DNA of 42,283 nucleotides from Deltaproteobacteria bacterium (GTDB lineage: Bacteria > Desulfobacterota > Desulfomonilia > Desulfomonilales > Desulfomonilaceae): contig JAJYDQ010000038.1 in the NCBI GenBank assembly GCA_021777225.1, forward strand, positions 1 to 42,283, written 5' to 3'. This document shows positions 1-42,283 of the stretch, in pieces (within the stretch, counting starts at the first letter, position 1; every line of letters begins with the position of its first letter). The notes beneath the pieces were generated by a model. The model worked only from the letters and a program-made list of their open reading frames with translations, had not been told where the DNA came from and made no database searches. The translations under genes and the position numbers were made by a program.

Positions 1-54
1 GATATGAAAGTATTCGCTTTTGCCTCCTGACCTGGAATCACTATGGGAGTCAAA

Positions 55-1683
55 TTAGAATAAGCAAGGCTCATCCCACTCTCCGAAAACATCCCGGAAC
101 ACTCCAGACATTTCCCCAACCGTGGCATAAGATCGGCAACAGTCTACAAGGGATGGCATTACGTTGTTTTTAGATTTTGTCGCTTTTTCCAGAGCTTTTA
201 GTGACCTATTGACTTCCCGATTGTCACGGGTTCGTTTTAAGGCTTTAAGTCTGGAAATTTGTGTTCCGACCCATGAATCGTCGTATTCATGGAGGTCCAC
301 ATCCGGTTGTTCACCCTCAGTGTATTTGTTGACGCCGACTTTGATGATTTCACCGTTTTGCAGACTTTTCTCAAATTCATAAGCCTGTTTTGCCACATCA
401 CGCTGGATGTACCCAGAGGAAATAGCGTGAACCATACCGCCCATTTTTTGGACACGCTTCATTTCATTGATAATTTTCTCTTCCATCTCTTTGGTGATGG
501 TTTCGACAAAATAGGAGCCCGCAAGTGGATCGACGGTATCTCGTAGTCCCACTTCTTCCATCAGGATCTCAAGAGTGCGAAGTGACAATAATGCAGCTCT
601 TGGTGTGGGTATTGTGAATGCCTCGTCAAAGGAACACAGCGCCGTCGTTTGAGCGCCGCTGAGCGCTGCAGCCAGACCATAGTAAGCCCCTCGGATTATA
701 TTATTTTCCGGTTGTTCCTTGGTCAGGCCACTACCGCCACCACCGAATAAACCACGTAGGAACAGGTTTTTCTTCTCTTTAACTTTATATTCTTCCTTGA
801 GCAGTTTGGCCCAAAGCTTGCGAGCCGCTCGGAACTTAGCGATTTGTTCCCACAAGTTGCCAAAAACATTTAGATTGAAAGAAAAACGGCCCACAAAGTC
901 ATCAGGCGTCAAGCCACGCTCTGTAAGATTGTCAATATAGGTCTTGGCTATCTCAAAAGCGAAACCCACTTCCTGACTCGGTGTGGCTCCTGATTCCCGA
1001 ATGTGATAACCGCAGACGCTGACAGGGTTACAGCGGGGAAGTTCTTTGACGGAATATTCAATGGTATCGCAAACCAATCTCACACTCGGTTCCACAGGAA
1101 AGATCCACGCCCCTCTTCCTATCATCTCTTTCAAGATATCGTTTTGAGGTGTAGCACTGATTGTTTCTTTAGAATATCCATATTTCTCGGCGGTCGCCTG
1201 GTACATGGCCAACATTACGCTGGCCACCGCGTTTATTGTCAAACCAGATCCAATGCGGTCGAATTGTATATCCCTAAATGCTATCTCAAAGTCCTGGAGA
1301 GAATCGACAGCCATGCCAACCCGACCAACCTCTCCTTCAGCCTTAGGATTGTCCGAATCATAGCCCATCTGAGTAGGAAGATCGAAAGCCACATTTAGCC
1401 CGTTTTGCCCATTGGCTATCATGTATTTGAAACGCTCATTCGTTTCCTGGGGTGTGCCGAAACCAGTATATTGGCGTGTAGTCCATGCTCTAGATCGATA
1501 CCCCTGGGGGTGAAGACTACGTGTAAATGGATATTGACCTGGATCTCCCAAGTCGTCTTCATAATCGAAACCAGCAGCTTCGAGGTCTTTGGGACCATAG
1601 AACGGCTTAACTTCGATTCCCGACTGGTAGATAACCTTTTCAACGGCATCCGCTTTATTTTTTATATATCTTGCAACACCCAT
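55..1683 (-). CDS. Methylmalonyl-CoA mutase, large (substrate-binding) subunit
   Basis: This 542-residue protein is the TIM-barrel half of a coenzyme-B12 acyl-CoA mutase that interconverts succinyl-CoA-type and methylmalonyl-CoA-type thioesters; the B12-binding half is the separate gene just upstream. The core reads RQYTGF at Tyr72, GRGAWIF at Arg190 and CGYHIRESGA at Tyr226-His227. The 118- and 155-residue spacings match Tyr89, Arg207 and His244 of the Propionibacterium enzyme as I remember it. Isobutyryl- and 2-hydroxyisobutyryl-CoA mutases replace the first two, so a carboxylated substrate is favoured. The ATG follows AGGGAGGA, which overlaps the end of the small-subunit gene 11 bases upstream, so the two subunits are co-translated. 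It is the last gene of the leftward unit visible here; the unit may continue beyond the window edge. Confidence 0.93.
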   Translation of the reverse strand: MGVARYIKNKADAVEKVIYQSGIEVKPFYGPKDLEAAGFDYEDDLGDPGQYPFTRSLHPQGYRSRAWTTRQYTGFGTPQETNERFKYMIANGQNGLNVAFDLPTQMGYDSDNPKAEGEVGRVGMAVDSLQDFEIAFRDIQFDRIGSGLTINAVASVMLAMYQATAEKYGYSKETISATPQNDILKEMIGRGAWIFPVEPSVRLVCDTIEYSVKELPRCNPVSVCGYHIRESGATPSQEVGFAFEIAKTYIDNLTERGLTPDDFVGRFSFNLNVFGNLWEQIAKFRAARKLWAKLLKEEYKVKEKKNLFLRGLFGGGGSGLTKEQPENNIIRGAYYGLAAALSGAQTTALCSFDEAFTIPTPRAALLSLRTLEILMEEVGLRDTVDPLAGSYFVETITKEMEEKIINEMKRVQKMGGMVHAISSGYIQRDVAKQAYEFEKSLQNGEIIKVGVNKYTEGEQPDVDLHEYDDSWVGTQISRLKALKRTRDNREVNRSLKALEKATKSKNNVMPSLVDCCRSYATVGEMSGVFRDVFGEWDEPCLF

Positions 1684-1694
1684 AGAGTCCTCCC

Positions 1695-2090
1695 TTAGAA
1701 CAACGCCCGAATAGTATCAATTATGATTTCGAATCGAGTACCGCCGGGGAAAATGCCCTTTACCCCCATTTGCTCCAATTTGAGAATATCGTTTTTGGGG
1801 ATTACTCCTCCAGCAACGACAAAGATGTCGGTCAAATTCTTCTCCTGCAACTCTTTCATCAGTCTGGCGCAAATTGGCAGATGAGCCCCAGTCATGATGC
1901 TTAAACCAATTACATCTACCGCCTCCTGAATTGCGACGGCAATTATCAGATCAACACTCTGATGAAGCCCCGAATATAAAACTTCCATTCCAGCGTCTCG
2001 CAATGCTAAGGAAACGACTTTAGCCCCGCGGTCGTGTCCGTCCAAACCTGGTTTTGCTATGAGGATACGTATTCTCTTTTTATCTTTCAT
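1695..2090 (-). CDS. Methylmalonyl-CoA mutase, small (cobalamin-binding) subunit
   Basis: This is a B12-binding domain protein of 131 residues, the partner of the large subunit encoded 11 bases downstream. The base-off/His-on motif is Asp17-Gly-His19-Asp-Arg-Gly22, where His19 would be the lower cobalt ligand, followed by GLSIMTGAH and VAGGVIP, the usual nucleotide-tail pocket motifs of the family. The domain is a stand-alone Rossmann-type fold, as in archaeal and many anaerobe mutases. I chose the ATG at 2090 because GGAAGGGAAA lies just before it. An in-frame ATG at 2111 would add seven residues but has no clear ribosome-binding site and almost touches the regulator gene stop. Confidence 0.93.
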   Translation of the reverse strand: MKDKKRIRILIAKPGLDGHDRGAKVVSLALRDAGMEVLYSGLHQSVDLIIAVAIQEAVDVIGLSIMTGAHLPICARLMKELQEKNLTDIFVVAGGVIPKNDILKLEQMGVKGIFPGGTRFEIIIDTIRALF

Positions 2091-2117
2091 AATAATTTCC
2101 CTTCCATTCACCGCAAT

Positions 2118-2825
2118 TCAGGTCAATGGATCAACTTTTTGCCTGTCGTATTGATCAAGGACAGCCGCCATTCCCCTAAGAATGTGTTCCCTCACGAGCC
2201 TTTCGACATCCTCGACTCGCCTTTCTCGCATCATGGCCAACATTTCATGGTGATCTTGTTGGCTAATCCGTGCCAAAGCCCTATCCTTGAGAATTATCTT
2301 GCGGAATCTAAGAAATTGATTTTTGAAATCGTTGATGATTTTGATGAGACGGCGATTGCCACTCAATGAATAAAGCATATCGTGCAATTCAGTGTTGATT
2401 CTGGGTAAAGATTCCAGATCATCCTCTTGAAGGCACGTTTCGAATTCGTAAATTTTATCTGAGATAGGCTTCAGATCATTTGCTGTGTGCTCGATAGTAG
2501 CCAGCCTGGCCGCATATCCTTCGAGGACCGATCTGATCTCAAAAGATTCCTGAATATCTTCTCTAACTAATCCTGTAACGCTATAACCACCGTGAACCCT
2601 TTTGACTACCAAGCCTTCCCGTTCGAGTTTGTGAATGGCTTCACGCACTGGTGTACGACTGACACCCATTGTCACCGCTATTTCATTTTCAACTATTCGA
2701 CTCCCATTGGGTATGTCACCACACGTGATGGCCTGCCACAAACGCTCGAAAATGATCTGGCCCGCGGATTTTCTTTCCTCCAAAGGCTCTAAAGCATTTG
2801 ATAACCGGTCACTCCTATTAAACAT
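2118..2825 (-). CDS. GntR-family transcriptional regulator, FadR/FCD subfamily
   Basis: This 235-residue regulator has an N-terminal winged helix-turn-helix (about residues 20-90, with SRIVENEIAVTMGVSRTPVREAI and the REGLV wing helix) and a C-terminal all-helical FCD ligand domain with RSVLEGYAA, ELHDML and DHHEML segments that normally supply Asp/His metal ligands. Members sense small carboxylic acids or CoA-related metabolites and usually repress. It lies inside the catabolic unit, 75 bases after the acyl-CoA dehydrogenase gene and directly before the mutase genes, which suggests it controls its own operon. The two TTGTATAC(A/T)GTATAC palindromes at 7488 and 10853 resemble FCD-family operators with GTATAC half-sites, so it is the best local candidate to bind them. 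That assignment is inference. The ribosome-binding site is weak (GAAGG). Confidence 0.9.
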   Translation of the reverse strand: MFNRSDRLSNALEPLEERKSAGQIIFERLWQAITCGDIPNGSRIVENEIAVTMGVSRTPVREAIHKLEREGLVVKRVHGGYSVTGLVREDIQESFEIRSVLEGYAARLATIEHTANDLKPISDKIYEFETCLQEDDLESLPRINTELHDMLYSLSGNRRLIKIINDFKNQFLRFRKIILKDRALARISQQDHHEMLAMMRERRVEDVERLVREHILRGMAAVLDQYDRQKVDPLT

Positions 2826-2900
2826 TTTTGGATACCTTCAATCGGTACTATCAATTCTGAAATTTAATTGAACTTTAAAAATCCAGTGTCTCTTTTAGAT

Positions 2901-4034
2901 TTAAAGGCCAACCCAACGCGCGATATTACCCTGCAACACTTCATGGGTTCCCCCACCGTTAAGCAGGAACCGGGAATCACGGAAATAACGTTGGGCGGTG
3001 TATTCCATTGAATACCCATAGCCTGCAAAAATACGCGTGCATTCGTCGGTGGCGCTACATGCCGCCTCTGTGGCAAAATATTTGGCCATAGTGGATTCTT
3101 TCAGGGCATCCTGGCCTGCGTCTATCATAGCGGCTGCTCTGTATGTCATCAATCTGGAGGCCTCAAGATTAGTGACCATATTCGCGATTTTGGCCTGGAT
3201 AAGCTGGAATTTGGCTATAGGTTTACCTGAAGCTACTCGTTCATTGGCGTATTTTATGGAATCAGCCATCGCCGCTCTTTGCAATCCAATTGCCAGCGCA
3301 GCGGTCATCGTTCGAATTTCAGCTATGATTTTGAGAAACGAATTCAGACCTTGACCTTCCGGGGTCAAACGGTATTCCTTGGGGATTAAAACATCTTTGA
3401 AGGCTACTTCACATATTGGTGTCGTGCGTGTCCCCAAACACTTAAACGGCGAACTGACAGAAACACCAGAGAAATGGCGAGGAACAAAAAAATAACCTAT
3501 CCCTCGCAGCCTTTTGGTCGGATCAGTCTGGCACATAACCGTATAAAAACTCGCTTCAGGCCCGTCGGTAACCCATGTCTTCATGCCATTAATCAGATAG
3601 CCATCATCGACTTCCGTCGCTCTTGTTGTAATAGCCCCCAAATCTGACCCTGCGTCAGGTTCCGTCATGCAGAAACAGCCAATTTTTTCGCCCCGCATAG
3701 CGGGCAAGAAATATTGATCAAGCATCTCTGGGGTCCCACTATGGAAAAGAAAATTGGTGCCCATTAAACATTGCATGGCGGTGATTGAGGCTACACTCAA
3801 CAAACCACGACTGATTTCTTCGCAGATTATGCAAAACAAGGTAGTATTGCCGCCTGCTCCACCCTTATGGCGAGGATAACGAATTCCGAAAATTCCCATT
3901 CTCGCTAATTTTTCAAAGATTTCCCGAGGGAATTCACCTTTGTTATCCAGTTCTTGAGCAACAGGAATGATTTCCTTATCAACAAATCTTGCGATATTCT
4001 TTCTAACAAGCTCTTCGGGATTTGATCTAATCAT
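2901..4034 (-). CDS. Acyl-CoA dehydrogenase family protein lacking the usual catalytic Glu
   Basis: This flavoprotein of 377 residues has the full acyl-CoA dehydrogenase layout: N-terminal helical domain, middle beta-domain with CMTEPDAGSDLG (122-133) and GMKTWVTDGPEA (150-161), and C-terminal helical domain ending AGYGYSMEYTAQRYFRD. It would use the EtfBA encoded immediately upstream as electron acceptor. The oddity is the active site. The usual YEGT motif after the RDxx helix is here Asn359-Gly-Gly361-Gly-Thr, so Gly361 stands where the general-base Glu normally is. The alternative base position (the residue before Arg in the LDxER helix, as in isovaleryl-CoA dehydrogenase) is Ile240, with Glu239 one residue off. 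It may be a dehydrogenase with a relocated base, or another ACAD-fold chemistry. The substrate is unknown. Confidence 0.9.
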   Translation of the reverse strand: MIRSNPEELVRKNIARFVDKEIIPVAQELDNKGEFPREIFEKLARMGIFGIRYPRHKGGAGGNTTLFCIICEEISRGLLSVASITAMQCLMGTNFLFHSGTPEMLDQYFLPAMRGEKIGCFCMTEPDAGSDLGAITTRATEVDDGYLINGMKTWVTDGPEASFYTVMCQTDPTKRLRGIGYFFVPRHFSGVSVSSPFKCLGTRTTPICEVAFKDVLIPKEYRLTPEGQGLNSFLKIIAEIRTMTAALAIGLQRAAMADSIKYANERVASGKPIAKFQLIQAKIANMVTNLEASRLMTYRAAAMIDAGQDALKESTMAKYFATEAACSATDECTRIFAGYGYSMEYTAQRYFRDSRFLLNGGGTHEVLQGNIARWVGL

Positions 4035-4070
4035 TGCAAAGACCCTTCCACGCAGGGTAGCTATTAATGG

Positions 4071-5270
4071 TTAATCACACATGACTTCGCAGGCTGTTCG
4101 AAGCTGCCTGGTTAATTCAGGGACTACATCAAACAAGTCTCCAACAATTCCCCAATCAGCTACCTTGAATATTGGCGCATAGGGATCTTTATTTATAGCC
4201 GCAACGAACCTTGAATCCGACATTCCAGCGCGATGCTGAATAGCGCCTGATACCCCGCACGCAATATAAAGTTCAGGTCGAACCGTTATTCCAGTCTGGC
4301 CTACTTGACTTGACGCAGGGATCCAACCGGCCTCAAACGCCACTCGAGTGCCAGCCAGTTCTCCTTCCAGGGCAACCGCCAGTTCGCGAAGTAGCTCAAA
4401 CCCCGCCGTATCGTTAACACCCCTTCCGCCGGCAACAATAATTTTCGCTTTGGATAAGTCTACGTGAGGTGTTTCTTCTTTCACAAACTCCAATATTTGG
4501 GTTCTAACCTTGTCTTCAGTTAGCGTTGAGCCATGAGGTATGACAGTACCTTTCGTAGATGGAGCAGGGACCACTTCCATGACTCCTGGCCTTACGGTCG
4601 CCATCTGAGGACGGGAAAAACGATTCGCTATGGTGGCCATGATGTTTCCGCCAAAGGCGGGCCTTGTTTGCAGCAAGATGCCTTCGTCCGGGTCAATTGA
4701 AAGATCTGTACAGTCTGCGGTAAGACCTGAACCTACACGCCTGGAGACTCTTGGAGCCAGGTCACGTCCGATATGGGTCGCTCCCATAATCAGGATATTG
4801 GGCTTGTAGGCGCTAACAAGCTCCTGGAAAACATGTGTGTATGACTCTGTCCGATAATCTTTAAAAATCGGGCCCTCGACCAAATGGACAGTTTCAGCGC
4901 CGAACTCTATCAAGGTATTGGCTAAATCGGTTACATGGTAACCAATCAAAACCGCTGAAACTTTTTCGTTCAACTGCTTGGCTAATTCCTGAGCTTTACC
5001 AAGTAGTTCCACTGAGACCCTGCTCAGTTTGCCGGCCCGTTGTTCGGCAAAGACCCAAACACCCTTGTATTCACTGAAGTCTGGAACGACCCTGGGCTGA
5101 ATATCAGAACGGATCGCCTCATGGTGACATTTATCTACGCATGCGCCACAACTTGTGCAGCGATCTCCGATTCGAGCCTTACCATCTCTAACTTCTATAG
5201 CGTCATATGGACACTCTCGTGTACAACGGCGACATCCGTCACAAAGATCAACTTCAACCCAGACTGCCAT
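4071..5270 (-). CDS. etfA: Electron transfer flavoprotein alpha subunit with N-terminal ferredoxin domain
   Basis: This 399-residue protein carries FAD and passes electrons from acyl-CoA dehydrogenases. The first 55 residues form a dicluster ferredoxin: Cys10, 13, 16, 20 and Cys38, 41, 44, 48, two CxxCxxCxxxC motifs for two [4Fe-4S] clusters. The EtfA domain follows, with the FAD-binding C-terminal part showing VAGGRGVNDT, SSQVGQTGITVRPELYIACGVSGA, and INKDPYAPIFKVADWGIVGDLFDVVPEL. Ferredoxin-fused EtfA is common in anaerobic fatty- and aromatic-acid degraders and gives a route to a membrane Fe-S oxidoreductase or ferredoxin. Whether this Etf bifurcates cannot be decided by eye. The gene is 36 bases upstream of the dehydrogenase gene and 99 bases downstream of etfB; its ATG follows AAGAGG. 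Confidence 0.95.
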   Translation of the reverse strand: MAVWVEVDLCDGCRRCTRECPYDAIEVRDGKARIGDRCTSCGACVDKCHHEAIRSDIQPRVVPDFSEYKGVWVFAEQRAGKLSRVSVELLGKAQELAKQLNEKVSAVLIGYHVTDLANTLIEFGAETVHLVEGPIFKDYRTESYTHVFQELVSAYKPNILIMGATHIGRDLAPRVSRRVGSGLTADCTDLSIDPDEGILLQTRPAFGGNIMATIANRFSRPQMATVRPGVMEVVPAPSTKGTVIPHGSTLTEDKVRTQILEFVKEETPHVDLSKAKIIVAGGRGVNDTAGFELLRELAVALEGELAGTRVAFEAGWIPASSQVGQTGITVRPELYIACGVSGAIQHRAGMSDSRFVAAINKDPYAPIFKVADWGIVGDLFDVVPELTRQLRTACEVMCD

Positions 5271-5369
5271 TATGACCTCTTTTACAATTTAACCCATGCA
5301 AATAAATTGATCGTCTCTTTTCTGAAAAGCTTCGCATCTACCTGTTAAACCTTATTCTACCACCAGCCG

Positions 5370-6161
5370 TCATATGAGCTTGTTTCGTTTGAATCGTTCT
5401 ACCAGATCACGGGCAACGCTTGCTGCGCTACCTTCCAGAAATTCGCTTTGCCGTTCAAACTTGGGGGCGAAAGTTTTTATGACCTGCGTCAGAGACCCGT
5501 TCATACCAACCTCTGCAGTGGTCACTCCTATATCCGCGGCGTTCCAAACCTCAATAGGGGCCCTCTTAGTACACGCAGAAAGAAGTTTCGATATCTCCGG
5601 ATACCGCGGTTTACTACGACCGCCAATGATTGTCAAAACAGCAGGGAGGGAACATTGGATTCGTTCGTATCCATCTTCGAGGCGACGTTTGACCTGTACA
5701 TATCCGGTGTCTAGCTTCTCGATATCAAAAACATAGGTCACTTGAGGCAGATCCAAATATTCCGCAATCTGAGGTCCAACCTGAGCGGTGTCACCATCAA
5801 TGGCCTGCCGACCAGTTAATATGAGGTCAAATTTTTCAACACGTTGAATTGCTTTCCCTAGAGTGAAAGATGTCGCCCAAGTGTCAGCTCCGGCAAAAGC
5901 CCGATCTGAAAGCAAAATGGCTTTGTCAGCGCCCATACCGATAGCCTCGGATAGAGCGTCGATCGCCTGGACTGGTCCCATGCTCAAAACAGTAATTGTA
6001 GCTCCGTGTGTTTCTTTTAAAGTGAACGCTGTTTCCAGGGCTTGAAGATCATCAGGGTTGACAATCGTGTCCACACCTTCACGAATCAGGTTACCGGTTT
6101 TTGGGTCCAGCTTGACTTCCGTGTTGTTAGGAACCTGCTTGACTAACACAATGATGTTCAT
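5370..6161 (-). CDS. etfB: Electron transfer flavoprotein beta subunit
   Basis: This 263-residue EtfB forms the heterodimer with the ferredoxin-EtfA encoded next. It begins MNIIVLVKQVP, has the VNPDDLQALETAF segment, SDRAFAGADTWATS, and the conserved nucleotide-binding loop GRQAIDGDTAQVGPQIAEYL, then VLTIIGGRSKPRYPEI. In classic Etf this loop binds AMP, while in bifurcating Etf the site holds a second FAD; the sequence resembles clostridial butyryl-CoA dehydrogenase partners, but I cannot rule on bifurcation. It sits 45 bases downstream of the CoA-transferase gene and reads as part of the same operon. The ribosome-binding site (GAGAG) is only moderate. Confidence 0.95.
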   Translation of the reverse strand: MNIIVLVKQVPNNTEVKLDPKTGNLIREGVDTIVNPDDLQALETAFTLKETHGATITVLSMGPVQAIDALSEAIGMGADKAILLSDRAFAGADTWATSFTLGKAIQRVEKFDLILTGRQAIDGDTAQVGPQIAEYLDLPQVTYVFDIEKLDTGYVQVKRRLEDGYERIQCSLPAVLTIIGGRSKPRYPEISKLLSACTKRAPIEVWNAADIGVTTAEVGMNGSLTQVIKTFAPKFERQSEFLEGSAASVARDLVERFKRNKLI

Positions 6162-6206
6162 AACGCTATCTCTCTGACTGGCTCTAATTCTTGACCGCTT
6201 CCAAAA

Positions 6207-7394
6207 TTAGATGACACCATCTTGGCCTAATTGCCCGATCTGTTGGCCTGAAAGTCCCAACTTGCCGTAAATTTCCGCATTGTGCTCGCCAAGACGAGGA
6301 GGAAAGCTCAATTGAAGACTATTACTTTCAAGAAATGATGTTGTAACTGGTGGTGGAGTTAATGTGATCTTCATTTTCGATTTGGGGTCCTGAATAGAAA
6401 GCAGGCGGCTTTGAACAAGAGGATCTGAAATCAATTCGTTGATGGAATTAATTTTACTCACTGGCACGGTTATGGAAGCGAAAAATTCTATCAACTCCTC
6501 TGAGGTATGTTCTCGCGTGATAGAATTCAGAGACGCGTTCAGTCTTTTAACGTCCTTGATGCGCCCGGCATTCTTTTCGTATTCTGTTTTGTCCAGGGAA
6601 CTAAAGAGTTCCTGGGAAACCATGGCCTTCCATTGGCGATCGTTTCCTACGGCCAAATAAATGAAGCCGTTCCTGGTTTGATAAACAGAAACAGGAGCAA
6701 AAAATTCGTGAGTGTTGCCACATCGAGTAATACGTTTCCCAAATGAAGCCGTCATCGTAACGGGCACAGCCAGCCAGGAAATCGATGAATCAAACATAGA
6801 CAAATCAAGCCGTGAGCCCCTGCCTGAAACAGCCCGGTTGAAAATTGCTTTCATCAGTAGCCCATATCCATGTTCGCTTGCGCCCAGGTCGGCTAGTGGA
6901 ATGCCTAAAACCTGAGGGTCTCCATCGGGCTCACCCGTTAGATCCATCAGCCCTGATTTGGCTTGCAAGACCGGATCATAAGCTCCTTCATCACTGTTAG
7001 GGCCAAAACCGGTTATTCCCATCCATATAATATCTTCTTTGACGGTTTTGAGAATGTCATAGTCAATACCAAGTTTTTTATAATTCCGTGGCAATTGGTT
7101 CGTAATAAAAATGTCGATATCCAATTCCTTGATTAACTTCAGTAACAAACCTCTTCCCGCAGGGTTAGCAAGGTTAAGGGTAATTGCCTTCTTCCCGGCG
7201 TTAATGCAAAGGAAATAGGAATTCATACGATCTTCGTTTAGCACATTGTCCCCAACCATACGATTAGGGTCACCTTGAGAGGGGTTTTCCAGACGTATGA
7301 TTTGCATGCCATCCATGGCCAAGCGATAGGTAAGGAAAGGCACTACCATAGCCTGTTCCAGAGAAAGAACTTTTAAATCTCTCAAGGTTTTCAT
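6207..7394 (-). CDS. Family III CoA-transferase (CaiB/BaiF type)
   Basis: This 395-residue protein belongs to the formyl-CoA transferase-like family, which moves CoA from a donor thioester to an incoming carboxylic acid through an Asp-acyl intermediate. The catalytic Asp is Asp169 in GIPLADLGASEHGYG, the same number as in oxalate formyl-CoA transferase. Typical family segments are LSLEQAMVVPF at the start, LVxLNLANPAGR around 73-81, TGEPDGDPQVLGIP, and GRGSRLDLSMFDS. It is the first gene of the leftward catabolic unit, so it probably activates the imported acid using a CoA ester made later in the pathway. The ATG follows GGGAGA. About 100 bases of leader separate it from a TTGACA promoter overlapped by a palindromic operator. 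The CoA donor and acceptor are not predictable. Confidence 0.92.
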   Translation of the reverse strand: MKTLRDLKVLSLEQAMVVPFLTYRLAMDGMQIIRLENPSQGDPNRMVGDNVLNEDRMNSYFLCINAGKKAITLNLANPAGRGLLLKLIKELDIDIFITNQLPRNYKKLGIDYDILKTVKEDIIWMGITGFGPNSDEGAYDPVLQAKSGLMDLTGEPDGDPQVLGIPLADLGASEHGYGLLMKAIFNRAVSGRGSRLDLSMFDSSISWLAVPVTMTASFGKRITRCGNTHEFFAPVSVYQTRNGFIYLAVGNDRQWKAMVSQELFSSLDKTEYEKNAGRIKDVKRLNASLNSITREHTSEELIEFFASITVPVSKINSINELISDPLVQSRLLSIQDPKSKMKITLTPPPVTTSFLESNSLQLSFPPRLGEHNAEIYGKLGLSGQQIGQLGQDGVI

Positions 7395-7487
7395 CAGTGT
7401 CTCCCAGGTTTGCCTGCCAGCATGGCTGTTTCGCGAGTTTAACCAGCTCCTCGCCGAAAAAAACTGTATTCAGTCCTTGGCAAGGCT

Positions 7488-7504
7488 TTGTATACAGTAT
7501 ACAA
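7488..7504. promoter_or_regulatory. Perfect 17-bp palindromic operator (site 1), probable GntR/FCD site
   Basis: TTGTATACAGTATACAA is a perfect 8-bp inverted repeat around one central base. It begins two bases downstream of the leftward -10 element, so the transcription start of the CoA-transferase operon falls inside it, a repression geometry. A near-identical copy lies at 10853-10869 in front of the transporter operon. GTATAC half-sites are typical of FCD-type GntR regulators, and such a regulator is encoded in this operon. Confidence 0.8.
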
Positions 7505-7506
7505 CA

Positions 7507-7534
7507 TTTATGCCATACAAGAATAAGCTGTCAA
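7507..7534 (-). promoter_or_regulatory. Promoter of the CoA-transferase/etf/mutase operon
   Basis: On the minus strand a perfect -35 TTGACA (7534-7529) is followed after 16 bases by CATAAA (7512-7507), four of six matches to the sigma-70 -10 box. The operator starts two bases later. The rightward transporter promoter at 10822 has the same plan, which makes both more credible. Confidence 0.6.
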
Positions 7535-7597
7535 CTATTTTTTTCGCCCCTTGGACTTGCGCCATTGACGTACAATCAAGGGTGTAGAGTAGTCTTT

Positions 7598-7631
7598 GGA
7601 CATGAATCCCAAAATCCGGGAAATCATGTCC
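7598..7631 (-). terminator. Hairpin downstream of the aminotransferase gene
   Basis: GGACATGA (7598-7605) pairs perfectly with TCATGTCC (7624-7631), and CCC pairs with GGG inside it. It lies 42-75 bases after the aminotransferase stop and before the next leftward promoter, so it probably ends the upstream unit or protects its mRNA end. No leftward T-run follows, so it is not a classical intrinsic terminator. Confidence 0.45.
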
Positions 7632-7672
7632 TTGTTTCTGGGCCATAGGCCACTCTAACTTTCACGGAAAGC

Positions 7673-8920
7673 CTAAGTTCGTTTTATAGCTGCCAGAGAT
7701 TTATCAATCGCCTCCAAAGTCAGTTCCAGGTCCTCTTCAGTATGCCTGAAACTGATATACGCATGATGGTATGGAGAGAAAAAAAATCCCCTGCGGATCA
7801 TCTGAGTGTAGAAATCCTTGCGCTTACGTTTGTAGGCACCGGTATTGTCCTTCTTGAATGTGATGTAGAACATGGGCGCCACCCCGGTTAGTTCAGCGCC
7901 CACAGCATATTTGCCAATCAATGAGCGGATCCTTTTCATGAACCTTTCGCCTTTTTGCCAGATGTTTTCCAGCACATTGTCCCTCTCAAGTATTTCTATG
8001 GTCTTGAGGGCTGCAATAAAGGCATCGCTGTTCGGAAAAAAGGTTGATGAAATGAACAGTTTGTCAGCAGACGCCATCATGACGTCCCTTTTCCCGGTCA
8101 CAACAGAGATTGGATAGCCGTTGGCGATTGCCTTTCCCAGAACACTCACGTCAGGGGTGACACCATAAAGCTTCTGGGCTCCGCCCATTGAAAGCCTGAA
8201 GCCGGTACGGATTTCATCATAGACCAACACTGCGCCATACCTGTCAGCAATTTCCCTAACTCCCTCAAGAAATCCCGGTTTTGGGATCTGCATCTCTTGA
8301 TGGTTGGGATGACCGAAAGGCGTCATGATGATAGCGGCAGTTTGGTCTCCATGCCTTGCCATGAGGTCTGAGAGCTGTTCAAGGTTGTTGTACTGGAATT
8401 CGAAGACATCTTCAAAGAGCTTGGCCGGGATCCCGCCTTTCATTTCCACACACCAGTCATGCCAGCCATGGTACCCACAGCGCATCACCTTGAGTTTATT
8501 CGTATATGCCCTTGCAATACGAATACTTGCGCTAGTGGCGTCAGAGCCTGTCTTCAGGAATATGCTCAGCTCAGAAGAAGGCACAAGTTCAGTCAACTTC
8601 CTGGCTAGCAGGTTCTGGTATTTTTGTGTGAGAGTGAAACAGAATCCTTTCTCTCTTATTTGCCTGTAAACTGCCTCATCCAGCTCTTCTTCGCGGTAAC
8701 CCAGGATGATGGGGCCATAACCGCAGAGGAAATCAATAAACTCGTTACCATCAACATCGGTCAAGCGGCAACCTTTACCGCTTTCAAGAAAGATCGGATA
8801 TTCTCCTTCGATAAAGTCGACCGGCTTTCTCGCTCCCAGAACTCCACCCGGTATCAGTTCGGTGGCCTCTTCAAACAGCGCGAGGCTTTTCGTTATGTTG
8901 AGTTTGCTTATCTCTTTCAT
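7673..8920 (-). CDS. Class III (PLP) aminotransferase, glutamate-1-semialdehyde aminomutase-like
   Basis: This fold-type I PLP enzyme has 415 residues. The cofactor Lys is Lys263 in SVLGKAIANGYP, the pyridine-binding Asp is Asp235 in VYDEIRTGF, and the phosphate/substrate segments are TGSDATSASIRIARAYT (124-140) and CGYHGWHDW (148-156). It resembles HemL-type enzymes, but the operon contains no tetrapyrrole genes, so a catabolic transaminase or aminomutase acting on an omega- or beta-amino acid is more likely. The gene starts 20 bases after the saccharopine-dehydrogenase-like gene, with AGGAGA before the ATG, so the two are co-translated. Together they could remove an amino group before the carbon skeleton enters the CoA pathway encoded next. 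The substrate is unknown. Confidence 0.9.
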   Translation of the reverse strand: MKEISKLNITKSLALFEEATELIPGGVLGARKPVDFIEGEYPIFLESGKGCRLTDVDGNEFIDFLCGYGPIILGYREEELDEAVYRQIREKGFCFTLTQKYQNLLARKLTELVPSSELSIFLKTGSDATSASIRIARAYTNKLKVMRCGYHGWHDWCVEMKGGIPAKLFEDVFEFQYNNLEQLSDLMARHGDQTAAIIMTPFGHPNHQEMQIPKPGFLEGVREIADRYGAVLVYDEIRTGFRLSMGGAQKLYGVTPDVSVLGKAIANGYPISVVTGKRDVMMASADKLFISSTFFPNSDAFIAALKTIEILERDNVLENIWQKGERFMKRIRSLIGKYAVGAELTGVAPMFYITFKKDNTGAYKRKRKDFYTQMIRRGFFFSPYHHAYISFRHTEEDLELTLEAIDKSLAAIKRT

Positions 8921-8940
8921 GGGAAGTCTCCTGTCCTGTG

Positions 8941-10083
8941 CTAGACATGAACCAGCGACGAAATGGTTTCCGACTGATGGATTTTTGCGCCTCTCTTCAA
9001 GAATGCCGCAAGAAACGTCGCCGGATCGATACAGCCCTCAGGGGCGACCACTCCCTTTTCGGTTACGGAACCTTCGTCCATCATAAGCGCCGCAATGGAC
9101 GCGGGAAGACCAGTCCCAGGCGCCATCCTTCCCACCATGTCGGCTGTGTATGTAACGCTGGCGCCGTCTCTTTGACCTTTGACAATAACCTTGAGCCCGG
9201 AGGATTGGGGCCCGTTGTCCCGTCCTTCAGGAATGGTCTCCCAAAGTTTCAGAGCGAGATCGTAAGGCGTTACTTTGACGCCTTTCACCTCAATGGATTC
9301 TGTTCCCAGGAAGCCGGTGTCTTTCTGTTGCTTAATCAGATCATCTACCCATGGTGGAATGAGAGCGCCTTTGATTATCACGTTCTTCACGCCCTTGATG
9401 TATTTGGGGATTGTCAATGGCTGGGGATGGCCTACGTAGCGGAGATTGCAGGCGCCAAGGGGTTCCAGGAAATCGACAACAACTTCTCCAGCGCCACCTT
9501 CCACATGGACCAGTTCGCCATTCATGTATTGGGGTATCTTCCCAAGGGTCATATGAAGGCTGTGGTCCCAGGCCGCCCCCGCAAGTTCAGCAATACTCAC
9601 TACCCAGTAGAGATAAATCTCGTCAACACTGTCGAGATGATCCGCATACCACTTCACAAGAACGTTGTTAGTTCCGGGGTCCGAGCCCATGCCGGTCAGA
9701 ACGGTGATGCCCGCTTTTCTGGCGATTCCATCTATCTCAGAATTGAAGAGGACCTCTGTTCCTTCATAATCGTCACAGATGTCGATGTAGTTTACCTTGG
9801 CCTCAACTGCCGCCCTAGCCACAGGAACAGCAGTCTTGTAAAAAGGACCGGCGCAGTTAATCACCACGTCAACTTTTTTGAATGCGCTCACCATACCTGC
9901 ATGATCATTCACGTCCATTTTGATCAGATTAACTTTTTCGCTTTCGCGCAGTTTCGGCGCCAATCGTTCCGGGTCGGGGTATAAATCTCCCAAGACAACT
10001 GCTGCGACCCGTTGTTGTTTAATGAGGTCACGAGCGACACCCTGACCCATACCACCGGCTCCTCCTAGTACAAATGCACGCAT
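8941..10083 (-). CDS. Saccharopine dehydrogenase family NAD(P)-dependent oxidoreductase
   Basis: This 380-residue protein has an N-terminal Rossmann domain (LGGAGGMGQGVARDL, residues 6-20; INCAGPFYKTAVPVARAAVEA near 95-115; NYIDICDDYEG) and the GMGSDPGTNNVLV segment typical of the saccharopine dehydrogenase / carboxynorspermidine synthase superfamily. These enzymes reductively form or oxidatively cleave secondary amines between an amino acid and an oxo-acid, or act on related semialdehydes. Placement between an epimerase-like gene and a transaminase, next to an amino-acid-type importer, suggests catabolism of an amino or imino acid, possibly an opine-like compound; this is inference. It is probably not the lysine-biosynthetic enzyme, since no other lysine gene is nearby. 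Confidence 0.88.
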   Translation of the reverse strand: MRAFVLGGAGGMGQGVARDLIKQQRVAAVVLGDLYPDPERLAPKLRESEKVNLIKMDVNDHAGMVSAFKKVDVVINCAGPFYKTAVPVARAAVEAKVNYIDICDDYEGTEVLFNSEIDGIARKAGITVLTGMGSDPGTNNVLVKWYADHLDSVDEIYLYWVVSIAELAGAAWDHSLHMTLGKIPQYMNGELVHVEGGAGEVVVDFLEPLGACNLRYVGHPQPLTIPKYIKGVKNVIIKGALIPPWVDDLIKQQKDTGFLGTESIEVKGVKVTPYDLALKLWETIPEGRDNGPQSSGLKVIVKGQRDGASVTYTADMVGRMAPGTGLPASIAALMMDEGSVTEKGVVAPEGCIDPATFLAAFLKRGAKIHQSETISSLVHV

Positions 10084-10188
10084 CTGTCATTCCTCCTTGA
10101 TATTCGGGAATCGTCCCGCGTCCACCAAAAAACAATTTGATCTAACAAACTAAGAAGTGTGTTATTACCAGTAATGTTTTCCAAAATA

Positions 10189-10635
10189 TCAATCATGGCT
10201 TACTTCACGCTCACCGGTCTCAGGACGAATAAATTCTCCATCGATGATCTCAGTCAGTACTCCGTGAAAGGCCTTTGAGGGCTGGATGAACCCGTATCTC
10301 GCTCCCATGATCCGCCGAGGCTCAACGTCGATCGTCTGTATTCCCGTTTTGTTAAGTTCATTGAGGGCCTCTTTAACATCATCAACCTTGTAAGCAATCA
10401 GATAAAAACCTTCGCCGTTTCGGTCCAGAAATCGTGCTACTTCGCAAGTAGAATTGGTTGGCTCCATGATCTCGATCGCTACGCTCCCCACATAATAACG
10501 GACAACTCGAATACCCTCTTGCTCAGCGGTGTACTCGAACGCTGGTTGCATCCCCATTACTCCCTCATAAACCTTTCGCGCTTGTTCTACGCTTTTTACT
10601 GCGAAACAGATGTGGTCAACTTCCTTTACTTTCAA
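10189..10635 (-). CDS. VOC-fold protein, methylmalonyl-CoA epimerase-like but with altered metal site
   Basis: This 148-residue glyoxalase/VOC protein aligns throughout with methylmalonyl-CoA epimerase: VDHICFAV at the start (His8 as first metal ligand), VGSVAIEIMEP, GEGFYLIAYKVDDV and FIQPSKAFHGVLTEI near the end (terminal Glu ligand kept). In true epimerases the third segment reads GEG-HH-IA, and the second His binds metal; here it is Tyr-Leu. The His in the FLHP motif is also Gln. It may therefore act on a different substrate or bind no metal. The start is TTG, chosen because AGAGGAG lies seven bases upstream and the conserved VDHI sequence follows directly. It heads the unit with the reductase and aminotransferase, 105 bases away. 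Confidence 0.82.
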   Translation of the reverse strand: MKVKEVDHICFAVKSVEQARKVYEGVMGMQPAFEYTAEQEGIRVVRYYVGSVAIEIMEPTNSTCEVARFLDRNGEGFYLIAYKVDDVKEALNELNKTGIQTIDVEPRRIMGARYGFIQPSKAFHGVLTEIIDGEFIRPETGEREVSHD

Positions 10636-10821
10636 TAAAATTCTCCTCTTAAGGAACTTTCCTAATTAGTGATATAAAATACTCTCCGTGCTGCCCTTTT
10701 AGCTTTGAGGTTTTGTCGAATCCATTACAAAAATGTTGTTTTTAGATGGAAATTGGTTTCACATGGAAATATTCGTATCCCGCTGTTCAAACACAGCAAT
10801 CGTAGCGATTGCAGAAAGTAG

Positions 10822-10850
10822 TTGACAGGAAATTTGGCGTGTGACATAAG
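10822..10850 (+). promoter_or_regulatory. Promoter of the liv transporter operon
   Basis: TTGACA at 10822-10827, a 17-base spacer, and CATAAG at 10845-10850 (four of six -10 matches) make a sigma-70-type promoter pointing at livH. The operator copy starts two bases downstream, exactly as at the CoA-transferase promoter. Confidence 0.6.
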
Positions 10851-10852
10851 CA

Positions 10853-10869
10853 TTGTATACTGTATACAC
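10853..10869. promoter_or_regulatory. 17-bp palindromic operator (site 2), probable GntR/FCD site
   Basis: TTGTATACTGTATACAC differs from a perfect palindrome only at its last base and matches site 1 at 7488 read on the other strand. It overlaps the expected transcription start of the transporter operon. Confidence 0.77.
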
Positions 10870-11107
10870 AATCTAACGCATCCTGCTTTTGATTGTCGAG
10901 CAAATTTTCTTATGAAATTCATTTTTTCCTATTACCAAAGATCTCCGCGCCAACAACTCACTGTATTTAACGCATGTAGATGTTAATATACGCCCTTTAA
11001 ATTTTAACAGGACTCGGAAAAAATTTCGGTCAGATGTTCAAGTTTAATTTTACAACACATAGGCGTCCGTTTCTGACCACAAATTGGACCATGCGCTGGT
11101 GGGATCC

Positions 11108-11986
11108 ATGACCGACCATCTAGCCCAATTTATAGTCGCCGGCTTAACAACCGGAAGTATTTATGCCCTAATCGCGTTGGGATTTTGTGTCATCCATAAC
11201 ACGACTGGAATTGTTAACTTCACCCAGGGTGATTTTGTCTCACTAGGTGGATTGGTCATTTACTCACTGCTGATGAGCCTTAAAACGCCGTTAATTTTTG
11301 CCTTTCCACTGTCTGTTTTTGCGGTCACAGTTGTCGGAGCCATGGTGGAACGAGTGGCCATTCGCCCGGCAAGATCTCGCAGTGTTGTAATTCTTGTGTT
11401 CATCACTATTGGGGTTTCCGTTTTTATGAGAGGCGTTTTCAAGATTCTATGGGGAAAGAATCAAATGGGCCTCCCATCGTTTTCAGGTGAGACGCCCATA
11501 TCTTTTGTTGGTGCAACGCTAATTCCTCAAAACCTCTGGATTTTTGGCATCACTTTCATGTCAGTGATGTCCCTTCATTTTTTTTTCAACCGAACCAGAA
11601 TGGGAAAAGCCATGAGGGCCGCTGCCTGTAATCCCAAAGCCGCTTCGTTGATGGGTATAAATGTTAATTTAATGGTTTTGCTTTCTTTTGCGTTAAGTGG
11701 AGCGCTTGGAGCGATCGCGGGGATAATCATCGCTCCCATTACAACGCTTTCGTACGACATCGGTGTCATGTTGGGATTAAAGGGTTTCGCCGCCGCAGTT
11801 TTAGGGGGTTATGGGAATAGTTTCGGAGCAGTTGTCGGGGGGCTACTTCTGGGTGTGCTGGAATCAGTTGGGGCAGGCGTTGTTTCTTCCACCTACAAGG
11901 ATGTTATTGCTTTTGGCATACTACTTTTGGTCCTTTTTGTCAGGCCAGGTGGTATACTTGGTCATAGCGAGACGGAGCGACTATAG
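11108..11986 (+). CDS. livH: Branched-chain amino acid-type ABC transporter permease LivH
   Basis: This hydrophobic permease of about 292 residues is the first of two membrane subunits of a Liv-type (HAAT) importer. Characteristic segments are GLTTGSIYALIALGFCVIHNTTGIVNFTQGDF near the N-terminus, the RPARSRSV loop, the MRAAACNPKAASLMGIN cytoplasmic coupling loop (contacting the ATPases) and LGGYGNSFGAVVGGLLLGVLE in the last helices. I start it at the ATG at 11108 (preceded by GGTGGGA); an in-frame TTG at 11084 would add eight residues. Its stop is directly followed by the ATG of the next gene. Liv-type systems import amino acids, but relatives carry amides, urea and aromatic or dicarboxylic acids, so the cargo is open. 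Confidence 0.93.
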   Translation: MTDHLAQFIVAGLTTGSIYALIALGFCVIHNTTGIVNFTQGDFVSLGGLVIYSLLMSLKTPLIFAFPLSVFAVTVVGAMVERVAIRPARSRSVVILVFITIGVSVFMRGVFKILWGKNQMGLPSFSGETPISFVGATLIPQNLWIFGITFMSVMSLHFFFNRTRMGKAMRAAACNPKAASLMGINVNLMVLLSFALSGALGAIAGIIIAPITTLSYDIGVMLGLKGFAAAVLGGYGNSFGAVVGGLLLGVLESVGAGVVSSTYKDVIAFGILLLVLFVRPGGILGHSETERL

Positions 11987-13807
11987 ATGTCGACCAGGTC
12001 CTTTGATGGAAAATCACTTATCGGACCAGCAATTCTTGCTTTCTTTATAATTTCTCTCCCATTGCTAATCTCTAACCCATACTACCTGAATGTATTGAAC
12101 ATCATTGGTCTGAACACGATTGTCGTGGTAGGGCTAACCCTGTTAATCGGATACGCTGGGCAAGTTTCGCTTGGGCACGCGGCATTTTATGGAATTGGGG
12201 CTTACACTTCGGCAATCCTCTCCGTGACCTACGGTATTTCTCCATGGATAGCCATTATTCTCGCAGCTTTAGTAACCGCCACCATAGCCCTCATCATTGG
12301 GATCCCAACGCTCAAACTTCACGGTCATTATTTGGTCATGGCTACTCTGGGGTTTAACCTAATAACAAACATAATAATAGTGCAATGTGATTCAGTTACC
12401 GGTGGACCTTCGGGTTTCCCGGGGATCCCACCCCTGTCTATAGGACGCTGGGCTATCGATTCAGACATAAGGATGTATTTTTTAATTTGGTCGGTTACGC
12501 TAGTAGCAATCATTTTTGGGCTTAATCTAGCTAGATCCAGGGTCGGTAGAGGACTCCGGGCTCTTCATTCCGGCGAAGCGGCGGCAAATTGTATGGGAGT
12601 TCCAACCAGGATTTACAAGATCAAAATATTTGTGCTTAGCGCTGTTTTTGCCTCGGTGGCAGGGAGTCTTTACGCTCATTATCTGTCATTTGTCAGTCCC
12701 AAGACCTTCGATATCTTTTTCTCGGTGGAACTGGTGACCATGGTAATAATAGGGGGATTAGGGAGCATATGGGGAGGACTGTTTGGCTCTACTTTCATCA
12801 CCTCGTTACCCAATCTTCTGAGTTCTTTTGATGAGTATAAAGACGTCTTTTACGGCTTCATATTGGTTGTGATTTTGATATCAACTCCGGAAGGGCTTAT
12901 TCTCGAGATTTGCAGAAAAATAGATGTCTTTAGAAAAAAACGAAGACAAGGGAACAATGATTCGCGGGATAAACAGGAGTTAGATACAGTCGGTCCATCT
13001 TCCATTTCGGGTCTCTCTCTTGCAGCAAGTCGTCAAATTCTTCGTGAGCCACTTTTAAGAATCAAGAATATGTCCAAGAGATTTGGGGGTATTGCAGCCG
13101 TTTCGGAAATCACATTTGAAGTTGAAAAAGGGAGTGTTACATCCCTAATTGGGCCAAACGGAGCCGGCAAGACAACAACCATTAACCTAATTTATGGGGT
13201 TTACCGACCAAACAAGGGGACGATCATTTTTGGGCACAATCGAATTGATGGATTGAGTTCTTATCAAATAGCAGCGAGAGGTATGGCAAGGACTTTTCAA
13301 AATCTCCAGATTTTCGATAACATAACAGTTTTAGAAAATGTAATGGTTGGGGCGCATTCAAAACCCGGAAGTGAATTCCTGGTCTCAATGCTTCACATTC
13401 CACCCTATCAGAAAGAAGAGGAAATGATCCGTGAAAAGTCCATGGAAGCCCTTGAATTTTTTGGGCTGGATGAGGCGGCTGATTCCCCTGCCGGCCAATT
13501 GTCCTTCGGCGAGCAAAAACGACTAGAAATGGCTCGCGCTATAGTTTCTAAACCTGAACTGATATTACTTGATGAGCCGGTTGCAGGTCTTAACAGGGCC
13601 GAGTCCATGGAAATAGCGCACCTTATCATGAAGATCCGTTCCAAGGGAACTACGGTGTTACTTGTAGAGCATGATATTAATGTTGTAATGCGCATTTCTG
13701 ACAAAGTCGTTGTTTTAAATTACGGAACGATGATAGCAGAGGGAAGTCCAAAGCAAGTTCAAACCAACGAGGCTGTTTTGTCCGCATATCTCGGAGGCTC
13801 TTTTTAA
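11987..13807 (+). CDS. Fused Liv-type permease (LivM) and ATPase (LivG)
   Basis: This 606-residue protein joins two normally separate subunits. Residues about 1-320 are the LivM permease, with multiple membrane helices, GYAGQVSLGHAAFYGIGAY and the GLRALHSGEAAANCMGV coupling loop. A charged linker (about 320-350, rich in Lys, Arg, Asp) leads to the LivG ATPase, which starts near LLRIKNMSKRFGG. Walker A is IGPNGAGKTTT (about 388), the signature is LSFGEQKRLEMARA (about 504), Walker B is LILLDEPVAGL and the switch His lies in LLVEHD. There is no stop or frameshift between the halves, so it is a true fusion, seen in other Liv systems. It begins immediately after the livH stop with GGAG upstream and abuts livF with no gap. 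Confidence 0.93.
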   Translation: MSTRSFDGKSLIGPAILAFFIISLPLLISNPYYLNVLNIIGLNTIVVVGLTLLIGYAGQVSLGHAAFYGIGAYTSAILSVTYGISPWIAIILAALVTATIALIIGIPTLKLHGHYLVMATLGFNLITNIIIVQCDSVTGGPSGFPGIPPLSIGRWAIDSDIRMYFLIWSVTLVAIIFGLNLARSRVGRGLRALHSGEAAANCMGVPTRIYKIKIFVLSAVFASVAGSLYAHYLSFVSPKTFDIFFSVELVTMVIIGGLGSIWGGLFGSTFITSLPNLLSSFDEYKDVFYGFILVVILISTPEGLILEICRKIDVFRKKRRQGNNDSRDKQELDTVGPSSISGLSLAASRQILREPLLRIKNMSKRFGGIAAVSEITFEVEKGSVTSLIGPNGAGKTTTINLIYGVYRPNKGTIIFGHNRIDGLSSYQIAARGMARTFQNLQIFDNITVLENVMVGAHSKPGSEFLVSMLHIPPYQKEEEMIREKSMEALEFFGLDEAADSPAGQLSFGEQKRLEMARAIVSKPELILLDEPVAGLNRAESMEIAHLIMKIRSKGTTVLLVEHDINVVMRISDKVVVLNYGTMIAEGSPKQVQTNEAVLSAYLGGSF

Positions 13808-14560
13808 ATGTTGCGGATAGAAAACCTTCACGCCTTTTACCGAGGGAACGAAGCTCTTAAAGGTGTTTCGTTGGATGTAGGTCAAGGTGAAATCGTTGCG
13901 CTTATTGGGGCTAACGGGGCGGGCAAAACAACCTTGCTGAACTGTGTCTCTGGAATTCATACTGATATGATAGGCCAAATAACCTTCAATGGTAAGAACA
14001 TTGCCGGGGAGCCAGCGCATGAACTGGTAAAGCAAGGTCTTGTCCAATGCCCGGAGAACCGTCAACTCTTTGGCGTCATGTCTGTACAAGAAAACCTTGA
14101 AATGGGCGCATATCTTGCAACTGGAGAAATTCAGGGAGTGTCTTTGGCTAAGAGAATAGAGGATATGTTCCTCAAATTTCCTGTCCTAAAATCGCGGCGC
14201 AGGCAACTGGCAGGAACCCTGTCTGGTGGTGAACAGCAGATGGTCGCAATTGCTCGTGGTCTAATGTCGGATCCCAAATTGTTCATGTTGGATGAACCGT
14301 CACTAGGTTTAGCTCCTATTATTGTTGAGGACATGTTCCGTATTATAAAAGAAATGAAAAATGAAGGTAGAACCATATTGTTAGTGGAGCAAAACGCTCT
14401 GGCGGCTTTGGCTCTTTCGGACAGGGCTTACTTGCTTGAAACCGGGCGTCTGACATTAGGCGGTTCATCGACAATGTTCGTGAAAGATGATAGAGTCCGT
14501 CGGGCTTATCTTGGAAACGATATTGACGTGGAGCACATTTTTGACGACCTCTTGGACTAG
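13808..14560 (+). CDS. livF: Liv-type ABC transporter ATPase LivF
   Basis: This 250-residue ATPase is the second nucleotide-binding subunit and would pair with the LivG half of the preceding fusion. Walker A is IGANGAGKTTLL (residues 33-44), the Q-loop region contains QCPENRQLFGVMSVQENL, a LivF hallmark, the signature is LSGGEQQMVAIARGL, Walker B is LFMLDEPSLGLAP and the switch is LLVEQN. The ATG directly follows the TAA of the fusion gene. It is co-transcribed with the downstream binding-protein gene across a 137-base gap. Confidence 0.95.
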   Translation: MLRIENLHAFYRGNEALKGVSLDVGQGEIVALIGANGAGKTTLLNCVSGIHTDMIGQITFNGKNIAGEPAHELVKQGLVQCPENRQLFGVMSVQENLEMGAYLATGEIQGVSLAKRIEDMFLKFPVLKSRRRQLAGTLSGGEQQMVAIARGLMSDPKLFMLDEPSLGLAPIIVEDMFRIIKEMKNEGRTILLVEQNALAALALSDRAYLLETGRLTLGGSSTMFVKDDRVRRAYLGNDIDVEHIFDDLLD

Positions 14561-14697
14561 CTCAAACCTGGTGTAGCTCTGAGAAAATGGACCACGGGGA
14601 GTTCAACTCCACAAGGTTCTGCTCTCAACTGAATCTCATTCTCTTTTTTCTCAACCCTGGTTGCACCCGATACTTTAATTTCAAAGAAGGAGACAAC

Positions 14698-15861
14698 ATG
14701 AGAAAGATCCCGTTTTTGGCAGGGTTACTTATCTGTATCCTTTATCTTGGGAATGTGTACGCTGCGGAACCGATCAAGATCGGCGCCGTATATTCACTGT
14801 CCGGGCCAGCTGCGGCCATTGGAACGCCAACCAAACTTGTCACCCAAATGGTGGTCGAAAAGATTAATAAAGAAGGGGGAATAAACGGTCGCCCTATCGA
14901 ACTGGTGGTCGGAGATACCGAATCTGATCCTACCAAAGCCATTATGGTTGTAAAAAAATTCATTAACGTTGATAAAGTTTCGGCAATAATCGGTCCGGAC
15001 AGGACTGACCTTGGGATGGCTGTCAAGAAGCAGGTTGAAGACGCTGGTGTTCCCACATTCATGACTGTTGGAGGAGACCCGGTTATTATGAGTGGAGGAC
15101 CCTTGGGGACCTGTAAATGGGTTTTTAAGTCCCCTCAGAGAAGTTCTGTGGCCGTAGAAAAACTTTATGATTATCTAAAGAAAGAAAACCTAAAGAAAGT
15201 GGCGTTGATTACGGCTGCCGATGGTTTTGGTAAAGATGGAAAAGGCTGGCTAGAAAAACTTGCCCCTAAATACGGATTGACTATAGTGGCCAACGAATCA
15301 TTCAACCCGAAAGACACAGATATGACTGCCCAGTTGTCTAAATTCTCTTCTGCAAATCCGGATGCCATAGTTTGTTGGACAATTGGTCCGGCTGCCGCGA
15401 TTGTCGCCAAAAACGTTAAACAACTAAACCTCAAAGAACCATTGTTTCAGTGTCATGGAATCCCTGATCCCAAATATGTGGAGCTTGCAGGAACCGCCGC
15501 AGAAGGCAGCATAATGCCTTCAACAAAATTGATGGCCTGGGAACAGTTACCGGATAGTGATCCGCAAAAAAAGGTGATCAAAGATTTTGTCCACCTTTAC
15601 AACGATGTTTACAAAATCAACAATGAATTCCCTATTAATACTCATTCAGGATACGCGTGGGACGCCATTTACATCGTGGCCAACGCCATGAAAAAAGCAG
15701 GCGTTGAACCTGCAAAACTTCGTGACGCCATTGAACAGACAAGAGGTTATGTCGGAATAAGTGGAATCTACAACCTGACTCCAGAGGACCACAACGGACT
15801 CGGCACGGATTCGATGATAATGGTCCGTGTAAAAGACGGTAAATGGGAGTTATTGAAATAA
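14698..15861 (+). CDS. Liv-type periplasmic substrate-binding protein
   Basis: This type I periplasmic binding protein of 387 residues delivers the substrate to the LivH/LivMG/LivF importer. A Sec signal peptide (basic start MRK, hydrophobic core, cleavage after NVYA near residue 22) precedes IKIGAVYSLSGPAAAIGTP, the usual start of the mature domain. Later segments GGINGRPIELVVGDTESDP and IGPDRTD fit the LivK/AmiC family. The ATG at 14698 is chosen because AAGGAG sits just upstream and the signal peptide begins there; an ATG at 14587 would add an uncharacteristic leader. No lipobox is seen. The ligand cannot be read from sequence; operon context favours the acid or amino acid consumed by the neighbouring CoA pathway. 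Confidence 0.93.
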   Translation: MRKIPFLAGLLICILYLGNVYAAEPIKIGAVYSLSGPAAAIGTPTKLVTQMVVEKINKEGGINGRPIELVVGDTESDPTKAIMVVKKFINVDKVSAIIGPDRTDLGMAVKKQVEDAGVPTFMTVGGDPVIMSGGPLGTCKWVFKSPQRSSVAVEKLYDYLKKENLKKVALITAADGFGKDGKGWLEKLAPKYGLTIVANESFNPKDTDMTAQLSKFSSANPDAIVCWTIGPAAAIVAKNVKQLNLKEPLFQCHGIPDPKYVELAGTAAEGSIMPSTKLMAWEQLPDSDPQKKVIKDFVHLYNDVYKINNEFPINTHSGYAWDAIYIVANAMKKAGVEPAKLRDAIEQTRGYVGISGIYNLTPEDHNGLGTDSMIMVRVKDGKWELLK

Positions 15862-15869
15862 ACTGATTT

Positions 15870-16385
15870 TCACAAAAGAGTCTTCTTCAATTCTTGGATC
15901 AGTTCCATCATTGCGGCGCCTTCCATATTTTTCGAAAACTTCGGAACAACGGCGGAGCCGGATATTCCGGCGTCCGCCAGTTTTTTCTTTTCACGTTCAA
16001 GGACAACTTTTTTGTCTTTGTTTTTGTTCTTAGACTTGTCTTTAAAAGTTATTTTAAATTGTTCAATTTCGCTCTTTTTTGAAGAAGCGAACGGCCAGCT
16101 TTCAAATCTATCAAGAAAAACGCTCAATTCAGCTTGATTTGAGACTCCGCCGACAACCTCGTTCCAAATAAGCTTATCAAGAACAGATCGATCTTCGGGA
16201 ATTTCTTCACTAAGGTTAGTGAACACAGCCTGATTCGGCCCTGAGGGATCCATCAATCTCAAGGCGTAACCCTTAGCTTTTTTTTGCAATTCCTCATTCT
16301 TGAGGCGATCCTTCTCCTGGACGGAAAGGACCATTCCTCTGGTACGTTCCATAATAATGTCAACAGTGCTACGAATCTCTGCCAA
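15870..16385 (-). CDS. Conserved-looking hypothetical protein, charged, no recognised domain
   Basis: I do not recognise this 171-residue protein. It is soluble and hydrophilic: an N-terminal helical part (about 1-45, rich in Glu, Lys, Arg), a middle part with LIWNEVVGGVSNQAELSVFLDRF, a very Lys/Asn/Asp-rich stretch (about 113-133) and a helical C-terminus. No signal peptide, membrane segment or Cys cluster is present. It begins with TTG, supported by GGGG six bases upstream and by absence of a better ATG. It lies 80 bases downstream of proA on the same strand, so may be co-transcribed, and ends eight bases from the convergent binding-protein gene. Confidence 0.7.
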   Translation of the reverse strand: MAEIRSTVDIIMERTRGMVLSVQEKDRLKNEELQKKAKGYALRLMDPSGPNQAVFTNLSEEIPEDRSVLDKLIWNEVVGGVSNQAELSVFLDRFESWPFASSKKSEIEQFKITFKDKSKNKNKDKKVVLEREKKKLADAGISGSAVVPKFSKNMEGAAMMELIQELKKTLL

Positions 16386-16465
16386 TGCTGTACCCCAAAC
16401 ACCAAGCGAACGTTAAATCCGCCGGGGAAAAATCCGAGAGTTGTTTAACTAATAGACGTAAACGA

Positions 16466-17722
16466 TCACTCTCTTATTTGTCCTTCTCCCAGAACAATAA
16501 ACTTAGTTGTGGTCAGGTCCTTAACACCCATCGGCCCATAAGCGTGGATCTTGGTTGTGCTGATTCCAATCTCTGCTCCCAGTCCAAACACATATCCATC
16601 GCTCATTCGAGTAGAAGCGTTGACCACAACTGTCGAAGAGTTTACTTCCCTTAAAAATTTTTGAGACGCGTCATAATCTTTTGTGACAATAGCTTCAGTA
16701 TGAAGTGACCCATATTTTGCAATATGCTTGATAGCCTCATCCATATTCTTGACAATTTTGACAGCCAGAATAAGATCCAGGTATTCGGCGTACCAATCAT
16801 CCTCAGTCGCCGGGGTCATCCAATCAACCACACGTCTACTGTTTTCACAACCCCTTAACTCAACCCCGGCACGTTTCAATTCCGAAGAGACTTTTGGAAG
16901 AAATTCTTCAGCGATCAATTCATGGACGAGCATCGTCTCAAGTGAGTTACAAACACCGGGACGTTGCGTCTTGCCGTTTAAGGCTATCTTGACAGCCATA
17001 TCCTGGTCTGCGAATTCATCTACATAGAGGTGGCAGACCCCTTTGTAATGCTTGATGACAGGGATTCTGGAATTCTGGGAGACAAACCTTATAAGTTCTT
17101 CGCCACCTCTTGGGATAATAAGATCTACTAATTCTTCCAACTTTAGAAGATGCAGGATGGCTTCACGATCCGTAGTCGGCAGCAGGTTGACAATATCCGG
17201 ATTTACACCAAAATTGTTAAGAGTTTCCTTGAATATATTCACTATGGCCATGTTGGAATTAAAGGCTTCCGAACCGCCGCGAAGTATGACGGAATTTCCG
17301 GCTTTCAGACATAATGCGGCGGCGTCCGCAGTAACATTGGGCCTCGATTCATAGATTATCCCAATAGTTCCCAGGGGAATTCTCATTTTGCCTACCCGCA
17401 TGCCGTTAGGTCTAGTCCACATTCCAGTGATCTCGCCAACCGGATCAGGAAAAGCGGCAATTTCTTCGAGACCTTCAACTGTCTGCTTAATTACTTTATC
17501 AGAAAGGGTTAGACGATCTATCATCGCAGTAGATAATCCGCTTTTCTTTCCGGACTCTAAGTCCTTCAGGTTTTGGTTCTGAAGATTTTCTTTTTCGGCC
17601 GTTATTTTGCGCGCAACTTCAGTTAGAATTACGCTTTTGGTTGACATTGAAAGTTTGGCGGCATCCGCTGCGGCTTCATGTGTAACTCTGGCTATGTTGA
17701 ATGTTTCTTCCTTGACAGACAT
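16466..17722 (-). CDS. proA: Glutamate-5-semialdehyde dehydrogenase (gamma-glutamyl phosphate reductase)
   Basis: This 418-residue enzyme reduces gamma-glutamyl phosphate to glutamate semialdehyde with NADPH, the second step of proline synthesis. It has the standard ProA length and motifs: IPLGTIGIIYESRPNVTADAAALCLKAGN (115-143), the LRGGSEA loop, IIPRGGEELI, and the catalytic Cys258 in TQRPGVCNSLET. The C-terminal part has SSTVVVNASTRMSDGYVFGLGAEIGIST. The ATG follows CGGAGTG. No proB lies beside it. It looks like a housekeeping gene separate from the catabolic locus. Confidence 0.96.
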   Translation of the reverse strand: MSVKEETFNIARVTHEAAADAAKLSMSTKSVILTEVARKITAEKENLQNQNLKDLESGKKSGLSTAMIDRLTLSDKVIKQTVEGLEEIAAFPDPVGEITGMWTRPNGMRVGKMRIPLGTIGIIYESRPNVTADAAALCLKAGNSVILRGGSEAFNSNMAIVNIFKETLNNFGVNPDIVNLLPTTDREAILHLLKLEELVDLIIPRGGEELIRFVSQNSRIPVIKHYKGVCHLYVDEFADQDMAVKIALNGKTQRPGVCNSLETMLVHELIAEEFLPKVSSELKRAGVELRGCENSRRVVDWMTPATEDDWYAEYLDLILAVKIVKNMDEAIKHIAKYGSLHTEAIVTKDYDASQKFLREVNSSTVVVNASTRMSDGYVFGLGAEIGISTTKIHAYGPMGVKDLTTTKFIVLGEGQIRE

Positions 17723-17918
17723 GGCTCACTCCGAGTGTATGTTGAGTTGATCATAGCAATTGGGAAATGTTATGGTGCATGTTCGGCATCGACACTTAGA
17801 AAATTATGATTAGCACCTGCCTATTGATTTATCAACCGATACGCGTCATTAATTTGGAGTTATCAGTTGCCTGTAGTTGCACGTGTTTGAGGTATTTAAA
17901 AATTGAGGGGTTCATTTG

Positions 17919-18434
17919 ATGGTTCCAATTATTTCTGTCGTTGGCAAATCAGGTTCAGGCAAGACGACTTTACTTGAAAAATTGATAAGGGAACTTACCA
18001 AACGAGGACATAGGGTCGGGTCAATAAAACACGACGCGCATTCATTCGAGATAGATCATGAAGGGAAAGACTCCTGGCGTCACAAGAAAGCGGGCGCTGT
18101 CCTGACTCTTATTTCTTCAGCTTCCAAAATAGCCATGGTTTTGGACTCGGACCATGATCATTCTCTAAAAGAATTACGTGATAAATTTGTCAGAGACGTG
18201 GATTTGGTTTTAGCAGAAGGTTACAAACGTGAAGATCTTCCTAAAATTGAGGTATTCAGGAGTTCCCACCGCAAAGAGATGCTATGCTCGAAAGAGGATA
18301 ATCTGGTCGCCGTGGCTGGTGATCCCCCTTCAGTTCCACATGGGATCCCCGTATTTGACCTGAATGATCCAGTTACTCTGGCGAATTTTATTGAGCAGGA
18401 GTTCCTGTTGGCAAGAAACAGCATTAGAAACTAA
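17919..18434 (+). CDS. mobB: Molybdopterin-guanine dinucleotide biosynthesis protein MobB
   Basis: This 171-residue P-loop GTPase helps make the dinucleotide form of the molybdenum cofactor. Walker A is GKSGSGKTT at residues 9-17, followed by IKHDAHSFEIDHEGKDSWRHKKAGA, a MobB hallmark, and DLVLAEGYKREDLPKIEVFR (Walker B region). I start at the ATG at 17919, eight bases after GAGGGG; a TTG just upstream is less likely. The gene is 1.9 kb from a molybdenum hydroxylase operon. MobB classically serves bis-MGD enzymes, whereas xanthine-dehydrogenase-type enzymes normally use the mono-cytosine form, so it may instead serve formate dehydrogenase-type enzymes elsewhere in the genome. Confidence 0.92.
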   Translation: MVPIISVVGKSGSGKTTLLEKLIRELTKRGHRVGSIKHDAHSFEIDHEGKDSWRHKKAGAVLTLISSASKIAMVLDSDHDHSLKELRDKFVRDVDLVLAEGYKREDLPKIEVFRSSHRKEMLCSKEDNLVAVAGDPPSVPHGIPVFDLNDPVTLANFIEQEFLLARNSIRN

Positions 18435-18459
18435 TTATCAGGACAAGGGCCACTCAAAC

Positions 18460-19254
18460 TCATTTCAGGCTAATGACTCTCGATATGGCTTCACTAGTTT
18501 CCAATGCTAACTCCTTAGCTTTTGTCATTTTTTCCGGCGCATCAGCAAGATCAAGCCCGACAAGCCAGAATCCGGCCACCATTCGTCTTCGGTTTTTCTT
18601 ACCGTGAAATATGGGTGCGGCGATTGCAGTAACATTCATCAAGTATTCTTCGTGATCGTGGGCGATGCCTTGCTCTCTAATCTCTTTGAGTTGTTCCATG
18701 TATACAATAGGGTCTGTGACTGAATACGGCGTAAACCTAGGAATTGGATTTTTTCTCAGGATCTCCCTCAGGTCGTCCGGGTCATGATAGGCAAGAAATA
18801 TTTTCCCAGCCCCCCCCGCAAATAGAGGGAGACGCGTTCCGGGTCGGGCTGTAATTTTGAGGTCCTTGGAAGATTCAACCTGATCCAAAATTAATAGATG
18901 AGACCCACCACACATTCCCAGAAAAACATCCTCGTTAAGTTCAACACTTAGTGTTTCTAGATACGGGCGAGCCAACTCAACGAGAGGGATCCTCACTGAG
19001 GTCAGCTCGGCAATTTTTCTGGTTGTAAACCCGCAAGTATATTTGCGAGTGATTGGATCCCGCAATACCCATCCCGTCTCTTCAAGGGCAGCAAGTATCC
19101 CATGCGTGGTTGATTTGGCCAATCTCAGTTTAGACGCGATTTCACTTATTCCAGGATTCTCACTTTCGGTGAGTATCATTTTTAAAACGCGCATTGCCTT
19201 TGAAACAATTGGCGCAGAATAAGAGACTGAAACAGCCTTTTGCTTCGAGTTCAT
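18460..19254 (-). CDS. IclR-family transcriptional regulator
   Basis: This 264-residue regulator has an N-terminal winged helix-turn-helix (about 15-75: ILTESENPGISEIASKLRLAKSTTHGILAALEETGWV) and a C-terminal GAF-like IclR effector domain (TARPGTRLPLFAGGAGKIFLAY, HDHEEYLMNVTAIAAPIF). IclR proteins sense small organic acids or aromatic compounds. The gene diverges from the cysteine-rich gene and Mo-hydroxylase operon across 201 bases containing a promoter and a 16-base palindrome, so control of that operon is the natural guess. The ribosome-binding site is poor. Its 3' end converges on mobB. Confidence 0.92.
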   Translation of the reverse strand: MNSKQKAVSVSYSAPIVSKAMRVLKMILTESENPGISEIASKLRLAKSTTHGILAALEETGWVLRDPITRKYTCGFTTRKIAELTSVRIPLVELARPYLETLSVELNEDVFLGMCGGSHLLILDQVESSKDLKITARPGTRLPLFAGGAGKIFLAYHDPDDLREILRKNPIPRFTPYSVTDPIVYMEQLKEIREQGIAHDHEEYLMNVTAIAAPIFHGKKNRRRMVAGFWLVGLDLADAPEKMTKAKELALETSEAISRVISLK

Positions 19255-19386
19255 TCCAATGCCCCATGGTCAATGGTAAGCAACCTGTTTCCATTGAGAC
19301 TACGTGTTCATGATTATGAACTATATTTAAATTCATTACCGTTTTGAGGCTTGATTGTCAACGGAATTATCTTAGCATTTTATACC

Positions 19387-19416
19387 TTGACACTATCTGT
19401 TGATAAAGACTATTTT
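19387..19416 (+). promoter_or_regulatory. Candidate rightward promoter upstream of the Cys-rich/Mo-hydroxylase genes
   Basis: A perfect TTGACA (19387-19392) is followed after 18 bases by TATTTT (19411-19416), four of six -10 matches. The palindrome at 19428 begins 11 bases downstream, near the likely transcription start. Confidence 0.45.
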
Positions 19417-19427
19417 ATTACCAAATA

Positions 19428-19443
19428 GTTCTGAATACAGAAC
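19428..19443. promoter_or_regulatory. Candidate IclR operator palindrome
   Basis: GTTCTGAATACAGAAC is a perfect 6-bp inverted repeat with a 4-base centre, 12 bases before the start codon of the downstream gene and just after the candidate promoter. Its location in the iclR-divergent region suggests an operator. Assignment to the IclR protein is inference. Confidence 0.5.
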
Positions 19444-19455
19444 GAACCCAATACG

Positions 19456-20193
19456 ATGACGCTTAAGGTAAAATTTAGCGACCTTCTTAGGGCTACTCTC
19501 AGTTTCAGGACAGGAAACGAGAGTTGGATTGGCTTTTCGCCTGATGGAAATTCATACCACATCGTTTCTCCCGTGGATACTCAGATTTCTAAAGGTGTCA
19601 TGGCCTGCAATCGCCCTAAGGATGGGACCCCATTCGGGGGTTACATTCGATGGCTTTATTTTAGAATACCACCGTTTGGAACATCCACACATGATGACGA
19701 GATAGTTCGAAAAGAACATGCCAAGATGATATCAGAAGGCCTGATCAGGGACCTGAGGCGATTTGGGATCGAAGCTGAAATAGATGAAAATGGCGCGTCT
19801 TCCGCCGATTTATCGTTAGAAAAACAAGCTGGCGCTTTTAAGCAAGACCTTGTTTGTTCAGGATGTTCCCGGAAGTGGAACAGGCTCGCAGATTCTCTCC
19901 GAGATCCGCTGCTCATTTTTGTGGCATATCGCGCCTGTATTGACGATTTTTCTAAGGGAGTTTACGTTTTTGAGCACAACTGTCTAGGCCATTTGCATAT
20001 TTCGGCTTCCAGCTTTGTCAGGAGACGTCCCTTCGCAAAAAGCCTTGCCGGCTTCCAGGGTTGTCCCGGATTTTGCTATTATGAGCACTCTTTTCAGGAA
20101 TGCCGTGCTAATTGTGAAGGTTCGTGTTATCGGCGTATAGCTGTTAAGCTTCACAGACGGAGCGACATAACTAAGGATTTGCGGCTTATGTAA
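19456..20193 (+). CDS. Hypothetical cysteine-rich protein
   Basis: I do not recognise this 245-residue protein. The N-terminal two-thirds look like a soluble globular domain without signal peptide or membrane helix. The C-terminal half carries nine of ten cysteines: Cys134-x2-Cys137, Cys161, Cys176, then Cys203-x3-Cys207-x8-Cys216-x3-Cys220-x3-Cys224, with His174, His179 and His211 nearby. This spacing suggests zinc or an iron-sulfur cluster but fits no ferredoxin motif I know. It precedes the Mo-hydroxylase subunit genes by 96 bases and follows the likely promoter, so it may be a dedicated accessory or maturation protein, or a first gene of the operon. The start ATG has no good ribosome-binding site. 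Confidence 0.75.
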   Translation: MTLKVKFSDLLRATLSFRTGNESWIGFSPDGNSYHIVSPVDTQISKGVMACNRPKDGTPFGGYIRWLYFRIPPFGTSTHDDEIVRKEHAKMISEGLIRDLRRFGIEAEIDENGASSADLSLEKQAGAFKQDLVCSGCSRKWNRLADSLRDPLLIFVAYRACIDDFSKGVYVFEHNCLGHLHISASSFVRRRPFAKSLAGFQGCPGFCYYEHSFQECRANCEGSCYRRIAVKLHRRSDITKDLRLM

Positions 20194-20289
20194 ACCAGGG
20201 GTTCATGTTGTTCGGTTTGTATCCCCCGGACAATTTGAACTTTATATCTCTAACATTTTTATTCCTTAATTAAACGGGAGGAAAAGAGC

Positions 20290-21177
20290 ATGCTCCTGCC
20301 CAAATTTGATTATCATGAACCCGCCACGCTAGAAGAAGCCTTACGTCTGCTCTCGGAAATGGGAGGCAACGCCAGGATTATAGCAGGCGGAACTGATCTC
20401 CTGGTTCGGATGAAGCTAAAAGTCGAAAAACCGAGCCAACTCATATCATTGCGGAAAATCCCAGGATTTGACGCGATAATTCGGAGAGAGAATCACGGTG
20501 TCACTATAGGGCCTGCTGTGACGGCGGCTGAACTGTCGAAAAACGAATTAATTCTCGACAGGTTTACACCTATAGCGCTTGCTGCAGGCAGATTGGGCGC
20601 TCCCGTAGTTAGAAACCGGGCAACCATTGGTGGAAATCTTGTCAATGCGAGACCGGCGGCGGACCTGCCTCCAGCCTGCATGGTTTTGGACACTAAACTA
20701 AAACTAAAAAGTGCGACAACCGAACGGGAAATTGAGGTCGGTGAATTCTTCCGAGGCCCCGGAGAAACTACGATAGAACCGAACGAGTTGCTCGTCAGCA
20801 TCTTTGTAGAAACTCCCGCTCCATGGACCGGAGGAGCCTACATAAAGCTTGGGGCCAGAAAAACTTTGGAAATCTCTATGGTTAATGTTGCGGTTCTCCT
20901 AACCCTCCAAGACCAGGAAGGTATTATAGTCGATGCAAAAATTGCGCTGGGCGCTGTTGCGCCTACCCCTGTGAGGGCCTTTGCCGCAGAGGAGTATCTT
21001 ATTGGGCGCCAACCATCCACAGAGGTTTTCCATGAGGCTGGCGCTATAGGTGTAGGCATGTGCGAACCGATAACCGACCACAGGGGATCGATGGAATATA
21101 GATGCCTTATGATTGAGACTCTTACATCAAGGGCACTGAATCAGGCTTATCAAAACGCTTTGGCATGGAAGCCGTGA
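20290..21177 (+). CDS. Molybdenum hydroxylase, FAD-binding subunit (CoxM/XdhB type)
   Basis: This 295-residue subunit carries the FAD of a xanthine-dehydrogenase-family enzyme and passes electrons from the Fe-S subunit to an acceptor. FAD-binding motifs are IAGGTDLLVRMK (31-42) and ATIGGNLVNARPAADLPPA (111-129). It starts PKFDYHEPATLEEALRLL, typical of this subunit. It lacks a recognisable extra Cys-rich [4Fe-4S] insertion of the 4-hydroxybenzoyl-CoA reductase beta subunit, so I do not assign it to that enzyme. The ATG follows GGGAGG. Subunit order FAD, Fe-S, Mo matches other three-gene operons of the family. Confidence 0.93.
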   Translation: MLLPKFDYHEPATLEEALRLLSEMGGNARIIAGGTDLLVRMKLKVEKPSQLISLRKIPGFDAIIRRENHGVTIGPAVTAAELSKNELILDRFTPIALAAGRLGAPVVRNRATIGGNLVNARPAADLPPACMVLDTKLKLKSATTEREIEVGEFFRGPGETTIEPNELLVSIFVETPAPWTGGAYIKLGARKTLEISMVNVAVLLTLQDQEGIIVDAKIALGAVAPTPVRAFAAEEYLIGRQPSTEVFHEAGAIGVGMCEPITDHRGSMEYRCLMIETLTSRALNQAYQNALAWKP

Positions 21178-21273
21178 CCGAGCTTGCATATAAAACCGAT
21201 TAATATCTAGGTGTTGCACATTTGAGTTAATGTATTTACCAGAAATGGATCTCGTTTCGCCGGAGAACGAAAT

Positions 21274-21756
21274 ATGAAAAAAGCAATTCAACTTACGATA
21301 AACGGTCAACCGGTAGAGGCCTCTGTTTCTCCCAACCAGACCCTAGTACAGTTTTTGAGGGACGACATGGGCTTGACGGGGACTAAACATGGTTGTGGTC
21401 TTGGAGACTGTGGGGCTTGCACTGTGTTACTTGACGGGAAGGCTGTCAATTCCTGTCTGGTTTTGGCTGTTCAGGCAGATGGCTGTCAGATTTTGACCAT
21501 AGAAGGACTGGCTGAAAACGGAAAACTTCATCCGCTGCAACAGGCTTTCGTAGATAAAGGGGCGATTCAATGCGGCTTTTGTACTCCGGGTATGATCCTG
21601 TCCGCTAAAGCGCTTCTGGATGAAAAACCTAATCCTACTGAATTGGAAATAAGGACGGCGATCTCCGGAAATCTTTGTAGATGTACAGGATATCAAAAAA
21701 TAGTCGAGGCCATAGGTGAAGCTGCGGAAGTCATAAGATTCAGGGAGGAATCGTGA
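21274..21756 (+). CDS. Molybdenum hydroxylase, [2Fe-2S] subunit
   Basis: This 160-residue subunit has two [2Fe-2S] domains: a plant-ferredoxin-like N-terminal one with Cys41, Cys46, Cys49 and Cys61, and the helical C-terminal one with Cys100, Cys103, Cys135 and Cys137 (CGFCTPGM and CRCTGY). All eight ligands are present. It relays electrons from the Mo site to FAD. The gene follows the FAD subunit by 96 bases, starts after GGAGAACGAA, and ends one base before the Mo-subunit ATG. Confidence 0.96.
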   Translation: MKKAIQLTINGQPVEASVSPNQTLVQFLRDDMGLTGTKHGCGLGDCGACTVLLDGKAVNSCLVLAVQADGCQILTIEGLAENGKLHPLQQAFVDKGAIQCGFCTPGMILSAKALLDEKPNPTELEIRTAISGNLCRCTGYQKIVEAIGEAAEVIRFREES

Positions 21757-21757
21757 T

Positions 21758-24118
21758 ATGGGCGATTATCGAGTTCTGAACACCAGAGCGCCTAGGATCG
21801 ATGGGCCGGCGAAAGCTACTGGTCAGGCCAAATACGCTGATGATTTCAAGATGCCGGGAACGTTGTATGCGGCCATATTGCAGAGTCCTATCGCGCATGC
21901 CCGGATCCTGCATATAGATACATCCAAAGCCAAGAAATTGCCGGGCGTAAAGGCAGTCGTCACATCGAGGGAAGCCGGACTAATAAAATACGGTGTTTCA
22001 CCTGCAAGGTATGATGAAACCCTGTTTGCCCATGACAAGGTTCGCTATGTCGGCGATGAGATTGCCGCTGTGGCCGCTTTTGATCAGGATACAGCTCAGG
22101 AAGCCCTCTCCCTGATCAAGGTGGATTACGAGGAATTGCCGGCTGTATTTGATATGTTTGAAGCTATGAAGGAAGGCGCCCCACAAATACACAATGAGTT
22201 CCCAGGTAACATGAATGCGGAAGTACATCAGGAATTCGGTGACACAGACGCGGCGCTTGCGGCTTGTGATCTGGTTATAGATCATACATTTCTTAACAAG
22301 CGACAGGACGCTGCTTTCATTGAGCCTCATTCATGTCTCGCGGTATATGAACCTTCCGGAAGATTGACTTTATATACTTCTACTCAGGTACCTCATTATG
22401 TGATGAGGACTGTCGCAATGACGTTACAGATACCTGTAGGCAATGTCCGGGTTGTCAAGCCTTACGTCGGTGGAGGTTTTGGGCCGAAGTGTGAAGCTAC
22501 CCCACTTGAAATGAGTTGCGGTCTTCTTTCAAAAGTCACCGGACACCCAGTCAAGATGTCTTATTCCAGGGAACAGGTGTTCCTTCATAGTCGAGCCAGG
22601 CATCAGTTTTATGCGGAGATGTCCCTAGGAGTGATGAAAGACGGAACAATGGTGGCCCTTAAAAACAAAGCCGTACTTGATGGAGGCGCTTACACAAGTT
22701 TCGGCATAGCCACTGTTTATTATTCAGGTTCTTTGCTCGGTGGCCCTTACAAGCTGAAATCCATGAAGTACGATGGATATCGCGTCTATACCAATAAACC
22801 CGCTTGTGGCGCTCAACGGGGACACGGCGGGGTAGCACATAGGGCCTGTTTCGAGCAGCTTATTGATATGACCGCTGAAAAACTCGGCATGGATCCAATA
22901 GATATGCGCTTGAAGAACATCATGATGACAGGAGACATGACTGTAAACGAACTCGATATGTCCAGTCTCGGAATGAAAGAGTGCATCGAGGCCATTAGAA
23001 AGGGGTCCGACTGGAATAACAAAAAGGGCAAGCTTCCCAAGGGAAAGGGGATCGGCATGGCCTGCGGATTCTTTGTGTCAGGAGCCGGTTATCCAATTTA
23101 CCGATCCGATACTTACCATTCCACTGTGGTGATAAAATTGAGTGAAGATGGAGGAATGGCCAACGTGTTGACAGGGTCCGCCGAGATTGGTCAGGGATCT
23201 GACACAACCATGGCGATGATTGCCGCCGAGACATTGGGAATATCGCTTGACAACGTTCGCGTTTATTCCGGGGACACAGACTATAGTGTAGATCTCGGGG
23301 CCTATTCGAGTAGACAAACCCTTATGACCGGCCATGCGACAAAGGAAGCAGCGGAGGAAATCAAAAGTAAAATAGCTCTTTACCTTTCTCAAGAACTGAA
23401 CGTGCCTATCGCCTCGATAACATTTGGCGATGGAATCGTGAAATTCGACGGAGGCCCTGGCAACTTTGACAAGCTGAGAACTAACTACATAAAAGAACAT
23501 AGGGGCTGGACAGACCCACCTTCCGGCGAATACCTAACATTTAGGGAAGCCGCCAGGTTGGCCTATTTGAGGGCAGGCACAATAGTCGGGACGGGAAAAT
23601 ACAAGCCTCCCAAACTTGGTGGATCATACAAGGGGGCCGCCGTTGGGACGTCTCCAGCGTATGGATGTTCAGCTCAAATAGTCGAAGTATCGGTAGACCT
23701 TGACACAGGACAAATAACTGTTGATGGAATGACGGACGCTCATGACTGCGGTCTAGCCATAAACAAGATGTCGGTTGAAGGGCAGATGCAAGGATCACTT
23801 TCCATGGGGCTTGGTGAATGTTTGTTCGAAGAAGTGAAGTTTGACTCCAGAGGCAGGATCATTAACCCGTCACTTGGGGAATATAAAATTCCCACAGCTT
23901 TGGATATGCCAAAAGTCAAATCGATCATAGTTGAATCAAATGAGCCGAATGGTCCTTACGGCGCAAAAGAAGTCGGTGAAGGCGCCATCATGCCGACGAT
24001 CCCTGCTATATTAAACGCAATTTATGACGCTACTGGTGTACGCATCAACGAACTTCCCGTGACATCTGAAAGATTGTTTATGGCGTTAAAGAAAAATGCG
24101 GAAGGTGCTAAGATTTAG
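21758..24118 (+). CDS. Molybdenum hydroxylase, molybdopterin-binding catalytic subunit
   Basis: This 786-residue catalytic subunit contains an N-terminal aldehyde oxidase a/b hammerhead domain (RAPRIDGPAKATGQAKYADDF) and the large Mo-cofactor domain: KPYVGGGFGPKCE, GAQRGHGGVAHRA (the Arg of the substrate-channel loop), ITVGSAEIGQGSDT-like segment near 460-475 and the catalytic Glu741 in KEVGEGAIM. This Glu is the base that activates water in xanthine-type hydroxylases. The Cys-loop of aerobic CO dehydrogenase is absent, so CO oxidation is unlikely. The substrate could be an N-heterocycle, purine, aldehyde or an aryl-CoA; context does not decide. Its ribosome-binding site AGGGAGGA lies in the end of the Fe-S gene. 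Confidence 0.95.
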   Translation: MGDYRVLNTRAPRIDGPAKATGQAKYADDFKMPGTLYAAILQSPIAHARILHIDTSKAKKLPGVKAVVTSREAGLIKYGVSPARYDETLFAHDKVRYVGDEIAAVAAFDQDTAQEALSLIKVDYEELPAVFDMFEAMKEGAPQIHNEFPGNMNAEVHQEFGDTDAALAACDLVIDHTFLNKRQDAAFIEPHSCLAVYEPSGRLTLYTSTQVPHYVMRTVAMTLQIPVGNVRVVKPYVGGGFGPKCEATPLEMSCGLLSKVTGHPVKMSYSREQVFLHSRARHQFYAEMSLGVMKDGTMVALKNKAVLDGGAYTSFGIATVYYSGSLLGGPYKLKSMKYDGYRVYTNKPACGAQRGHGGVAHRACFEQLIDMTAEKLGMDPIDMRLKNIMMTGDMTVNELDMSSLGMKECIEAIRKGSDWNNKKGKLPKGKGIGMACGFFVSGAGYPIYRSDTYHSTVVIKLSEDGGMANVLTGSAEIGQGSDTTMAMIAAETLGISLDNVRVYSGDTDYSVDLGAYSSRQTLMTGHATKEAAEEIKSKIALYLSQELNVPIASITFGDGIVKFDGGPGNFDKLRTNYIKEHRGWTDPPSGEYLTFREAARLAYLRAGTIVGTGKYKPPKLGGSYKGAAVGTSPAYGCSAQIVEVSVDLDTGQITVDGMTDAHDCGLAINKMSVEGQMQGSLSMGLGECLFEEVKFDSRGRIINPSLGEYKIPTALDMPKVKSIIVESNEPNGPYGAKEVGEGAIMPTIPAILNAIYDATGVRINELPVTSERLFMALKKNAEGAKI

Positions 24119-24129
24119 GGAACAACAGA

Positions 24130-24179
24130 CAGTGAAGCCGGCTGAGAAGATCCTGTAGATTCTCTCGCCGGCTTTACTG
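24130..24179 (+). terminator. Long hairpin after the Mo-hydroxylase operon
   Basis: CAGTGAAGCCGGC (24130-24142) pairs with GCCGGCTTTACTG (24167-24179) with one G-U pair, and GAGAA pairs with TTCTC inside, giving a strong stem 12 bases after the Mo-subunit stop. Only three T residues follow, so termination may be partial or Rho-assisted. Confidence 0.7.
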
Positions 24180-24326
24180 TTTGATCAAGTGTTAATAGGG
24201 AATTACAACTCTTCGGCGTGACTAAGCTAAACCCAGAGGACATTCAGAATCCGCTATGGGGCCCAGATAATCCTGAAAACTACTCGCCGAAACATCGATC
24301 TAACTGTGTCCATTATGTGAGATAAC

Positions 24327-24530
24327 GTGAAATTCATCTTAAATGGATTCCCCGAAGACTTCCAAGGAGCGACTCTTACCATTCAGACTCTCCTGGAAAA
24401 AACCCAGGAAGATGATCCTGCGGTGATCGTTGAGCTTAATGGACGCTTCGTTCATAGAAGAGACTTTTCATCCCGTTCAATTAACGAGGGGGACCGAGTT
24501 GAATTCATTCATCCATCGTTTGGAGGCTAA
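24327..24530 (+). CDS. ThiS/MoaD-like ubiquitin-fold sulfur carrier
   Basis: This 67-residue protein has the beta-grasp pattern of ThiS (VIVELNGRFVHRRDFSSRSINEGDRVEFIHPSFGG) and ends in the Gly66-Gly67 tail that is adenylated and thiocarboxylated in sulfur transfer. It starts at a GTG with GTGAGA upstream. It lies 208 bases after the Mo-hydroxylase catalytic subunit, beyond a hairpin, with no thiG, thiF or moaE beside it. It could supply sulfur for thiamine, for molybdopterin or for the sulfido ligand of the Mo enzyme. Sequence looks closer to ThiS than to MoaD, which is usually longer. Confidence 0.8.
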   Translation: MKFILNGFPEDFQGATLTIQTLLEKTQEDDPAVIVELNGRFVHRRDFSSRSINEGDRVEFIHPSFGG

Positions 24531-24635
24531 TGAAACCCGGTAACTCCTCGTTGTCATATCGTTGCATTGCGAACAAACCATTTCCCTTAAAACATCATAT
24601 GAATCACGTAATCTTGCATAGGACCGTAATCATTT

Positions 24636-25832
24636 CTAGAAGATGAGGCCAATGCCGGCTGTTGGCCCTGCAAGGGTAGTCTTGTCATAGTTTGTGGGCT
24701 GACTCGTTTCTAGGACGAACCATCGGTATCCACCTTCCAGGTAACCATACCTGCCACAGTTCATAGGCATGTAAATTCTACCTAAACCTACCGCGTCCCA
24801 GCCGAAATGATCGTTGTCAAACTGTACGGAGCCTCTAGCTTCCATAGTTACAGTGGCGGAGCCTATGTTTCTGATAATCCTTTCGATGCTGGCTCCGCCG
24901 GTATACAACCCTAAAAGCTGCGATCGGCTCCGAGTGTAAGGGAAAACGAATTGGCTGATCGTAAGATTATCGTCAATCATCATGTATCCGGCGAACAGAC
25001 TTGATACTGCGTTACACTTATGAAACCAGTCATAGACCATTTCAGCGCGGTATATATACCGGTCCCATATCGTAAGTGTATTAACAAGTGGCGCATAAGG
25101 CTGATTTCCGAACCAGAACAGATATGGTGGATTTGAGTTATCATGATAAGTGATCGGCATAAAAGTAAATCTTAAACCCCAATTGGAGCGTATCTGGCAC
25201 CGACCCTCATAGACTCCGAAATATTGATTACGGTCCACTTGGAGACTATCCACCAAACTTAATGGGGTACTGCCGCCCGGAACAAATGGATTCACTCCTC
25301 CCGGCCCACCGGCTCCATTGGTGCCCCAGATCACATCGCTGCGACTAAGCGTTGGATACCAAATTTGAGCGCTTGCCTGAAACTGTTTGCAGCCGATATG
25401 AGGTACAAACGCTTCAGGTCTACAAAGTTGTCCGCAAGACCCGAGTCCCATGCCGACCTGGGAAAACAAGCCGAACATGCCGGGAATAGGCCCTGTCGGC
25501 GCTCCTGTAACCACTCCTGGCACAGGACAGCCCTGAGGACCACACGCAGAGGTACTAGGCGGTACTAACGGCCTGTACCCGCTATAACCGGGAGTTGAAT
25601 ATGCGGTCCCTCTAGTCCCGGTTGATGAATAAGATGACCCGCTTCTAGGTTTAGTAGGGAACTGCCTCGTAGGAACCGACCCATTTTGATAGGTCGGATC
25701 TGCCGAGAGCGCATCTCCTTGAACACCAGGACTGGATATATCCGGTCCGGTGTAACCCCATGTAGCGGTGGTTGCGACAAAAACCCATATTATCTGACAA
25801 ACCAATACCTTCAGGCGCTTTATTGTAAGCAT
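24636..25832 (-). CDS. Outer-membrane-type beta-rich hypothetical protein (paralogue 1)
   Basis: This 398-residue exported protein has a signal peptide (about 1-26), a Ser/Pro/Gly/Tyr-rich low-complexity stretch (about 28-125, with CGPQGCPVPG) and a C-terminal domain of alternating aromatic/polar strands ending in Phe (GIGLIF), as expected for an outer-membrane beta-barrel. A distinctive PMNCGRYGYLEGGYR motif lies at 356-370. The protein at 37083-38159 shares this motif, the same 46-residue C-terminal length, the FAGYMMIDDNL-like segment and a xQ(I/F)RxNW segment, so the two are paralogues. The function is unknown. The gene is isolated, convergent with the ThiS-like gene, and has a long AT-rich upstream region. 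Confidence 0.8.
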   Translation of the reverse strand: MLTIKRLKVLVCQIIWVFVATTATWGYTGPDISSPGVQGDALSADPTYQNGSVPTRQFPTKPRSGSSYSSTGTRGTAYSTPGYSGYRPLVPPSTSACGPQGCPVPGVVTGAPTGPIPGMFGLFSQVGMGLGSCGQLCRPEAFVPHIGCKQFQASAQIWYPTLSRSDVIWGTNGAGGPGGVNPFVPGGSTPLSLVDSLQVDRNQYFGVYEGRCQIRSNWGLRFTFMPITYHDNSNPPYLFWFGNQPYAPLVNTLTIWDRYIYRAEMVYDWFHKCNAVSSLFAGYMMIDDNLTISQFVFPYTRSRSQLLGLYTGGASIERIIRNIGSATVTMEARGSVQFDNDHFGWDAVGLGRIYMPMNCGRYGYLEGGYRWFVLETSQPTNYDKTTLAGPTAGIGLIF

Positions 25833-26291
25833 GCCCTCCCTCCTTCACTGAATGTCCTGGATTCACGTAATTATTCAAAACGAATTTTATGTCAAGTAAT
25901 TTATTAACTGGTAATTGAAAAATATTCATTTTAATTTTGAGGAGTTTAATACCAAGACACTTCACACACAGGCCATATAACTTGTAACATATTGATATAA
26001 CTATATTGTTAATATTTATAATTATAGTCTAATTAAACCACTGTTTAATACCATTTAACTCTAATTCAAATTTAATTATAATCAGATGCATTACACTAAC
26101 GCGCGTATTTAACTTATCGTTTTTTCGTATTTTATTTGAAGTTTACTTCAGGCTTATGTTTGTCGCCCGATGGTGAACCTGTAAAATCTACTCACTGGTT
26201 ATAGTGTCCAGCTTTTCTGGATTGACCTTTTTGACAGTCAGTTTATGATTAACAACATTGATTTTGAGTTTTAATCGTCGGAGCTTTTTAC
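25833..26291. other. AT-rich divergent intergenic region upstream of paralogue 1
   Basis: These 459 bases contain no gene. Long A/T runs dominate, broken by a GCGCG at 26101-26105. The 11-mer AACATATTGAT at 25986-25996 recurs at 38289-38299 upstream of the paralogous gene. TTGACA-like sequences near 26223 and 26231 may serve the rightward phosphatase gene. No strong hairpin is evident. Confidence 0.6.
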
Positions 26292-26864
26292 TTGCAAATG
26301 ATGAGCATCATATCCTCCAAGACACAACGGCACATGAGAAAGGCCATCTTCCTAGACCGCGATGGAGTAATCAACCGAAAACTCCCCGAAGATAATTATG
26401 TGCGTTATCCCTCGGAATTTGACATGCTTCCTGAAGTTTTACCGGCCCTGAAAATCTTTCGACAACTTGGGTTTGCACTCGTGGTAGTAACTAACCAGCG
26501 TGGTATTGGCAGGGGACTTATGACTGACGATGATCTTCACAAGGTCCACAATTTTATGAACTCACTGTTAAGAGACGCGGGGCTGTCAATCGAGGGCCTA
26601 TACTATTGCCCCCACGACAAGACCGATTATTGTGATTGCAGGAAACCTGCCCCAGGCATGATATTGGCTGCCACAGAGGACTTGAATATCGACCTGAGTT
26701 TATCATTTATGGTCGGTGATTCCGCTTCCGATGTAAAAGCAGCTCAAAACGCAGGGGTTAGATCAGTATTAATTTCCCAAAACCAGGAAAGTACCGAGGC
26801 TGATCTTACATTCCAATCCCTGCTCGGTTTTGCGGAATTTCTTCTGCATCAGAATTATTCTTAG
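26292..26864 (+). CDS. gmhB: HAD-IIIA histidinol-phosphatase-type / D-glycero-D-manno-heptose 1,7-bisphosphate phosphatase
   Basis: This 190-residue HAD phosphatase has the DxD nucleophile pair at Asp22 and Asp24 (FLDRDGVIN), motif II in VVTNQRGIGRG, the zinc-binding loop Cys106, His108, Cys114, Cys116 (CPHDKTDYCDCRKP) and motif IV GDSASDVKAA. The loop and DGVIN motif are those of GmhB, which dephosphorylates heptose bisphosphate for LPS core, although related sugar-phosphate phosphatases share them. I place the start at TTG 26292, eight bases after GGAG; ATG codons at 26298, 26301 or 26334 are possible, and the family usually starts near the last. It is followed after 40 bases by the YkgJ-type gene. 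Confidence 0.85.
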   Translation: MQMMSIISSKTQRHMRKAIFLDRDGVINRKLPEDNYVRYPSEFDMLPEVLPALKIFRQLGFALVVVTNQRGIGRGLMTDDDLHKVHNFMNSLLRDAGLSIEGLYYCPHDKTDYCDCRKPAPGMILAATEDLNIDLSLSFMVGDSASDVKAAQNAGVRSVLISQNQESTEADLTFQSLLGFAEFLLHQNYS

Positions 26865-26904
26865 ATAGCGTAAATTTCATATTTATAGCGAGAACGGAGA
26901 AAGA

Positions 26905-27684
26905 ATGAATCAAGACATAGGGTCGGACCCTAGAATGTCACTCAAAATGACCGACAGAATGTCCAGGCAGGACCACTTTCAATTTTTCTGCGGCCCAAGC
27001 GTCCCGTGTTTCACTGAATGTTGCAGAAAACTGGACCTTGCGCTAACCCCTTATGATGTATTGAGGTTGTATACTCGATTGAACAAATCTCCATCGGAAT
27101 TCCTTGAGGATTACACGGTTATCAAGGCCGGTTCACGACATGGATTTCCTGAAGTCTTTCTGAGAATGGACGTAGACGGGGAGAAGCTCTGTCCTTTTGT
27201 TTCTAAAGACGGCTGCGTCGTTTATGAAGACCGGCCCGGCGCATGCAGAATTTATCCTCTAGGACGGGCGTCTTCGAAGAATCGCTCTACAGATCTGAAT
27301 GAAGAATTCTATTTCGTAGTTCGAGAACCGCACTGTAGGGGATTTGAGCAAACAAAAAACTGGGTAGTAGAAGAGTGGCTATCTGACCAGGATCTTGAGC
27401 AGTATAACCGGCTTAATGATCAACTCATGGAGTTGTACATGCTCGGATTTCGCCGCGGCGCCACCCAATTCTCAACTCAGCAGTTACAGATGTTTATGAT
27501 GGCTTGCTACAACCTGAAAAAATTTCGTGAGTTTATTTTTAGGAGTTCTTTTTTGACCAAATTTGATCTATCTTTTGAATACATTGAATTAATAAGACAA
27601 AATGACTTAGACTTGCTTGAATTCTCTTTCAGATGGATAAAATTCGCTCTTTTTGGCGTTCAAGCTTTGAAGTTAAAAACTTGA
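26905..27684 (+). CDS. YkgJ-family (UPF0153) cysteine-cluster protein
   Basis: This 259-residue protein contains a YkgJ-type metal-binding domain in its first 150 residues: Cys29, Cys35, Cys39 and Cys40, Cys96 (LCPFV), Cys104 (GCVVYEDRPGACRIYPLG) and Cys114, with Cys144 in EPHCRGF. The family is predicted to bind zinc or iron; its cellular role is not established. The C-terminal 110 residues are helical and unassigned. ATG follows CGGAGAAAGA. It probably forms an operon with the upstream phosphatase. Confidence 0.88.
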   Translation: MNQDIGSDPRMSLKMTDRMSRQDHFQFFCGPSVPCFTECCRKLDLALTPYDVLRLYTRLNKSPSEFLEDYTVIKAGSRHGFPEVFLRMDVDGEKLCPFVSKDGCVVYEDRPGACRIYPLGRASSKNRSTDLNEEFYFVVREPHCRGFEQTKNWVVEEWLSDQDLEQYNRLNDQLMELYMLGFRRGATQFSTQQLQMFMMACYNLKKFREFIFRSSFLTKFDLSFEYIELIRQNDLDLLEFSFRWIKFALFGVQALKLKT

Positions 27685-27770
27685 ATCACTGTACGATAAA
27701 AGGTTTTTGATAAAGCGAATCTTCATTGATCCGCTGAAGTAAAAGTCAGGGGGCCTTAAACTATTTAGAA

Positions 27771-27789
27771 AACGATCTAATTAATCGTT
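27771..27789. promoter_or_regulatory. Palindrome upstream of the cyclopropane-fatty-acid synthase gene
   Basis: AACGATCTAATTAATCGTT has a perfect 6-bp inverted repeat (AACGAT/ATCGTT) separated by seven A/T-rich bases, 70 bases before the cfa start. It may be an operator, but there is no second copy in the window to support this. Confidence 0.3.
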
Positions 27790-27858
27790 GTGTATGCGCT
27801 TTTCTTGAAAAAGTCTTTCAAAAGAAATTCTTCATTTGGAGATTCAACAGGAGGTCGC

Positions 27859-28971
27859 ATGTCGAGGAGTAAAGAGATTGTTACTGAGTTGTTGACGGAT
27901 GCCGGGATTCAAGTAAATGGCAATAATCCCTGTGACATCAAGGTTCATAATGACAAATTTTATGATAGGGCGCTTAGCCTAAAGAACCTGGGAATGGGCG
28001 AAGCGTACATGGAAGGATGGTGGGATTGTGAGAGGCTCGATCAATTTGTCGGAAGACTTCTTTCCGCCGGGCTGGTTGAAAAGGTACGGGGTTCATGGAA
28101 ACTTTTTCTCCCTGTGTTAAAGGCCCTTGTTTTCAACCTCCAATCTCTCGGGAGATCCCGCATAATAGCCGAACGGCATTATAACCTGGACAACGACCTA
28201 TTTTTTTCATTCCTGGATCCGTACAACCAATATAGCTGCGCATACTTTAAGAAAACTGAAGACCTCAAACAGGCCCAGCTAAACAAAATGGACCTCATTA
28301 TCGGAAAATTGCAGTTAGGGCCCTCTGATCACGTGCTGGATATCGGTTTTGGGTGGGGCGGGCTTGCCCAATACATGGCCGAAAAAGTCGGCTGTCATGT
28401 GACAGGTGCAAACGTTGCCAATGAACAAATTAACTACGCCAGAGAATCACTGAAACATCTACCAATAGATATTGTCAATTGTGATTTTCGCGAGATCAAG
28501 GGTAAATTTGACAAGATTGTTTCAGTAGGGATGTTTGAACATGTAGGCTACAAAAATTACAGAACCTTCATGCAAGTTGTCGACCGGTCTCTTAAGAATG
28601 ACGGGGTTTTTCTTCTACATACTATAGGTTCCAACTCTTCTCAGATAAATACAGACAATTGGATTAACAAATACATATTTCCTAATGGGATGTTACCGAG
28701 CATTGCGCAAATCGCCCAATCAGCCGAAGGAATGTTTATGATTGAAGACCTGCACAATCTGGGGCCTCATTATGACAAAACGCTAATGGCCTGGAACTCA
28801 AACTTTCAAAATTCGTGGTCGGAACTTTCGAAACGTTATGATAACAGGTTCAAAAGAATGTGGGAGTATTATCTTCTTTCGTGCGCGGGAGCCTTTCGAT
28901 CCCGTTATAATCAGTTATGGCAGATCGTATTCACAAAACACGGGTGTTCACAACCGCAATGTAGGATTTAA
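27859..28971 (+). CDS. cfa: Cyclopropane-fatty-acyl-phospholipid synthase
   Basis: This 370-residue SAM-dependent enzyme methylenates cis double bonds of membrane phospholipid acyl chains. Beyond an N-terminal region, it has HYNLDNDLFFSFLDPYNQYSCAYF, SAM motif I VLDIGFGWGGLA, VSVGMFEHVGYKNY, LLHTIGSN, WINKYIFPNGMLPS and the terminal YYLLSCAGAFRSRYNQLWQIVF, all nearly colinear with E. coli Cfa. I start at ATG 27859 because AGGAGG lies four bases upstream; an in-frame GTG at 27790 would add 23 residues with no support. The modification protects membranes under stress or in stationary phase. Confidence 0.95.
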   Translation: MSRSKEIVTELLTDAGIQVNGNNPCDIKVHNDKFYDRALSLKNLGMGEAYMEGWWDCERLDQFVGRLLSAGLVEKVRGSWKLFLPVLKALVFNLQSLGRSRIIAERHYNLDNDLFFSFLDPYNQYSCAYFKKTEDLKQAQLNKMDLIIGKLQLGPSDHVLDIGFGWGGLAQYMAEKVGCHVTGANVANEQINYARESLKHLPIDIVNCDFREIKGKFDKIVSVGMFEHVGYKNYRTFMQVVDRSLKNDGVFLLHTIGSNSSQINTDNWINKYIFPNGMLPSIAQIAQSAEGMFMIEDLHNLGPHYDKTLMAWNSNFQNSWSELSKRYDNRFKRMWEYYLLSCAGAFRSRYNQLWQIVFTKHGCSQPQCRI

Positions 28972-29008
28972 TTTTCGAAATCTTCTGCCACCGTCATTTT
29001 GACTGTAA

Positions 29009-29044
29009 AGGGCCTCCTAATTTGTGTGAGGTATTTAAGGCCCT
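29009..29044. terminator. Hairpin between convergent cfa and nucleotide-sugar dehydrogenase genes
   Basis: AGGGCCT (29009-29015) and AGGCCCT (29038-29044) form a perfect 7-bp stem around a 22-base loop containing a possible extra CCTC/GAGG pairing. It ends at the stop of the leftward gene and lies 38 bases after cfa. Neither strand has a good T-run, so it may act as a bidirectional block only weakly. Confidence 0.4.
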
Positions 29045-30677
29045 AGAAACGTTTAGTTTTCTTCTTGATCCTGTTGATATGTCCTCTTCCCAACCCCTTG
29101 ACTTCGCAACCTAATTCGAAATACCTAACAATAGCTTCATCTTTCAATATCCCAAAACAATCAATTACGGCTAATGGCCCGCCTGCGTACCGGACCACGT
29201 CGTCGGGGTCCAGATTCATGAATTGTTTATGTCTGACGGCGAGGATCATGACGTCAGCATCTTTGAGTGAGGTTGGCAAATCCTTTTCAATCCTAAGCTC
29301 AGGGAGTTTTTTCTGGGAACGGAAAAACCTTCCCCTACCCTTCCCAGGGGCTGGATATGTTTCCTGAGCCTCGAATTCCCACCAGTGGTCTACATATGGA
29401 TCGTGCACACATACGTCAGCGCCCATTTCGACCAACCTACGGACTATTATTTCCGATCCGCTATATCTTGTATCACCAACATCTTCCCTATAGGAAGCTC
29501 CAAGCAATGTGACTTTCGACGCTGCTATGTATCTTCCCATGTTTCGTAGGGCGTCCCTAGCCAGTTCCGGGACGTGTAGGGCTCGGCTGTCATTTATGTT
29601 TATAGCAAGAGGCGTAATCTTGAACAGATCATCTTCAAATCCGAGCAGGTGTTTATATGCCCAAACAGCCAGTCCTCCATCCTTGGGCAAACAGTAACCG
29701 CCTATTCCAGGGCCAGGGAATATGATGTTCGAGTGTGTAGGCCTGACCTTAATTGCTTCCAGCACCTTGACCAAATCCACGCCGTTACGCTCGGAAAAAA
29801 CGCTCCATTCATTGAGAAACGCAAGGATGGTGGCCCTGTAACTGTTTTCGACTATCTTGGCGGTTTCAGATTCGATAGGGCGGTCCAAAACAGTCAGTGG
29901 GAAATTTCTTGTATCAATTACTTCACTCAGGAACTTAACCACTCTGTTCCGGGCTTCGTCGTTTATTCCGCTACATACTCGCCAGAAATTTCTAACTGAA
30001 GCTACGTAATTCGCCCCTGGCATGACCCTTTCATAACTGTGGGCCAATAAAGGGTCTTCCTGGATTCCCCTTTTCTGAAAAGCTCTTTTCATTAAGGGAT
30101 ATGCGACCTGTTCGGTTGTTCCGGGAGGAACTGTAGTTTCAATAAGGGTTAGGGCCATTGGCGGGATGGTTTCACCTATAACTTCAAGAGATTTCTCCAG
30201 GTCTTCCAAATGAACGTACCCCGTCCGGACGTCATTGAGTGATTCCTTTATGTAATCGCATTGAACATCGACTACGACCACATCTGCAAGGCTCAGGGCC
30301 TTATAAGTGAAAGATGCGGTGAGCGTGCCCTTGTCTATTACGCATCTCCTGATCATAGCCGGGACTTCCGGATCTTCAGCCTTAACCGGCGCGATCCCAC
30401 GATTCATGAGGGGGATCTTCCAGAAACTCCTTGCGCTGGGCCGCTGCATGCCAATCACAAATTTACGAGAGTCTCCGGATTCATCGGAAGAATCGGCGAC
30501 AACCGCAGCCATGACAGCCCCGACAAAACCGATGCCCATGACTACTACTATTTCCCGTCCTTGAGCCCTATGAGAATCCACCAGGTTCTTTAGACGCAGA
30601 AACTCGTTGGCATAATCATCTTCATTCGGAAGATAGAAAACTTCACCTTCAGGGCTAACGGAAACTTCCCGGGTCAT
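29043..30677 (-). CDS. Nucleotide-sugar (UDP-glucose/UDP-ManNAc type) dehydrogenase
   Basis: This 544-residue enzyme would oxidise a UDP-sugar to the uronic acid with two NAD+, for surface polysaccharide. It has the Rossmann motif VMGIGFVG (47-53), LIETTVPPGTTEQ, the central helix KIVENSYRATILAFLNEW and the catalytic Cys329 in PGPGIGGYCLPKDGG. The C-terminal UDP-binding domain has LLGASYREDVGDTRYSGSEIIV. The protein is over 100 residues longer than the typical 430: about 40 extra N-terminal residues precede the Rossmann fold and a basic insert near PAPGKGRGRFFRSQKK interrupts the C-terminal domain. The motif pattern fits the WecC/TviB side of the family; the sugar is unknown. ATG follows AGGGAG. 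No glycosyltransferase gene adjoins it. Confidence 0.87.
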   Translation of the reverse strand: MTREVSVSPEGEVFYLPNEDDYANEFLRLKNLVDSHRAQGREIVVVMGIGFVGAVMAAVVADSSDESGDSRKFVIGMQRPSARSFWKIPLMNRGIAPVKAEDPEVPAMIRRCVIDKGTLTASFTYKALSLADVVVVDVQCDYIKESLNDVRTGYVHLEDLEKSLEVIGETIPPMALTLIETTVPPGTTEQVAYPLMKRAFQKRGIQEDPLLAHSYERVMPGANYVASVRNFWRVCSGINDEARNRVVKFLSEVIDTRNFPLTVLDRPIESETAKIVENSYRATILAFLNEWSVFSERNGVDLVKVLEAIKVRPTHSNIIFPGPGIGGYCLPKDGGLAVWAYKHLLGFEDDLFKITPLAININDSRALHVPELARDALRNMGRYIAASKVTLLGASYREDVGDTRYSGSEIIVRRLVEMGADVCVHDPYVDHWWEFEAQETYPAPGKGRGRFFRSQKKLPELRIEKDLPTSLKDADVMILAVRHKQFMNLDPDDVVRYAGGPLAVIDCFGILKDEAIVRYFELGCEVKGLGRGHINRIKKKTKRF

Positions 30678-30854
30678 AATTCTCCCTCTTTCTGGCAGTG
30701 TAAGTATTTAGGAGCACGGATCACATTAATTCGGATCCAATCGGCTAGTCAAGTCAAAATCCCGAAGCTGAAATGGACGGCTGGCTTCTGGTTTAACCAG
30801 GAGTCGGAAATTTATTTCTTATCGATTGATCCATTTATGGAGACTACGGTTAAT

Positions 30855-30890
30855 GCCATTGCGAAATGGCGACATGTAAAAACATTTTTT
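30855..30890 (+). promoter_or_regulatory. Possible leader hairpins upstream of leuS
   Basis: GCCATT-GCGA-AATGGC (30855-30870) is a 6-bp stem closed by a GNRA tetraloop. It is followed by ATGT-AAAA-ACAT (30874-30885) and a run of T (30885-30890), about 87 bases before the leuS start. This could be an attenuator or a small terminator. No T-box motif or leader peptide is evident. Confidence 0.3.
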
Positions 30891-30976
30891 CAAGAAAAAA
30901 TAATGACATTGAAGCCCTACTATCGATATGTTAGAAGAAAGGGTTAATTGTTCATTTGGCTGGTTTCGGAGGAAAT

Positions 30977-33454
30977 ATGGAAGAAAAATACAATCCAGAG
31001 GTAATCGAAAAGAAATGGCAGGAACATTGGGCAAAGGAGAATATTTTTAAAGTTGAGCTGGATACCTCTAAAGAAAAATATTATTTGTTGGAAATGTTTC
31101 CGTATCCATCCGGAAGGATTCACATGGGCCATGTCAGGAATTATTGTATAGGTGACGTGATTGCCCGCTACAAGATGATGAACGGCTTCAACGTTCTCCA
31201 CCCGATGGGATGGGACGCATTCGGAATGCCTGCTGAAAACGCGGCTATAAAAAACAGGTCCCATCCAGCAACATGGACTGCCAACAATATCAAGGAAATG
31301 CGCAGACAATTGAAGCGCATGGGGTTGTCTTACGATTGGGACCGTGAAATCGCCACATGCCATCCAGATTATTACAAATGGGAACAATGGCTTTTCATTA
31401 AAATGTTGGAAAAGGGTCTGGTTTACAGAAAGAAATCAGTTGTGAACTATTGCCGGCCGTGCGCCACGGTGCTTGCCAACGAGCAGGTAGAGGCGGGTTG
31501 CTGCTGGAGATGCGGCGAACCGGTGACCCAGAGAGAGCAGGATGGATGGTTCTTCAAGATCACCCAATATGCCGATGAACTACTCGAATGGTGTGATCGT
31601 CTCCCCGGGTGGCCGGAGCGCGTCCTCACTATGCAGAGGAATTGGATAGGCCGAAGTGAAGGCGCAAGAATACTGTTTGGACTCGAATGTTCCAAAGAAT
31701 CAATTGAAGTTTTCACAACAAGACCGGATACAGTATATGGCGCTACTTTCATGAGTCTGGCGCCTGAACATCCTCTTTGTTTGACACTCTCTAAAGGGAC
31801 CCCACAGGAAAACGCTGTTCAGGAATTTGTGAATAGATCCCTGACTCAAGACTGGCAGAGCCGTGTTGGTGAGGACGCTGAAAAGGAAGGTGTTTTTACC
31901 GGAGCATATTGCGTTAACCCCTTAACTTCTCGAAGGATGCCGATTTATTGCGCCAATTTCGTATTGTACGAATATGGGACAGGCGCCGTCATGGCCGTTC
32001 CCGCGCATGATCAGAGGGACTTTGAATTTGCGAGAAAATACGGACTTGACATTATAGTGGTAGTCCAACCGCCAGACGGCATTTTCGACCCGAAAACAAT
32101 GACTGAAGCGTACGTTGACCAGGGAACTCTGGTAAATTCGGGAGAGTTTGACGGAATTGACAATGTGTCAGGCAAAAGGGCAATTTCGGAAAAACTGAAA
32201 TCAATGAATCTCGGTGGACCTACCATAAATTACCGTTTGAGAGATTGGGGGATTTCCCGCCAGAGATACTGGGGCGCTCCAATTCCAATTATACATTGCC
32301 CCCATTGCGGACCTGTACCAGTCCCTGACTCGGATTTACCGGTCGACTTACCTACTAACATCGATTTTCCAGAAAGTGGCCGGTCACCTCTACCGGATCT
32401 TGACTGGTGGGTACACGTAAACTGCCCTAAATGTGGTTGTAACGCCCGGCGGGAAACTGACACAATGGATACTTTTGTTGAATCCTCATGGTATTTTGAC
32501 AGATATACATGTCCACGTTACGACAAGGGACTGCTGGACCCGGAGCAAGACATGTACTGGTCTCCGGTCGACCAGTATATAGGTGGAATTGAACACGCGA
32601 TTCTGCACCTTCTTTACTCAAGATTTTTTACAAAAGCGCTGAGAGACTTAGGTATCAAGAAGGAGAGTGAGCCGTTCAAGAACCTGTTGACGCAGGGTAT
32701 GGTGATTAAAGATGGCGCAAAGATGTCGAAATCAAAAGGTAACGTGGTAGATCCCGAGTCACTCATCGACAAATACGGCGCGGACACGGTGAGGTTGTTC
32801 TGCCTTTTTGCGGCGCCTCCTGAAAGGGACCTGGAATGGACATCAGAAGGGGTAGATGGCGCTCACAGATTTCTAAATCGTATATGGGGCCTGGTGCTTC
32901 AACATAAGGGGCTAACTGTCCCCAGTCAGATTATTTATAAATCGGCCTTTGCCCGATCCATTAGACGGGTAACACACAAAACCATAAAAAAGGTAACAGA
33001 GGATATCAGCAACCGGTTTCGGTTCAATACCGCCATAGCGGCAATAATGGAAATGTCCAATGAGCTTGCCAAGTTCTCTACTCAAGATGTTTCACTAGAC
33101 AAGGATCTCAGAGCAGCGATGAAAGAAGCAGTAGACTCATTGGTTATTTTGATGTCACCTTTCGTGCCTCACATATCCGAAGAATTGTGGGAAGCCCTCG
33201 GAAACGAAAATGGGTTGACTAGACGACACTGGCCCGTGTATGACCCTGAATTGATCGCTGAGGACACATTAACAATAGTGGCCCAGGTTAACGGTAAAAA
33301 ACGCGCAGAAATAAGTGTTCCTGCTTTAGCGACTGAAGACGAAATCAAACAGGCGACAATGGCGGAAGCGAATGTTCAGCGTTTCGTGGAAGGGCGAGTA
33401 ATCAGAAAAATTGTCGTGGTGCCCGGTAAACTAGTCAATATTGTCGTGAGCTGA
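30977..33454 (+). CDS. leuS: Leucyl-tRNA synthetase
   Basis: This 825-residue class I synthetase charges tRNA-Leu. The HIGH motif is HMGH at residues 49-52 ([13 protein letters not shown]), the editing domain includes [20 protein letters not shown], and the KMSKS motif is [13 protein letters not shown] near residue 582. Two zinc-like Cys pairs occur in CPHCGPVPV and CPKCGC. I start at the ATG at 30977, directly after GGAGGAAAT, rather than at an in-frame TTG at 30956. It is followed by lptE, the same order as in E. coli. Confidence 0.98.
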
Positions 33455-33568
33455 TTGATTTATCAACTTTGATTAAAGGGGAAGTCAGATTAACATCGTT
33501 TCAACCTAACCGGACTTCTTGAAGTGGCCGCTATTTCATTGGAGCACAATCATCAAAGAGCTTAAGTT

Positions 33569-34129
33569 GTGAACGTTGCTTTTCACGGGCTATTCAATAG
33601 AATTTGTAAACGCGGTTTGCAGCGATCAATCTTTCTCATTCTATTGGCTTATTTTTTTTCGGGGGGTTGTGGTTACAAGTTTGGTGAGGCGTCGAAGCCT
33701 GCGGTCTTTCCCTCAAACGCCAAGACAATACTGATTGAAAGCGCTGTCAACAATACCGTAATTACTGGGGTTGAGACAGAGTTGACAAATGAGTTGCGGC
33801 GTGAATTCGCCCTTGACCCAAATTTGAAATCGACTGTAGATAATGGCGATGTTAATCTTAAAACTGTAATCTCTTTTTACGATGATACGCCATCAGCTTA
33901 TAGGGCCGACGGGAAAGAGTTGACCCGTTCTGGCACTTTACGGGTCAGGTGTTCCCTAATACAATCCGGCACATTAAAGCAGTTATGGAAAAATAATTTC
34001 TCCGCTTCTTACGCTTACACAGTGACAGATTCAATTCAGGGAACGCTTTCCAACCGACGTAGAGCAATCTCACAAATGATAAGAGACATTACGCCCCGTA
34101 TTCATAGGTCCATATACGATTCGTTTTGA
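33569..34129 (+). CDS. lptE: LPS-assembly lipoprotein LptE (RlpB)
   Basis: This 186-residue lipoprotein would plug the LptD channel in the outer membrane. It has a signal peptide and a lipobox ending FSGGC, with Cys34 as the acylated residue and GYKFG after it, the GCGYxF start typical of LptE. The central region (KTILIESAVNNTVITGVETELTNELRREFALD) and later SASYAYTVTDSIQGTLSNRRRAISQM match the family pattern. Start is GTG, eight bases after GAG. Position 114 bases downstream of leuS supports the call. Confidence 0.87.
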   Translation: MNVAFHGLFNRICKRGLQRSIFLILLAYFFSGGCGYKFGEASKPAVFPSNAKTILIESAVNNTVITGVETELTNELRREFALDPNLKSTVDNGDVNLKTVISFYDDTPSAYRADGKELTRSGTLRVRCSLIQSGTLKQLWKNNFSASYAYTVTDSIQGTLSNRRRAISQMIRDITPRIHRSIYDSF

Positions 34130-34185
34130 AAAGACTGTTTCATATCTACAAAATTGACATTCTGTTTTTTTGACGCCATATCAGC

Positions 34186-34215
34186 TTGACAGTATGGAAG
34201 ATTGGGGAATATGAA
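34186..34215 (+). promoter_or_regulatory. Candidate mdh promoter
   Basis: TTGACA at 34186-34191, an 18-base spacer and TATGAA at 34210-34215 (four of six matches) lie about 70 bases before the mdh start. It would separate mdh from the leuS-lptE unit. Confidence 0.45.
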
Positions 34216-34283
34216 ATTTACTAATAAGCTGTTTTATAAATCTCGAGCCTATAGCAGTTCACGCTTTAAAAAGAGGAGAAGAA

Positions 34284-35219
34284 ATGCCGAAAAAAAAATT
34301 GACCGTCATCGGCGCAGGTAATGTTGGAGCTTCCGTAGCAGCATACGCTTCAGCTCAGGAATTGGGTGACATCGTTTTAGTCGATATTCTTGATGGGGTT
34401 CCTCAGGGGAAAGGGCTCGATCTCTATGAAGCGACTCCGGTTCTTGGCGTAGACGCGATGGTCACGGGCACGAACAGTTACAAGGATACGGCTAACAGTG
34501 ACGTGATAATCATAACTGCCGGGATTGCCCGGAAACCGGGAATGAGCCGGGATGATCTTTTGTCGACAAATGTCAAAATAGTCGGAGAAGTCGCTGAAAA
34601 GGCTGCGAAGTATTCTCCCAACGCTATCCTGATTGTTGTTTCCAATCCTTTGGACGCCATGGTCTACACGGCGTGGAAGAAGACTGGCTTTGATCCTCGG
34701 AAAATATTGGGCATGGCAGGGGTCCTGGATACCGCTCGTTTTAGAACTTTCATTGCACAGGAAATTGGAATCTCCGTTGAAGATATACACGCGTTGGTAC
34801 TGGGGGGACATGGCGACACGATGGTACCATTAACCCGCTACTGTTTCGTTGGCGGGGTCCCCATTGACCGTTTCATCGCACCTGGTCGATTGGAGGAAAT
34901 TGTTCAGAGGACCAGACAGGGAGGAGCTGAGATAGTTGGTCTATTAAAAACGGGCAGCGCGTATTACGCTCCAGCTTCTTCAGCTATTCAAATGGCTCGG
35001 TCAATTCTTTCCGATAAGAAAAGATTGCTGCCTGTTGCAGCTTATCTGAATGGTGAATACGGAGAAACAGGTATATTCGTTGGAGTGCCCGCTATTCTTG
35101 GGGAATCCGGGGTAGAGAAAGTAGTCGAGGTTGAACTGACCCCTGATGAAATGAGTGGTTTTAAGAAATCAGCTCAGGCCGTAAAACAGCTTGTAAAGGA
35201 AGTAGATCGATTTTTATGA
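34284..35219 (+). CDS. mdh: Malate dehydrogenase (LDH-like, NAD-dependent)
   Basis: This 311-residue enzyme interconverts malate and oxaloacetate. NAD binding is GAGNVGAS (10-17) with Asp34 favouring NAD over NADP. Substrate-binding arginines are in IARKPGMSRDD (Arg83, Arg89), where Arg83 with KPG distinguishes malate from lactate dehydrogenases, and the catalytic His176 is in LVLGGHGDTMVPL. ATG follows GAGGAG. A clear hairpin-plus-T terminator follows the gene. It would serve the oxaloacetate branch that receives succinyl-CoA-derived carbon. Confidence 0.96.
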   Translation: MPKKKLTVIGAGNVGASVAAYASAQELGDIVLVDILDGVPQGKGLDLYEATPVLGVDAMVTGTNSYKDTANSDVIIITAGIARKPGMSRDDLLSTNVKIVGEVAEKAAKYSPNAILIVVSNPLDAMVYTAWKKTGFDPRKILGMAGVLDTARFRTFIAQEIGISVEDIHALVLGGHGDTMVPLTRYCFVGGVPIDRFIAPGRLEEIVQRTRQGGAEIVGLLKTGSAYYAPASSAIQMARSILSDKKRLLPVAAYLNGEYGETGIFVGVPAILGESGVEKVVEVELTPDEMSGFKKSAQAVKQLVKEVDRFL

Positions 35220-35316
35220 TCTTTAGACCAAATAAGCGCTTTCATCAACAATCGGGAAATTGAACCTTATCTGAGAATATCAATTATTTTTTACACATTG
35301 TGCGCTTCATATGGCT

Positions 35317-35353
35317 AAGCGCCTTGATTCATGTCAGGGCGCTTGTTATTTTT
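35317..35353 (+). terminator. Intrinsic terminator of mdh
   Basis: AAGCGCCTTGA (35317-35327) pairs with TCAGGGCGCTT (35334-35344), with one G-T pair, around a TTCATG loop. GTTATTTTT follows. This is a good intrinsic terminator. It contains the ATG at 35331, which argues against that codon as the miaB start. Confidence 0.85.
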
Positions 35354-35402
35354 GAGACTGTTAACCAATAGAATCTATCGATTTAGTTTAACAAGGATGA
35401 CG

Positions 35403-36725
35403 ATGTCGCTTTCAGGGAAGTATTTTGTAGAAACGTACGGATGCCAGATGAACGAGCATGATTCTGAAAAGATGTGCGAGTTGATGGAACAACTTGGTCT
35501 GGAATCTGGAGATTCGGCTGACAGCGCAGACGTTGTGATTATAAATACATGCGCAATCCGGGAAAAGGCTGAGCACAAGGTTCATAGCTCGTTGGGCAAG
35601 ATTAGGGCCGCCAAGCTCAGAAATCCGGACATGGTCATAGTTGTAGCTGGTTGCGTCGCACAACAACAACAGCACGAATTATCCAAGAAATTTCGTCATT
35701 TGGATTTGGTGCTTGGGACACACAATATTTCTGAGCTACCTGATTTGGTTGAAAAAATAAGAAAGGACCGTCAAAGCATCATCAGGGTGGGCTTTGCCGA
35801 GGACATTAGGTCTCTTCACATGACAGCCCCTAGACGTGGGCCAAGGCCGATATGTTCTTATGTAACCATCATGCAGGGGTGTTCGAATTTCTGCGCCTAT
35901 TGTGTGGTACCCTACACAAGGGGTAGGGAGCAGAGCCGAAGTCTGGTGGAAATTCTGGAAGAAGTTTCACAACTTTGCTCTAGGGGCGTCAAGGAGATAA
36001 CTCTTCTGGGACAAAACGTCAACGCTTATGGAAAAGACTTGGGGAATGGTAACCGCTTCACCGAATTGTTGGAGAAAATCTCAAACACACGTGGCCTGGT
36101 CAGGATTAGATTTACAACCTCCCATCCACGGGACTTCGATGCCTCTCTTGCAACGGCATTGGGTTCGCTCGATAAGGTATGCGAACACATTCACCTGCCT
36201 CTTCAGAGTGGATCTGACAGAATTTTGAGTTCTATGAAAAGAGGTTATTCTTTTTCAGAATATTTGAATAAAATTGAAATATTGAGGAGCAAAGCTCCGA
36301 AATGTTCAATTACCACTGATATCATAGTCGGATTTCCCGGGGAATCAGACGACGATTTTAAGTCGACCCTAACGGCCCTCGAGCAGATTCGTTTTGACCA
36401 AATTTTCTCATTTAAATTTTCACCACGACCAGGGACTAAAGCCGAACACATGGCTGACCAGATTCCCGAAAAAATTAAAAAGGAAAGACTGGCTGAAGTC
36501 CACTCAATTCAGGATAAAATTACACAAGGTTACCACAAACAACTTGAGGGGTCGGTTGTAGAAGTGCTTCTGGAGGGACGTGGTCGCCAAAACCAGTTTT
36601 ATGGCCGAACCCGAACAAACAAGATTGTAAACTTTGATGATACTGGAAGTTACCGAGAGGGCACTGTCGTGCGAGTTAAGATATTGCGTGGATTGAACCA
36701 TTCGTTGTTTGGAAAGATTGTGTAG
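35403..36725 (+). CDS. miaB: tRNA-2-methylthio-N6-dimethylallyladenosine synthase MiaB
   Basis: This 440-residue radical-SAM methylthiotransferase modifies A37 of tRNAs reading UNN codons. The N-terminal UPF0004 domain has the auxiliary-cluster cysteines Cys14 (ETYGCQMN), Cys50 (NTCAIREKAE) and Cys84 (VAGCVAQ). The radical-SAM motif is Cys160-x3-Cys164-x2-Cys167 (GCSNFCAYCVVPYTRGRE), and a TRAM RNA-binding domain ends the protein. The ATG at 35403 is five bases after AAGGA; the longer form from 35331 would begin inside the mdh terminator. Confidence 0.96.
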   Translation: MSLSGKYFVETYGCQMNEHDSEKMCELMEQLGLESGDSADSADVVIINTCAIREKAEHKVHSSLGKIRAAKLRNPDMVIVVAGCVAQQQQHELSKKFRHLDLVLGTHNISELPDLVEKIRKDRQSIIRVGFAEDIRSLHMTAPRRGPRPICSYVTIMQGCSNFCAYCVVPYTRGREQSRSLVEILEEVSQLCSRGVKEITLLGQNVNAYGKDLGNGNRFTELLEKISNTRGLVRIRFTTSHPRDFDASLATALGSLDKVCEHIHLPLQSGSDRILSSMKRGYSFSEYLNKIEILRSKAPKCSITTDIIVGFPGESDDDFKSTLTALEQIRFDQIFSFKFSPRPGTKAEHMADQIPEKIKKERLAEVHSIQDKITQGYHKQLEGSVVEVLLEGRGRQNQFYGRTRTNKIVNFDDTGSYREGTVVRVKILRGLNHSLFGKIV

Positions 36726-36874
36726 TGACTGACCCTTGGGAAGGTGTGAAAAGACGTTTTTCCGTACTGGATCCCATTTATTTGACCTAATTTGTTTGAC
36801 TATTAAAAGCTTCGAATGCTATGTTTTAAACAGTTTTGTCTTTAACGCCACCATCTTTTAAATGCGGCGGGTTC

Positions 36875-37060
36875 AAAAAAAGAAGCCCGACCGGTGGGGT
36901 CGAGCTGGGAGACGCCGTAATACGGCCGGGCTCACAAAACCGAAAGGCCGATGAATTTTAGAGAATTGCGCGTCTCGAACTGATGCGATCCGGACTTGCT
37001 TGCTTTTTCCTCATCAGGAACTCCGGATCTTGTCATCGAGGTTCCCTATACTCATCGGCC
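36875..37060 (-). ncRNA. Candidate structured RNA or 3'UTR with nested inverted repeats
   Basis: This lies in the 357-base gap between miaB and paralogue 2 (36726-37082). Read leftward, an outer stem pairs TCATCGGCC (37052-37060) with GGCCGATGA (36946-36954). Inside, CTCGA/TCGAG (36974-36978 with 37036-37040) and an 8-bp GATCCGGA/TCCGGATC stem (36987-36994 with 37022-37029) stack coaxially. A second module, AGCCCG/CGGGCT (36884-36889 with 36927-36932), encloses two small hairpins (CGACC/GGTCG and GCCGT/ACGGC) and ends in TCTTTTTTT on the minus strand (36881-36875), as a terminator would. An alternative stem GGAAC/GTTCC overlaps the main one. It matches no RNA family that I recognise. It could be the 3' end of the leftward gene mRNA or an independent RNA. 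Confidence 0.5.
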
Positions 37061-37082
37061 GACAGAAGTCTCAAATTACTTT

Positions 37083-38159
37083 TTAGAAAATGAAGCCCAT
37101 TTCCAGGTAACCGCCTTCGAGCGCAGTTTCTAGCCAGTAGTCGTACTGACCTTGCTTTAGGTCAATCAGTCTATAGCCACCCTTCATGTAGCCCCATCGT
37201 CCACAGTTCATTGGGATGGTGTATCTCCCACCTACCTGCACGTCCCAACCATTTACATCGTCCACAAACATCGCTGTAACCTTAGCGTCGCAGGAAAATG
37301 TTCCTCCATTCCATTGGGTTATTTGGCATTTCTGGAACTCGAGGCCTGCGGCCACGGTGTCCATGCTTTTGCTGAATGATGTCTGCCAAATTCCACAGTT
37401 GAGGCAACCCGCGTCTAGGCGATCGTCAGCATGCATGTAGCCGCCAAATATGCTAAGAGCGCCCTTGCAGCTTTTGATTGCGTCGTACAGAAGACCAATC
37501 TTCTGATAATCATGCTGCCAGCGAGTCTGAATCATCTGTCCCGGGGACCAAAGTTGTGGAGTCATTGCGCCCGGGAACCAGCCAAAGAAAAAGAAATCCT
37601 GAATCCAGTTGCTGCCTTGCTCTTCCATTCCCAACGCTGAGTACTGGATTGCCCAATTGCACCGAAACTGATATCTGGCATTTACTTCAGGAATCGCCCA
37701 GTGCGCCGGTAAACCCATGCTATCGTTGAGGTCAGTATTCTGGTTGTACATCCCTCCATACATTATCCACGCGTAACGTGGCCATTTAACTGTGCCTCTT
37801 GTACGGGCGTATATACCCTGCACCCCTATCTGCCACTGCCCAGGCCGGGGCAGAGGCAATAGGCAACCTATCCCTGGCGCCATTGGAGCGCATACGCCTG
37901 GTTGTGGAGCCTTAACCTTCGTAATTGGCAAAGGTCCCGGGAAATAGGGATTCCCTGCCACTGGGGCCGGAAATCCCAAATGTGATCGTTTGGCTTTGGC
38001 TTGATGCACAACGGGACCAGCCGCCAAATTTGAGTTGTTGGGTTTGAGTAAAACATCGAGCGATTCATCCGGGGCAACGGCCCAAGACGTGCTCAGGAAA
38101 CCAAATGATGCCAAAAGAACTAGACATACCAGTAGCGTGTAAGGGATTCTTCTCAACAT
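37083..38159 (-). CDS. Outer-membrane-type beta-rich hypothetical protein (paralogue 2)
   Basis: This 358-residue exported protein has a signal peptide (about 1-27), a Pro-rich linker (about 60-105) and a C-terminal domain of aromatic/glycine strands ending in Phe (EMGFIF), consistent with an outer-membrane beta-barrel. The PMNCGRWGYMKGGYR motif lies at 316-330. It is a paralogue of the protein at 24636-25832, with the same distance from motif to C-terminus, FGGYMHADDRL matching FAGYMMIDDNL and YQFRCNW matching CQIRSNW. Several Cys (CLNCG, SCK, KCQ) suggest disulfides. The function is unknown. An AT-rich region precedes it and a structured region follows it. Confidence 0.8.
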   Translation of the reverse strand: MLRRIPYTLLVCLVLLASFGFLSTSWAVAPDESLDVLLKPNNSNLAAGPVVHQAKAKRSHLGFPAPVAGNPYFPGPLPITKVKAPQPGVCAPMAPGIGCLLPLPRPGQWQIGVQGIYARTRGTVKWPRYAWIMYGGMYNQNTDLNDSMGLPAHWAIPEVNARYQFRCNWAIQYSALGMEEQGSNWIQDFFFFGWFPGAMTPQLWSPGQMIQTRWQHDYQKIGLLYDAIKSCKGALSIFGGYMHADDRLDAGCLNCGIWQTSFSKSMDTVAAGLEFQKCQITQWNGGTFSCDAKVTAMFVDDVNGWDVQVGGRYTIPMNCGRWGYMKGGYRLIDLKQGQYDYWLETALEGGYLEMGFIF

Positions 38160-38528
38160 ACCCTTCCTCCCAGCTCGAAATGTTGGAAATCCCTATATTT
38201 GATAACTGCAAATGTTGTCAAGAAAAAAATATATCTTTTTATTAGATAGTTAAAAATAATATCTAATATAAAATATATAAGACTTCAGAACATATTGATT
38301 TAATTACTCTATTTAATAGCTAAAAAATGGCGCGATTTTCTTTGTTTGTGTGGCTTCTGCTGGCATCCGTTAGCGCGCATTGACACGTTCAATTAAATAA
38401 TATAACGCTATATATCTAATAAATATGGTTTATTTCTACTAGCAATCACAGGTCGAATTTGGCCACTTTTGCGACTTGGCATTAATTTTTAAATATTTTA
38501 AATAGTAATATCAGGAGATAACAACATA
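38160..38528. other. AT-rich divergent intergenic region upstream of paralogue 2 and dacB
   Basis: These 369 bases hold no gene. They are very AT-rich with many TATA and TTAAT tracts, broken by GCGCGC at 38373-38378. AACATATTGAT at 38289-38299 repeats the 11-mer upstream of paralogue 1. The region must carry promoters for both divergent genes, but near-random matches to -10 boxes are too many to choose one. Confidence 0.6.
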
Positions 38529-40067
38529 ATGTTTATACTTTTTCTATATAACGAAGCTCAGAATCGTTCAGGATACGCGCAAACCAACTGGAATTTGTCC
38601 GCGTCGAACAAATTGTTATCGTTCCCTAAATTCATCCTTGCCTTTTTAATCATAGGGATCATTTCAATTGCTTTTCTCCACTCCAACGCCTACGCGCTCA
38701 TGGAAGTTCCGCCCTTTAACGCTGATCTTGATAAAATTCTTCAGAGAGAACTTCCTGGCAATTGTGAAATATCCTGCCAAATAGCGGATTTAGATTCCGG
38801 CCGAATTCTAATGGAGAAAAACCCGAATTTGCCTCTGACTCCCGCCTCGACTCTAAAGGTAGTGACCTCGGCAAGCGCTCTCCAAGAACTGGGCCCTGAT
38901 TACAGGTTTTTCACGAATATTTACGTGGATGAAATTAAGGCAGGGTCTGTCGGAGATCTCTTCGTGAAAGGTTATGGCGATCCACATCTTGTTACTGAGG
39001 AGCTTTACGCGCTGGTTCGAGAATTGGTCGACGCAGGTTTAACTGATGTTCGCGGGTCCATAATAGTTGACGATTCGTATTTCAACCCTGACAAACCTCT
39101 GGATGATACAAAAGATCCTGGTTATCGCTCGTATGACGCCTTGTACAGCGCGCTGTCAATAAACTTCAATTCCATAAAGATCGTGGTGATACCCGGCCCA
39201 GTTCCCGGCAAACCAGCTCGCTTGCTCATGGATCCTTTTTCTGACTACGCATCCCTTTCCGGTCACGTACAAACAGTCCCCGGGGCGCAACAAGTCAAGA
39301 TCGATGTTTCAAAGAAGGTGACGAATAATGAGCGGGAACACATCGTCGTCCAGGGGACTGTGGGCGTTGATTCTCAGTCGAAAGGTAAATACGTAAATGT
39401 TGAGTCCCCAAGCATATATATGGGCAATGTATTGAAGGAATTGTTGCAGAAAGATGGAATAAGAGTCAAAGGCCCAGTGATCAAAGGCTCAACGCCTTCC
39501 GGGGCCATCCCATATGTTGAGCATAAATCTATGCCGTTAGGACTTATCGTCTATTGGTTGGGCAAATTAAGCAACAATTTCATTGCTGAGCAAATTTGCC
39601 TCGCTATGGGGGCACACTCACACGGGGCGCCAGGAACGCGCGAAAAGGGGTTGGATGTCATGAGAAGGTTCCTTGCCAAAGCGGGGGTCCAGGAAAAGGA
39701 CTATTCTCTTGTGGACGCTAGCGGCCTCTCCAGGAGCGACAGAATAAGCGCCTCAGCTCTTTTGAAGACATTGAGGTTCGCTTCTCAAAATTTTTACTTT
39801 AGTCCCGAATTTATCTCTTCACTTGGAATATCCGGCGTTGACGGAACCCTTAAAGAAAAGTTCGACGCAGATAATACCAGGCGTAGAATTCGCGCGAAAA
39901 CTGGGACATTGCGAGGAGTAAACGCCCTGGCGGGATTTGGACTTGGCAAAAATGGAAAGCCAATCGTTTTCGCGATAATGGTCAACAGCTCACAAAAAGG
40001 GGTCGGCATAATAAATTACGCCGACCGAATCATGCGCGCCATCTTCAATTCACATTTGAACCATTAA
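38529..40067 (+). CDS. dacB: D-alanyl-D-alanine carboxypeptidase/endopeptidase, PBP4 type
   Basis: This 512-residue peptidase S13 protein trims or cleaves peptidoglycan cross-links in the periplasm. Active-site motifs are Ser107-x-x-Lys110 (TPASTLKVVTS), Ser348-Asn-Asn350 (GKLSNNFIAEQ) and Lys457-Thr-Gly459 (AKTGTLRG). A hydrophobic segment at 32-55 is a signal peptide or anchor, preceded by an unusually long 31-residue hydrophilic N-terminus, so the true start might be internal; no better start with a ribosome-binding site is seen. AGGAG lies 11 bases before the ATG. It is convergent with gltX. Confidence 0.93.
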   Translation: MFILFLYNEAQNRSGYAQTNWNLSASNKLLSFPKFILAFLIIGIISIAFLHSNAYALMEVPPFNADLDKILQRELPGNCEISCQIADLDSGRILMEKNPNLPLTPASTLKVVTSASALQELGPDYRFFTNIYVDEIKAGSVGDLFVKGYGDPHLVTEELYALVRELVDAGLTDVRGSIIVDDSYFNPDKPLDDTKDPGYRSYDALYSALSINFNSIKIVVIPGPVPGKPARLLMDPFSDYASLSGHVQTVPGAQQVKIDVSKKVTNNEREHIVVQGTVGVDSQSKGKYVNVESPSIYMGNVLKELLQKDGIRVKGPVIKGSTPSGAIPYVEHKSMPLGLIVYWLGKLSNNFIAEQICLAMGAHSHGAPGTREKGLDVMRRFLAKAGVQEKDYSLVDASGLSRSDRISASALLKTLRFASQNFYFSPEFISSLGISGVDGTLKEKFDADNTRRRIRAKTGTLRGVNALAGFGLGKNGKPIVFAIMVNSSQKGVGIINYADRIMRAIFNSHLNH

Positions 40068-40094
40068 AGTGTCCTGCCCATCTCTTCAGGAGAT

Positions 40095-41609
40095 TCAGTC
40101 TTTCACGACCATCAAACCAACGGAATCATTTAGTCGCTTAACCACTCTGTCTTTCCCCAAAATCGCTAACAGCTCGAACAACCCTGGACCTACAGAAGAC
40201 CCGGAAACGGCGGTGCGGGCAGCGTTGATAAGCAATCCGGCCTTCACCTGCTTTTTTTCGGCGTAAGCACGAAAAACGTCTTCTATCTTTTCGAGGTCGA
40301 AATTCGGTAAAGCATCAAGTTCCTGGGCCAGTTCAGGAAGGTACTCGGCCAGTTTGCCATCCTGACATAGGTTCTTCTTCGCTGCCTTTGGATCAAATTC
40401 ATAGTTATCCGAAAAACAAAACCTCCCTTTGGATGAAAAATCCGTTATGACATGATAACGAGACCTTATTAGATCTATTATGGTTAAAAACCACTCTTTT
40501 TGACTAGTTTCATAAATCGGCAGCCAAAGGTTATTATTTTCCAGTTCGCTTTTAATGTACGGAACCAATTCATCCAGAGGCATTGTGCGGATATATGTCG
40601 CGTTAAAATGAATCGCTTTAGGATCAGTCCAATTTCTAGAGTCACCAGGAATATAGTTGAAAATTGAATTATGTCTGTTAATGCGTGACAGATCAAAGGC
40701 TTGTATGAGTTCTTCCCGTGAAAAAAACTCTTTCCCGTCCTGAGAAGACCAACCAAGAAGGGCCAGAAAATTGCATAAAGCCCAAGGCAAAAACCCCCTG
40801 CGTCTATAATATGAAATAGTTACCACTTCTCCATGGACCCGTTTGGAGAGTTTTGCCTTTTTATTGTCAAGGGTAAGCGGCATATGAGCAAAAGTGGGGG
40901 GGGTTATCCCCAAAGCGTTGTAAATCAGGATTTGTTTGGGAGTATTGGCAAGCCCGTCCGCGCCCCGAATCACGTGTGATATTCTGTCCAAAGAGTCGTC
41001 TACCGCGTTCGACAAGATGTAAAGCGGGGTTTCATCAGACCTCAGAATTACAAAATCTTCAATGTCCCTGGCGCGTTTTTCTATCCTACCATAGACCGAA
41101 TCCTCGAAGGCTATGAGCGGACATTCATCTCTAGGAACTTTAAATCTTACAACGCTTGACATTCCCAGATCAAGGTTATGCTGGACCTGCTCCGGTGTCA
41201 GTTCTCGACAACGTCCATCGTACATGAACGCGATCTTCTTGGCTTCAGCCTCCTTTCTTTGGATATCCAGGTCTTGTTTAGAGCAAAAGCAGCGATAAGC
41301 CTGCCCTTCGCTTAAAAGTTTGAAAGCCGCTTCTTTATGTTTATCCAGGTTTTGCGTCTGAAAATGGGGGCCTTCATCCCAATCCAGCCCCAACCATTTT
41401 AATCCTTCAACAATTTCTTCAACTGAATCCTGAGTAGATCGCTCCAGGTCTGTGTCTTCAACCCGGAGTATAAAAACGCCACCGCATTTCTTTGCCCATA
41501 ACCAGTTGTATAGTGCGGTTCGAGCCCCGCCAAGATGCAAGTAGCCTGTGGGTGAGGGGGCGAACCTGACTCTAACTGGATGCAAATCCGTTTCTGACTC
41601 TTCATTCAT
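40095..41609 (-). CDS. gltX: Glutamyl-tRNA synthetase
   Basis: This 504-residue class I synthetase charges tRNA-Glu (and perhaps tRNA-Gln, if the organism uses the transamidation route). The HIGH motif is HLGG at 25-28 in FAPSPTGYLHLGGARTAL, and the KMSKS-like motif is KLSKR in KKAKLSKRVHGE. The anticodon-binding domain forms the C-terminal 150 residues. CFCSK followed by RCREL suggests a zinc site in the connecting region. It lies 10 bases after the UPF0173 gene stop and is probably co-transcribed with it. Confidence 0.97.
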   Translation of the reverse strand: MNEESETDLHPVRVRFAPSPTGYLHLGGARTALYNWLWAKKCGGVFILRVEDTDLERSTQDSVEEIVEGLKWLGLDWDEGPHFQTQNLDKHKEAAFKLLSEGQAYRCFCSKQDLDIQRKEAEAKKIAFMYDGRCRELTPEQVQHNLDLGMSSVVRFKVPRDECPLIAFEDSVYGRIEKRARDIEDFVILRSDETPLYILSNAVDDSLDRISHVIRGADGLANTPKQILIYNALGITPPTFAHMPLTLDNKKAKLSKRVHGEVVTISYYRRRGFLPWALCNFLALLGWSSQDGKEFFSREELIQAFDLSRINRHNSIFNYIPGDSRNWTDPKAIHFNATYIRTMPLDELVPYIKSELENNNLWLPIYETSQKEWFLTIIDLIRSRYHVITDFSSKGRFCFSDNYEFDPKAAKKNLCQDGKLAEYLPELAQELDALPNFDLEKIEDVFRAYAEKKQVKAGLLINAARTAVSGSSVGPGLFELLAILGKDRVVKRLNDSVGLMVVKD

Positions 41610-41619
41610 TTTTTAAAAC

Positions 41620-42258
41620 TCATTCTCCCTTGATTGGGTCCAGGACAATTACCGCATTGCCGGACGCCGCCTTAAATGTCTGACGATCCTTTAGATCTCC
41701 AACTATGTCTCCACAATGCATTGGGACTGTAACCCCTGCGTTAATCCTTTTTGCAGCCTGAACGGCTTCATTTACCGTCATGGTGTAGGTCCCGCCCACC
41801 GGCAATAGAGCCACATCAGCATTTATGGCGTCCATTTCCGGTATTAAATCAGTATCGCCCGAATGATAAATTCGGAATCCGTCAATTGTGACAATATAAC
41901 CGACCCAATTGTTTTTCTTAGGATGGAAATCTTTATTCGTATTGTAACTGGGAACCGCTTCAATTGAAATATCTTTTACTGTTATGGACTGGCCCGGCGC
42001 AACATTCCTGAAAGAGTCTCCAAAATCCGATCTACAATCAGGAGGCCCTACTATGACAGTATCATTTTTCCTGATCAAAGCTACGTCTTCTGGTGACAGG
42101 TGATCAAAATGACTATGGGTGATGCATATTATGTCTGCGGGCTCCGGGTTTTTGAGTTTCCAGGGATCAATATATACGGTAGATTTTGAACCGTCGATTC
42201 GGAAACTCGCATGCCCCAACCACTTTATCCTTTCCTGAACAAAATCTTCCAATTTCAT
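41620..42258 (-). CDS. Metallo-beta-lactamase-fold hydrolase, UPF0173 family
   Basis: This 212-residue metal-dependent hydrolase has the HxHxDH motif at His48, His50, Asp52 and His53 (THSHFDHLS), a YHSGDTDLIPEM segment supplying the next metal ligands and a MHCGDIVG segment near the end. The family's physiological substrate is unknown. ATG follows CAGGAGG. It is the first gene of a leftward pair with gltX. Confidence 0.9.
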   Translation of the reverse strand: MKLEDFVQERIKWLGHASFRIDGSKSTVYIDPWKLKNPEPADIICITHSHFDHLSPEDVALIRKNDTVIVGPPDCRSDFGDSFRNVAPGQSITVKDISIEAVPSYNTNKDFHPKKNNWVGYIVTIDGFRIYHSGDTDLIPEMDAINADVALLPVGGTYTMTVNEAVQAAKRINAGVTVPMHCGDIVGDLKDRQTFKAASGNAVIVLDPIKGE

Positions 42259-42283
42259 CGTTTAAACCTCCTGACTCTAATAG

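Follow-up and report, generated by a model that had tools for sequence, protein, structure and literature searches.

A predicted GntR/FCD operator pair linking a putative indole-3-acetate degradation operon to a Liv-type importer in a bacterium of the Desulfobacterota

Genes, promoters and operators of the locus

The window, by which we mean the whole analysed stretch of 42,283 nucleotides, carries in its first 16 kb a leftward operon with CoA-transferase, etfBA, dehydrogenase, regulator and mutase genes, a second leftward operon of three genes, and a rightward set of Liv importer genes that diverges from the latter. The features referred to throughout, with their coordinates and strands, are as follows.

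55 to 1683, minus strand: acyl-CoA mutase large subunit, keeping Tyr89 and Arg207 of methylmalonyl-CoA mutase
1695 to 2111, minus strand: B12-binding subunit of acyl-CoA mutase (IaaG/H type; domain assignment)
2118 to 2825, minus strand: GntR/FCD regulator, proposed repressor (Pfam GntR and FCD domains; retained within the iaa operon throughout the phylum)
2901 to 4034, minus strand: IaaF-type benzylmalonyl-CoA dehydrogenase, with active-site GGG instead of YEG
4071 to 5270, minus strand: EtfA with an N-terminal 4Fe-4S domain (domain assignment)
5370 to 6161, minus strand: EtfB (domain assignment)
6207 to 7394, minus strand: IaaL-type class III CoA-transferase (PF02515), first gene behind O1
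7488 to 7504, no strand: O1, TTGTATACAGTATACAA, with GTATAC boxes at 7490-7495 and 7497-7502 (7-bp pitch); upstream of iaaL and kept in orthologues
7507 to 7534, minus strand: predicted iaa operon promoter (-35 TTGACA 7529-7534, 16-bp spacer, -10 CATAAA 7507-7512), with O1 2 bp downstream of the -10
7673 to 8920, minus strand: HemL-like class III aminotransferase (hemL; domain assignment and relatives)
8941 to 10083, minus strand: saccharopine-dehydrogenase-like protein (sacDH; domain assignment and relatives)
10189 to 10635, minus strand: methylmalonyl-CoA-epimerase-like protein (epi), first gene leftward of O2; orthologous operon with the same site in G278, G065 and G388
10822 to 10850, plus strand: predicted Liv promoter (-35 TTGACA 10822-10827, 17-bp spacer, -10 CATAAG 10845-10850), with O2 2 bp downstream
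10853 to 10869, no strand: O2, TTGTATACTGTATACAC, in the middle of the divergent epi/livH gap; kept in G004 and G006
10870 to 10899, minus strand: candidate leftward epi-sacDH-hemL promoter (TCGACA 10899-10894, 18 bp, TAGATT 10875-10870), abutting O2
11084 to 11986, plus strand: LivH-type permease, first gene rightward of O2 (domain assignment)
11987 to 13807, plus strand: LivM-LivG fusion of permease and ATPase (domain assignment)
13808 to 14560, plus strand: LivF ATPase (domain assignment)
14587 to 15861, plus strand: periplasmic binding protein, whose best solved-structure matches include CouP

The original prediction held that palindromes at 7488-7504 and 10853-10869 are the only two of their kind in 42 kb. 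Both coordinates are borne out by sequence match, and O1 and O2 are the sole matches in the window even when up to three mismatches are allowed; at this tolerance shuffled versions of the window contain a mean of 0.09 matches, and two matches occur in 0 of 100 shuffles. The same two sites are also alone in the whole 4.04 Mb assembly in having no more than one mismatch. Ten others, each with three mismatches, can be put down to chance because a reversed-pattern control yields more sites (21) at that tolerance. The O1/O2 pair is not a chance occurrence.

The self-palindromic hexamer GTATAC contains a GT-N2-AC core in both sites and so matches, at the level of sequence, the GT-Nx-AC rule for boxes of the GntR family (PMC4494728). 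The reading of the 17-mer as a palindrome stands in that the site is real, but it is better taken as two adjacent self-palindromic boxes 7 bp apart, some relatives having as many as four. A perfect GTATAC is present at least once in 39/39 aligned sites (an isolated box only in G150), and the second box may read GTATCC, GTATGC, GGATAC or GTACAC. In G236 four GTATAC boxes follow one another, and the series GTGCAC/GTATAC/GTGCAC/GTATAC is found in G010, G014 and G017, all with the 7-bp pitch. By analogy with NanR on (GGTATA)3, each of the two boxes could possibly be bound by one dimer.

The promoter geometry can be read from the sequence just as it was first described, with CATAA(A/G) 2 bp before each operator and TTGACA 16 or 17 bp further upstream. 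The candidate leftward promoter beside O2 is weak, agreeing with 9 of 12 positions in a consensus scan, and a similar sequence is found in G006. The centre of O2 (10861) practically coincides with that of the gap between the divergent genes (10860, for gene starts at 10635 leftward and 11084 rightward).

Putative functions of the operon, the importer and the regulator

The leftward operon behind O1 had been described as a B12-mutase pathway answering to an unknown signal. The mutase operon stands and its pathway can now be named, with the effector still a proposal: judged by its genes, this is an iaa operon for anaerobic degradation of indole-3-acetate (auxin), the putative substrate. We base this identity on the dehydrogenase GGG motif and on the remaining cluster genes, which lie on another contig. 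IaaF, the decarboxylating benzylmalonyl-CoA dehydrogenase, has GGG where other acyl-CoA dehydrogenases have YEG (Schuhle et al. 2021, PMC8360864); the window protein ends in LNGGGTHE, and GGG is also present in the linked dehydrogenases of orthologous clusters. An IaaL-type CoA-transferase and a two-subunit B12 mutase occur here in one operon. IaaL is reported to be a phenylsuccinyl-CoA transferase and IaaGH a benzylmalonyl-CoA mutase, and iaa operons with Etf genes of their own have been predicted in sulfate reducers (PMC8360864). The mutase retains the tyrosine of RQY and the arginine in the segment aligned to MVRNTYI, corresponding to Tyr89 and Arg207, and a dicarboxylic acyl-CoA substrate would therefore fit.

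The contig of the window ends after the mutase gene. The operon of a 90%-identical relative (L046) continues from there into hydantoinase-like A and B genes, followed by genes for a PaaK-type CoA ligase and the three subunits of a Mo hydroxylase; contig C15 of our assembly begins part-way through the hydantoinase A gene and has the remaining genes in L046 order, from which we infer that it directly adjoins the window contig. The hydantoinase-like ring-opening subunits, the CoA ligase and the Mo hydroxylase of an iaa cluster are thus found downstream in relatives and on C15. Hydantoinase-like and Mo-hydroxylase genes are also part of the iaa operon of Aromatoleum aromaticum.

Two other assignments were considered and rejected. 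The best PDB match of the mutase, 2-hydroxyisobutyryl-CoA mutase of an acetone pathway, is characterized by Ile for Tyr89 and Gln for Arg207, and neither replacement is seen here. Acryloyl-CoA reductase, to which the best-scoring NCBIfam models of both the dehydrogenase and EtfA point, does not reach the curated cut-off score and is at odds with the GGG motif.

Among the best matches of the Liv binding protein in solved structures are CouP (4jb0/4jb2) and its relatives. CouP has been shown experimentally to bind aromatic phenylpropenoid acids (PMC3610893), and uptake of an aromatic acid as the putative ligand fits the window protein.

An FCD-type GntR gene had been claimed within the first operon and is found at 2118-2825 on the minus strand. 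Its product matches PF00392 (winged helix, 51 bits) and PF07729 (C-terminal FCD, 81 bits), both above cut-off, and the predicted fold is clear from these Pfam domains. In FCD proteins a histidine-bound metal holds a carboxylate ligand. His148, His192 and His214, which we take to be the metal-site residues of the FCD domain, are invariant in 45/45 orthologues, and the signal is likely to be indoleacetate or an acid of the pathway as the putative ligand. The IclR-type gene at 18460-19254, when compared with the GntR protein, proved unrelated.

Conservation of the operator and its probable assignment to the in-operon regulator

Of 395 genomes sampled from the phylum, 58 encode an orthologue or close homologue of the regulator, and at almost every locus read the gene stands within the same operon. 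We took the 32 regions upstream of iaaL where a regulator orthologue is adjacent, which are spread over 26 genera and 10 families, and scored a two-box site where the core had at most two and the 17-mer at most four mismatches. Such a site precedes the iaaL orthologue in 25 of the 32 regions, against 0.25% in a Markov-shuffled null, and the site leaves a phylogenetic footprint in 20 of the 26 genera. A good second box is missing from the other seven regions, and all but G150, whose isolated box lies at a different distance, keep one intact GTATAC near the expected position. One family has a split operon headed by gntR, and there the site is found 4-62 bp before gntR in 7/7 loci read; operon-internal gntR genes have no site directly in front in the loci read in relatives.

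Absence of the palindrome from relatives that keep both operons had been named as grounds for abandoning the prediction. In G004, the only relative whose assembly spans the two operons, both sites are retained with 13/13 core positions at each, and at its Liv promoter the 13-bp core is identical compared with flanks that are about 51% alike. G006 also keeps the Liv-side site; its 85%-complete assembly contains no close regulator orthologue, which counts against our main reading, as does the occurrence of the motif in a few genomes that have no iaa operon. As negative controls we used six genomes (G001, G007, G008, G009, G011 and G013) that encode an IaaL homologue (58-70%), mostly beside a mutase gene, and no close regulator orthologue. 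None of the six has a GTATAC box in the 420 bp upstream of this homologue, several of these assemblies being 81-83% complete, and the difference between genomes with and without the regulator is significant (Fisher p = 6e-4 for two boxes, 3e-6 for one box). The Liv operon is present in G001, and the site is absent. The scan of related genomes that was proposed at the outset thus finds a site that follows the regulator over 10 families and is missing where the regulator is missing, and comparative genomics supports the local GntR regulon, with binding as a prediction.

Weighing these data, we hold with fair confidence that O1 and O2 serve as operators for the FCD-type GntR protein whose gene lies in the iaa operon; this protein is predicted to bind there and to control the iaa and liv genes and probably epi. 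In this strict anaerobe the sites probably mark a switch for auxin uptake and breakdown.

The regulon appears to be wider in relatives. Across 38 regulator-positive genomes there are 89 sites with at most two mismatches, compared with 31 for the reversed control, and we read 15 further site loci in such relatives. Sites lie before hydantoinase genes (G219, G359, G376), Mo-hydroxylase genes (G376) and an etfB displaced from the main operon (G304), as well as before a Liv-type transporter (G205) and a TRAP transporter (G290); G051 has one site before an acyl-CoA dehydrogenase gene, after which comes a TRAP transporter, and another before iaaL. Coupling of transport and catabolism by one predicted operator is, on this reading of the loci, recurrent, with differing transporters. 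Several extra sites in G290, G317 and G400 count against the main reading. An old-yellow-enzyme-like oxidoreductase gene adjoins sites in G329, G348 and G051. The regulon was first proposed to comprise two operons; the links of O1 to iaa and of O2 to Liv are supported, but there is probably a third member here, the epi operon, and more in relatives.

O2 had been assigned to the Liv importer only. The rightward promoter does face livH, but O2 probably also controls the leftward epi-sacDH-hemL-like operon, because the orthologous operon carries the same operator in three distant genera (G278, G065 and G388) that have no Liv genes there; in G388 purD and an isocitrate/isopropylmalate-dehydrogenase gene stand before it. 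These three loci can equally be cited for a view that we regard as unlikely, in which O2 serves the epi operon exclusively and the Liv genes are mere neighbours, and the Liv-side site has turned up in just three members of a single genus, a point against our main reading. Set against this view are the good TTGACA/CATAAG promoter that faces livH with the operator spaced as at O1, the sites that precede transporters elsewhere (Liv-type in G205, TRAP in G051 and G290), and the place of O2 near the centre of the divergent gap, a position associated with control of both operons (PMC4494728).

A slightly smaller chance attaches to O1 and O2 being genuine operators of another FCD/GntR paralogue, with other targets for the in-operon regulator. 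GT-Nx-AC boxes are common to GntR-family proteins (PMC4494728), the assembly encodes four other FCD regulators, and the motif does occur in some genomes lacking the iaa operon. The FCD gene on contig C80 is preceded by a single GTATAC box, and another GntR protein could therefore also recognise the site. The FCD gene on C69, on the other hand, has a different palindrome upstream, ATTCATAATTATGAAT. The FCD genes on C91 and C153 show no strong palindrome upstream and so do not enter this comparison. Presence and absence of the site track the orthologues of the in-operon regulator, and the site precedes gntR wherever gntR heads the operon, which argues for that regulator as the one that binds.

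The position of the sites points to repression. TTGACA lies upstream in nearly all lineages, and the operator either follows the -10 directly or overlaps it; since it is placed at, downstream of or over the -10, we favor a repressor that blocks. The regulator would bind the paired GTATAC boxes where transcription begins, directly after or over the -10, and so block RNA polymerase. A carboxylated ligand of the pathway (indoleacetate or an intermediate, for instance (2-aminophenyl)succinate or its CoA ester) may then occupy the metal site of the FCD domain and free the operator of its regulator, which would turn on iaaL-etfBA-iaaF-gntR-mutase together with the genes past the contig end, co-induce the Liv-type importer with its aromatic-acid-type binding protein, and probably also induce the divergent epi-sacDH-hemL-like operon. 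That the regulator instead acts as an activator or anti-activator at O1 and O2 seems improbable. Dual-role GntR proteins are known; the blocking position in nearly all lineages, however, and the perfect TTGACA and good -10 already present in many of these promoters do not favor activation. Finally, short as the palindromes are, the notion that they represent chance or a repeat element is refuted by the conservation data, with none expected by chance and a footprint in 20/26 genera, and can practically be dismissed.

Relation to known systems

The pathway, the regulator family and the box type are already known. Anaerobic auxin degradation genes are known from denitrifiers and predicted in sulfate reducers (PMC8360864), the study of MarR regulators of auxin catabolism leaves the anaerobic pathway aside (PMC9613470), and the survey of the FadR subfamily included only 10 delta-proteobacterial members (PMC4494728). 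Within the open-access literature, to which our search was confined, no regulator-operator pair of the anaerobic auxin pathway is described, and a text search for the motif returned nothing relevant. We lean, by a modest margin over even chances, towards a GntR/FCD repressor with phased GTATAC boxes as the phylum's auxin switch, governing uptake and the iaa pathway together with an epi/sacDH/hemL-like operon that had not been linked to them before. If this is true, anaerobic auxin (or tryptophan-derived) metabolism would gain epi-sacDH-hemL as a new functional component. The conserved operator offers a simple way to test the signal of the pathway, assigns the transporter, draws in the unexplained epi-sacDH-hemL operon, and could help to locate auxin-responsive genes in anaerobes that are uncultured.

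The closest known system is the iaa operon of A. aromaticum, with IaaL, IaaF, IaaGH, IaaB, the binding protein IaaM and the regulator genes iaaQ and iaaR (PMC8360864, PMC9613470). It shares with our locus the CoA-transferase, the two-subunit B12 mutase, the GGG-type dehydrogenase, the CoA ligase and a dedicated uptake binding protein; the window operon differs in its dedicated etfBA, as predicted in sulfate reducers, and in its internal GntR/FCD gene. IacR and IadR of aerobic auxin catabolism resemble the window regulator as local regulators of an auxin-degradation locus, and their release by IAA has been shown experimentally (PMC9613470); they have a MarR fold, another operator and an aerobic pathway, in contrast to the GntR/FCD protein described here.

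Closer in operator design is NanR of E. coli, a GntR-type repressor that couples uptake and catabolism through short tandem boxes; several dimers occupy its (GGTATA)3 operator, which lies downstream of the polymerase site (PMC8012715). The boxes of our locus are GTATAC with a 7-bp pitch, usually two in number, and cooperative binding of several dimers to them would be a prediction from this phasing. The FadR-subfamily regulators PrpR, MdcY and HypR (PMC4494728) have the GT-N2-AC core and carboxylate-type effectors in common with the proposed switch, and the 17-mer differs from their boxes in comprising two cores 7 bp apart. On the transport side, the window encodes a CouP-related Liv-type binding protein, with a putative substrate, comparable to the CouPSTU/TarPQM systems of Rhodopseudomonas palustris, in which ABC and TRAP systems serve alternately for aromatic acids (PMC3610893).

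Box number and clusters of a second type

The proposed GntR/FCD operator is extended to four boxes, retaining the 7-bp phasing, at locus L128 (about 1281-1311) and 5' of the CoA-transferase gene iaaL in loci L051-L053 of related genomes; these operators are composed either of four GTATAC boxes or of alternating GTGCAC and GTATAC boxes. A second type of iaaL/mutase cluster is divergent from a Mo-hydroxylase gene (loci L164-L170; genomes G001, G007, G008, G009, G011 and G013), and in these clusters neither a GntR gene nor upstream GTATAC boxes were found.

Other candidate regulatory sites

Window 10796-10812: inverted repeat GCAATCGTAGCGATTGC, immediately 5' of the Liv -35 element

By its score, this repeat would act on leftward transcripts as a weak terminator or attenuator; alternatively, it may be a site for a second regulator. 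Its counterpart in the related genome G006 is GCAATCGCATAGATTGC, a rough conservation. Elsewhere in the G000 assembly, the palindrome ATTCATAATTATGAAT precedes a different FCD regulator gene on contig C69 (L098) and is likely to be that regulator's own operator. On contig C80 (L161), a single GTATAC box lies directly 3' of a TTGACA/TATAAG promoter and precedes the gene of another FCD regulator, where cross-talk or autoregulation is possible.

Genes adjoining the operator or the Liv genes

Window 16466-24118: aldehyde dehydrogenase-like, MobB, IclR and second Mo-hydroxylase set
L054:2715-4712, L210:2064-4160, L211:4777-6714: old-yellow-enzyme-like oxidoreductase genes
Window 7673-10635: epi-sacDH-hemL-like operon

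The position of the first set beside the Liv genes is conserved within the genus (L155, L157, L158). The oxidoreductase genes adjoin the same operator in three genomes, with an epimerase-like gene nearby. Orthologues of the epi-sacDH-hemL-like genes in G278, G065 and G388 are preceded by the same operator with no Liv genes alongside. The products of this operon are candidates for new enzymes in anaerobic auxin metabolism, and one of them may be an epimerase that acts on the malonyl-CoA intermediate.
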